A stretch of DNA of 64,000 nt, taken from positions 80,051,647 to 80,115,646 of the forward strand of contig CM067366.1 of assembly GCA_034401795.1 (NCBI GenBank). The letters run 5' to 3'. A model generated the notes under the pieces. The model was not told the DNA's origin. It searched no databases and saw nothing but the letters and a program-made list of their open reading frames with translations. Below, piece after piece: positions 1 to 64,000 of this stretch. Both the position numbers and the translations under genes were made by a program. This stretch comes from Chaetoderma sp. LZ-2023a (taxonomy: Eukaryota > Mollusca > Caudofoveata > Chaetodermatida > Chaetodermatidae). Each line of letters starts with the position of its first letter. Position 1 is the first letter of the stretch.

Positions 1-22
1 TCATGATATAAAACCTTATTCT

Positions 23-109
23 GTTGAATATTTTGAAATTAATTTGACTGGAAGCCATTGCTGCCTAATGCAGCAAGCTTCCAGTCAAATAAATTTCAAA
101 ATATTCAAC
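23..109. repeat. Foldback hairpin, family FB1 (intact)
   Basis: Near-perfect palindrome. The left arm runs gttgaatattttgaaattaa then tttgactggaagc; the right arm is its complement ending atattcaac; the loop is about ctgcctaatgcag. FB1 is the commonest short hairpin in the window. Confidence 0.85.
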
Positions 110-189
110 CGTTGTCCTGTGTGGTTACCTTAATACTGAAACAATGGGGAATTCATCAGTGAAATGGTTAACTCTTGAAAATGTTTAAA

Positions 190-533
190 AGCACATATTC
201 ACAGCAGCATGCTTGAAAATAAAATTGGTTAAATTGTATACTTTTAGAGGCTTAAACCTATAGGTAATGAAACAAAATAAATCTTAACATATGATGATTT
301 TATTCCATATCAATTAATATAATTTTCTAACTTGTGAAACTGAAATAGAGGCACGAGTCCCTAATTCAAATTCACAACTTAAAAAATTATATTAATTTAT
401 ACATAATAAAATCATCATATGTTAAGATTTATTTTGTTTCATTACATCTAGTCCCACAGTTTAAGCCTCTAAAAGTTTGCAATTTAAACAATTTTATTTT
501 CAGTCATCTTGCTGTGAATATGCACCTTTAATG
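190..533. repeat. Long imperfect inverted repeat (~345 bp)
   Basis: Arms 190-300 and about 400-533 are complementary: 'cacatattcacagcagcatg' against 'cttgctgtgaatatgcacc', 'cttttagaggcttaaa' against 'tttaagcctctaaaag', and 'ttaacatatgatgattttat' against its complement near 410-425. The centre is AT-rich. A foldback MITE with no coding content. Confidence 0.8.
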
Positions 534-574
534 GCCAACCTGGACCAAAATGTCTTCACCGGTGATATTGAGAA

Positions 575-947
575 ATAACTGTTTGCAGACGAGGGAAGAC
601 TTTTTGATAATTTACACAGGAATGGCTGACTCGATAAGCAATCACGCCATTCTGGTCGAAAATTAAAAAAAATAATTTATTGACCTGCAAATGGATAATC
701 ACTCATTTTCTCAACAAATCTTAGCAATTACATGATTAACCCTTTAACCCTCGAATTTGTTCAAGAAAATTTCAATTGTCTCATAGAAAATGTTCATTTG
801 TAGGCCGAGAGACTATTTTTGAAAATCTACCCCTGGAATAACTGGCTTGGTTATCGAGTCAGTCATTCCAGTGGTAAATTTTCAAAAATAGTCCTCTCGG
901 TCTGCAAATGAACATTTCTCAAGACGCTTACTTTCGAGGGGAGGTGG
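575..947. repeat. Two piggyBac-like foldback MITEs (FB2), first one degraded
   Basis: 732-947 is a good FB2 copy: starts ttaaccctttaaccctcgaa, with arms around 'gaaaatttaccactggaatg' and its complement. 575-720 is a diverged relative with the same layout. FB2 termini (ttaacccttt / aaagggttaa) match a TTAA target plus CCC-type TIR, the piggyBac signature. Confidence 0.65.
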
Positions 948-1200
948 ATTACATTGAATCTTTATTTTCTGTTTGCAGCCCTTTTTCCGAAACTATTGCT
1001 CTGATTTATTTGAGCACAAGAAGCATTGTTCAAATAAACTAAGATTTCCGAACTTTGGTCTTGGATCTATAGATAGTGTGCTTGTTTCTTGCTGTAAATA
1101 TTCATCTATATTTTTGCTACTATGATATCCCAAATTAGCAGAGTCCTTCAGCTCAACTAAATGGGTATATTATCCATAAACACCAATCTGTTTGCTTTAA

Positions 1201-1202
<2 letters not shown>

Positions 1203-1253
<51 letters not shown>
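1203..1253. repeat. (TA)n microsatellite
   Basis: About 51 bp of uninterrupted TA. The surrounding 950-1200 and 1255-1680 hold no gene or repeat I recognise. Confidence 0.95.
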
Positions 1254-1257
<4 letters not shown>

Positions 1258-1730
1258 GCACCTGTACTAATGATAGCTTTTTCAACCATTTCATTTTAGA
1301 CTTGTGTAAATCACATTCTGGTTCCCAGTGAGTGTATTGTAAAATCTGTTGATTATTTTTTAAATAGTTGTTTTGGTGGTAATGATATTCTGTAAATTTC
1401 TTTTAAATAGAGATTCTGGAGTATTTTGAAAACAATTTTACTGAATTTTGTTACTACCAAAGGACAAGTATTTTTTAAATAACCAACAGATATACATTCA
1501 GTTCTTCGTATCAAAATTTCGTTTTCCAGTTGGCTAAAATTTGCGTGACTACCTGTACAAAATCCAATTTTGCTGAAGAAAATTGGAGTCCAGGTTGATA
1601 TATGCAAACTTAATCATGTTTCATGTCTAAATTAGTGTCAATTGTCTAGCTTCGCTTAATTACATTATTATCCTATTCATCATAAGTGTAAGTACATACT
1701 GGGTTGGGTGGGTGGGGTGGGGGCTCTATG

Positions 1731-1878
1731 TTGAATAACTTGAAACAAATTTGATCTGCAAAAGCAAAAGAGCAATGCCAACATCAATAACACTCCACAC
1801 GCACCCCACCCATTCTTATTCATGTTGGCATTGTTCCTTTGCTTCAGAGATCGAACTTGTTTCAAATTGTTCAACATA
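1731..1878. repeat. Foldback hairpin, diverged FB1 relative
   Basis: 'tgttgaataacttgaaacaa' at 1731 pairs with 'ttgtttcaaattgttcaaca' at about 1858-1877; inner arms 'gcaatgccaacat' and 'atgttggcattg' also pair. The loop is C-rich (cacacgcaccccacccattc). Confidence 0.75.
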
Positions 1879-2335
1879 TTTTTTCTCACATCACAAAGGA
1901 ATTTCTGATGTCTGATATGTCGTTGAGATGGTTAAATAACTTGCTCTGCTTATCGGGATAATAATACTAGAACATTGTGACTGTGTAACTAACTGTTGTA
2001 AGGAAAGAATGTTTTAGAATCGTTTATGAATATCGACTAGAACATCATCTCGGTGCACTAAGTTTTGCTATAAGAGGTTATTGTGTTGTCTACATCATTA
2101 TAAACTCTTATTATTAGCCAGTTTATGTTATGATAATAGTTGTTCTTTGTTAAGTTTTGTCACCGTACAACGAATTTTGTATGTATGTATGTACGTAACT
2201 GCTAGGCATGTATTTATGTACATAACTCTGCTAGGCATGTATTTATGCAGGTAGGTTTGCTTCCAGGAAATAACCTTATGTTAGATTGGACTGATTTGAT
2301 CATATATCTGGATAGAGACTACTAATATTAGTAAA

Positions 2336-3265
2336 GCCAGTTAACCATTTAATGATCAAGTTGGTCATGAAAATCAAAATATTTGCTTATTAAATGTCCA
2401 TTTGCAGGTCAAGAGACGACTATTTTAGAAAATTTACCACTGGACTGACTCGTTCGGTTGTCGAGCCAGGCATTCCAGTTGTGAATTTTCAAGAATAGTC
2501 TTCTCTTGGCCTGCAAATGGACCATCCCCAAGACCACTGCAGAGTGATTAAATGAATAACTAAAATTAATTAAAAATATTTGGCAGTGTTATCGTCTGAA
2601 CTTCATTAACTTAGTTGTTTGAGTTTCCAAAGCAATAACATAGTTAGTTAAAGTCTTTGATGAAATTCAGCATATATTTTGATATGCCTCAGGAGGTCAT
2701 ATTCACTAAAAGCTTGTGTAATTTAACAAATTTAATAATTGGTCACTATATATGACCCTCATGAGAGCAGCTGCATGTGCCTTCATGTAGCTGAAGCGTA
2801 TTATAGCGACTGTTAATTAACCCGTTAACACTAAGCCAGCCAAAAACGACTGCAGTGGTCTTGAGAAATGTTCATTTGCATACAAAGAGAAGACATTTTG
2901 AAAATTTGACCACTGGAATGAGTGGTTTGATAACCGAGCCAGTCAAGCCAGTGGTAAATTTTCAAAAATAGTCTTCTTGGTGTGTAAATGGAGAGCTCCT
3001 ATGAGTTAAAAATTTCTTGGCGTAATTTGAGGGTTAAAACACTGTTTGGGCTAATTTAACTCTACTTGTCAGTCCCACATCTGCTGAACTGGAGATAATT
3101 GTCAGAAAACGTAATCACTTATGATTCATTCAGTAACCGGGCCAGTAATTCCAGTGCAATGCTTAAAAAATCTCTTGGTGTGGACAATTGGACATGTGCA
3201 AATGGACATTCCGCAAGACCACTGCAGAGGGCAGTTTTGGCTGGCTTGACCATTAAAGGGTTAAT
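2336..3265. repeat. FB2 foldback copies (2336-2545, 2816-3060, 3110-3262)
   Basis: Two full copies with central 'cgagccag' palindromes and 'tctcttggcctgcaaatgga' flanks, and a third, 3110-3262, that has lost the pairing of its arms but keeps 'aaatggacattccgcaagac'. Between them (2546-2815) I see nothing. From 3266 to 3700 there is only a CA-rich tract near 3505-3540. Confidence 0.65.
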
Positions 3266-3699
3266 GTTAGCACAGATACAGTATTGCAGTGTTCTATGTG
3301 TATTACTATGTATTAGCCATGGTATTATAATTACAATATTGTATATTCTTACCTTCGAATGATAAACGACGGTTGATTCATTGTTTTAAGTTTACTAAAA
3401 TCAGATTTTCATGAGACTAATTATATTGACTTCATTAATTACAATTTCATTTTCAATAAATACTGAATGTTTTGTTTCATTTGTGTTTTCCTGTTATATA
3501 TACACCCACCCACACACACGCATGTACGCTCACACACCCTGGTACACGCTTCCATCCTCAACCACTCAATGCACTACAAGACATGCGTCTCTGACTGCCA
3601 GACACACAAAGGAGTGTGACGAGTAACTAAACAGGTCACTTATCGCGACTACTTTGGTCATTTTGTCTTAAGTCATTTATTAAGCTTGAGTCAATGTGG

Positions 3700-4265
3700 G
3701 ATCTGATGTCACTCACATATCTGACATCCAATACATCATATTTCAGCTGACGTTACAATCAAAATGACATATCTGTGCCATGAAAATACTGTGTGTCACG
3801 AAAGTGTACAAATTGTATGTCTTTGGCCGTATTCGACTGGGCGAAAACTTAAGAGCACATTGGCTCCATAGAGAATATTTTTTATTCGACTGGTATTTCC
3901 TGGAATATAATAGAGCACGAAACAAGCCAGAGCCAAAATGTGTAGCATGTTTCGTGAAGTAGGTCATGTGATGAAAACACAGACATAGGGAGCTGATCTG
4001 TACTATTATTCATCATTCACTATCACTGAAAACGCCACGGAAAGGTGGATTTTATTTTCAAGATTTTTAAATTTGGGCGATATTGTGTTTCTGCCAATTC
4101 CATACTGATAGGTTTTTTTTTATTTGACGTTTGCGTAGAGCACATTTTGGCCACTGCGCAAGTAAATTTACTCTGGAAAAGTCCCAGTCGAATACAGCCA
4201 TTGATAAATTTACAATTTAATAAACAGTCTTGAATATTTTGCAGCTAATTTGACTTGGAACTGTT
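3700..4265. mobile_element. MITE family C copy interrupted by a 379-bp TIR element
   Basis: Family C sequence ('aattgtatgtcttt' and, after the interruption, 'aatttaataaacag..gaatattttg') is split by 3823-4201. That inner element has TIRs TGGCCGTATTCGACTGGG (3823) and CCCAGTCGAATACAGCCA (4184-4201). It has no coding capacity. Confidence 0.65.
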
Positions 4266-4558
4266 GCTGCCTATGCATAAATTAAAAATAAACTTGACAA
4301 AATTTCACAGCCTCTGTCAATATTAAAACTTCGGTTGAAATCACCAATCTTGACACCACACAAAATTCACAGTACGATTTGATCGTGTGAATTGTCAACC
4401 ACGTGGCTTGACGTTACACCAAACGTTTTCAGTGTAAAAGATGGCACCTAATAAAGTTATGAAGCAGGACATACTTTCTCTTGCATCTTTCATATGACCG
4501 TGTTTGAATGATGTATAGTGGGTTGGTTATCAATCACCAGTAGAAAAATATTTACAAA

Positions 4559-4879
4559 ATGAGATTTCAATTACAGACAAGCAGAAGATGGAATCATGGC
4601 TCAGTACCTGATCAAAGATGCCTGGTATGCCTAGAAGAAGATGAGTCCATTGAACACTTTATGCCAAGTTGCTCTGTAAGCCAAACAGTCTGGCAATCTA
4701 TTCTGAAGCAGATACTGACTGAACTGCAGGATAATGTATGTAGTGACTCCGAATTACTGACAACCCTTCAAGGGGATGATAGCATGATGTGGCACTTTCT
4801 CTTTGACACAAGTCAAGCAGAACTACCTACAGACATCACCCATCAACTTGAACCGGATTGTACCAGACCAGAGATGTAA
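4559..4879 (+). pseudogene. LINE reverse-transcriptase C-terminal fragment
   Basis: A 106-residue open stretch containing 'RCLVCLEEDESIEHFMPSC', the CxxC...H...C knuckle at the C-terminus of many non-LTR retrotransposon ORF2 proteins. No RT or endonuclease domain remains upstream, so this is a 5'-truncated relic. Confidence 0.5.
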
Positions 4880-5103
4880 AGATAGATCAAACCAATACTC
4901 TTCAACACTGATATGTTCTTCAATATTAAGGTCTTAAAATTGTTCAGATGTCAGGGAACTACAACGTCAAGTCAAGATGATGTCATACCATAACAATAAT
5001 TCATGTGATGACGTCACTCCATGATTCACATGGAAATTTAAGTGATTACGTGCCGATATTTACTAATTAGGAATTTGAAAATATGCAAATATGTTTTATT
5101 CCA

Positions 5104-5334
5104 ATTAACCCTTTAACACTCATATAAACCAAAAATGGCTTCTGCAGTGGTCTTGAGAAATATTCATTTGCAGACCGTGAGAAGACCATTTTCTGAAAAT
5201 TTACCACGAATGCCTGGCTCGATAACCGAGCCAGTCATTCCAGTGGTAAATATTAAAAAATAGTCTTCTCTTGGTCAGCAAATGGACACCTATTAGAAAT
5301 TTTAAAACAAATTTGAGGATTGAAGGGTTAAGTT
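5104..5334. repeat. FB2 piggyBac-like foldback MITE
   Basis: Opens attaaccctttaacactcat, closes gattgaagggttaa; arms pair around 'ctggctcgataaccgagccag' near 5215-5237. Confidence 0.75.
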
Positions 5335-5552
5335 ACACAGAAACATCATTTGGTGGGCTTTGATCTTTCTCTGTTTGTGGTCCCTTTAAGGCTGCTACCA
5401 TTGGTATGTCTTGGTAACATAATCAGTTGTTGGCATGTTTCACTGTATGACTGTATTAAGAGCTGGTGACCTTTAACTGGGTAGTTTAACTGTATTGTTG
5501 TTCACCTTTGCGCATAGATTACCAGTTATATAAGATTTAGTTCAGCTTGCCC

Positions 5553-6679
5553 TAGGTTTGCGCGATTTTTTGATTTAATCGTGAAGTTCGATTTATTTTT
5601 AAAATCGCGATTTTTACAATGTAATTTGAGGGAAAATCAGAAAATTGTCCAAAATTTCATGTTTTTTAAAAATCTGAAGTGTGTACTTTTCCGTCGCATT
5701 TTATCAGTACATGAGTACAATTATAATTGATTCACGCCTGTATTCATTGTCTTTATATCCCGCCATGCCATGCACATGTAGAATAATTACTAATCACAAC
5801 ACAAAGCGCTACAATAAACAAGCTAACAATAGCAAGGTAACACCTTTGTCATTGAGAAAACTCAGTTACTCCGTCCTATCGCCATATAATTTTCTTTCTT
5901 TCGCTGCAGACCCTGAGTCTGTCGCGAAATGCCGAGTATATACTTAGTTGCAGAGTGTTAGGCAATCAGTGAACATATTTCTTTTTAATTCTAGACTTAG
6001 CAATTCCAGGCAGTGTAATAATTTTTCCTCTTTGATTCGGTTGTCATGTCAAATTAAAGAAAATAAAGCAACAGAATTCCAGATTGTTTGATTTTGAAAT
6101 GTGCATTCTGTTGATTACACTTAAATGTAAGTAGTACATTCTGAAAGCAACTATAAACTGCACTATAGGACGAGTTTATGCCGTTACACTTGTACCTACT
6201 CAAAGCTACCGTTCTATGTATGTGGATTGCGCAGTATCTCCCCGGGTACTAATATTAGCGTCTTCGCGTTACTCCGGTAATGACCTAAACTCGTCCTACA
6301 AAGGGAGGCTATAAGCGGAAGCTGATACATCATGTAATATATTTTTTTCTCGACATTTTATCTCAAATTTTGATGAAATAAATAATGTTTATTAAACTAT
6401 ACGCAATATTTAGGTGCCCCAATTAATAATTTCACTCCCGCGATGATGGATATAAGGTATACATTAAGCATAGACATATGACGGTTAGAATACGTCGCAC
6501 GAAAATGTGTTCTAATTTCGTGCTATTTTTGTATCATTTATTTCAACTTTTTCTAGAAACAAGTCACGTTACCTCGGTTTATACTTTTGGGAATTTGGAC
6601 CTAGGATTTAATCGAAAATCGCAATTTTTTTTATATAAAATTGATCGCGATGTTTCAAAGCAAAAATCGCACAAGCCTA
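5553..6679. mobile_element. hAT-like non-autonomous element with 8-bp target duplication
   Basis: Termini taggtttgcgcgattttttg (left) and taggcttgtgcgatttttgc (right, reverse complement). The 8-bp direct repeat GCTTGCCC lies at 5545-5552 and 6680-6687, as expected for hAT. 1127 bp with no transposase; short ORFs inside are not convincing. The same terminus family recurs at 33261, 42690 and 51953. Confidence 0.85.
6166..6298. repeat. Small TIR element nested in the 5553-6679 element
   Basis: A 13-bp perfect inverted repeat, taggacgagttta at 6166-6178 and taaactcgtccta at 6286-6298, encloses about 107 bp with several CpGs. I found no clear target duplication. Confidence 0.5.
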
Positions 6680-6774
6680 GCTTGCCCTTTCAGCAATCAT
6701 ACTGTAAACTGTGTGACCTTGGTTCTGGTGAATATTAATGTTGCCAGTGACATCATTACCACTAGACTACGGAT

Positions 6775-7012
6775 CATTTAGGCTAAATTTGAATTTAACA
6801 TATTAATGGTATAAACTGGTCAGGAGAATACATTTTTTCTCTCCATTTGAAAGCCAACAGGATATTTTCTAACATTTACCACTAGAATGACTGGCTGAAT
6901 TATCTAGCCTGGCATTCCAACTAGGAAAGTAATAAAAATAGTCGACGTATGCTACAATTCAACGTTCTACACGGTTATTGCAGATGTCAGTTTTGGACAT
7001 TAAAGGCTTAAA
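6775..7012. repeat. Degraded FB2 foldback
   Basis: Recognisable by 'tttaccactagaatgactgg' and 'gcctggcattcca'; the arms no longer pair well. Confidence 0.5.
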
Positions 7013-7027
7013 GTAGCCGAGCATCAA

Positions 7028-8130
7028 AACACCCAGCCGCTTAATTGAAATGAGTTTGACTGAAAGCCGACACCAAGCCGCTTAATTGAAATGAGTTTGA
7101 CTGAAAGCCGACACCCAGCCGCTTAATTAAAATGAGTTTGACTGAAAGCCGACACCAAGCCGCTTAATTGAAATGAGTGACTGAAAGCCGACACCCAGCC
7201 GCTTAATTGAAATGAGTTTGACTGAAAGCTGACACCCAGCCGCTTAATTGAAATGAGTTTGACTGAAAGCCGACACCCAGCCGCTTAATTGAAATGAGTT
7301 TGACTGAAAGCCGACACCCAGCCGCTTAATTGAAATGAGTTTGACTGAAAGCCGACACCCAGCCGCTTAATTGAAATGAGTTTGAAAGCTGACACCAAGC
7401 CGCTTAATTGAAATGAGTTTGACTGAAAGCTGACACCCACGCCACTTAATTGAAATGAGTTTGACTGAAAGCTGACACCCAGCCGCTTAATTGAAATGAG
7501 TTTGACTGAAAGCCGACACCCAGCCGCTTAATTGAAATGAGTTTGACTGAAAGCTGACACCCAGCCGCTTAATTGAAATGAGTTTGACTGAAAGCCGACA
7601 CCCAGCCGCTTAATTGAAATGAGTTTGACTGAAAGCTGACACCAAGCCGCTTAATTGAAATGAGTTTGACTGAAAGCTGACACCCAGCCGCTTAATTGAA
7701 ATGAGTTTGACTGAAAGCCAACACCCAGCCGCTTAATTGAAATGAGTTTGACTGAAAGCCGACACCCAGCCGCTTAATTGAAATGAGTTTGACTGAAAGC
7801 TGATACCCAGCCTCTTAATTGAAATGAGTTTGACTGAAAGCCGACACCCAGCCGCTTAATTGAAATGAGTTTGACTGAAAGCTGACACCCAGCCTCTTAA
7901 TTGAAATGAGTTTGACTGAAAGCTGACACCCAGCCGCTTAATTGAAATGAGTTTGACTGAAAGCTGACATCCAGCCGCTTAATTGAAATGAGTTTGACTG
8001 AAAGCTGACACCCAGCCGCTTAATTGAAATGAGTTTGACTGAAAGCTGACACCCAGCCTCTTAATTGAAATGAGTTTGACTGAAAGCTGGCATCCAGCCT
8101 CTTAATTGAAATGAGTTTGACTGAAAGCTG
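7028..8130. repeat. 41-bp minisatellite (~27 copies)
   Basis: The unit is acacccagccgcttaattga followed by aatgagtttgactgaaagccg. Variants alternate gccgac/gctgac and cccagcc/caagcc. The half 'ttgaaatgagtttgactgaaagc' resembles one arm of the FB1 hairpin, so the array probably grew from a half-element. The flank 8131-8900 shows no gene or repeat. Confidence 0.95.
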
Positions 8131-8924
8131 CTCAAATTATTGGAAACGACAGTCATCAGATGTCGGCAATGGAAGTCAGCATATCCCCCTGAGTCGGAAT
8201 ATATATAAGCATTTTCAAACAATCATGCGGAAACCACATATTTCAGGGATTTCACCAAAAAGATCATAGCACTGCGTTGCCACGGAATATATCCACTGAA
8301 AAAGCATTGTGTATTTTCAAAACTCTTAGAGATCTGGCCTGAATTATACAATTTTGATGAATTAAGTTTTTCAGGAAATATCTCTCGGAAATATGGATGG
8401 ATAGATTTCACAAAACAGCACATGCAGGTCTCCAGTTAGTACCGGTAACATTTACCAACTTTCAGAACTAAACCATAATAATGTTGACAAGAAATGGTTA
8501 CAGACAAATGGACAGATATGCAAATCACTACCACCATGCATTTCATGCCTGGGCAATAGAAAGCATGGTATTTCCAGAATAAGCAGCATTAACATGGGTG
8601 AATGGTAGCCATTTCCACTGCGTGACTTAGTGACAAAAACTCTTAGTTTTATGTACAAAATTTATTTACAATCATGATTATACTAACAAATGTGTTGTAT
8701 CATCTCAATACAACTGTCAGGCTATTATCTATGCATACCTCACATAACTTGTATCCCCATGGCAATACAGCCTTGAAGAATCAGAAACAGTCTACTATTC
8801 GAGACTACCAGCATTTTAGGACTAAAAGATTGCGGTTATTTAGGACAGGTGTTTATTTAGGACAGGTGGTATATGGACAGATCTGATCCGTCACTCAAGT
8901 ATATGACATATCATAATCAATTAC

Positions 8925-9400
8925 ATCACAGGTAAGCTGACATCACAATCAAAACGCATAATGAATAATGTATCTAGGTCCGTCATGAACATATAAGTCT
9001 GTCAAGTGTAGGAATTGTATTTATACTATTTACTACAGTCTTGAATATTTTGAAACTAACTTGACTGGGCACTGTTACCTTAAAATTAGGATTCTGAGGA
9101 TTCAAAATATATAAATCAATCCCATCACATAAAGTATGGCTGGAGCTTAGCTAGAGATGGATCCATCTATTACCATGATTTACTGGTCAAGATTGGTCGA
9201 GAAAATTTATATTTTGCTTAATGAATGTTTAGTTACAGTCAAGACTATTTTTTAACATTTACCACTGGTTTGGTTATCGTACCCGGCATTCCGGCGAAAA
9301 AAAAAAAAAAAAAAATAGCTACTTGGCCATCGAATGGACTTTCCTACAGGCAACTGCAGAGGTAATTTTTTGCCGGCTTGATCACTAAAAGGTTTAACAA
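8925..9400. repeat. Partial MITE C (8925-9085) and degraded FB2 (9180-9400)
   Basis: The first part has 'ataatcaattacatcacagg', 'aattgtatttatactattta' and a half FB1 arm. The second keeps 'aacatttaccactgg' and an A-run at about 9296-9315 where the right arm has decayed. Confidence 0.55.
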
Positions 9401-9429
9401 ATATTGAGAGGCCAACTGATGCAGCATGG

Positions 9430-9752
9430 ACCTTTCCATATTTAGCTATGCCCCACCCTTCTGTAAGCTAAGCTCAACCCACACTTCGCTCATGTTGGGA
9501 TCGATTGATCCATGAACTTCCTATCAATTTCCAGAAAACTATACACATAAGTTCTTGAATATTTTGAAACTAAATATTCAACAGTGTTTATTACATACAA
9601 TTTGTACGTGTCAGACTATTACGAAGTAAAGACGGGCCACATAGAATCATTTATGACGTAATGATTATGTCATCCTACACGCCGCTTAGCGGATTATGAT
9701 GTTATATGACATCAGACGATAGATGGATACTCTGGAAAGGTGAATTGGAAGG
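9430..9752. mobile_element. MITE family C copy with terminal inverted repeats
   Basis: Left end tggacctttccatatttagc, right end ctctggaaaggtgaa. Contains 'gttgggatcgattgatcc', a shortened FB1, 'acaatttgtacgtgtcagac' and 'atgacgtaatgattatgtca'. Family C is about 400 bp when full length and carries CRE-like TGACGTCA-type palindromes. Confidence 0.7.
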
Positions 9753-10170
9753 CTGTTGTGAAATATTTCTTGAACTAACACTTATTATAAATCCGACATT
9801 TGAAATCCTACTTTTTCCAACCCGTCTAATAAAAACTTCACCTGTCACATTTCAAACACGTGGTTATTCATCTTGAATTCTGTATACAGAACAATCTTTT
9901 TGATAGACACCCTCTCCAGTGCCAGACCCAATTAGGTAGTTCACATAGTTATGTATCAATCAGAGTGTTATCACATGAAATCAATGGTTCTGGGAATATT
10001 TTGAAGATATTTTGATTACCAGCTGCTGCTTCTGCTTTATGCAACAAAGATTTCTAGGCAGATACATTAGAAAAATATTCAACATAATATCTCCTACATC
10101 ATAAAGATTGTGTACCCGGTGTATCTAGCATTGAAAAGATTAAAACAATGCTTAAATAATGTTGTGTTGT

Positions 10171-10230
10171 TCAGTATCGCTGTTTCTTCATGATGTTTGG
10201 TCGCCAGTTGATGGGATGACTCTCTTCAGT
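10171..10230 (-). CDS. PLRG1: PLRG1 exon 15 (residues 498-516 and stop)
   Basis: Acceptor atttacag, then '[19 protein letters not shown]' and TGA (10171-10173). Human ends 'TEETHPVSWKPEIIKRKRF', so the terminus is full length and not truncated. Confidence 0.96.
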   Translation of the reverse strand, partial: TEESHPINWRPNIMKKQRY

Positions 10231-13200
10231 CTGTAAATAAAATTCAACAATAAGTTCATCATATGCATGAAAATTATAGATTTCTAAAATTAGTGTCCAC
10301 TATGACTTCCATATTTACAAGATTGTCGATCAGTTTGCATACGTTCTGTACACGGATACAAATTTTAAAATCAAGATGTCCTCGTTGTGCCACTTCACAA
10401 AGTTGTGTTTCAAGTTATCGCATGAAACCAATTGTCAAGATGGCCACATTGGATTGTGTATCAGGACCAATCTTAACACGACCCCAGTTGATAAACAAAG
10501 TTTTATATCAATCAGTTAACCCTTTACCAAATGCAATTTCAGGTCTATATTTGTTCTATATTTACTCAGGCCACAACAGTGTTATCTAAATGATAATCAC
10601 TTAGTATGTCAAAAAAAAGCTTACGATAAATGATACAGTGAACAAGCAATAGAACAGCTGCTAACACCTGTATACTTACAGCACTGTCGTCTTCCTTATA
10701 AATTTTAATTGTCTTGTCAGCTTCACATGTGATCAATCGGCTTCCACTTTGATCAAATGTACATGCAAATATCCCCGCCTCAGAGTCTATAGAGCCGGGT
10801 TGAGCAAGGGCTTGTATCCGCTGAAAGTTGTAGCCTGTCTTCCAGTCCCAAAAATGAAGTGTACCATTGTCAGCTGAAACGAGCAATAAATGAGAGATTA
10901 GGTTTTAACTCTTTAACCTTCAAATTTGTTCAAGAAAATTTTCTCATAGAAAATGCTTGTTTGCAGACAAAGAGAAAATTATTCTAGAAAATTTATCATT
11001 GCAATGACTTTCACGGTTATCAAGCCAGTCATTCCAATGGTAAATTTTCAAAAATAGTCTTCTCCCTCATATGCAAATGTACATTTCTCAAGATCACTGC
11101 AGAAATCATTTTGGGGGTTTAAAGGTGAAAGGAAAGGATCAGGGAATGAGGTGAGGCTGAGCTGCTTTCGCTATTTGTCAAGGCAAATATACACCTGTGC
11201 AAAAGTTAAGCACCAGCAAAAACAATAGAACGTAGAAACATGATGGTACAACTAGGCTGCCATACTTTTTGTCCCCGCGTTAGCTGACATAATTCCAAGT
11301 ACGAAATGCACATGCATGCATGACTTCACGCCGCTTGATGTCCGTGCGTGGCGGGAAACAGCACACGTGTTCAGTTATGTAAAAGTCCAGTTTGAGGTGT
11401 AGAACATTACATACAGATTTAGGCGACAAGATTAGGAATTTTGTGTTCATGACCGTGGTTTATTTGTACAGAGAGAATTAGCTCTTGATTGTGAACCGCT
11501 ATGGCAAGATGAAGGTTAAGTGATCGTGTGAAATGGCAAATCATAGGCATGCATACCACTGGTATGTCATGCAGAGAGATTGGCAGACAGCTGAACATTA
11601 ACCATACTGTAATCAGTCGTTTGATTGCAAAACATGGGCAAACTAACGAGGTGAAGGACAGGCCTAGATCTGGAAGACCGAAGAAGACTACTGCCCGTGA
11701 TGATCGAGCCCTAGTACGCCTTGTTAGGAGATCTCCATTCACCAACAGCAGAGTGCTCAGCCAGCAATGGGAAACGCGCAATAGAGTGTCAATGTCTACC
11801 GTCAAAAGGAGACTGTATGCTGCTGGCATGAAAGCTAGGAGACCTGTCAGACGTCCTCTCCTCACTGCACACCACAAAGAGGAGCGTCTGAGGTGGTGCA
11901 ACGAAAGAAGACACTGGAACATGAGATCCTGGAGACGGGTACACTGGTCCGATGAAAGTCGGTTCCTGCTTCATGCCACAGATGGTCGAACTCGTGTATG
12001 GAGGTCCAGACGCACGGCATACGACCAACGTAACATCATGGAAGAAGTTCCATTTGGTGGAGGTTCCGTTATGATATGGGGGTGCATCTCATTTGATTGT
12101 AAGCTGGATCTGTTGACTGTACCTGGAACACTAAATGGACAAAGATATCAAGATTCCATACTGGATAGAGTTGTGGTCCCTCATTTTGTAAATCATGCAC
12201 CTGGAACCCACCTTATATTCATAGATGACAACGCCCGACCACATCGTGCTAGAGCTGTGCATGAATACCTCCACCAGAATGCCATCGAAACCCTACCATG
12301 GCCAGCAAGGAGCCCTGACATGAACCCTATTGAGCATATCTGGGACATTCTGGGAAACATGGTGAGAAGGAGGGATCCTCCTGTGCAGAACCTACAGGAA
12401 TTAACAGACGCACTCCATCTTGAATGGCAACGAATACCACAATGGCGTATCAGTCGGTTGGTGACCAGCATGAGACGTCGTGTCGTGCACAAGGTGGATA
12501 TACCCGGTATTAATAATGACAGTCTCAAACTCGTGCACAGATGTTAAACTTCGTTTTCAGACACCATTAATGACAAGCTAGCCACGTGTGTCAACTGTAG
12601 GGCAATAGTTGTCAGTTGTGTCAACGTAACCATATTCAGGCCTCGTTTTCAAGTTCAAACAAAAATATACAGTGTTTCCCCACCATCATAATCAGCATTC
12701 CTCTAGTTGCATTATTACCTCTTGCACTAAGATGGATGGGTACATAAATGTTTATGCTATTGCTTTCTTCATAGCACATGAATATACCCTCGCATGTGCG
12801 TAAAAATAGGGTGGTGCTTAACTTTTGCACAGGTGTATATAAGACGAATCTGACTGTGATTGGGAATTGACTCGGTACCTGGGGCTATGGTATTCCCGGA
12901 CACAGTATGGGCAGGACCAGGAGAGTGTGGAGTTTTAATTGTTTATTTTGAGCTAGACTAGATAATAGACATTATCATAATAGTACATCTGGTAAGTATT
13001 ATTCGAAGTAGAAACTGTAACACCGTCATCCACACTCTGAGCCATACATACCTGCAGACACCATAACACTGTCATCCACACTCTGAACCATACATACCTG
13101 CAGACACTATAACACTGTCATCCACACTATGAGCCATACATACCTGCAGACACCATAACACTGTCATCCACACTCTGAACCATACATACCTGCAGACACC

Positions 13201-16200
13201 ATAACACTGTCATCCACACTATGAGCCATACATACCTGCAGACACCATAACACCGTCATCCACACTCTCAGCCATGCATACCTGCAGACACCATAACACT
13301 TTCATCCACACTCTGAACCATACATACCTGCAGACACCATAACACTGTCATCCACACTCTGAACCATACATACCTGCAGACACCATAACACTGTCATCCA
13401 CACTATGAGCCATACATACCTGCAGACACCATAACACTGTCATCCACACTCTGAACCATACATACCTGCAGACACCATAACACTGTCATCCACACTCTGA
13501 ACCATACATACCTGCAGACACCATAACACTGTCATCCACACTCTGAACCATACATACCTGCAGACACCATAACACTGTAATCCACATTGAGCCATACATA
13601 CCTGCAGACACCATAACACTGTCATCCACACTATGAGCCTTACATACCTGCAGACACCATAACACTGTCATCCACACTCTGAACCATACATACCTGCAGA
13701 CACCATAACACTGTAATCCACATTGAGCCATACATACCTGCAGATACCATAACACCGTCATCCACACTCTCAGCCATACATACCTGCAGACACCATAACA
13801 CTGTCATCCACACTATGAGCCATACATACCTGCAGACACCATAACACTGTCATCCACACTATGAGCCATACATACCTGCAGACACCATAACACTGTCATC
13901 CACACTATGAGCCATACATACCTGCAGACACCATAACACTGTCATCCATACTCTGAACCATACATACCTGCAGACACCATAACACTGTCATCCACACTCT
14001 GACCCATACATACCTGCAAACACCATAACACCGTCATCCACACTCTCAGCCATACATACCTGCATACACCATAACACTGTCATCCACACTCTGAACCATA
14101 CATACCTGCAGACACCATAACACTGTCATCCACACTCTGAACCATACATACCTGCAGACACCATAACACTGTCATCCACACTCTGAACCATACATACCTG
14201 CAGACACCATAACACTGTCATCCACACTCTGACCAATACATATCTGCAAACACCATAACACTGTCATCCACACTCTCAGCCATACATACCTGCATACACC
14301 ATAACACTGTCATCCACACTCTGAACCATACATACCTGCAGACACCATAACACTGTCATCCACACTCTGAACCATACATACCTGCAGACACCATAACACT
14401 GTCATCCACACTCTGAACCATACATACCTGCAGACACCATAACACTGTCATCCACACTCTCAGCCATACATACCTGCATACACCATAACACTGTCATCCA
14501 CACTCTGAACCATACATACCTGCAGACACCATAACACTGTAATCCACATTGAGCCATACATACCTGCAGATACCATAACACCGTCATCCACACTCTCAGC
14601 CATACATACCTGCAGACACCATAACACTGTCATCCACACTATGAGCCATACATACCTGCAGACACCATAACACTGTCATCCACACTATGAGCCATACATA
14701 CCTGCAGACACCATAACACTGTCATCCACACTATGAGCCATACATACCTGCAGACACCATAACACTGTCATCCATACTCTGAACCATACATACCTGCAGA
14801 CACCATAACACTGTCATCCACACTCTGACCCATACATACCTGCAAACACCATAACACTGTCATCCACACTCTCAGCCATACATACCTGCATACACCATAA
14901 CACTGTCATCCACACTCTGAACCATACATACCTGCAGACACCATAACACTGTCATCCACACTCTGAACCATACATACCTGCAGACACCATAACACTGTCA
15001 TCCACACTCTAAACCATACATACCTGCAGACACCATAACACTGTCATCCACACTCTGACCCATACATACCTGCAAACACCATAACACTGTCATCCACACT
15101 CTCAGCCATACATACCTGCATACACCATAACACTGTCATCCACACTCTGAACCATACATACCTGCAGACACCATAACACTGTCATCCACACTCTGAACCA
15201 TACATACCTGCAGACACCATAACACTGTCATCCACACTCTGAACCATACATACCTGCAGACACCATAACACTGTCATCCACACTCTCAGCCATACATACC
15301 TGCATACACCATAACACTGTCATCCACACTCTGAACCATACATACCTGCAGACACCATAACACTGTCATCCACACTCTGACCCATACATACCTGCAAACA
15401 CCATAACACTGTCATCCACACTCTCAGCCATACATACCTGCATACACCATAACACTGTCATCCACACTCTGAACCATACATACCTGCAGACACCATAACA
15501 CTGTCATCCACACTCTGAACCATACATACCTGCAGACACCATAACACTGTCATCCACACTCTAAACCATACATACCTGCAGACACCATAACACTGTCATC
15601 CACACTCTGACCCATACATACCTGCAAACACCATAACACTGTCATCCACACTCTCAGCCATACATACCTGCAGACACCATAACACTGTCATCCATACTCT
15701 GAACCATACATACCTGCAGACACCATAACACTGTCATCCACACTCTGACCCATACATACCTGCAAACACCATAACACTGTCATCCACACTCTCAGCCATA
15801 CATACCTGCATACACCATAACACTGTCATCCACACTCTGAACCATACATACCTGCAGACACCATAACACTGTCATCCACACTCTGAACCATACATACCTG
15901 CAGACACCATAACACTGTCATCCACACTCTAAACCATACATACCTGCAGACACCATAACACTGTCATCCACACTCTGACCCATACATACCTGCAAACACC
16001 ATAACACTGTCATCCACACTCTCAGCCATACATACCTGCATACACCATAACACTGTCATCCACACTCTGAACCATACATACCTGCAGACACCATAACACT
16101 GTCATCCACACTCTGAACCATACATACCTGCAGACACCATAACACTGTCATCCACACTCTGAACCATACATACCTGCAGACACCATAACACTGTCATCCA

Positions 16201-19200
16201 CACTCTCAGCCATACATACCTGCATACACCATAACACTGTCATCCACACTCTGAACCATACATACCTGCAGACACCATAACACTGTCATCCACACTCTGA
16301 ACCATACATACCTGCAGACACCATAACACTGTCATCCACACTCTGAACCATACATACCTGCAGACACCATAACACTGTCATCCACACTCTGAACCATACA
16401 TACCTGCAGACACCATAACACTGTAATCCACATTGAGCCATACATACCTGCAGATACCATAACACCGTCATCCACACTCTCAGCCATACATACCTGCAGA
16501 CACCATAACACTGTCATCCACACTATGAGCCATACATACCTGCAGACACCATAACACTGTCATCCACACTATGAGCCATACATACCTGCAGACACCATAA
16601 CACTTGTATCCACACTCTGACCCATACATACCTGCAAACACCATAACACTGTCATCCATACTCTGAACCAGACATACCTGCAGACACCATAACACTGTCA
16701 TCCACACTCTGACCCATACATACCTGCAAACACCATAACACTGTCATCCACACTCTCAGCCATACATACCTGCATACACCATAACACTGTCATCCACACT
16801 CTGAACCATACATACCTGCAGACACCATAACACTGTCATCCACACTCTGACCCATACATACCTGCAAACACCATAACACTGTCATCCACACTCTCAGCCA
16901 TACATACCTGCATACACCATAACACTGTCATCCACACTCTGAACCATACATACCTGCAGACACCATAACACTGTCATCCACACTCTGAACCATACATACC
17001 TGCAGACACCATAACACTGTCATCCACACTCTAAACCATACATACCTGCAGACACCATAACACTGTCATCCACACTCTGACCCATACATACCTGCAAACA
17101 CCATAACACTGTCATCCACACTCTCAGCCATACATACCTGCAGACACCATAACACTGTCATCCATACTCTGAACCATACATACCTGCAGACACCATAACA
17201 CTGTCATCCACACTCTGACCCATACATACCTGCAAACACCATAACACTGTCATCCACACTCTCAGCCATACATACCTGCATACACCATAACACTGTCATC
17301 CACACTCTGAACCATACATACCTGCAGACACCATAACACTGTCATCCACACTCTGAACCATACATACCTGCAGACACCATAACACTGTCATCCACACTCT
17401 AAACCATACATACCTGCAGACACCATAACACTGTCATCCACACTCTGACCCATACATACCTGCAAACACCATAACACTGTCATCCACACTCTCAGCCATA
17501 CATACCTGCATACACCATAACACTGTCATCCACACTCTGAACCATACATACCTGCAGACACCATAACACTGTCATCCACACTCTGAACCATACATACCTG
17601 CAGACACCATAACACTGTCATCCACACTCTGAACCATACATACCTGCAGACACCATAACACTGTCATCCACACTCTCAGCCATACATACCTGCATACACC
17701 ATAACACTGTCATCCACACTCTGAACCATACATACCTGCAGACACCATAACACTGTCATCCACACTCTGAACCATACATACCTGCAGACACCATAACACT
17801 GTCATCCACACTCTGAACCATACATACCTGCAGACACCATAACACTGTCATCCACACTCTGAACCATACATACCTGCAGACACCATAACACTGTAATCCA
17901 CATTGAGCCATACATACCTGCAGATACCATAACACCGTCATCCACACTCTCAGCCATACATACCTGCAGACACCATAACACTGTCATCCACACTATGAGC
18001 CATACATACCTGCAGACACCATAACACTGTCATCCACACTATGAGCCATACATACCTGCAGACACCATAACACTTGTATCCACACTCTGACCCATACATA
18101 CCTGCAAACACCATAACACTGTCATCCATACTCTGAACCAGACATACCTGCAGACACCATAACACTGTCATCCACACTCTGACCCATACATACCTGCAAA
18201 CACCATAACACTGTCATCCACACTCTCAGCCATACATACCTGCATACACCATAACACTGTCATCCACACTCTCAGCCATACATACCTGCATACACCATAA
18301 CACTGTCATCCACACTCTGAACCATACATACCTGCAGACACCATAACACTGTCATCCACACTCTGAACCATACATACCTGCAGACACCATAACACTGTCA
18401 TCCACACTCTGAACCATACATACCTGCAGACACCATAACACTGTCATCCACACTCTCAGCCATACATACCTGCATACACCATAACACTGTCATCCACACT
18501 CTGAACCATACATACCTGCAGACACCATAACACTGTCATCCACACTCTGAACCATACATACCTGCAGACACCATAACACTGTCATCCACACTCTGAACCA
18601 TACATACCTGCAGACACCATAACACTGTCATCCACACTCTGAACCATACATACCTGCAGACACCATAACACTGTAATCCACATTGAGCCATACATACCTG
18701 CAGATACCATAACACCGTCATCCACACTCTCAGCCATACATACCTGCAGACACCATAACACTGTCATCCACACTATGAGCCATACATACCTGCAGACACC
18801 ATAACACTGTCATCCACACTATGAGCCATACATACCTGCAGACACCATAACACTGTCATCCACACTCTGAACCATACATACCTGCAGACACCATAACACT
18901 TGTATCCACACTCTGACCCATACATACCTGCAAACACCATAACACTGTCATCCACACTCTGAACCATACATACTTGCAGACACCATAACACTGTCATCCA
19001 CACTCTCAGCCATACATACCTGCATACACCATAACACTGTCATCCACACTCTGAGCCATACATACCTGCATACACCATAACACTGTCATCCACACTCTGA
19101 ACCATACATACCTGCAGACACCATAACACTGTCATCCACACTCTGAACCATACATACCTGCAGACACCATAACACTGTCATCCACACTCTGAGCCATACA

Positions 19201-22200
19201 TACCTGCAGACACCATAACACTGTAATCCACATTGAGCCATACATACCTGCAGATACCATAACACCGTCATCCACACTCTCAGCCATACATACCTGCAGA
19301 CACCATAACACTGTCATCCACACTATGAGCCATACATACCTGCAGACACCATAACACTGTCATCCACACTATGAGCCATACATACCTGCAGACACCATAA
19401 CACTGTCATCCACACTCTCAGCCATACATACCTGCATACACCATAACACTGTCATCCACACTCTGACCCATACATACCTGCAGACACCATAACACTGTCA
19501 TCCACACTCTGAACCATACATACCTACAGACACCATAACACTGTCATCCACACTCTCAGCCATACATACCTGCATACACCATAACACTGTCATCCACACT
19601 CTGAACCATACATACCTGCAGACACCATAACACTGTCATCCACACTCTGAACCATACATACCTGCAGACACCATAACACTGTCATCCACACTCTGAACCA
19701 TACATACCTGCAGACACCATAACACTGTCATCCACACTCCGAACCATACATACCTGCAGACACCATAACACTGTAATCCACATTGAGCCATACATACCTG
19801 CAGACACCATAACACTGTCATCCACACTCTGAACCATACATACCTGCAGACACCATAACACTGTCATCCACACTCTGAACCATACATACCTGCAGACACC
19901 ATAACACTGTAATCCACATTGAGCCATACATACCTGCAGACACCATAACACTGTCATCCACACTATGAGCCATACATACCTGCAGACACCATAACACTGT
20001 CATCCACACTATGAGCCATACATACCTGCAAACACCATAACACTGTCATCCACACTCTGAACCATACATACCTGCAGACACCATAACACTGTCATCCACA
20101 CTCTCAGCCATACATACCGGCAGACACCATAACACTGTCATTCACACTCTCAGCCATACATACCTGCATACACCATACCACTGTCATCCACACTCTGAGC
20201 CATACATACCTGCAGACACCATAACACTGTCATCCACACCATGAGCCATACATACCTGCAGACACCATAACACTGTCATCCACACTCTGACCCATACATA
20301 CCTGCAGATACCATAACACTGTCATCCACACTCTCAGCCATACATACCTGCAGACACCATAACACTGTCATCCACACTCTGACCCATACATACCTGCCGA
20401 TACCATAACACTGTCATCCACACTCTCAGCCATACATACCTGCAGACACCATAACACTGTCATCCACACTATGAGCTATACATACCTGCAGACACCATAA
20501 CACTGTCATCCACACTCTGACCCATACATACCTGCAGATACCATAACACTGTCATCCACACTCTCAGCCATACATACCTGCAGACACCATAACACTGTCA
20601 TCCACACTCTGAGCCATACATACCTGCAGACACCATAACACTGTCATCCACACTCTGACCCATACATACCTGCCGATACCATAACACTGTCATCCACACT
20701 CTCAGCCATATATACCTGGAGACACCATAACACTGTCATCCAAACTCTGACCCATACATACCTGCAGACACCATAACACTGTCATCCACACTCTGATCCA
20801 TACATACCTGCAGACACCATAACACTGTCATCCACACTCTGATCCATACATACCTGCAGATACCATAACACTGTCATCCACACTCTGATCCATACATACC
20901 TGCAGACACCATAACACTGTCATCCACACTCTGAGCCATACATACCTGCAGACACCATAACACTGTCATCCACACTCTGACCCATACATACCTGCAGACA
21001 CCATAACACTGTCATCCACACTATGAGCCGTACATACCTGCAGACACCATAACACTGTCAGAGTTCACAGCCATACTGTTGATAATAGCATTGTGCCCGG
21101 ACAGGTTCTGGATAAAATTGCCATCAGGAAACTTCCACATTTTGATATTGTCTGGAGAGCCAGAGGCGAATGTGAATCTGTGGGAATATTACATAATAAT
21201 AAACTAGAAGATATAATCAAATAATTCTCCCAGCCATGACAGTCATTATTGTAAGCTCTGTGGGAGAACTTAAGCTATCATGTGGGAATGAATATTCTTT
21301 TCCACCTTTAACCTTTGATCTCCAAAAATAGGTTCATCCTCTAGCCAAAGATGAGTAGTAGAGACACTATTATCAAAATCATTCAGGGATCCAACACATA
21401 AATGCTATTTATAGTAATGGCGATCTTAATCATATGACATAAAGCAATAAAAGACCAGCTTCCCTGACAATAATGCAAATTAAAATCAGATTTTTGATGA
21501 ATATAAATTTGTCAGGGGAGGTAACTCTGGCAAATATGGACATATCAAGTGAGGTCGTGTCCTCTGAGATATCTCCTCTATTCATGCACCAAATGTGAAC
21601 CGATTTCATACAGGCTTTCTAAACTTATGCTCTGGAAACCAGATTATTGACATGTTTTACTTTTTTATTTGTGACTCGCAACTGCCCTACACCGCCAGGA
21701 AACACCCTGTCACGTGACCACTGGACACCAACCATGCCCATATATGGTAAATCACGTGACTACATCCGGTCACCCCACCAAAACGTTTAAAAGGAGCAAA
21801 CAAACACAGCTCAGATCATTCAGACTTTTGGATCTGACATAGACAGACCAAGCATCAGGCATTTATTCAGTACTTAGATATAATATTATATATTACCATC
21901 ACTATTATAAGTCGGTCTCTGTCTCTCAAATTCAGCAACTTGTGTGCTTACGCTTGCTTCAGGAGAGGTAACTAGGCAAATATGGAGGCATTTTGCTGTA
22001 AGGCAATTCCAAGCAAGGTTTTGTCCCAAGCTATGCATGTATCAAATTTGAAGCGAATCCATACAGGATTTTTAATAGTTGTGCTCGAGAAATAAATCTG
22101 GATTCGTGGGTGGGCGGAGCCTAATTCTTGTCCCCTGTCGTTCTTCACAGACCCATGACAACCATACCCATTGTTTCTTTACCATATTCAAAGTGGAAGC

Positions 22201-25200
22201 TAAGTTATCGAACATCAAGTGCATCCATGCGTACATGCGTGTGCGTGCGTGCGTGCATCTGTGTGTGTGCGTGCATATATTTGTGAATCCATGTGTGAGA
22301 ATATGGTTATTAAAAGTAAGACAGACTTATTATTGGCAACAAATGCAAATTCTGCCAAACTCTAGCCTATCATCATCCTTGTCAAGAAAGCTAAGTCTTT
22401 TAGCGAGGTTATAATGGCATTGACCATAGCCTGTTGTAGTGACATCAATCTTAAGGTGTTGTTTCTCGAAATGAGTGACCATATATTCAAGTGTCCACAA
22501 GCCATGATGGGGAGCTACATACCGGCTTGCCACAACCAGGACATCCAAACTCCAATAAACATTTCCAGTTTATCCATCCGTCATATGACATCATATCATA
22601 ATCATCTATGTGACGTGTAGGATGACATCATAATCAATGATGTCATGAATGTCATAGATAAGTACATCACGAATGCATAATGGAAGACCAACTAAGTGTT
22701 GTTGTACGAATTGTATGTCTTTACTATTTAATAAACATTCTATTGAATATTTTGAAACTAATTTGACTGGGTGCTGTTGCTGCCATACACCCCAGTCAAA
22801 TTAGTTTCAAAATATTTAACAGCTTACCTGTATAGTTTTCTGGAAATTGATAGTCAGGGAGTTCAGGGATTGATCGATCCCAACATGAGCGAGGTGTGGG
22901 TGGAGTTTAGCTAGAGATCTGTGGGACATAGCTAAAACTAGAAAGGTCCATTGCAATGAAATCAAATTTATAACAGGAATATAAGATAGTTAAAACAAGA
23001 ATATTCAAAATTATTTGATTGAAGGTTGTGGCTATATTAGACATGTACAATAGACAATCAAATTGTATTAGCTCGGCCCATGAATCTCAGGAAAGCGCTG
23101 TTTGTGGAGAGCCTCAAATGACTTACTGAGTTGGATGTAATGCTATAGAACGGACACTCTTTTTATGATTGGTCAGTGTAACTTTAGATTTGCCAGCTGC
23201 CAGATCCCACAAACGAACCGTACAATCATGACTACAAGTAACAATCTACAACAGAAACAAAGAACACCACCACATATTATAACAATATTAGACTGTGCGG
23301 TAATAAAAGAATTCCAAGTCATGTGATATTTGTGGGCTTTTTTTTTTATTAATCCTTTCAACATTAAAGACAAGGCATAACAAAATGTGTACAATGTCAG
23401 TAGTATTGTGTTGAATACATTGACAAAAAATTGTTGCCAGCTCAGGTATGGTAGCCTCGAAAATTGATATACATGGATTTCAAAGCTGACAGGATTAACT
23501 AACTCTCAGCTCATTCTGGCCAGATGAGCTAAGAAGTTTTCTGTGTGAAAGCTTGTCAAAAACCAATAGAGTTAGTCTTACAGATATCAGCTTTTAATCC
23601 TGTAGTTATTATTAGCACAGTATTACAGCTACGATATCCTTTAATCAATGCATCGCTAATATCAGCTTTAGTAAAAATCACAAACAACATAACTTTTACC
23701 ATGATGCTTACCTGTGGATCAGTGTCTTGACAGCGTACTTCTGCCACTGTGTTACTGTGGCCTGCTAATGTGTGAATACACGCCTTGGTTCTCATGTCCC
23801 ATATCTGGAGGCAAGAATAGAAAAGATTAAAACACACTTTTGAACACGTTATATACAAGTATTATATTAAATATGAATCATTTATAATGAACTAAATACA
23901 GTTAAACCTGTCTTAAAAGGCCACCTTATGGACTATCAAGTTTATATAAGGAAGATAGTAGTTATGCAAGAGACTGGTGTTAGCCATTTAATGGTCAAAA
24001 TTGGTCAAGAAAATAAATTAATTTGCTCATTAAATGTTCATTTCAGTGCCAAGAGAGGGCTATTTTTTTGACAATTTAGCCGTAGAATGACTGGCTTAGT
24101 AAATTCCTCGGTGTTGAATTTTCAAGATCGTCATCTCTTGGCCTGCAAATGGACATTTTTAAGACCACTTCAGAAGCCATTTTTGGCAGGACTGGCCATT
24201 AAGGGCTTTAACGAGCCACAGCTTTGTTTGTCTCCAAAGATTTCCAAGAGTTTTTCTAGATTCTCTGCCTATTTTAAGATTTTGTAGTATCACAACCGAC
24301 ATTGTGCAATCCTAGCGTATGGTCACACCTATTGTTGTGTTAAATTTTCGACCAAAATCAGATCAGTAGTTTCCGAGATATCGACAGATCCGGGTTCTTT
24401 TATCTGGATCACGACTAATGTCTGGAAATCCTTTTACATGGCAAGTTCTTTTGTTGTGTTAAAAGTTAAGCCAAATCGTATAAAGTATTTTAATAAATAT
24501 AGCTCCGGATGGACAGGCATGCACGCGCACAGGCATGCATGTACACGCGCGTACACACACGCGCATGCGCACACGCACGCACAGATGGAGCCAATCACAA
24601 TACCTCCCTCCCCTTATGGGACGAAAGTAGTTAAAGGATTTTCAATTTAATTTTATGAACCATTAATTCCTAGACCAAAATTCCATTCACGTGACAACTA
24701 GTGTTGAAATGCATCAAATGCACATTTTCAAAACATGCACCAGCCTTGCTTCAGCCGACTGTAACATCAGTGTGATAAGGGCTAATAAAATCCTTCACTA
24801 ATAATCAAATATTATATTTAGTAAGGATTCTCTGTCTTACAGTTAGTCCCAATTCACCATTCCAGAGGATTCATCTATCAATCTGACATCATATGACGTC
24901 ATAATTAGCTAAGCGGCGTGTAGGATGATGTCATAATCATTATGTTATAAAAGAGTCTATATGGCCCGTCTTTAACTCTAAATAGTCTGACACGTTGTAC
25001 GAATTGCATGTCTCTACTATTTAATAAACATGAGGTTGAATATTTTGAAACTAATTTGACTGGGCGCTGTTGCTGCCATAGGCAGTAACAGCACCCAGTC
25101 AAATTAATTTCAAATTATTAAACAGCTTACCTGTATAGTTTTCTGGAAATTGATAGTCAAGAAGTTCAGAGATCGATCGATCCCAACACGAGCGAGGTGT

Positions 25201-28200
25201 GGGTGGAGCTTAGATAGAAATTGGCAGGGCATAGCTAAAGCTGGAAAGGACCATTATGTTGTGGAAACAATCAGCGTGATAAAATGGTGAATATTGTTAA
25301 ACAAATAGTGTTGTTATTTTACTGGTCAGTGTATTCTACTCACCCTCGCTGTACCATCTCGACCACAAGTGACCAGAACATCAATAGTAGGATGTAAATC
25401 AATGGAATATACTGCACTTAAATGACCATGGTAGTGACGAATTACCTGGCAAAAACAACAAACAGTCCAAATTAACCTTCCACTAACGAAAATTATTTCA
25501 ATTTTAAGGCAAAAATATAGGAATGCTGTTGGATATTTAAAAAAATTATTTTACTGGGAGCTGAATGCTGCCTTTGTCTTTCAGGCAAATTGATTTCAAC
25601 CGATTATGTCAACAGAATATTTCCACTCGCAAAGTAGTGTTATCTGGTCTTAAGCGCTGAAAATGTTAGTTCCTTTTATCCATTGGATTGGAAGGCATTG
25701 TTTCCTGAAGCGGCATTGTCTTCCTTCCAATCCAATTATATTCAAAATATTCAACAGAACATTTCTGACATAGTTTTCAAAAATTTCAAAACTAATGTTT
25801 CTGTTACTTGTTTTGGAAACATGTTACCATATTTATAAGCTGTACTCTGCATGGAAAAAGTCACCTGTGTATTCATACTAACCTTATTATACTCAAGATC
25901 CCAGCATTTCACTTCCTTGTCTTCTCCACATGAGAACAAATATGGCTGTCGTTTACTCACAGCCACGCCTCGCACAGAACTGATATGTCCTGTTAAAGAC
26001 AGCTTCAGCGTGCCAGTAGCCAAGTCCCAAATCTGAAATAATATGTAGTAGTGTTAACAGATGCTAACACATGCACACGCTTGTTGTGTTTGAGAAGCTA
26101 AAGTGGAAGCACACATTAGAAATTATATCTGGGCAAATAGGACCTGAAAACTAACCATTTAATAGTTATGATTGATCAGCATAATTACAAAATCTTTACA
26201 GCGTGAATGTCTATTTGTAAATTTAGCAAATATTTATTTTTATTCCAGTTCCATGTGGAGGAATTTAAGCTCAACACTTAAACACAACACTACTACATAT
26301 TATACTATCTCTATCAATTTCCAGAAAATTATACAGGTAAACTGTTAATTATTTTGAAACTAATTTGACTGACAGTCCAATTAGTTTCAAAATATTCAAC
26401 AGAATATGTATGAAATGGTCAAGACATACAATTCGTACATGTCGGACTATTAATCGTTTAAGACAGGCTATATCGAATCATTCATGATGCAATGATTATG
26501 ATTTCATCATACATGTACTTAGTTAATTATGACCTCATGTGAAGTCAGATAATCGATCGATAAACTTGGAAAGGTCCATTGATGCACACCATGTATTCTC
26601 GTCAAAGTCATGGTAGTGAAAATAGCACGAATCCATGACACTAACTATTTCAAACATTCAGACTTATATAGAGCTCTCGTCAAAGCTTCTGAACCATCTA
26701 CTTCCTGTTATAAATCTTTCATTCAAACCCATGTTAGACAAAGTAATCTTGAGATCTCTTCTTTGTTACGACCACATTCTCTTTATTTTCATCACCATGT
26801 CAATGAGGTCATGACATTAACCCACCACTAAGCTACAGATAAGCACCAATACACTGACCTTGACCATTCTGTCACCAGCACCAGTTACAAACCATTCATT
26901 TCCTGGTTCCACGGCGACTGATCGTACCCAGCCTAAATGACCACTTATCACCTGGGAAGTAAAGCAACATAATCATTTTTAAATTAAAAAAATTAATTTT
27001 AAAGTGGCACAAATTGATATTAATACTAGCTCAAACAAGTATTATGTAGAATTAATTCTCTCATGTCCTCACTAGTCGATAAATCTCAGATCAAAGTCAT
27101 TTAACCATTTAACGGTCAAATTTGGTCAAGAAAATTGAAATATCTGCTTATTGAATGTCCATTTACAGGGCAAGAGAATACAATTTATGAAAGTTTATCA
27201 CTGGATTTGCTGGCTCGGTTATTGAGCCAGCCTTTCAGGTGGTAGATTTTCATAAATTGTATTCTCTTGGCCTGTAAATGGACATTCCACAAGGTCATAA
27301 CAGAGGCCGGTTTTGGCCGGCATGACCATTAAATGGTTAATAAAAAGAATGTTATGTTTGATATAATGATCTCATACAGTACAAGATGCTAATGTTGGTT
27401 TTTGTATCAAGTTGAGCATGACCATTTTCTTTGACAGCGATTGCTAAATCAAAAGGATAATTCTTCTTCCAGAGGACAGTTATTATATGCATTTTCAGAT
27501 TATTGGGTCTGAGCTATGAAACGGTACAGGAGTTATTATCCGGAAACCAATTTTCAAGATGGCCGCTGGAGGCTGGTGGCCATCTTGGATTTCGGATCAT
27601 TCTCAAGCTCGATAGGTTTCTTCCCCAGACCTAGTCCAACGACCCTATGAAGTTTCAATGCGATCCGACAAACAGTAACAGAGTTATCATCCGGAAACCA
27701 GTTTTCAAGATGGCCACCGGTGGCTGGTGGTCATCTTGGATTTTGGATCATCGTCGATTTCGATAGGTTTCTTCCCAAGACCTAGTCCAACGACCCTATG
27801 AAGTTTCAATGTGATCCGACAAACAGTAACAGAGTTATCATCCGGAAACCATTCTGTTGCCCGCCCGCCCACCCACCTGGACGGACGGCGCCATTACATA
27901 ATAACATGCCAAATTTTTTGGCGGAGTATAAAAATCGGACAATGTGTACAGCTAAACTAAAAAATCTAACATTGCTTCCACCACCAAAACTACAACGTTC
28001 GGTGATACACATGCTTCAAAGACAAGACAAAAATTAAATTTAATCCTTTTAGTTTATGGCTATACTTCCATTGTATGAGATACTATTTTTTTTGGAAATA
28101 TACATAGTATAATACAAGTAAAGGCATAACAAAGTATTTAAAAAATCTTTCGGCAAAAGTATGCATAATGGATAAAAGGCATAAAATTTAGGGCCTTTCA

Positions 28201-28992
28201 TTAATTCTAACTTTGCTGAAATTTCATGTGATCTAGTTATATGAATATCATTAACCATTTCACGGATAAATTCACCAAACCGCATTTTCAATGCAACCAT
28301 ACCGGAAAACTGTTGGATAGTTTGAAATTAATTTGACTGGAAGCCATTGCTGCCGTAAGCAGCAATGGCTTCCAGCTAAATTAATTTCAAAATATTCAAC
28401 AGAATAAGTTGTACTTTTGCTGGAATTTGTCGGTGAAAGGATTAAAATCGCCAACCCACAATTGAGTTTAGCCTTCCTTAAGAGTGCCAGCTACTCACTC
28501 TGTACAGCTTCCAAGGAGGATGCCATTGTGGCTTAGGCATTGTTACGGCTCTTCTAGGCACCAACATCTGCTGATTGCCAATTGTGATCAGTGCCTATAA
28601 CAAAGAACAACATGACTATTCATGGGGTAAATGAAAGTATTGCAGAGTTGATGTGACAAGCACAATTCTGGACAACTACAATGCTCAGCTAAATTGTGTC
28701 GTTTTTGTTTTAAACAGAATTTATTTTGTTCAATGGGAGCACAGTAAGATATAAGTCTTATACACGTGTCTCCCATACATACAAATACAATACATTAATA
28801 AATACATCAAGATGGGGTATAATAAAACATAATTAAATAGCAACGCATGTATAACTAGTTAATTGATAATCTATATCAACCACTGATTACAATTTTCTAG
28901 GTAGTTCGCACGCTTACGTATGTGCACGTGAATATGTGCGTGCGTGTGTACGTATTGGCGTGCGTGTGTACATGATGAGAGAGAGAGAGAAA

Positions 28993-29079
<87 letters not shown>

Positions 29080-32000
29080 AGGGAGGGAGGGAAGTAGAGA
29101 GTGAGAGAGAGAGAGGTTGGGATGGAGTGTGTATGTGTGTGGGGGTGGGGGAGAGTTAGGGAAAGAGAGACAAAAAGAGAGGAGAGGGGAATATGATAAA
29201 AAAGGGTATAAACTAAGAATTTGACAAGAGTGAGAAAGGTAAGGTGAGGAGCTCTTAATGCTGCGTTCACCATGCTTGCATATGTTGGGCTGTTTGCATT
29301 TCGCTCTTATAATTGCGAATTTAACACATAGGAAGTTACTTAAAGCGGTTGGTATTGACTATATATTGGCATACAGCGTTACATATTGTAATATTCTTTT
29401 CCAAGTCGATATTGTTAATACCGTATAGAAGTTGATTAGCTGTCAGTGTGGCAAGAGAGATATTCTTTAGCACGTGCTGATTTTGGAGAGAGACTCTTTG
29501 GTCGTTAAAAAGATGGCAGTGGAGGAGATAGTGATTTGTGGATTCGTCAGTGTATCCACATGGGCAGCTAGCTGAGTCTGACAGAAAATTTTCAAATAGA
29601 TGCCGATTTAAATTACTACAGCCATTACGAAGCCTACATAGGATTACATTAGCTAACCTTTGTCGCATTTGACAACTACATACCCATATAATATTTAACT
29701 TATTGAGAGAACACACATAAAACAAAAGGTTACCTTGCCAGAATAATGCCTATATAACTGTCTCTTTACAAATTTCATTTTAGGCCTTGAAATTTGTGGA
29801 AAATCACTGAATCAATCTCGCCTTATCCACCTAAACGGACATTCAGGAGAACACTATTTAGATCTCCCAGTTTCTGCCGGGATTGGTTAAAAATCTGTTA
29901 CAACTGTTCATGTTGTGCCCATAGTTTCGATACAAGTGTCCAAGCCCTACATTGTTTAACCCTTTAATGGTCATGGTTGGTAAAGAAAATGAAAAACTTT
30001 GCATGGTCAAAGTCCATTTGCAGGTCAGGAGAAATCGATTTTTTTTATTTACCACTGGAATGGCTGGCAGCTATTCAAATGGTAATTTTCAAAATTAGAT
30101 TTCTCTTGGCCTGAAAAGGGACATTTTACAAGATCACTGCACAAGCTGGTTTCCTTTACCATTAAAGGGTTAGGTAAAAATTACTCTATTCATTGCAAAA
30201 ATGTCAATCTTATATGTAGGTAACCAGAGCTGGCAACCAATTAGCTACCTGGTGGTTGTCATAGGAAATCAATAGGTCGACCCCACAGGGAGCCAAAAAA
30301 CAGGATCATTTTATCAACTTTTTTTTCAAGAGAACTACATTTTTCTCATAGAAATGTCCATTTGCAGACCAGAATATTTTTGAACATTTATCACTGGAAT
30401 GACTGGCTTATTTATCGAGCCAGTTATTCCAATGATAACCTTTAAAACATAGTCTTCTCTTGATCTGCAAATGGGCATTCCCCAAGACCACTGCAGTAGC
30501 CATTTTTGGTCATCTTGAGTGTTAACCCGTATCACTCTGATTAAAATAAAAGATGAGCTGGTGTTCATTTTTCAACAAATTTGGTGGAAGATGTTGCTGT
30601 CATAGACATCAACATCGTCCACCAAAATTGTTGGAAAATGTACACCAGTTTCTTTGCTATTGACACAGTAAAAGATAGAATATTGACATCAGAGTGCTAA
30701 GGGTTAAACGGTTAATCTCACGAGTCTTACCATGACGGATTGCTTTGAGCCCTGCATTTCAACAGTCATTAGTTTTTAGTTCTCTCATTGTCATTATATA
30801 GACTGCTAAGCATTACAGAAGGCATATGTAGAATGTACCTTATTTGATGATGGATCAATGCGCTCTGATATGCCAGCATTTAGTCTTATATCATCTATAC
30901 TTGCTCCCACAGGAACACCTCTGCAAATAAATCACAAAATATGTATATATTAACCAGCACAGAGAGCCTTGGACTTCCCCCTACTCGGATCCAGTGAGTA
31001 CAAATCCAGGAGATGACGTCATTGCTTAAATCTGCCAAGCATGCTACGAGGTGACCTCAAGAAAGCAGGATTAGGTACACTCAAGTCAAGAACAGACCTG
31101 AGGAAGCTAAGGATTTCGGCTGAGGACAAGACACAGTGGGCAAAAGTGAAGAAGATCTGATTGGAGCTGTAGGATGTTTCTACTACTACAGCCGCAGAAT
31201 ACAGTAATCAACATACATTAACCCCTTCATTGATGAATTCCCTATATCTCAATTTCAAGACAGTAATACAGAAAAACTGTTGAATATTTTCAAATAAATA
31301 TCACTGGAAGCTGTTGCTGCCTAAGGCAGAAATAGCTTCTACTGCCTTCGTCATGTAGTAATTTCAAAATTTTCAAAAGAATATACTATGTACTGAAAAC
31401 AATTTACTTTTTCACGGATTTGTCGGTCACACAATCCGGATATTCTCATGTCATATTCTCTCCGGAGATGCTGTCATATTCTCTTAAGCTATTCCATCTA
31501 TTTCATACACTCATCACATTTGGTTGGATATATATTTTCTATAAGAACTTGTTGCTTTAAAACAAGATTAGTTATCTTATTAACCATAATCTCATAAGAT
31601 TTATGCAATAAAAGCTAAAGAACTGCAAGCATTTGCTATAACTGTAAGAGCTCTGTTTTGACTCCCCGCTCCCACCTTTGGACACTTACATATAGCAATG
31701 CTCGATATTAATGTTTTGAATGGCGATCCATATGAATCAGTACATCAGAAAACATACAAGTCCCTCGCACTTGGCACTGATCAGGGAAGTTTTTAAAAAA
31801 CACTCTTCGCTTTGCTTGCAAGTGGCTATTTTCAAGACCACTGCCGAAGCTGACCCTAGGTGTATACTCATTTGTTAATACCCGTTTCAATGCTGCAGCT
31901 CAAATATGTTAATTTAATATGGAAAACCTATTGAATAACTTAGTCAAATTATATTAAAAATATTTGCAGTGATAAATTAATTTTTCTTGATTGTTTTGTA

Positions 32001-35000
32001 GTTAGAGGAGATTCTAAGCAGTTGAAATCTATCATGGCTACTTAACCCTATAACACTCATATCAGCCAAAAACGACTTCTACAGGGGTCTTGGGAAATGA
32101 CCATTTGCAGACCAAGAGAAGACAATTTTTGAAGATTTACCACTGGAATGACTGGCTCGATAACTGAGCCAGCCATTCCAGTGATGAATTTTCAAAAATG
32201 GTCTTCTCTTGGTCTGCAAATGAACATTTTCTATGAGATAATTGAAATTTTCTTGAACAAATTCGAGGGTTAAAGGTTTAAGAGAGGCTTTTCGATTGAT
32301 ATGAAATGAGTTTGACATTCTGTTTATCACATATGTCATTATAGCAATGGCATCAACAAACTGAGGACTGCTTATCACGGTGCAAAGATACTGCACAACT
32401 AAAGTTGATTCTGCAAGACTGAACCATTCACACGCAAACAACACAGCACAATCCAACATCTCAACTTATCTAGACCACATCAAATATTATAATTGCGTGA
32501 GCAAGTATGTCGTTAAGAATCAAAAGACCATCAGTCATCAGATCCGAGCCTCATCAGCAAAATTACAGCCTATACTGCTCATCAGTGTTGGAAATGTGAA
32601 GGAATAAAATCTTAATACTACACAAATTCTCGTTTATCTACCTGCTTTGTTCATGCAGCATAAGTTGCATATTTGCCACACCTGCAGCACTGGGATCTGT
32701 CTGCATCATTGTGCCATCACTCAACTGTACACCTGTCATTAGGAAGAGAGCAGGTAGTATAGATAACCAACAACACAACACATAAAACCTTCCAGACCAG
32801 AAAAGACAAATCCTTTATGATGTAACGGATATTTCGAAACTAATTTGACTGAGAACTGTTGCTGCCTATGGTAGGTTCCAGTCAAATTCGTCTCTGAAAC
32901 ACTGGCATTTCAAGTGTTGAAGTGTCTGGTCCAACCATTAATTATGACATTCATTTGATCACTTTCCATATAACTGTCTGCATGCTGAATTTCTGCAGAC
33001 AACATTATCCATGGGGTTTAACTCTGGCTGTGCTCATTATTTTGAAAACAACTTGACTGAAAGTTGTTGGTGGCTAAGTCACCAACAACTTTCAGTCAAA
33101 TTGTTTTTAAAATAGTCAGCACAACCAGAGTTATTGCCCATTGAAATTAGTGTCCGGTGGCTTGGAGCAGTCACAGTTAAAATGTGTGCGTGATATATCA
33201 TCTTCACCACTCCTTTCTTACTTGTCAAACCTGTCAACATTTTCAAACCAACCTGTGAGCTAGGCTTACACGATTATGCAATATTTATAAATGCGATTAT
33301 TTCAAAGAATGTAGGCATACAGGAAGGATTTAGAGCATCAAGCACGCATGGGTCCACGATACGCTCGGTATGGCGTTTTCCATACAAAAATTTCAACATA
33401 AATACATTTGCAATTTTAATTTTAATATTTGTCAATTATTCAATTATTTGAAATTAGCATTGTCCACGATTACTTATTTTTTAATAATTGCAATTATCAA
33501 TTAAAATGAATAATTGTGAAAGCCTAGCCCATGTTGGGATCAATCGATCCCTGAACTCTCTGAATCTCAATTTCCAGAAAACTATACAGGTAAGCTGTAG
33601 AATATTTTGAAACCAATTTGCGACAGCGCCCAGTCAAATTAGTTTCAAGATATTCAACAGAAGGTTTATAAAATAATAAAGCCATCCAATTCGTACAACA
33701 ACGCTTAGTCCGTCATCAGTTAAGAGTCCGTGACAAACTTTGCTATGTCATTCATGACGTAATTGATTATGACGTCAGTTTACAAGTCACGTATTTGATC
33801 GATGTCATATGATTGATGGATAAACTGAAATCCTCCATTATCAGCCCATTGGTTCCGAAAGCTAAAATACAATTCTCTATATGTTAAAGATCCACTCATA
33901 TCACATTCATTCAAATATGTAAATAGTTATGTTCTGTGACAGAGCTGGCTGTCTTGGCACATGTGAGAGAAATGGTTAAACATTTAAATCCATTTCTCTG
34001 CAGCCTCATTTAACGCGAACATTGATATATAACACAGGGACAGACCTACAGATTCACCAATGGACCTTTCCAGTTTTAGCTACAGTGTATTCCCCGCCCA
34101 TCTCTCTCTAAGCTCCACCCACACCTCGCTCATGTTGGGATTGATCGATCTCTGAACTCCTTGACTATCAATTTCCAGAAAATGATACAGGTAAGCTGTT
34201 GAATACATGCTGTTGAAAATTTTGAAACTAATTTGACTGGGTAGCCCAGCCAAATTAGTTTCAAAATATTCAACAGCATGTTTATTAAATACCAAAAACA
34301 TACAATTCGTACATGGCAGACTATTAAGCGTTAAAGATGGGCTTAATGGAATCATTCATGGCATCATGATTATGATGTCAGCATACATGTCGCGTAGTTG
34401 ATTATGACGTCATATGATTGACTGAGGAAATGGATTCATGAATTACAATGTAGGCTTTGAGAATAATTTGTGTGGTTGACTAATAAAATAAATCCCAAAT
34501 AGGTCAATTCACTGGTGAATGATTTTAGTTGGGTAGGTAGGTCCCTGGTTCCTGCTGAACCATGATGACCCATCTAATTCCATCCAATATTCTATTTATT
34601 ACTTGGCCCACTGGTCACATCCGTTTTGGTTATTAGTTTTCGGGTACAACCAAGCAGGATCACAAAGTACACGTTTAGATTGTTACATGTACGTTAATAG
34701 TCAGGCTAAGAAAGTCCAGATCTGGCTAATGAAATCCCAAAATAGGCTAATTCACTGACTAATGACATCAAATTGGTAGGTCTTCTTCTTCTTGTCGTTC
34801 GCTGATCATACCGCCAGTCCTGTAAGTGACTATCGACATGATCATAACGTTAAGTGCGTGGATCCGTGGTTTATTAGAGTGCGCCGTGCGGCCTGGAACC
34901 TCCGTCTTCAGCACTCGAGGTGTCTGTCAGGGTTACCTCACCCTTACCTCCTTTAGTCGCCTCTTACGACATGCAGAGGATACGGAAGGTGTATTCTAAG

Positions 35001-38000
35001 CCCCACCTACAGGGCAAAATTGGTAGGTCTATTCCTGTAACATGAAAGATGATATAGCATTAGGTACTTACCTGGTGCATTCGGATAAGGATAGGTCCCT
35101 CTGATTGCGGCTGGATCTGGGTGTCCTACAACAAACAGTATTAACCACATAATTTTTGATTTAGTGAACCTATCTCAGCTTGGTGCATCCAGTTTGATAT
35201 GTGTCCATGATCTGTTCCAAGAGACTACTCTAAGATGTGCCGGGCCAATTCCCTTTACACATGGGGCAGGTGAAACCTAACAAGGACAAATTTGTCCATT
35301 ACCTGTGTCGCTACTATATTTTTCAGTCGGGCCACCGTAAGGTCAAAAGTGTCTATTTAGGAAACAATGCTGCTGAAAGCTGTTGCATTCTAGTTTTTGC
35401 ACGTAAAATTGGCATAACCCACAGACACGCATCAACCCAAATTCAGAAGATTGTTCCATTAGAGTTATTGAACAAGAGGCCCAAGGGCCTGTGGCGCTCA
35501 CCTGGACCATTAGCATTTGAACCATTTGCATTTAAAGACACGATGGAAATTTTTTGAAAAAATCCAAGATGGCCACCAAAAGAATTGACCAATCATAATT
35601 CTGTATATACATTCTGAAGCCTAGCCACCTAAGGTCCTTCCAGCTGAGAATGATTGAAATCTGCCAAGCAGTTAATGATGTGTAGGTTTTTAACTGATTT
35701 ATCAACTTTTGGAAATCCAAACTAGCCACCTAAAAACCGACCAATCAAAATTCTGCAAACTAGATCTGAAGCCTGCCACCATAGGGTCCTTCCATTCAAG
35801 TCTGGCTGAAATCGGCCAAGCAGTTAATGATGAGTAGCCTTTTAAGCGATATCTGGTAAATTTTCATAAAATTCAAGATTTCACAAAAAATTTACTAATC
35901 CAAAATCTGTATACAAGTTCTGAAACCTACACCCATATAAAGTCCTTCCAGCCAAACTAGGTTGAAATCCACCAAGAGGTTAATGAGGACTAACGCTTTG
36001 ACAATTTCAGGTAACTTTTTTACAAAATCTAAGTTTCACCCAAAAAATTATCATTCAAAATTCTGAATAGATATTCTAGAGCCTATCACCATATAATCCA
36101 TCTACCCAAATTTGGTTGAAATATGTCAAGTGGCTATGGAGGAGTAGCATTTTGACAATTTCCTGTAAATCTTTAACAAAATGTAAGATCTTCACCCAAA
36201 AAATTGATCAATCAAAATTCTGAATAGAAGCTCTAGACCCTATCACCATAGAACCCATCTAGTTAAATTTGGTTGAAATATGTCAAGCGGCTATGGAGGA
36301 GTAGCATTTTGACCATTTCCGGTAGATTTTTCATAAAATCTAGGATTTTCACCCAAAAAATTAATCAATCAAAATTCTGAATAGAAGTTAGAGAACCTAT
36401 CATCATAGAATCCATCTAGTCAAATTTGGTTGAAATAAGTCAAGCGGCTATGGAGGACTAGCATTTTGACCATCTAAGGTTTTCACCCAAAAAAATGGAC
36501 AAATCAAAATTCGGAGGGTGCCAGCATAGGATCCTCCCAGCCAAATTTGGTTGAAATCGGTCAACCCGTTAAGAAGAAGCGATTTGACGGACGGATGGAC
36601 GACGGACGGACAGATGTTGGCTGGCCGCCATGGCATAAACTCACTTGGCCTTTCAGGCCAGGTGAGCTAAAAATGCTTCAAAACCGTCAATTTAAAAAAA
36701 CAACGTTGCTGAAAGCTGTTGCGTTTTAGCCTTTGGCCACAAAACAGGCATGCGTGTTCGGGACCACATGTGGCAAGCTTCCACTCAAGTTTGGAGAAGA
36801 CTGCACCAGTAGAACTAGAACATTTAATTAAGAACTAGAGAACATTTACTGAAGTAACTGTAAATCTGCGATGTCTGGCCATGAAGAAATAGTATAAGGT
36901 CACTTCTAAGGCCACTGAACATGTCTGATGATGATCTAATGCAAACTCAATGTGTAGTCACAGCGCAAAGATCCATTCTGGAAATGCCCATAGGTTTATA
37001 CTAAAAGGTCCCGTTGACTCTAAGGATGAAATAAAGTGTGTCTTCTAACATGATCTTTGAAGTTGCATGATGAAAGGCAGGTACCTCATGTCAAACATGA
37101 AACTGAAAAGCTTTACCCATGAATGACCTTGACCCTGAGGGAGATATTAAAATTTCATTGGAATTTTTATTAGATCTCTCAATGTCTACAATCTGGCCAG
37201 GTTTGAAGAGAATCGGAAGAAAACTATAGGAGATACCCCTGTTCCAATATTGCTCCCATAGGTTTACTATGGGAATATGTGGCACCCAAAAACTGATTTT
37301 CTTGAAAACTGTTGGTCGGATCAACTTTAAATTTGATACCAAATCAAGTCGATATGGGATCCCCCAACAGACCTTGCGGGTTGGTCTGTAGTTTTATTAA
37401 CCACTATAAACATACTTACCATTCAATCACTACGTGCCAAATCAAACCATCTGCATTTAGCACCAGAAAAAGATTTTTATGCTTGCTTTCATGCCCCCAT
37501 ATGCCTATACCAACTCATCGCTCCCTCAACCAGGCTTCTGGTAGAGTATACTCTCACCATACAGCCTGCATTAGACTGGCACCAGTCTAATACTCACTCC
37601 TCTAAGACCTAGGTCAAAGTGCATGTGCGCGCATGCGCAGAGGAGACTAAGAGTTACATAGAATCACTCTCCAAATTTAGATGCAAGAAAGAATAGAGAT
37701 TCTCAAATCATTCCCATGCGGGGTGGTCGAGGCTGGGTCGTAGCAATTGAACGGTAAGTATGTTTATAGTGGTTAATAAAACTACAGCCCAACTCACAAG
37801 GGGGGGGGGGGGGTGTCTGTTGTGGGTTGTTATTACACCACAAGCATCCATTACCGTTCAATCACTACTTGCTAAACCTGTAGAATTGGTCAGAGCCCCA
37901 CTTAATAACCCTTGGTGGGTGGAGATTTGAGAATCATAAAACAAGGATAAAAATTAAACAAATAATATCCAAATGTTAAATAATTATCATAATAGTGCAT

Positions 38001-41000
38001 CCATAACAAATCACACAGTGATTATCAAACAAGGACTCGTTAACTCAATGAAATAAACAAAACAAGAGAACATTCTCACCATTTCTGACAGACATACAGA
38101 CTAGCGATGTTGGAGAGATGTGCTTGGTAAATGGTCTTTGGCTTGTTTTGTTAAAATTGTTATATTTTAAAAAAGGAGGCCGCTGGGCTCTTATCCTTTA
38201 AATAGAAAGAGGTAAACGTCGATTCAAATTTCCAACCTGCAACTTACATGATGTCGTCCAATGACGAGCCGATGAAGAGCAAAGGAGGTAGCCATATCAC
38301 GAAAATTGTGCGCCTTGACATGGGCTAAATGGATCTCACCAGGGGAGGCAATCTCATAGCATACTTAAATGGTCTCACAGATCCATCTGGCAACCGAGGC
38401 CTTAGAAACTGGTCTAGCTACCTCCTCCGCGTTCGGGACCCAAAAGTGTGAAGAATCGGATCTTTTAAAATTGGTATGAGCTTTATAGACTTTTAAGGCC
38501 CTGACAGGACACCAGAACTTGTTGGACTGTGAAAATGATGATAAGGAATTAAGAATAATCGGCTTGGCTGGGTAACGGTTAGACTTAGTGTTTGATAAAA
38601 AAAAACCTCCCGGGATATAAAACTAAACCGTCCCCAGACTCGATAAATCTGTCTTTTTCTGCGAAAAGAGCATGAATTTTGGATCTTCTAGCTGAAGCGG
38701 CGGCGACAAGGAAAAACAGCCTTAAGAGTCAATAGTTTGAGACTAATAGATCCAATTGGGTCAAAATGGAGACCGGCTGATACTAGAAGAATCAAGGCCA
38801 AATTCCAAGAAGGCAAAGGCTTAGCCACTGGAGGACGAATATTGCCCAAACCTTCAGAATCTTCGAAATCCTTGATACCGGCATTAAAGAGACAAGGAAG
38901 GGAAGAAGCCATAGAAAATCTAAAACCCCTAACGGTGTTAGCTGATAGTTAAACAGAATCGAAAAGCTATGATAAAAATCTAACCCCTGGGAAATAGAAA
39001 AAGAATCGGGCAAGAAATCATGGTTTGAATACCATTCACCAAAGATTTTAAGATGACCCTTGTAAACTTGACATGTCGACTCCCTCATCCTAGAAGAGTC
39101 AAGGATTTCCTGAGATCTTGAAGAAAACTTGATCTCAGGGACCAGACACTCAATATTCTCCAAACGCACAGACTGAAGATTTCTGAATTTGGATGAAGAC
39201 ACGTGCCCCATACTTGAGAGAAGATCTGGGGACACCGGAAGAAGACGAGGAAAGTCTACCAGAATATCGAGAAAGTCTACGAACCAGATTCTCTTCGGCC
39301 AAAATCAAAATTCTGCATGTAGTTGTAGTTCACAAATCTGTGTGCTCAAGGGGTGCCTGCCCTTCTACCTGGGCCTGTGATCCAGGGGTGATACAAACAT
39401 GAGAGGATGTCACAGGGGAGCTTCTAATATGTCCATTGACCTTCTCTGATGAAGGAGTGTTCATTTCTGACAAAAAACGAAAACTGGTAATTTTGATGCC
39501 CAAGCAGTACCCTTCCACTTGGGCATCTGCCTTCCAGATGAATCAAGCCCTTCAGGACTCCAATGGTAACATCTTGACCAAGTATAGTAGTGACTTGATC
39601 AAAACTCTAGGCGTAGTCACAGTTCTAACCATATCCCCATTCATTCCCAATGGAGGAATATCCCATGTATTAGAGATCAAAGGTCACGGTCGGCGTCTAG
39701 GTGGCCAGCCATCTTCAGGATGCAAAGGGTAACATACTTACCAGGTATAATAGTGATCCGATCAGAACTCTAGGTGTAGTGGCCATTTAAAGATCAATGC
39801 TGTAAAAAACCCATACATTTCCCATTGGGATTTTTTGCCCACTCAAAGGTGGGCAGCTCAAAAACTATTGGATGGATCCAAAATAAAAGTAATAGCAATC
39901 CACGCCCCTATGGTCTCTAGAACCCGGCCAAGTTTGGAGATGCTATCTTGAAAACTGTAGGAGGAGATGCATCCTAAAAATCGTCTAAAGAATAACAAGA
40001 GCTCCGCAAACGGCGCATAATACCCCGCCATAATGACAAACTAATAAATGACAGCTATCAGAAAATATTTATTTCTTCCTCAGACCAGTAATCCTTATTA
40101 AGTGTCAAAGCGATCCGCTAAACGGTCAAGGAGGTATCGTCTGGAAACCAATTTTCAAGATGGCTGCCGCTGACTGGTGGCCATATTGGATTTCGGATTA
40201 TCGTAAATTTCGATAGGTTTCTTCATCAGACATATTCCAACGACCCTAGGAAGTGATCTGATAAATGGTAATGGAGATATCATACAGAAACCAACTTGGT
40301 GGCCATCTTGGATTTTGGATCAGTGTCGATTTCAATAAGTTTCGTCCTCAGACCTAGTCCAACCACTCTATGAAGTTTCAAAGCCATCCGATAAACAGTA
40401 ACGGAGTTATCATCCGGAAACCAATTTTGAAGATGGCCACCGGTGGCTGGCAGCCATCTTGGATTTCGGATCATTGTCACTCTAGATAGGTTTCTTCACC
40501 AGAGGTAGTCGAACCAACCGATGAAGTTTAAAAGCGATCCGATAAACGATAACAGAGTTATCATCTGGAAACCAATTTTCAAGATGGCCACCGGTGGCTG
40601 GCAGCCATCTTGGATTTTGGATCATGGTCGATTTCGATACGCTTCTTCCGCAGACCTAGTCCAACTACTCTATGAAGTTTCAAAGCGATGCGATAAACGG
40701 TAACAGAGTTATCACCCGGAAACCAATTTTCAAGCTGGCCACTGGTGGCCATCTTGGATTTCGGATCATTGTCAATTTCAATAGGTTTCTTCCCCAGACC
40801 TAGTCTAACCACTCCATGAAGTTTCAAAGCGATCCGATAAACGGTAACGGAGATATCATGTGGAAACCAATTTTCAAGATGGCCACCGGTGGCTGGCGGC
40901 CATCTTGGATTTTGGATGATTGTCGATTTCGATACGCTTCTTCCGCAGACCTAGTCCAACTACTCTATGACATTTCAAAGCGATGCAATAAACGGTAACA

Positions 41001-44000
41001 GAGTTATCACCCGGAAACCAATTTTCAAGATGGCCACCTGTGGTTGGCAGCCATCTTGGATTTTGGAGCATTGTCAATTTCAATAGGTTTCTTCCCCAGA
41101 CCTAGTCCAACCACTCCATGAAGTTTCAAAGCGATCCGATAAACGGTAACAGAGTTATCATCCGGAAACCAATTTTCAAGATGGACGCCGGTTGCTAGCG
41201 GCCATCTTGGATTTCGGATCATTGTTGATTTCGATAGGTTTCTTCCCCAGACCAAGTCAAACCACCCTGTGAGGTTTCAATGCGATCCGACAACCGGTAA
41301 CGGAGTTATCATCCGGAAACCAATTTTCAAGATGGCCACTGGTGGGTGGCGGCCATTTTGCATTTCGGATCATTGTCAATTTCGATAGGTTTCTTCCCCA
41401 GACGTAGTCTAACCACTCCATGAAGTTTCAAAGCGATCTGATAAACGTTAATGGAGTTATCATCCGGAAACCAATTTTCAAGATGGCCGCCTGTGGCTGG
41501 CGGGCATCTTGGATTTTGGATCATCGTCGATTTCGATAGGTTTCTTCCCAAGACCAAGTCCAACCACCCTATGAAGTTTCAATGTGATCCGACAAACGGT
41601 AACATGGTTATCATCCGAAAACCACTCTGCCGCCTGCACGCCCGACCGCCTGGACAGTGGCATTACATAATACCCCGCCAAATTTTTTGGCGGGCCATAA
41701 TAAAAATAAGAAAGATCCTGAGTAAAAATAATAATCTGCCAATCATTCCATTGCGGTAAGATTTCATTTAATAGCTTTCTATTAGGCTGCAAATGGACAT
41801 TTCTCAGGACCACTGGAGACTCCCATGTGTTGCTTGGCTTGACCAATAAACAGTTAACCCGTTTGACTCTGCAAACCAGATTTTGTAAATCCTTTACTAT
41901 GAATATATGAAATATATTTTTGAAAATTTATCACAATTCCAGATAACCATTCTGGAATTGTGATAAATTTTCAAAAATTGCCTTCGCTGGCCTGCTAATG
42001 GACATTCACAAAGCAAAAATTATAATATTTTTGGACCAATGAATCTTGACCATTAACTCTTTAACCCTCGAATTTGTTGAAGAAAATGTCAATCTTTTTT
42101 TTTTATAGAAAAGGTCCATGTGCAGACCAAGAGAAGACTATTTTTGAAAATTTACCACTGGAATGACTGGCTCGATAACCGGTCTGCACATGGACATTTT
42201 CTAGAAGAAACTTGAAATTTCCTTAGTCTGCAAATGGACATTTCACAAGATCACTGCAGATGCCGTTTTTGGCTGATATGAATGCTAAAGAGTTAAAGGC
42301 AAAACATTGCATGGCGCTCACCATTCCATGAGCCAGCATCCTCATACATCCCAATAACAGCATCCCTGGCAGCTATCTGCTGCTGCTGCTGCTGTTTCTG
42401 CTTCTGCTCATGCTGAACAACATCCTTCACAAGACGATATTCATCATTCACCTTACATCGCTTCTTTAAATCATCGCTGAAAACATGCAAACAACAGATT
42501 CAGCTATATGTATGCATGGCTAAATAGAGGACATATATACCAGCAATTGGCAAAACCTTTTGAGAAACAGGGTCAGAGTAATAATTATCTTCTAAATACA
42601 CACACATCTGTTTAGCCCTTGGTACCAAGACTAAACACTGAGGTCAGAAACCCATTTAATATGTTGTTATTTGTAGCACTGCATTACAGTAGGCTTGTAC
42701 GATTATGAATTTCTTATAATTGCGATAATTTTAATAAATAATCATGATTATTTGATTAATCATAGATGTCCATTTGGTGGGCGGGGGTGGTGGTGGTGGT
42801 TGGGGGTGGCGTGGGTTGGTTAGGCATAAAGTTTTCAAAACCCCTATATTCAGAATATCTGAAAGGAACTAAAACTTTACTTCAAACAGGAATTGTTAAC
42901 ATAACGCTAATAGAACGAAAACCACGACAAACGCTTCCAGTCTAATTGCCAGATAATAATAGACATTCAGAAATCACAATTAAATGCTATTAAGAACATT
43001 AGAGCATGATTTCTGAACACAATATCGATACAATCTGGTGAGACCTGAATGGCCCAAGAGAAAGGAAAATTCATGAGGGGTGGCGCAGATTTTAAGAATT
43101 GTGGCGCAGTGGATTCCTAAAGTGACATATTTCTCTAACTGGTCTGTCTACATTTTGGTCAAAGATAGACGCTATTGAATAAAATAATTCCAACAAATCT
43201 GCATTGTGTGATATATTATACTTAACGAATATGATTAACAAAGGTGCTTAGTTTGAAAAATATTAATATTCCAGGCAAAATATTCTTGCTTCTGGGCAAA
43301 ATGGCACAGGGTTGAGTGCCCCAAAAAACTATTTTTGAAAAAACCCCAAGGGTAATAGCAACTTTCAGAATTCTGATTATTTTACATCATTTACAAGTCA
43401 CAAATTAAACAAGAGGCCCAAGGGCCTGTGGCGCTCACCTGGACCATTGGCATTCAAACCATTATAATTTAAATAGACATGATGGATGATTATGGGAAAA
43501 TCCAAGATGGCCACCAAAAAATTGTCCAAAAATTCTCGTTTAATATGTTGAAGCCTACCATCATAGGAGCGTTCCATCCAGGTTTTGTTGAAATCAGGCT
43601 TCTGATTGAAGGAGTACTGTTTTTAAATGGTTCTGGAACACTTTCAGAAAATCAGAAATTGCTGCCAAACAGGGTTCGTACACTTTTCTATGTGTGAAAT
43701 TCCATGACTTTTCCTGACCAAAATTAACAAATTCCATGACTTCCAGAGATTAATATCTAGTAGATTTGTGTTTAAGATGTAGCTACATAAATTAAGATCT
43801 ATGTTGTTCTGCAAATGTCTGAATATTGCGTCTTCCAACAACCAAGCCAAAGCCTTGTTTTAGTATGCTTTTTGCCATAATTGTTATTGTATAAGGGGTG
43901 ATGGCGGTAATTTATGCCAATATATTTCCTTTATTATTCATCATTACCATTTTCCATGACTTTTCCATGACCTACTATGAAAATTGCTGATTTTCCATGA

Positions 44001-47000
44001 CTGTCCAGGCCTGGAAATAAACTTTCAAATTCCATGACTTTCCAGGATTTCCATGACCAATACGAACCCTGGCCAAAGCACTGATCTATCAAAATTCTGA
44101 ATAGTTTCTAGAGGTTACAACAACAGGATTCTTCTAGCCAAATTTAGTTGAAATTGCCCAAACGATTAATGAAGAGTAGCATTTTATACGAATTCCCATA
44201 TTGATGATAAGATGGCCACCATCAAAATCAAGCCGTCAAAATTCAGTATGCAAGTTCTGAAGCGTACCAGCCTAGGGTTCTTCCAGCTGAGTTTGGTTGA
44301 AATCAGACAAGTGGTTAATGAGGAATGTTCAGAAAATCCAAGATGGCCACCGGAAAAAATGACCAATCAAAATTCTGTATGCAACTTCTCCCTAGGCTCA
44401 TTCCAGCCAGTCTGGTTGAAATCAGCCAAGCAGTTAATGAGAAGACGATTTTTAGCCATTTTTCAGAAAATTCAAGCTGGCCACCGAACAAATTGACCAA
44501 TTGTATACAAGCTCTGAAGCATACCACTTTAGGGTTCTTCCACAAGTTTGCTTGAACTGGAGTAGTGTTTTAAAAGAAAATCGGAAAATTCAAGATGGCT
44601 GCCAGAAAAACGGGCCAATGAAAATTCTGTATACTAGTTCTGAAGCATACTATGCTAGGCTTCTTCCATACAAGTTTGATTTAAATCGGCCCAGTGGTTA
44701 TCGAGTAGGCATTTAAGTGATTTCCAGAAAATTTCAGAAAATCCAAGATGGCTGTCGGAAAAATTTATCAATCAAAATTCTGTAAACAAGTTCTGAAAAA
44801 TACCAGCGTACTAGCCTCCCAGCTAAGTCTGGTTGAAATTGCCAAAGCAGTTAATGCGGAGTAGCGTTTTAATCGATTCCCCACCATTTTTCCGAAAATT
44901 CACGATGACCGTCGAAAAAATTGATCAATCAAAATTCTGTATACAAGTTCTAAAGCCTACCCCATAGGATCATTCATGCCAAGTTAATTTGAAATCCACC
45001 AAGCAGTTAATGAGCAGTAGTATTTCTAAGCAAAAGTTGATGGTCGGATGCCAGACAGATGGTCGTCACGACATAAGCTCACTTTGTCATTCTGGCCAGG
45101 TGAGCTAATAATATAACACAGTATATACTGCCATTTTTCACATTCACATGGGTTAGTATTACGGGAAACGATATTAATTTCTTTAGAGATTTCTTTATAT
45201 ATGTTTTAACCAGAATATAATTACTCAAGCCACCAAAGGCTGCTCTGAGTTATTGTGGTCAGTGCCATCTGTTAATTTCTGCAACAAAGGGCCAAATATC
45301 AAGTTTACTAAGTGCATGTGGGAGTCGGCAACACACACTTTTGGCCATACCTCAAGAAAGCAAGAAGGCAGTATCAGCACATTCATCTAATGACTATTTA
45401 GAATTATTTTGACCGTTGGGGTTAATGAGACAAATAGCTATGTCAGAGGTTCACTAAGTGCTTGGCAAACCAGAGAACAAAGGCATACCATGACTTCCTG
45501 AGTGTCGAGTTATATTTTAGATACACTCACCCACTAGACTGATATAAGCACAGCAACTACGTATTCAACATTCTGCCCATCACTTACAAGACCTGGGAGG
45601 AAGTTATGTTAGTGCCTAATTTGTAACTGCATAAGATTAAATAATATCAGCCTCCCACTATGCACTAAACATTCCACCCATGAGCTACATGTAAGGTCCA
45701 TGGCAATTAAACAAGAAGTGTTGAATATTTGAATGTAATTTCAATGAAAGCTATCATTGTCTGGGCAATCAGACATCTAATTAAATTAATTTTGAAATAC
45801 TCAACTGAATATCTCTTAGATTTCAAAAACATTTAATCTGAATAATCTTATCTGTTGCAATGTTTATGTGTGCTTACCTAGTCGAGTCTTTGCCAATCAC
45901 ATTTGCCTGGTCTGATAAGAACATGTCATGTGTACGCTTCAATGAACGGAACACTAGTGTATGCACAGAATGCTTCTGTACGTCCTGCAAAAAATAAAAG
46001 TAACAGAACTTTGAAAATTATGAAAAGATGATAAGCGAATTTTATTAACACAATTTATTTGAAATCCTGTATATGATTTATGCGCTTGTGTGTAATGCAC
46101 ACAAAATCATTTTCAAGTCGTTGCACTAAAAATCTAGGGTAGGTAGTAATATGAATACAAGAAGCCCGATAAATTCCTGTATTTCTCTTTTATAGCGAGG
46201 GAGATGACAAATACCATGAAGATATATACTATAAACATAAATATGGACCTCACTCTATAATACAAATAACGTCGATAGAATCTCAGTAAGTGCTGGCAAA
46301 GCATGAAAAGTAGATTACACTGAGGTCACAGTCACCTACTTTTGTTGCACGACATACCTTAAGGAGTCAAATGCCAGCACGGAATAAGCTTTGGTGACTG
46401 ACTGACTAATTAACTAAAGGACATGGCGGTAAAGGCTGCTATCCACATGACCACCTAGTTAAAGCGACCAATGACCGCTCTTGGTATATAAATAAGCACA
46501 AATTTGTGCAATACCTACTGTATGTCGTTCGTGATTGGAAGAATTTTAATTGTGTCACCATGACCTTGATATTTGATCTTTCGACCCCAAATTTATTACA
46601 CATCTTCGAGAACCCACATTCAAGTCTTGTCAAGATCTCTCAAGTAGAACAAGAGTTATTGAAAATGCGTCTCAGAAAGTACATGAATTTCACTTTGCCT
46701 TCTTAATTCTGACAGATGAATCAAATGTTTTACAGAAACAATCTATACAAATAGGTCAAATAGATGTTCAGATAAAACCTGAAGAATGGAGCAATCCAGT
46801 TTCTCAGTCAATCAACATAATCATATTCGTCATAATCAATTCTATGTCCTATGTAGGCTGACATCATAGCCAATTACGTTATGAATGACTCGTCAGGTTG
46901 TACGAATTGTATGTCTTTACTGTTTGAAACTAATTTGACTGGACGCTGTTGCTGCCAACAGCACCGAGTCAAATTAGCTTAAAAATATTCAACAGTTTAA

Positions 47001-50000
47001 CTGTATAGTTTTCTGGAAATTGAGATTCAGAGTGCAGGGATCGATTGATCCCAACACGGGCAAAGAGATGGACGATGCAATAGAACAAGAGTTATTGAAA
47101 ATGCGTCTTTCAGAAAGTGCATGAATTTCACTTTGCCTTCTTAATTCTGGCAGAAGAGCAAAATGTTTTATAGAAACAATCTACACAAATAGTTCAAATG
47201 GATGTTCAGATAAAACTTGAAGAATGGAGGAATCCAGTTTATCAATCAATCACCATGATCATATTCGTCATAATCAACTCTACATCATATGTAGGCTGAC
47301 GTCATAATCAATTACGTTATGACTGACTAGATTTAGTCTATTCACTACTCATAAGCTTAATCATTCAAGACAAGCCTATATACTCTTCAGTTCCCCTATT
47401 AGCCAAGCAAGGGATCAGGCAATAAAGCTGACCTGTATCAAGATTTAGTGTGCGTGCCTGTGTGCACATGTGTGCCTTCACCATAACTACCCTATGAAGT
47501 TTCAAGGCGATTCGATAAACAGTAACGGATTCGATAAACAGTAACAGAGTTATCATCCCGAACCCAATTTTCAAGATGGCCGCCGGTGGCTGGCAGCCAT
47601 CTATGATTTCTGATCATTGTCGATTTTGATAGTTTTTTTCCCTAGACATAGTCCAACCACCCTATGAAGTGTCAAAGCGATCCGACAAATGGTATCAGAG
47701 TTATCATCCAGAAGGTCAAAATCCAAGATGACCACTAGCCAAATTGCCTGATAGGTTTCCTTTGAACAAACGTGGATCTCGATGCCCTAAGGATGCTTCC
47801 AGCAAAATATAATTGAACCTGGCCCAGTGGTTCTAAAGACATTTTAAATTTCCTATTGCTTTAGTATGGGAGTTTTTGGTGGGAAAATATCCAAGATGAC
47901 AGCCAAACCATTTATACAAAATGTTCGAAAATGGCAAATTTGAAATCACCTTCCCCAGAAACATACATAAAACCAATTTCATCTTCAAAATCCATCAAAT
48001 AAAAAATCCAATATGGCGACCAAAACATGCTACATTTTGATTGGCCCACAATGGCCATGTTTTTTTTACATATCAACTTCTCTTGAACAAACTTTAATGG
48101 CCCTTAGTTCCTCATCATATATCCCAAATTTAGCCTAATCCGCTCAGTGGTTCTGGAAAAGACGCTTTCATGAAAACTAGGTCATTGAAGTTGGCCGTTG
48201 AAGCATTTGGCCAATCAAGTTCCATTGAACAAACTTCGTTCAGCTGTTGAAACATCACTATGCTGGTAGAACTCAATGGCTGATTTACACCTGACGCTGA
48301 CCTTAGTGTAGCTCGAATCTTGGATGCTAAGCCTTTAGGTCTTATGCCCTATATAGTGGGCTGAGGTAGGGTCAGGGTCTACAAAATGTACACGGTTGCT
48401 AAGAAACTGTTGGTCATAGTTCAGCATCTGCCCTAGGTGATGTTTCATGAGATTTGAATCGATTCCCCAAACGGTTTTGGAGGAGATTTTTAAAGACGCT
48501 TCTAAAAATAGGCTAAAATCCAAGATCACTGCTGGATAAATTGGCTGATTGGCTTGCTTTGAATAAACTTGGATCTTTTATGCCCAAAGAATGCTTCCCG
48601 GCCTAAGTGGCCCATATCGCTCTCATTGAACATGGGCATATCAACTAGATTGGTCATCATCTATAAGTAGAACCCTAAGGTGTGGCCAGAACTGAAACAA
48701 GAACAAGCGTTGTCTTACTAAATTTGTTTAGAATTGGATCAGTGGTTCTCGTGAAGCCAAGATGATCACCGGCCAAATTGGCTGACCAGCTTCTTTGACC
48801 TTAAAGTTCTACTTATGTGTGTTGGCCTGTCTATGGTAGTTGAAATGACTATGTTCTAGGTGAGCGATATAGGCTCCTTGGACCTCTTGTATTTTGGTAT
48901 AAAATATCAAGAATGATTTCCAGTTTAACAGTTTTCAACAAAACACTATTAGTATTAATTATTTAAAAACATACACAGACATCCCACTAAAACAGACACA
49001 TGAGTCACACTAATATAGACACATGAGGTACACTAACAGAGAGACCTGAGTCACACTACCACAGTCATACTAAGCAGGGTATAATTTAGAATTTAATATT
49101 TGCATAGCATGTATTGCTATGCAAACTATAAATTGTATAGCTATAGGCAAAAATGTATAGCAATCAACTCTTTCACTGATAAATTCCCTGTATCTCAATC
49201 TCAGAGCAAACAAATAGGAAACATGTTGAATATTTTGAAATTGATATGACTGGAAGCCATTGGTGCCTAAGGCAGCAATGGCATCCAGTCATATTAATTT
49301 CAAAATATTCAACAAAATATGGTATACATTGTAAAGAACGTACTTTTTCAGGGATTTGTTGTTAAAAGGGTTAATGATAGAATTTTGAAAATCAATGATA
49401 AATTGCAATCGCGTATGTATTTTACATAGCAGATACAGCTTTGCACATTGCAGAATGCATAGCAACTGCTTAAATATGTGCAGCAAATTGAGATGCGATA
49501 CCAGATAAATTATGCCCTGCTAAGTCACATTAGTCACACTAACGAGACCTGAGTCACACTAACACAGTCATACTAAGTCACATTAGTCACACTAACATAG
49601 AGATACTTTCAAAAGTATTTAAATGTAAATTCCAATACTCTCACATTGGTTCAAATGCAAGTGCAAATAAAATGCTTTTAAAAAGTATTTCAAATACTTC
49701 AAATGCTTTCCTTTATAAATATAATATCAATATATCAGATATAGCTCTCATGATTTTTTAAAGATGAAATGGGTTAAACAGTCGTACATTGTATTATAAC
49801 ATGTACTGGGCAGCAGCAGCTTTCAGCTACATTGATTTCCAACTGTTTAAAGATTGCATATACCTGTACAGTCAAACTTGTATTAAGGTATCGTCAAAAG
49901 CAGAATAGAAGCTCTTGCTTAATCATTTACCATGCAAATCTGGAAAATTTACCACTGGAATGGTTAGGTCAGTAACCGAGCCAGTAATTTACAATGGTAA

Positions 50001-53000
50001 ATTTTTAAGAGTACTGTAATCTTCTCTTGGTCTGCAAATGGACAATGAGAAAATTTCTATGAGAAAATTGAAACTGTCTTAAACAAATTTTATGGTTAGA
50101 GTGTTAAGGATCTGATGTTAATAGTCTATTTTTGGCTGTGTCAATAACAAGGAAACTGGTGTCCGTTTTCCAACAATTTGGTTGATGATGTTGGTGTCTA
50201 CGAAATTTACCGAAAAATGAACACAGATCAACTTTAATTTAATTTGAAATTTAAAATTCTGCCATCAGATTGGCAAGGGTTAACACTGATTTGTGGAAAT
50301 GCTGTGTGCAGATGGGTGTTCCCCGTGTTAGCTGCGGTATGCCGCCTACACTCATGGTTACACCCTGCTACATCTAGTATTTGTTTGCATGCTGACTTGT
50401 GAAGGCCGTGGTTTGTCTTATTGCTGTTGTTTTCATTTTCTGTGTTCATCGCTATCCGAGTCTCCTCCTCTATGCTAGTGTCTCTTCATGCAACCACAAA
50501 GTGTGGATGCGGAAGCAGAGATGTATCTACTAGTAATTGGAATTGCTACCGAGCATGTTCATGTCTATACACAGGCTACTCCTAGCTCAGCCAACTTTAT
50601 TTGCGGAATTGCAGTATGACTTTGTGATGGGCTGGTATAGGTATGGCCGGTTCAGTCAAATTCAGTTGTTCTTTCATTGAAGTAGATATCTAGTTTGTTC
50701 CACCACCTAACTAGAGATTGCATCTGTAGACCAGGTTGTGGATATTTATAAGCAGTAAGTTTATTTTAAGGTTTATTTTTACGCATGTTTTATTTCAGTG
50801 AATGGTTGCTAGTAGAGCTGTTCGGTATTGATATTTTACGTTCGGTACCGGTATCGGTATTTTGGGGCCCAATTACCTCAGTATTGGTATGGAGTTGATA
50901 CTATACTATACGCTGATAATATCTGTCACTGTAAGACAGTACAGTGTTACCATGGCTGGCTAGCCCGCTGGTGACGCATGAATGGGTTATATTTCGCTAC
51001 ATTACTTTACAATCATACTGAATCCGAAAACAACCGAATGTCACAAAAAATAAATCATTAATTGCAATTGGTGAACTAATGAATTCATATTAATTTTTAT
51101 GGCTATTATCATTTGAGCATGTTAGATTTCTTTGACATTATTACGAAAATCGTGATAGTTAAAAAACCCTTTTACCTTCATATCGCCAGAGAATCTCGCC
51201 ATCCACACACAAAATCAGTCGTTATTAAATCCATACTAATCCTTATTAAATCCCTCAGATTTCTAAAACATATTATGGCCTGCTTCATTATAAAACTTCT
51301 TAGAAATCTAATTCAATAATTGTGGACAATATACTGAGGGACATAACGAGAATTGCCCAAGGAAAGTTGATGGAATTCTCTTCTCTTTTGCGCAATTTGT
51401 GGCATCCACATTGGACATTATCATATTATAATTACTACCTAATGCGGCTCTCTTCTTGGCTGTTTTCTAACACACCTTCGATCCCGTAAAGTTGCGAAAA
51501 TATATCGTAGTTCAATAGCTGTGGACGTTCGTAAACACCTATTTTTGAGGATTTTAGCCTAGTTGTGCCAGGAGTTAATTTTAAAATAACCACATTTATT
51601 GTTTCATCATTCGATATGGAATGTTAATCAGGATTTATTGTGAAAATCACAATTTTTTTTCAACCGACCGGTGCTATTTCTGGCTCACCAGAATCTGCTG
51701 CGGTTGCTCCAAATCATTGGAGGATTATTCTTACTCAACAACAATAATGGTGCACTATTATTTGGACATGACAAATGCATAAAAGTTAATTTGATTATGT
51801 TTTTGTGAGCTGTACTCGGCATACTGTAATTGTGGTAACATTTTAAAATAAAGTTGAATATTTTGAGATTTGCGCAGCATCGACATAACGGTATCGAAAT
51901 TTCGGTAATTTGCTCGGTACAGTATTTCGGTAGTGTCCTGATACCGATACCGTAGGCTTGCACGATATTGTCCTAGGAGGTATCGTGGTGAGAAAATTGC
52001 GATATTTCGATATATCATGTAGCTTATTTTATGGCATGAATTCATGGGGTGAATTGGTCTCGGGTTGAGTTGGACTGCATGGTTTGGCTTATGTAGACAT
52101 GTCGGCTTCGCTGAGTTTTCATATCAGTTTTAACCGAATATGACTTCTAATTGGTAAATTTCAACAAAAACATTAAATACAGTCACCAAAATGCTTAAAG
52201 AACGGTCATTAATAACACGAAAATAGGAAATTTCCCGGTGTAAATCATTAACACCTTACACCTTGGCTTAATGTATACCTTGCCCACCATTTCGGGAGTG
52301 AAATTATTACATTGGACAACCCAAATATTGCGTACTCTGTTATAACCATCATATATTAGATCAAAATTAATCTAAAAATTTGACATTTCATATTGTGTTT
52401 GTGAAAATTTACAAATCACGTGATATTAGATCCATAGATATCTACGGTTTAGATCTGATCCGCATTTACCGAGTACCCGTTTACTAATAATAGTTAGCCT
52501 TCAGAAACATCTCGGATAGTTCACCTTGCAGGCTAAAGCGTGTACAGAGTCTCATTTAGCTATCACATTTGTGAACACACCACCTCTCGCCTCCAAAAGC
52601 AAGAGAGCGAACAATATCACATGATTTATATATTTTACTAATAATAGTTAACCTTCAGAAACATCTCGGATAGTTCACCTTGCAGGCTAAAGCGTGTATA
52701 CCGTCTCATTTAGCTATCACATTTGTGAACACACCACCTCTCACCTCCAAAAGCAAGAGAGCGAACAAAATCATGTGATTTATGTATTTTACTAATAATA
52801 GTTAACCATCAGAAACATCTCGGATAGTGCACCTTGCTGGCTAAAGCGTGTATATCATCTCATTTAGCTATCACATTTGTGAATGCACCACCTCTCACCT
52901 CCAAAAGCAAGAGAGCGAGCAAAATCATGTGATTTATGTATTTTACTAATAATAGTTAACCTTCAGAAACATCTCAGATAGTTCACCTTGCAGGCTAAAG

Positions 53001-56000
53001 CGTGTACAGAGTCTCATTTAGCTATCACATTTGTGAACACACCACCTCTCGCCTCCAAAAGCAAGAGAGCGAACAAAATCATGTGATTTATGTATTTTAC
53101 TAATAATAGTTAACCTTCAGAAACATCTCTGATAGTTCACCTTGCAGGCTAAAGTGTGTATACTGTCTCATTTAGCTATCACATTTGTGAACACACCACC
53201 TCTCACCTCCAAAAGAAAGAGAGCAAGCAATATCACATGATTTATATATTTTACTAATAATAGTTAACCTTCAGAAACATCTCGGATAGTTCACCTTGCT
53301 GGCTAAAGCGTGTATAAAATCTCATTTAGCTATCACATTTGTGAATGCACCACCTCTCACCTCCAAAAGCAAGAGAGCAAGCAATATCACATGATTTATA
53401 TATTTTACTAATAATAGTTAACCTTCAGAAACATCTCGGATAGTTCACCTTGCTGGCTAAAGCGTGTATATCATCTCATTTAGCTATCACATTTGTGAAC
53501 ACACCACCTCTCGCCTCCAAAAACAGGAGAGCGAGCAATATCACGTGATTTATATATTTTACTAATAATAGTTAACCTTCAGAAACATCTCGGATAGTTC
53601 ACCTTGCTGGCTAAAGCGTGTATATCATCTCATTTAGCTATCACATTTGTGAACACACCACCTCTCGCCTCCAAAAACAGGAGAGCGAGCAATATCACGT
53701 GATTTATATATTTTACTAATAATAGTTAACCTTCAGAAACATCTCGGATAGTTCACCTTGCAGGCTAAAGCGTGTGTACCGTCTCATTTAGCTATCACAT
53801 TTGTGAATGCACCACCTCTCGCCTCCAAAAACAGGAGAGCGAGCAATATCACGTGATTTATATATTTTCGCGACGCCATTTATTGTCAAATTTAGGATTA
53901 ATTTAGATTTTATAAACTATGCTTATTAAGAAATATACAATATTTATACCCAGGTAATAATTTCACTCACGTGATCATGATTTTGAGGTATACAGTACGG
54001 CGGCAAGAATTTGTGCCAGTAAATTGCATTAAATTTTCGTATTATTAGTCCATCTTTTAAAACAATTTTAAAGAATGAACTTCAACTTTTTCTTGACCTA
54101 TTCCTAATATAATCCCACCCCTCACAAAGATGTTGGTAATAAATTGAACAGCTTGGGGTAATAGAAGGCTACGCTACAAATACATGACAAATAGGCAGAA
54201 TATGGCGTGACAGTAAATTTTTTGGCGATATTTTGATTTTTTTCAAAATCATATAGAAATTGTGGCTGGAAAAGAAATCGCCATTTTCGATATCGGACAC
54301 TCATGCAAGCCTACGATACCGTATGGTAAATACGGTATACCGAACAGCTCTAGTTTCTAGTTACGAAATTGACCAAATTTGTTGATAAAACTTCTCTTAT
54401 ATTACATCGGCGAAAATGTGCTTACACCCTCAAAAACCCATTATCCGATGATATAGGTTTCTGATGAAAGAAATTCAGGCAGATCATTAAATATATAGTA
54501 CGAAGAGGATTTTGGCTGAGGACAGGACACAGTGGGCAAATATGAAGGCCTGATTGCAGCTGTAGGATGTTTCTACTACTACAGCTGCAGAATACAGTAA
54601 TCATACATATATACGAAAAGGACTGGTCAAAGAACGCTGCACTCTGGGATTGGTGTATGACGATAACAGCCGCCATCGAAAACAGTCGCCGGTAGATCAA
54701 TTAACAGCCACCAGGTTATAGGGCCTATTCCTACTAATACTATTGGTCCTATTATAACCTGCTATGTGTGTCTCCCTATATTCATTAACCCTTTAACACT
54801 CAAGTATTAAATGACAAGCTTCATTTAGAAGAGGAAAGATTATTTTTTGAAAATTTATCATTGTAAATGACTGGCTTAATTGATTATCGAGCCTCTCAGT
54901 CCAGTGATTAGATTTCATAAAAAAATAATCTCTTCGGAAAATGTATGTTTTCTATGATAAATTCGTAAATTCCCGCGAACAAATTTAATGGTAAATGTTG
55001 CTATAACTCATTCAGATACTGGTTTCTAACGTAACTTCCTATAACTTATCATTTCTATTTTTTTTCAGAGTTGCTGAGAGAGTTGCTAAAGATTGGATTC
55101 GGTTTCTGATGAAAATTCGGTATCCCATGTGTATAAAATTTAATTTCTGTAATTCGGATGTTTGAAATAAAAAAATGTTTGAAATGTATGAATAAATTAT
55201 TTAAATAAAATCTGTCCACTATCATGATTCGTATTAATTTCATATGCGGAAATGTGCAAAATTGACTGGCGTTTGTTTGAATCATAATTTCAAATATAAA
55301 TTAGAATATAAAGCCTAAATTTAAGACATACAAATAGTTGAATCTAAATTAAAGCGATATTCTACGAAAAAATGTGAATTTACAATGTTTGGAGAAAATT
55401 CATTAAAGAATTGAATCGATTTCGTGAAAAACTATAGATTGGGAATGTACGCGATTGTACTGTACAGAATATAAAATGAGGGAAATAATCTTGAACAAGA
55501 GGCCCAAGGGGCCTGTATCGCTCACCTGGACAATAGGCATTTCAACTAGAATGTTATTTATCAACAAGATGGCCAGCAAACCATTTATCCGACAGTTTCG
55601 GAAATTGCAAATTTGAGATCAGAATACCCAAAAACACATATAAAAACAATTTCGGCCTCAAACTCCATCAAATAAAAAAATCCAATATGGCCACCAAACA
55701 TGCTATATTTTGATTGGCCCACGGCAGCCATGTTTTTTGACGGATAAACTTCTCTTGAACAAACTTTAATGGCCCTTAGGCCCTAATTATATCTGCCAAA
55801 TTTCGGCACGATCCCTTCAGCGCTTCTGGAGAATAAGTAATTTTCACTACAACTAGGTCAACCAAGATGGCCGCCAAACCATTTCACCAATCAAGTTCCC
55901 TTGCCATAAATCATATTTTTCGGAGATTTTTAAAGACGTTTCCTAAAATCGGCCAAAATCCAAGATGGCCACCGGACAAATTGGCCGATCGGGTTAATTT

Positions 56001-56450
56001 GACCAAATGTAGATCTCTATGCCCTATCTTCAGAAGAAGTCGTTTAAAGAATTCCCCATTGCTTTACTATGGGCCCATTGCTTTACTATGGAAGCCTTTG
56101 GCGGGAAAACAAATCAAGAAAGGCACTTGGTCCCTAAGCATATTTACAAAATTTCAGCTCTATCCCTTCAGCGGTTCAGGTCGTTTTCGCGAAAACTAGG
56201 TCATCCAAGATGGCCGCCAAGCAAATCGGCCAATCAGGTTGCCTTGAACAAACTTGGGTCTACCGCTGCCACAGATGATGTGTTATGAGGTTTGAATCAA
56301 TTGCTCCAGCGGTTTCGGAGAAGATTTTTTAAAGTGTTTCTAAAAATCAGCCATTTTGGCCGACGGCCATCTTGGATTTTGACCGATCCGCTTCGGTTGA
56401 ACAAACTTAGATCTCTATGCCCTATGAATGCTTTCTCAAAAATATAATTG

Positions 56451-56482
<32 letters not shown>

Positions 56483-59400
56483 TTTAAAGAATTCCCTATT
56501 GCTTTACTATGGGCCCATTGCTTTACTATGGGAGCCTATGGTGGGAAAACAAACCAAGATTGCAGCCAAACTGTTTATCCGATAGTCTCGAAAGTGGCAT
56601 ATTTTAAATCGGCACACTGAAAAGCATATATAAAGCAATTTTCGCCATCAAAATACATCAAATACAAAAAAGCCAATATGACCAACAAATGCTAAATTTT
56701 GATTGGTTGATGGCGGCCATGTTTTTTAATGTACGAACTTCCCTTGAACAAACTTGAATGGACCTTGGTCCCTAAGCTTATTTACCAAATTTCAGACCTA
56801 TCCCTTCAGCGGTTCGGGAGAAGTCATTTTCGCGAAAACTAGGTCATCCAAGATGGCCACCAGGCAAATAGGCTAATCAGGTTGCCTTGAACAAAGTTGG
56901 GTCTACTGTTGCAATAGATGATGTGTTATGAGTTTTGAATCAATTCCTCCAGCGGTTTCGGGGAAGAGGATTTTTAAGTGTTTCTAAAAATCGGCTATTT
57001 TGGCCGGCGGCCATCTTGGATTTTGACCGATCGGCTTCATTTGAACAAACTTTAATCTCTATGCCCTAGGGATGCTTCCTGCCAAATGTAATTGAAATCG
57101 GCCTAGCGGTTCTTGAGAAGAAGTCGTTTTAAAGGAAAAGTTGACGGATGGACGATGGACACACGACGGATGGTCGCCACGACATAAGCTCACTTGGCCT
57201 TTCAGGCCAGGTGAGCTAAAAACGTAAGGAGAATTTCAACCGAACAATTTTGCATCTGTATAGCTCGAAAGCTCAGCAATCTAATGTTAGTGCGTGGCCA
57301 GAAAGTGCATATGCCTTTCGATTTGCTGGACGTATCTGATAGCTGATTGGCTAGAGCCGTCTTCATTGTATTTGTCTAGGATACTCAGCCCATTGTAGTG
57401 GTTTCCTGCAATTAAATCTCTGCATTGCTACAATGCTGTGGGTGCTAACAATTAAATAATTCCCCTTGTTTTTTAAGCCAAAAATGTAAATTTTTAACTT
57501 TTTCTCCCAATAAATAGCAACCGCATTTAACGCACGCATTGTGGTGGTTCAAAATGAATAACTCTTGTTGATGGTGGTTCTAAAAGACGAGGATACATAT
57601 CAAGGTGATGATGATGTTGTTTTTATTATGACTAATGCATGTTCACCCCATGTCCAAGGTGAAACACTAAAAAAACATGTGAGACAGCACCTGGTTATAT
57701 AAAAATATAACTACATAAATATTTATGTAAGACTACATAGATATTGATTTACGACGACGATCAATCCCTGAAAATTAAATTCTTAATGATATAAAACTTA
57801 TGTTGAATATTTTGAAATTAATTTGACTGGAAGCCATTGCTGCCTAAGAAAGCATTAATCAGTCAAATTAATTTTTAAATATGCAACAGTGTTCATGTAT
57901 GATTGTCTGGGAAATCAGATATGTAGTGAGTTTATTGTGAAAGGGTTAACTAAGACATATGATGATGATTGTGGTTTTTAAGTGGCCCACTTGCGAGGTG
58001 GTTCATGTTTCCTATTCTGTTTAGGAACCCTATTTAAATACATGTTGATGTATGATGTTAGTGGTTCTTAAGTATAAAGACGTGTTTACGTTAGGCAGCA
58101 ACAAGATTCTTTATGTAAGCAGCAACAAGATTCTAAAATATATGAAGAATTATAGCACCACTTGGTTGGTGGTCCGACTTTCAATAAGTATTACGCAATG
58201 GTTAGTATCAAATTTATTTTGTTGAAAATTTTAACATTATGTGCAACCTTTGTAAAAGGTGTAAATAATACCTGCATTTATGGAAAAAATTAACCTTTGC
58301 CCTTATTTTGGACATTTGAAAAGCAGAATTATGCGTGATCTATGTTGTTCCTGAAATCACAAGCGCTTATGCAAGCTATCTTGAGAAAAGTTTGCAGCTA
58401 TATAACCCTCTCTGATAAATTAATTTTCAAAATCTTTCTTGCTGTCGCAATATTTGTTACAAGTGATTAATAAATTGTTTCTGTTGGCATGACTTTATTT
58501 CGCAGAAAATTTAAGTTTCACTAAATTTTTTGCAAAGTATTTGAGAAGTTGGTGATTATATCATCTCCGTTGGTGTGATTGTATCATTTCTGGGTGTTTT
58601 GTTTGAATCTTTGAAAATTTAGGTTTTCTAAAATCGCTTGAACAAATTATAGGGCTGGGTGGTATACCAGTTTTACACCGTCTCACGGTTTTTCATGGCG
58701 ACGGTTTAAAAACCATTACGGAAATAGAAAAACCAAAAAAATGTCCGTAAGATCGCCATTGCGCGAAATCTGGTGACTGTCCTAAACTAGTTTGTTCTTG
58801 ACTTGCAGTTTAATATTATCATCTAGTGTAACCATTTGCTAATAGGGACATAAAATACAGTCATCTATAACTATTAGCCATGGGAAAGCAAGGGTGTTGG
58901 TGAAATCCCAACAAATCAGCCGAGGATGACCCGTGGCAAATATGATTTGATTTGCCAGAAATGAATTTTACATGACGTAAGCTCATGTAAGACTGAATAA
59001 TTTGAAAATCTAAATTTCTTCTTTGTAACAAATAATCCTTTTTACAATTCGAGTTTGTACTATATTTAATTAGGATTCCAAATGTGACATGATACAGTCC
59101 TCAAAATTTCAAATATGGGTCCCATGTTTTCAGGTCTGCGTAACCAATTGTTCGGTTGCGCAAAATCAGTTTGCGTAACCAATTGGTTGCGCAAATTGGT
59201 TACGCCATTTTTTTTTATCCAACCTGCTTTATCTGAACATATTTCATCTGTATATTAAGTTAATAATGAATTTAAAGTGCATGTTGTTGAATTATCATTA
59301 GCATATTGATTACAGCATGGACTTATCCACCAATTACCTAATTTACAGATAAGATATGTTTAGTTACTCAACTATTGTCCTCATAATCAATTACATCACA

Positions 59401-60540
59401 TATAAGTTGATGTCACCAGTCACTATTATTATTGATAGACAATACTAACTTTCATAGCAGTCTGTCAGTAAGTATTAATTGTATGTATTTGCAATTTAAT
59501 AAACATTCTGTTGATTGTTTTGAGGGGAAGTTTGTTTCAAAGTATTCACCAAGTTAGCTGTATAGTTACCATGAAATTGAGATTCCGGGACAAAGCTTGA
59601 AGCATAGCTTAGCTAGAGATGGGTGGGAATAACTAAAAGATGAATCCATTGTGATATAAGTACTGTAATATTTCTCAAGTAAATTGGTCAAAAAGCAGAT
59701 TGAGTTTTTGTTTTATATCCATTCATTCGTTCCATTTCCAGACCAAGAAGAATATTTTGGAAAATTTACCCCTGAAATTACAAGCTCGATAACCGAGCCA
59801 GTCATTCAGTGTTTAGTCTCCAAAAACAATACTCCATTGGTCTGCAAATGTACATTTTCTCTGCCAAAATATCAGTATTTGTATGACAACACTCATTGGT
59901 AACATCTGTCCAGCTTGCAACAATTTCAGGGTTCATACACCTTGGGCACAATAAAATTCCATACTTTTTCCAAACATATATTTCAAAATTCCAGACCCAC
60001 TATAATAATTAGTGACTAATGACCCAATATTTATAAATATCTTAACACCCTCCTCCCACCCCACCCACAAACCCCACTACACAAACAAAGAATTGAATAT
60101 CTTACATTGGTGTGGCTTACCTAGTTGAGCAACCCTCTCCAGCCCACCCACCACCACCTTGAAAGCAATGGCTTCCAGTCATATTATTTTCAAAATATTT
60201 AAAAGAATATGCTTTGATTTGTAAAGAATTCCACCTGTATCAAAGAACTACCGTCTTAATTGGCCCCAAAACAACAGGGGTTGAAATGTTTATAAAATTG
60301 TACCTGTGACGGGTAGATTTTTTTGTAACTGTTACCAAATATTTGTACTTGTACAAGCAACGTACATTTCTAATATAAAACAATAACCCGTAAGTCTGCC
60401 ACAATAAAAAGCGTAACCAGCTCTAAGGCATTTAAGTAGATAGCTTGACCCTTCTTAACTTGTACGCTTTAAACTGACAATTTAGTGCAAATGCGATTTA
60501 CTTGAAAATAAGAGTTACTACGCACCAGATCTCCTGACAT
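10171..60540 (-). CDS. PLRG1: PLRG1 (pleiotropic regulator 1), spliced CDS of 15 exons
   Basis: Joined exons (given separately below) make 1551 nt, 516 residues plus TGA; the human protein is about 514. PLRG1 (Prp46 in yeasts) is a nuclear WD40 protein of the Prp19/CDC5L complex, which joins and stabilises the activated spliceosome. The sequence shows a basic N-terminal stretch with '[18 protein letters not shown]' (exon 2), a variable low-complexity linker (exons 3-6), the conserved '[14 protein letters not shown]' just before the propeller (exon 7), then seven WD repeats (exons 8-14) and a short basic tail ending 'KKQRY'. Several introns (8, 10) sit directly before an 'IWD' strand, so the exons follow the WD repeat period. 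Intron phases run 0,2,1,1,2,0,0,0,0,0,0,2,1,0. All joins keep frame and all use GT/AG. Introns are 0.3-15 kb and packed with transposons. A minus-strand AATAAA lies at 9587-9592, about 580 bp past the stop, but inside a MITE, so the poly(A) site is open. Confidence 0.93.
10680..10873 (-). CDS. PLRG1: PLRG1 exon 14 (residues 433-497), WD repeats 6-7
   Basis: Acceptor cgtttcag, donor GCT|gtaagt. '[18 protein letters not shown]' closes blade 6; '[17 protein letters not shown]' and '[18 protein letters not shown]' form blade 7. It agrees with human 'GYNFQR', 'ESGIFACAFDQS' and 'EADKTIKVYREDD'. Enters in phase 1 after a 10.2-kb intron. Confidence 0.97.
10906..11128. repeat. FB2 foldback in PLRG1 intron 13
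   Basis: Starts 32 bp beyond the acceptor of exon 14: 'ttaactctttaaccttcaaa' to 'gtttaaaggtg', with paired arms around 'gccagtcattccaatgg'. Confidence 0.65.
11190..12837 (+). mobile_element. Tc1/mariner-superfamily transposon, complete with TIRs and TA duplication
   Basis: Identical 26-bp terminal inverted repeats begin TACACCTGTGCAAAAGTTAA at 11190 and end at 12837 (reverse complement), flanked by TA at 11188-11189 and 12838-12839. The single gene is at 11528-12547. The element is about 1.65 kb, typical of Tc1-like transposons, and lies in PLRG1 intron 13, on the strand opposite to the gene. Perfect TIRs argue for a young insertion. Confidence 0.95.
11501..12547 (+). pseudogene. Tc1-like DD34E transposase with an early stop
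   Basis: Cut-and-paste transposase. The open stretch 11528-12547 encodes about 339 residues, but its first codon is GTG; the in-frame ATG at 11501 is followed by a TGA at 11510 (codon 4), so the natural start is probably ATG-GCA-AGA-stop. Counting from 11528: N-terminal paired-type HTH with '[20 protein letters not shown]' (about 13-32), the 'RSGRPKKTT' hook (about 47-55), a second HTH with '[17 protein letters not shown]' (about 90-106), then the catalytic triad D142 ('HWSDESRF'), D234 ('FIDDNARPH') and E269 ('SPDMNPIEH') with exactly 34 residues between the last two. The C-terminus looks complete. If translation starts at the next ATG (11549), the first HTH loses some 15-20 residues. The TGA could be a CGA changed by CpG decay; that is inference. 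Confidence 0.9.
13017..21060 (-). repeat. 46-bp minisatellite of tandem PLRG1 exon-13 ends and 5' splice sites (~175 copies)
   Basis: On the minus strand each unit runs TGACAGTGTTATGGTGTCTG, CAG|GTATGTATGGTTCAGAG, TGTGGA. The first half is the coding 3' end of PLRG1 exon 13, and the second half is the donor and start of the intron. The array touches the exon: its first unit is the exon end itself (21038-21060). 8044 bp divided by 46 gives about 175 units; a minority are 44 bp (the 'attgagcc' variant on plus). Common variants are ctgaacc, ctcagcc, ctatgagcc, ctgaccc and ctaaacc, and tgcagac, tgcatac or tgcaaac beside the donor. The cagGTATGTAT core is kept in almost every copy I read; exceptions include 20111-20125 and 20711-20720. 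The distal end (13016) fades as a partial unit. Short ORFs in it are a by-product of 46 mod 3 = 1 and are not genes. Confidence 0.97.
15290..18210. repeat. Higher-order ~1470-bp duplication inside the 46-bp array
   Basis: Rare variants recur exactly 1470 bp apart: the 'accagacatacc' unit (about 16668 and 18138), the 'cacttgtatcc' unit (about 16601 and 18071), and the 'tccatactctgaacc' unit (15691 and 17161). 1470 is 32 units of 46 minus one 2-bp shortening. Further offsets of 780 and 550 bp link 17756, 18536, 19086 and 19636. This shows block duplication, by unequal exchange or replication slippage, and recent homogenisation of the middle of the array. Confidence 0.85.
21038..21177 (-). CDS. 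PLRG1: PLRG1 exon 13 (residues 386-433), WD repeats 5-6; source of the donor array
   Basis: Acceptor ttcccacag, donor CTGCAG|GTATG (intron begins at 21037). Encodes '[19 protein letters not shown]', '[20 protein letters not shown]', then 'DSVMVSA'. Blade 5 ends at 'KMWKFPDG' and blade 6 starts at 'LSGHNA'. The last 23 nt (21038-21060, reading from TGACAGTG to CTGCAG) are repeated about 175 times downstream together with the splice site, so the 3' end of this exon is formally the first unit of the array. Only this first donor keeps the reading frame: reading on gives GGT ATG TAC GGC TCA TAG. Confidence 0.94.
21660..21960 (+). mobile_element. Possible solo LTR / promoter-like block
   Basis: Unlike its surroundings this stretch has a perfect CLEAR-type E-box GTCACGTGAC (about 21710), a second TCACGTGAC (about 21752), a TATA-like 'gtttaaaaggagc' (about 21785) and downstream 'gtcggtctctgtctctc', the layout of a retroviral-type LTR promoter. 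The same short sequence (ggagaggtaact..ggcaaatatgga) lies on both sides, at about 21515 and 21962. No clean TG..CA ends or target duplication found. 21181-21500 and 21965-22540 hold no recognised gene, only a GT/GC-rich run near 22225-22290. Confidence 0.25.
22545..22955. mobile_element. MITE family C with nested FB1 hairpin
   Basis: Nearly full-length copy: from 'aaacatttccagtttatcc' to 'actagaaaggtccattg'. The FB1 palindrome is at 22742-22822. Contains alternating 'tgacatcatatcata' and 'tgatgtcatgaatgtca' motifs. Confidence 0.75.
23127..23245 (-). CDS. PLRG1: PLRG1 exon 12 (residues 347-386), WD repeats 4-5
   Basis: Acceptor gttgtag, donor CA|gtaagt. '[19 protein letters not shown]' ends blade 4, and '[15 protein letters not shown]' opens blade 5 as in human. 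Leaves in phase 2; the CA joins exon 13 to make a glutamine. Confidence 0.94.
23712..23804 (-). CDS. PLRG1: PLRG1 exon 11 (residues 316-346), WD repeats 3-4
   Basis: Acceptor cctccag, donor CAG|gtaag. '[20 protein letters not shown]' completes blade 3 and opens blade 4; ends '[11 protein letters not shown]'. Confidence 0.94.
23975..24216. repeat. FB2 foldback; CG/CA-rich tract follows at 24525-24585
   Basis: 'tagccatttaatggtcaaaa' to 'ggccattaagggcttta'. The arms are only half preserved. 24217-24830 contains an alternating purine-pyrimidine tract (acacgcgcgtacacacacgc) that could adopt Z-form, and nothing else recognised. Confidence 0.55.
24835..25262. mobile_element. MITE family C with nested FB1 hairpin
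   Basis: Contains 'tgacatcatatgacgtcata' at about 24881-24900, FB1 at 25035-25123 and 'gatcgatcgatcccaacacg' near 25171. Its right end reaches within about 80 bp of exon 10. Confidence 0.75.
25344..25445 (-). CDS. PLRG1: PLRG1 exon 10 (residues 282-315), WD repeat 3
   Basis: Acceptor ttgccag, donor AGG|gtgag. '[19 protein letters not shown]' and '[15 protein letters not shown]' form blade 3 up to the strand before IWD. Matches human at nearly every position; S-to-G in the CSRD turn. Confidence 0.95.
25530..25756. repeat. Diverged FB1-like hairpins
   Basis: 25683-25733 is a palindrome, ttggattggaag...cttccaatccaa, followed by an FB1 right arm 'ttcaaaatattcaacag'. 25530-25620 is a second, weaker one. 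Confidence 0.5.
25883..26032 (-). CDS. PLRG1: PLRG1 exon 9 (residues 232-281), WD repeats 1-2
   Basis: Acceptor atttcag, donor AAG|gttag. Starts with 'IWDLATG', closing blade 1, then blade 2: '[19 protein letters not shown]', '[19 protein letters not shown]'. The acidic GED plus KEVKCWD is almost invariant in the family. Confidence 0.96.
26152..26592. repeat. FB2 remnant (26152-26250) and MITE C (26300-26592) with shortened FB1 (26344-26400)
   Basis: The MITE C copy lacks its left terminus and ends 'aaacttggaaaggtccattg'. Its hairpin has lost most of the loop, so the arms abut at 'ttgactgacagtccaa'. 26593-26858 has no recognised feature. Confidence 0.6.
26859..26951 (-). CDS. PLRG1: PLRG1 exon 8 (residues 201-231), WD repeat 1
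   Basis: Acceptor cttcccag, donor AAG|gtcag. '[18 protein letters not shown]' then '[13 protein letters not shown]' is blade 1, with the GH dipeptide at the start and the WD completed by exon 9. Human has SADRTIK where this has AGDRMVK. Confidence 0.95.
27100..27342. repeat. FB2 foldback, one of the best preserved
   Basis: 'ttaaccatttaacggtcaaa' to 'gaccattaaatggttaa', the two ends being complementary over about 17 bases. Inner arms 'acaatttatgaaagtttatc' and 'gattttcataaattgtat' pair, and 'ggctcggttattgagcc' is the tip. Confidence 0.8.
27500..27935. repeat. ~149-bp tandem repeat family E (about 3 units)
   Basis: Units share ttatcatccggaaacca, 'ttcaagatggcc', 'ggccatcttggatttcggat' and 'gataggtttcttccc'. 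Last unit ends 'attacataataac..gccaaattttttggcgg', the same ending as the larger array at 41.6 kb. Confidence 0.85.
28312..28400. repeat. FB1 hairpin, near-perfect
   Basis: Arms of about 41 bp; 'ctggaagccattgctgc' pairs with 'gcagcaatggcttccag'; loop cgtaa. Lies 98 bp from exon 7. Confidence 0.85.
28499..28594 (-). CDS. PLRG1: PLRG1 exon 7 (residues 169-200)
   Basis: Acceptor gttatag, donor AGA|gtgag. Contains '[14 protein letters not shown]', the family's signature just before the first WD repeat, identical to human over this stretch. The preceding '[16 protein letters not shown]' replaces the human 'SALMAKKAPT' region. Confidence 0.95.
28977..29115. repeat. (GA)n microsatellite with GGGA block
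   Basis: About 100 bp of near-pure GA plus (ggga)n near 29073-29092. Long ORFs here on both strands (RE repeats and SL repeats) are artefacts of the repeat. A GT-rich leader lies at 28915-28975. Confidence 0.95.
29336..29725 (-). pseudogene. LINE ORF2 C-terminal fragment
   Basis: 129 codons open on the minus strand, ending in TAA. '[20 protein letters not shown]' followed by '[17 protein letters not shown]' is the conserved end of non-LTR retrotransposon reverse transcriptases: a thumb/connection helix, then a CxC..H...C knuckle. No polymerase motifs are upstream, so it is a truncated insertion in PLRG1 intron 6-7, in the same orientation as the gene. Confidence 0.75.
29957..30173. repeat. 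FB2 foldback
   Basis: 'ttaaccctttaatggtcatg' to 'taccattaaagggtta'. Tip shortened ('ggctggcagctattc'). Confidence 0.7.
30326..30530. repeat. FB2 foldback
   Basis: Inner arms 'aacatttatcactggaatga' and 'tccaatgataacc' with tip 'tggcttatttatcgagcca'; ends 'gagtgttaacc'. Confidence 0.65.
30530..30715. repeat. Hairpin of a third family (FB3)
   Basis: 'tttggtggaagatgttg' pairs with 'caacatcgtccaccaaaa', 'gtgttcatttttcaacaa' with 'ttgttggaaaatgtacac', and outer 'atcactctgatt' with 'acatcagagtgcta'. A second, more decayed copy is at 50108-50300. Confidence 0.7.
30839..30920 (-). CDS. PLRG1: PLRG1 exon 6 (residues 141-168)
   Basis: Acceptor atttgcag, donor AAG|gtaca. Encodes '[17 protein letters not shown]' and '[11 protein letters not shown]', linker before the WD propeller. 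Enters in phase 2 and leaves in phase 0. Confidence 0.82.
30955..31205 (+). repeat. Retroelement 3'-end remnant shared with 54505-54605
   Basis: 'ttcggctgaggacaagacac', 'gtaggatgtttctactacta' and 'gcagaatacagtaatca' recur at 54505-54605. In one plus frame it reads '[19 protein letters not shown]', reminiscent of the last residues of a LINE ORF2, but this is weak. Confidence 0.5.
31279..31378. repeat. FB1 hairpin, decayed
   Basis: Left arm 'gttgaatattttcaaataaa', right arm 'atttcaaaattttcaaa'; loop holds 'gctgcctaaggcag'. 31379-32040 has only a degraded FB2 half (about 31700-31885). Confidence 0.6.
32041..32283. repeat. FB2 foldback, well preserved
   Basis: 'ttaaccctataacactcata' to 'gagggttaaaggttta', with paired 'gaagatttaccactggaatg' and 'cattccagtgatgaattttc' around tip 'ggctcgataactgagcc'. 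32284-32641 shows nothing. Confidence 0.75.
32642..32732 (-). CDS. PLRG1: PLRG1 exon 5 (residues 111-141)
   Basis: Acceptor aatgacag and donor AG|gtaga frame 91 nt that continue the linker: '[20 protein letters not shown]', then a short stretch ending 'LMLHEQS'. This part is weakly conserved between phyla, and the assignment rests on phase (enters 1, leaves 2) and on unbroken frame with both neighbours. Confidence 0.82.
32828..33132. repeat. Two hairpins: FB1 (32828-32902) and a long FB1 relative (33020-33132)
   Basis: The second is remarkably intact: 'aactctggctgtgctcatta' pairs with 'agtcagcacaaccagagtt' and 'gactgaaagttgttggtg' with 'caccaacaactttcagtc', about 50 bp per arm with loop gctaagt. 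Confidence 0.75.
33261..33526. mobile_element. hAT-like MITE, TIR taggcttacacgatta
   Basis: Left taggcttacacgattatgc, right gtgaaagccta; AT-rich interior with inverted 'caattat' blocks. It sits at the broken edge of a MITE C copy (33527 onward 'gcccatgttgggatc'). I could not identify the 8-bp duplication. Confidence 0.55.
33527..33845. mobile_element. MITE family C (5' part replaced), nested FB1 33597-33658
   Basis: 'gttgggatcaatcgatccct', hairpin with short loop, 'attcgtacaac', 'attgattatgacgtcagttt', and 'ggataaactgaaatcctcca' as right end. Confidence 0.65.
34060..34435. mobile_element. MITE family C, full length, nested FB1 34206-34280
   Basis: Starts aatggacctttccagtttta, includes 'gttgggattgatcgatc', hairpin 'catgctgttgaaa..ttcaacagcatg', 'gtagttgattatgacgtca', and a decayed right terminus at about 34420. 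Confidence 0.75.
34784..35016 (-). mobile_element. SINE with 14-bp target-site duplication
   Basis: On the minus strand the body includes 'gcatgtcgtaagaggcgact', a widely conserved SINE core in molluscs as I recall it (Meta-domain type), and ends in an AGA-rich tail (plus strand tcttcttcttcttg at 34781). Flanked by AAATTGGTAGGTCT at 34770-34783 and again at 35017-35030: a clean target duplication from target-primed insertion. It lies 41 bp from exon 4. Confidence 0.8.
35072..35125 (-). CDS. PLRG1: PLRG1 exon 4 (residues 93-111)
   Basis: A 54-nt exon: acceptor gttgtag, donor CAG|gtaagt. Reads '[17 protein letters not shown]', matching the proline/tyrosine-rich human segment 'AGTHPYPPGPG'. Phase 1 on both sides, so skipping it would keep frame. 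A SINE with target duplication sits 41 bp beyond its donor (35017-35030). Confidence 0.85.
35471..36670 (+). mobile_element. Element family D (tandem-bearing, inverted ends)
   Basis: Starts aacaagaggcccaagggcct then gctcacctgg; ends ggcctttcaggcc, ccaggtgagc. The interior is about eight diverged units of 130-140 bp sharing 'accaatcaaaattctg', 'tttggttgaaatcggtcaa' and 'gaggagtagcattttga'. No ORF of note. A 115-bp direct repeat (35358-35470 and 36697-36815, 'gctgaaagctgttgc') flanks it. Confidence 0.75.
37384..37802. repeat. Inverted repeat linked to the DIRS-like relic
   Basis: 37384-37432 and 37752-37802 are complementary over about 48 bp ('gtaagtatgtttatagtggt', 'taataaaactacag'). A third piece 'ttaccgttcaatcactactt' at about 37852 repeats one end. 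A G-run (about 37800-37813) adjoins. DIRS elements have inverted termini, so these may be the 3' end of the relic at 38160-39260; that is inference. Confidence 0.5.
38160..39260 (-). pseudogene. DIRS-like tyrosine recombinase, frameshifted
   Basis: Translating the minus strand across frames gives the recombinase in order: N-terminal SAM-like part '[20 protein letters not shown]' (about 39050-39100), '[16 protein letters not shown]' (about 38800), the R box '[11 protein letters not shown]' (38661-38700), '[17 protein letters not shown]', then '[15 protein letters not shown]' holding the HxxR box (about 38290-38320), and '[15 protein letters not shown]' with the catalytic tyrosine (about 38195-38245). 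Breaks: a T-run frameshift just before the R box, another after 'RWICETI', another after the HxxR box, and an in-frame TAA. The RT/RNase H part of DIRS is absent in the window. It acts in no host role that I can see. Confidence 0.75.
40075..41700. repeat. ~149-bp tandem repeat family E, about 10 units
   Basis: 'ttatcatccggaaacc' recurs at about 40409, 40557, 40707, 41003, 41155, 41305, 41457 and 41608. Each unit contains an inverted pair 'caagatggccgcc' / 'ggcggccatcttg'. The array ends in 'ccgccaaattttttggcgg', itself a hairpin. Both strands show ~60-80 codon ORFs because the unit has few stops; I do not read these as genes. Confidence 0.9.
41750..42296. repeat. Three abutting FB2-type foldbacks
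   Basis: 41750-41862 is a right half; 41868-42030 has inner palindrome 'ttatcacaattccaga..tctggaattgtgataaa'; 42050-42296 is nearly complete with an extra right-arm fragment. The last ends 26 bp from the donor of exon 3. Confidence 0.65.
42322..42476 (-). CDS. PLRG1: PLRG1 exon 3 (residues 41-93), with glutamine run
   Basis: Acceptor ttttcag at 42477-42483; donor G|gtgag below 42322. Encodes '[19 protein letters not shown]' and then a CAG-rich tract giving six consecutive glutamines at about 42377-42394 ('KQKQQQQQQ'), followed by '[16 protein letters not shown]'. The first part aligns with the human 'KLRNEYGPV' region; the rest belongs to the fast-evolving linker. The CAG tract is a potentially length-variable microsatellite within coding sequence. 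Confidence 0.88.
42690..42760. repeat. hAT-like terminus without a partner
   Basis: taggcttgtacgattatgaa followed by inverted AT-rich 'aataaataatcatgattatt'. No matching right end found. A G-rich run (42775-42825) follows; 42830-43400 shows nothing recognised. Confidence 0.45.
43408..45111 (+). mobile_element. Element family D, interrupted by a CAGGG-type MITE
   Basis: Opens aacaagaggcccaagggcct/gctcacctgg and closes ccaggtgagct. About eight internal units with 'aagatggccacc', 'aattctgtat' and 'cttccagc'. The nested element is at 43670-44071. 45112-45716 holds no recognised gene. Confidence 0.75.
43670..44071. mobile_element. 402-bp MITE, TIR CAGGGTTCGTA, 6-bp duplication
   Basis: Left cagggttcgtacac, right tacgaaccctg. 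GCCAAA is present at 43664-43669 and 44072-44077. Interior has repeated 'aattccatgacttt'. A loose end of the same family (cagggttcatac) is at about 59935. Confidence 0.8.
45719..45806. repeat. FB1 hairpin, decayed, 72 bp from exon 2
   Basis: 'gttgaatatttgaatgtaat' pairs with 'attttgaaatactcaac'; loop 'ctgggcaatcag'. Confidence 0.55.
45878..45984 (-). CDS. PLRG1: PLRG1 exon 2 (residues 6-41)
   Basis: Acceptor tttttgcag before GAC at 45984, preceded by a T-rich tract; donor AG|gtaag below 45878. Encodes the most conserved N-terminal block, including '[17 protein letters not shown]', nearly identical to vertebrate PLRG1. The exon ends in phase 2, leaving AG to complete a serine with exon 3. Confidence 0.93.
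46640..47335. repeat. Segmental direct duplication (offset ~433 bp) with MITE C pieces
   Basis: 46648-46900 and 47080-47335 match closely: 'gaacaagagttattgaaaat', 'catgaatttcactttgcctt', 'gatgttcagataaaac', 'catattcgtcataatcaa'. Between them is an FB1 hairpin (46923-46993) and a MITE C end ('gatcgattgatcccaacac'). Confidence 0.85.
47490..48895 (-). repeat. Family E remnant (47490-47705) and family D copy in reverse (47720-48895)
   Basis: The D end reads, on the minus strand, 'tacaagaggtccaaggagcc' then 'atcgctcacctag' starting at about 48895. Interior has 'aaaatccaagatgacc' and 'ttctcttgaacaaactt' units. Confidence 0.6.
49075..49519. mobile_element. MITE with CAGGG termini carrying an FB1 hairpin (49225-49313)
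   Basis: Left cagggtataattta, right taaattatgccctg; CTAAG on both sides (49070-49074, 49520-49524). It split an older short repeat 'gagacctgagtcacacta' that appears on both flanks (about 49039 and 49546), which confirms the insertion. Confidence 0.75.
49920..50300. repeat. FB2 (49920-50107) followed by FB3 (50108-50300)
   Basis: FB2 half-arms 'aaatttaccactggaatggt' and 'tttacaatggtaaattttta'. FB3 'gtgtccgttttccaacaatt', 'gatgatgttggtgtc', 'gaaaaatgaacac'. The order FB2-FB3 is the same as at 30326-30715, so the pair may have moved as one unit. 50301-50800 shows nothing else. Confidence 0.6.
51953..54313. mobile_element. Inner hAT-like element (2361 bp) with perfect 8-bp duplication
   Basis: Termini taggcttgcacgatattgtc and, reversed, taggcttgcatgagtgtcc. 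CGATACCG at 51945-51952 and again at 54314-54321. Contains the 154-bp satellite at 52481-53868 and no clear transposase. Confidence 0.88.
52481..53868. repeat. 154-bp tandem satellite, 9 units
   Basis: The unit starts ttactaataatagttaacct and includes 'atctcggatagttcaccttg', 'catttgtgaacacaccacct' and 'gagagcgaacaa'; successive starts at 52481, 52635, 52789, 52943 show a strict 154-bp step. Each unit boundary carries an E-box variant (TCACATGA, TCATGTGA or TCACGTGA); the last three are the perfect TCACGTGA. Confidence 0.95.
54505..55000. repeat. Retroelement remnant (54505-54605) and FB2 (54786-54990)
   Basis: First part matches 30955-31205 ('gctgaggacaggacacagtg'). FB2 is decayed on its left but keeps 'ttaaccctttaacactcaag'. 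55000-55490 is AT-rich without recognised features. Confidence 0.55.
55494..57218 (+). mobile_element. Element family D (long copy)
   Basis: aacaagaggcccaaggggcc / ctcacctgg at the start, ggcctttcaggccaggtgagc at the end. The interior repeats 'gaacaaacttggatct', 'ccaagatggccgcc', 'tttcgcgaaaactaggtcat' and 'ttgctttactatggg' in about 450-bp super-units (56040, 56480). Confidence 0.8.
57802..57887. repeat. FB1 hairpin, right arm worn
   Basis: 'gttgaatattttgaaattaa' against 'ttaatttttaaatatgcaac'. 57219-57800 and 57890-58640 contain no gene or repeat I recognise. Confidence 0.65.
59375..60215. repeat. MITE C (59375-59650), FB2 piece (59690-59860), FB1 half (60165-60210)
   Basis: MITE C has 'cataatcaattacatcacat' and a collapsed hairpin at 59510-59555. 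FB2 keeps 'agctcgataaccgagccag'. The FB1 half is 'caatggcttccagtcatatt' with no partner arm. Confidence 0.5.
60526..60540 (-). CDS. PLRG1: PLRG1 putative coding exon 1 (residues 1-5)
   Basis: On the minus strand ATG TCA GGA GAT CTG (MSGDL) is followed by a GTGCGT donor. Joined in phase 0 to exon 2 it gives MSGDL-DVQKHSV, against human MVEE-VQKHSV. The resulting total length is within two residues of human. CCAAT motifs lie 210-310 bp upstream. Against it: the base at -3 of the ATG is T (weak context), the donor is GTGCGT rather than GTAAGT, and five codons are too few to prove by homology. It could also lie elsewhere in the 14.5-kb intron or beyond the window. Confidence 0.45.
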
Positions 60541-60900
60541 ATAGTCCCGTTTTCTCAGTCGCTCCAAATCAATGAACCACTTAAATATTGGGTGGTATTA
60601 CTGTCAGAACCTTCCAATAATAATATATTGGGTCATATAACCCGTCAAAGTGGGCGCTAACATATTGCTTTACTGCGTTTAAAAGCGGCACAGTGACTAG
60701 ATTTTTCATTCGACATTAGCCATCAATATTAATCGCGAGAGTCGCACCGGGATTGGTTGAAATAAATCATGTGATTAATTCGTTATGAATGACAACGATA
60801 GTAATTTTCATTCATGCATATTGAAATCGGATATCCCGCGAGCCAATCAGAAACTACGAGTGCGCATTATTGATTGTTATTAACTATGACTGTACAGTCA
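60541..60900 (-). promoter_or_regulatory. Putative PLRG1 promoter region, possibly bidirectional
   Basis: Sequence upstream of the proposed exon 1 lacks the MITEs that fill the introns. It has a CCAAT box on the minus strand (ATTGG on plus, 60752-60756) and one on the plus strand (CCAAT, 60843-60847), plus several CpGs ('cgcgag' twice, 'cccgcgag'). CCAAT boxes in both directions fit a divergent promoter, with a possible plus-strand gene beginning near 60.9 kb. No TATA box is convincing. This is inference from motifs only. Confidence 0.3.
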
Positions 60901-60961
60901 CGCGAGACATTTCTCATTACCAGTGTATTAGCACACTCCTCTAGGCTGATTCGTGACATAA

Positions 60962-61156
60962 TTGTTATTGTTGAAATTAGTAACCGGGATCGTGGCGTTC
61001 TGTAAGAATGGGATGTTTACGTTTTTGGAAGCGTTTATTTACGAGAACCCAGTTGGATTCCTGTATTTTTCAATTTCGGGAATATTACGAGCATCCCGTC
61101 GAATTTCGAGGCCTGAATTATTGTGTGTCATGGACAAATACACACTGACACAGTAG
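60962..61156 (+). CDS. Unrecognised 64-codon ORF
   Basis: Begins just downstream of the putative bidirectional promoter, on the opposite strand to PLRG1. Hydrophobic N-terminal half ('VGFLYFSISGILRASRR') and charged end. The listed start is TTG-type sequence context without a clear Kozak; I do not recognise the protein. It may be chance. Confidence 0.15.
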   Translation: MLLLKLVTGIVAFCKNGMFTFLEAFIYENPVGFLYFSISGILRASRRISRPELLCVMDKYTLTQ

Positions 61157-61526
61157 CTAAGATCTATGAATGTAACAGTTTAATTTAACAGATAAATTCT
61201 TAAACAGCTGTCTCTACAAGCCAACTGAAACTCAAGGAGAATATACTGTGAGACTCACTCAACAATGCATGTCTTCCTATGTTATATCGGGATCCAATCA
61301 TGTATATAAAATAATACATCGGGAACATGCCAGCCGACAGTTGCACGTACTTGCATGCAACGGTTTTTAATTGAACAGCCCGTTGTTGATGCATAACGTG
61401 TAGCGAGACTAGTTCCCGGCCTATGTAGTAATGCTAGCGGAAATATAACAGAAGTTTGTCTCTGACACATGCACGCTGTCGCTTATTTATAGAATTTGAC
61501 AGACAGATGTTATCGATCTTAGATGT

Positions 61527-61775
61527 TTGAAAATGCTAAATTCTGTTGTAAATAGCATGCTTCATATCAAAAAGTTGTTGAAACTTTTCTGTTTTCCACA
61601 ATCAGAGATAACTACCGTTCTGGGCTTTGTCACTTACGTGACCATTTTTTTGTTCACGGTAATTTTACTTCACGTAACCGACACGCTAACGAAACGATCG
61701 TTCGCGCCAAATTTTGAGGGCTGTGATACCAAAAAAAATCAAGAAACGCACTACGAAAACAACGACGCTATATAA
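61527..61775 (+). CDS. Unrecognised small single-pass membrane protein ORF
   Basis: 82 codons. A basic N-terminus ('HIKKLLKLF') is followed by one hydrophobic span of about 22 residues ('TTVLGFVTYVTIFLFTVILL', roughly 29-50) and a polar, acidic tail ('NQETHYENNDAI'). The stretch has more CpG than its flanks. It would fit a small membrane protein, but length and lack of family resemblance make chance likely. 61776-62640 shows no recognised feature. Confidence 0.22.
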   Translation: MKMLNSVVNSMLHIKKLLKLFCFPQSEITTVLGFVTYVTIFLFTVILLHVTDTLTKRSFAPNFEGCDTKKNQETHYENNDAI

Positions 61776-62878
61776 TGAACTCCCAATCCAAACATGTCAT
61801 TATTTCCCTTAGATTTCGACAAACATAAAATGATCCATCACGGAATAAGACATACGAGACAAATTGCTTGAACGCCCGAGAAATGAAAAAGATTAAGTTG
61901 TTTCTTACGTTGGCGGAGTAATTACAAGTAAAATAAACCTCTTAGCCTCTCAAACACGAGCAGGTGGTATGTGATTGGTTGTTAACAAATTCTTCCGCCA
62001 GGATATTCACTACTATCGATTTTATGAATGAAATTCATAGTATTTTTATTACATGACTTTTCTGCTTGATAGGTGTTAGAATTACATCGTTTTGTTTTAC
62101 GGACCGACCCGGTCTTTTTCGTCTTCGTATATCTTCAAGACTACCGAGTGTTGACTTAAGTAGATTTAAGTTAGATTCACGACTCATTGCATTTATGTTG
62201 TCAAATTATCATAATCTCTTTATTATATGACATATGAACTTCGAAAAAGAGTCAAATACAGCTTTTTGTCAGAATTCTTGGTGCGATTTCCGGGAAATGA
62301 CTACCCTTTAGTTACGTGCTGAATGATATTTACTAAATACTGAGTACTCGAATACAAACACATGACTTACTACTAGACTAGATCTGTAGGTGGTTATACG
62401 AACTCTAACCGTATGAGTGATACTCTACTAGCAGCCTAAACTCGCTCTCATATCCGGGTTCCCACTTACACGCGTTAGATTTTACTACGCTTTCGAAAAT
62501 AGTTACCTAATAACAGTGTTGAAAATCAACATTTTAGTAGTTAGTGTTATTTTCACGACATCACATGAACCAGGCTTTATTTATTTTAACTATTTTAAGA
62601 TAGATAGCATCGAAGTGAGCAGTCGTACGTAGTTACCGTTCTAATTTCGTGGCAATTTACATCAGTTGTCAAATCGCAAAATACATGTACTGTAGCTAAT
62701 TAAAACAGCATATTTTCATATTTCAAATTATTTCCGATCATTTTAACCCCTTACACCGGTATTTCATTAACACTGGTTTAACTAGTGATACCGTCACCGG
62801 TTTTCTTTTAGGTCAAACCGCCCAGCCCTAACAAGTAATTCATAAGTTATATCTTCATCATTGTGTTGTGGCTTAATC

Positions 62879-63105
62879 ATGGCATTTCCATGCATTGTTT
62901 GTTCTGTGGAAGTTGGACGGAGGCAGCAGGCGCTGCAATGTTCACATGGATAATATGGAAGTAAAGACTCTTGAATGTGATTTCTGTGAGCGGTGGCAGC
63001 ATCATATGTGTGGGACAGGCATTAGCAAAGCCGAGTATCACTCCACTTGTCGGCATGGTTTCCTTGAGCGGGTGTGCACAAATTATCCGTCAGTTGATGC
63101 CGGTA
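62879..63105 (+). pseudogene. PHD-like zinc-finger fragment, frameshifted
   Basis: ATG at 62879 gives 'MAFPCIVCSVEVGRRQQALQ' then C and, after a stop in this frame, the domain resumes in another: 'CDFCERWQHHMCGTGISKAE' (about 62974-63035), ending 'ERVCTNYPSVDAG' before a GGTAAGA donor-like site (63102). The cysteines and the WQH..C spacing are those of PHD-like fingers often found in mollusc proteins with FLYWCH or MULE transposase domains. An extra 37 bp (about 62940-62976) separates the two halves and shifts the frame, so I read it as broken. Confidence 0.5.
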
Positions 63106-63206
63106 AGATTAATCTCTCTCTCCTTCCCCACCCCCACTCTGACTAGGTCAGACAAGGCAAAATTATGTGGGGTTATCTGCTACAACGCTGGTTCATGGTT
63201 GTAGTC

Positions 63207-63630
63207 TAGGTCGGGGGGGGGGGGGGGGGAGGGAGGGGTAAGCAATTTTTTTTTTGATTTGATTTGATTTATTCTCTTGGTAAATATTACAAATTACAAT
63301 ATGATAACAGGGAGTCCACTGGAGGCTGTGCCTATTAGCTTGTGGACCCCTGACATAGAATAACATACAAATTACACATGATTTGACATAAGTAGACATA
63401 CGGCATTATGACAATATATTATACATAACTACAGACAAATAATATAGGATTTGACATAAAAAAAGAAGAAAAAGACAAGACATTTGACAAACATGGTTCA
63501 CTTGTTTTTGATTGTTCTTCATACTGTGGGTAACATATTTCACTCATTGGAATGGGCTAGGGGATGAAGGGGGTGGGGTGAGGGCTGGAGTTCATCCTGT
63601 TTCTACTATTATTATTATTATTATTATTGT
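63207..63630. repeat. Simple repeats: G-run, T-run, (ATT)n
   Basis: G-run at about 63211-63229, T-run at 63246-63255, (gattt)n at 63255-63272, (att)n at about 63608-63628. 63631-64000 has no recognised gene; 63815-63905 may be a worn FB1 ('gctgaatattcagaaaag', 'gttgttggtggctta'). Confidence 0.7.
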
Positions 63631-64000
63631 CTATCACCTTCTTTCCCTAGAGGAAAGAGAGTAAACCAGCTATGTGAATCTGTGTTCGAGTCTATTTCTT
63701 AGTGTGTTTGTCATGGCTGGATTTTTTAGAGCTCTTAGATATGATCAAGTTCTGGATCTGTGTATATCTTGAGGAGTGCTGGTCCAATTTGACTCAGGTT
63801 TTAACACAGAAGCAGCACACCCGCTGAATATTCAGAAAAGCCACCCGACCGAGTTGTTGGTGGCTTAGCCAACCACAGCCTCTGGTCAAGTCCTCTTCAA
63901 AACACCCTGTGACCCAGCAAGAGGAGCCAGACATTCACATAAAATATAATATAATAAAATAAATTAAATATGATTAATGATACAGTAAAGATAACAATGG

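Follow-up and report, generated by a model that had tools for sequence, protein, structure and literature searches.

When the end of an exon, together with its own 5' splice site, is repeated in tandem far into the following intron, which of the copies can serve as the donor, and what becomes of the others? This question is raised by a locus of the caudofoveate mollusc Chaetoderma sp. LZ-2023a, which lies in the 64,000 nt of DNA analysed here (the whole stretch is referred to as the window). According to the original prediction, about 175 copies of an exon end directly follow an exon of the gene PLRG1, and the spliceosome, meeting near-identical donors in a row, must use the first of them.

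The host gene and its array-bearing intron

With a chiton protein as the query in tblastn, most of PLRG1 was recovered in pieces on the minus strand, from 32733 to 10174; the first exons gave weak matches only. A 316-residue piece from the joined exons of the window matched best to the chiton Liolophura sinensis (86%), followed by Ruditapes (85%) and Haliotis (84%), i.e. molluscs throughout, among the best 120 of 3,681 matches. Related entries are named Pleiotropic regulator 1 and Pre-mRNA-splicing factor PRP46; these entries are spliceosomes. GT-AG solutions were obtained for seven other PLRG1 introns.

The exon next to the array (21038 to 21177, minus strand, 140 nt), called exon 13 in the original prediction, holds the third-last place among the coding exons aligned to P0001. 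It has the acceptor CCCACAG just upstream and ends in CTGCAG/GTATGT (exon/intron). Together with the next coding exon (10680 to 10873, minus strand; acceptor TCGTTTCAG/CTGACAATG, intron/exon) it aligned without gaps, over a length of 109 residues, to solved chains named Pleiotropic regulator 1 (PLRG1). The gene is PLRG1, as predicted, and the predicted coordinates of the exon were exact. The last coding exon is found at 10174 to 10230 on the same strand.

To define the intron, donors from 20901 to 21097 were combined with acceptors from 10840 to 10960. Among the GT-AG pairs tried, the donor at 21037 with the acceptor at 10873 was the sole one that gave an open PLRG1 frame of the right length, in which 97 of 112 residues agree with P0001. 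The intron set by this pair spans 10874 to 21037 on the minus strand (10,164 nt).

The same intron contains, downstream of the array, an open frame of 344 aa for a Tc1/mariner-like transposase (11513 to 12544, plus strand; Pfam DDE_3 and HTH_Tnp_Tc3_2), which is probably unrelated to the array. The window as a whole is rich in minisatellites. Two arrays with a period of about 151 bp (27530 to 27851 and 40297 to 41624) have consensus units that look alike by eye and are perhaps members of a dispersed repeat family; more tandem arrays are present at 7029 to 8130 (41 bp), 35742 to 36470 (157 bp) and 52480 to 53868 (154 bp). A zf-RVT (PF13966) match at 4544 to 4876 on the plus strand is a fragment, probably a retrotransposon remnant.

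Extent and composition of the array

Tandem Repeats Finder (TRF) returned a single tandem array at 13018 to 21060 (8,043 nt, minus strand) with a period of 46, 175.2 copies, 94% matches and a score of 14071. Cutting it into units from the exon onwards gave 175 units, 166 of 46 nt and nine of 44 nt, and an 11-nt remnant, after which the sequence is unique. The consensus unit, read on the minus strand and split at the exon/intron boundary, is TGACAGTGTTATGGTGTCTGCAG/GTATGTATGGTTCAGAGTGTGGA; 23 nt come from the end of the exon and 23 nt from the beginning of the intron. Unit 1 (21015 to 21060, minus strand) includes the genuine exon end and its donor, with the first intron base at 21037. Each unit thus spans an exon-intron boundary that is defined at 21037/21038 by the reading frame. 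In copy number, in the make-up of the unit and in its continuity with the exon, the array is as predicted.

The copies are well preserved. The exon end is matched identically over all 23 nt by 104 of the 175 units, and the exact donor CAGGTATGT is kept in 169, the remaining six being one base off each. CAGGTNNGT sites number 169 in the 8,043 nt of the array (21.0 per kb) compared with four in the 24,940 nt from 21061 to 46000 on the same strand (0.16 per kb). Elsewhere in the window, i.e. outside 13000 to 21100, the unit sequence was not found by blastn-short at E values up to 1. An independent satellite inserted by chance is unlikely, because the exon-derived half of the unit encodes PLRG1 residues that align ungapped and because the unit was not found in the rest of the window.

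The description as a row of near-identical donors was correct, but it overlooked the acceptor side, as each unit also ends in AG. When the array is read from donor to donor, 171 of 174 segments run GT...AG, so that an AG directly abuts the donor that follows it; the GT is lost at one of the 174 later unit boundaries. Since the units begin with GT and end in AG, the array offers a series of potential acceptor-donor sites rather than competing donors alone.

Only the first donor keeps the PLRG1 frame

Joining each of the 174 later unit boundaries to the acceptor at 10873 led in every case to a stop at residue 52 of the two-exon read, which lies inside unit 1. Only one of the 175 unit boundaries, that of unit 1, keeps the frame. 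Therefore PLRG1 needs the first donor, as had been proposed.

A stronger donor in unit 1 was rejected, as the predicted U1 pairing is -8.5 kcal/mol both there and in the 165 units with the most frequent sequence. An explanation of the choice of unit 1 by secondary structure was likewise unsupported: of 79 donors examined among the 175, that of unit 1 was average in predicted accessibility (rank 34), a 92-nt dimer of the unit folded no better than shuffled sequences (z 0.63), and no inverted repeats of at least 14 nt were reported for 13018 to 21178. Hence, within U1 pairing, accessibility and dimer structure, no local feature was found that distinguishes unit 1.

Variation and history inside the array

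The 175 units comprise 38 distinct types. With the 44-nt units excluded, divergence was highest in the 25 units closest to the exon, with 2.17 mismatches to the consensus versus 1.08 to 1.60 in the other bins. The strongest higher-order lag, among lags of up to 60 units, was 32 units. It corresponds to an exact repeat of 1,543 bp on the minus strand, the first copy of which (16730 to 18272) overlaps the second (15260 to 16802) at a spacing of 1,470 bp. This perfect repeat reflects either the recent duplication of a block or a duplication made in assembly; in the one haplotype seen, it hints at a recent change in the length of the array. Further runs of 12 to 13 units are common to different parts of the array. 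The divergence at the exon edge and the perfect block repeat fit minisatellite turnover.

The nine short units (25, 28, 40, 52, 69, 101, 142, 160 and 163, counted from the exon) have a 2-nt deletion in common, and six of them also share two further substitutions. These common changes therefore trace the spread of variants through the array.

In the exon-derived half, the distinct changes are spread equally over codon positions 1, 2 and 3 (5/5/5 at 8/7/8 sites). Counted by copies they are 16/46/13, with the excess due to one amplified site. Thus no coding constraint is seen, as is expected of non-coding copies.

All six donor-changing alleles are singletons, compared with 11 of 28 alleles elsewhere in the unit (hypergeometric probability 0.009). 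This value is post hoc, as the test was chosen after the counts had been seen; the allele counts exclude the nine units of 44 nt, and the units are related and not independent. The number of distinct alleles is about equal per site, with six in nine sites of the donor versus 12 in 20 sites and 16 in 17 sites in the other parts of the unit. Of the 46 circular 9-nt windows of the unit, just two, that of the donor and the adjacent one, contain at least four alleles that are all singletons. A simple and crude neutral simulation of 2,100 arrays, 720 of them eligible, reproduced the all-singleton donor alleles in two. The donor-variant units are numbers 8, 21, 34, 46, 149 and 170; three of these lie close to an end of the array, and singletons of every sort are frequent there. 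As a post hoc lead, this signal hints at a possible constraint on the donors, which would then not be passive. The undecayed donor copies (169 of 175 exact) together with the singleton-only changes hint in the same direction, against a purely passive array.

Interpretation of the array

Quite probably, the array is an intronic minisatellite of the kind called mirage, which arose by duplication of an exon-intron boundary, grew by unequal exchange and is tolerated because the donor of unit 1 is used. The seed would have been a 46-bp tandem duplication straddling the boundary with 23 nt on each side. Growth by unequal exchange or slippage would have followed, including the duplication of the 32-unit block, which would not yet have acquired differences. 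We infer that the spliceosome pairs the acceptor at 10873 with the donor of unit 1. This unit would be favoured because it is transcribed first and because its donor is nearest to the upstream acceptor of the 140-nt exon, which would allow exon definition; on general grounds, exon definition and transcription order are the likely reasons for the choice of a first donor. A transcript spliced from a later donor would include extra whole units and run into the stop in unit 1, and nonsense-mediated decay should therefore clear such errors. The other tandem arrays in the window count in favour of a minisatellite. Counting against it, no local feature was found that marks unit 1, and the mechanism that generates mirages is called unclear in PMC3087553.

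Another interpretation makes use of the acceptor side. The CTGCAG/GTATGT junctions could act as fused acceptor-donors through which the intron is excised in steps, each taking out one or more whole units; this is unlikely. Because the segments run GT...AG, excising complete units would recreate an identical donor. In such a ladder, to which we give the same small chance, each step would lead to the same final mRNA, and a further round could correct the use of a donor too far downstream. The ladder is supported by a branch-point-like TGAC motif in 161 of the 174 segments, the A of which lies 20 nt before the segment ends, and by the donor-changing alleles, which never spread. In Drosophila, recursive ratchet points likewise consist of a juxtaposed acceptor and donor, as described in PMC8605326. 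However, the GT...AG segments alone prove nothing, since this structure arises automatically when an AG/GT site is duplicated in tandem, and the acceptor looks weak: pyrimidines before the AG of the unit are low (9 of 17, counted by eye), just under the range of 0.59 to 0.88 of seven PLRG1 acceptors. A single segment of 46 nt would also be very short for an animal intron. That the ladder is functional and self-correcting, i.e. that selection keeps about 170 fused acceptor-donors in a spliceosome gene so that a 10-kb intron yields the same mRNA, is a very improbable extension of this reading.

Possibly, the copy number is partly false and a short real mirage was inflated in assembly. Both the perfect 1,543-bp repeat at 32-unit spacing and the shared runs of 12 to 13 units could be duplicated pieces. 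Yet the array contains 38 distinct unit types, and the longest shared run listed comprises 33 units; without it, well over 100 units are still left. We therefore regard an assembly artefact as very unlikely.

It is extremely improbable that the array is a regulatory sensor, in which competing donors tie PLRG1 mRNA to splicing activity (autoregulation) or in which the sites sequester U1 snRNP or distribute it along the intron: PLRG1 is a component of the spliceosome, wrong-donor products could be destroyed through the immediate stop at 174 of 174 later boundaries, relatives have names such as Pre-mRNA-splicing factor PRP46, and 169 full donors lie within 8 kb in which AATAAA and ATTAAA are absent on the gene's strand, but the predicted accessibility leaves unit 1 unremarkable and the dimer has no special structure.

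Relation to known systems

The suggestion in the original prediction that a donor expanded in this way, on an 8-kb scale, is without precedent was wrong or overstated, as human IFI6 and the mirages of amphioxus are precedents. The minisatellite of IFI6 (6-16, G1P3) reportedly consists of about 26 copies of a 12-bp unit. It offers multiple splice donors (PMC4526556; also cited in PMC3618361; original paper Turri 1995), two downstream repeat units being reported in PMC4526556 to be used as donors, which results in three mRNAs. The PLRG1 array resembles IFI6 (PMC4526556) in that tandem units supply donors beside an exon. Unlike those of IFI6, however, the later donors would break the protein; since all 174 later boundaries stop in unit 1, a protein-coding use of the IFI6 type is not expected.

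The mirages are minisatellites spanning exon-intron boundaries that were named in amphioxus Adh3, with further cases in the globins BflGb6 and BflGb9, troponin C and PGBD5 (PMC3087553 and PMC3902484). They were judged harmless to splicing, and RT-PCR by the authors suggests regular splicing, according to PMC3087553. As in the mirages, the PLRG1 minisatellite spans a boundary and duplicates the AG/GT signals (AG/GT at the ends of 171 of 174 segments, exact donors in 169 of 175 units). Units at the edge of mirage clusters escape homogenisation (PMC3087553 and PMC3902484), and the divergence at the exon edge of the PLRG1 array fits the behaviour described in PMC3087553. The differences are in size and in phylum. 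In the cephalochordates, the two BflGb6 haplotypes have six and three units of 150 to 160 bp and the units of Adh3 measure 10 to 72 bp, whereas the 46-bp units of this mollusc number about 175 and extend over 8 kb.

Two other systems share part of the structure. In the Rogers model of intron gain and in the potato RdRp case, tandem duplication of AGGT or of a boundary supplies the splice signals (PMC4974935), as the duplication across the boundary would do in PLRG1. Here, however, the copies sit within one existing intron. With the ratchet points of long introns in Drosophila (PMC8605326, as above) the PLRG1 sites have in common that the acceptor is fused directly to the donor; they differ in looking weak and in being tandem and 46 nt apart.

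A donor array of this size, or any in a mollusc, was not found in the titles and abstract openings listed by searches of an open-licence library. The kind of structure is thus already known, and it is its extent (about 175 units in 8 kb) and its taxon that did not turn up in these searches. The array in PLRG1 is real and striking without being categorically new, and it is most likely tolerated through the use of the first donor.

As an extreme case of a known oddity, the tandem repeat at an exon edge, it extends exon-boundary minisatellites from amphioxus to a mollusc and to a far larger scale. It is a natural experiment on 5' splice site choice, with about 170 locally identical donors in one intron of which only the first gives protein, and it allows one to ask whether tandem AG/GT copies are inert, recursively spliced or selected.
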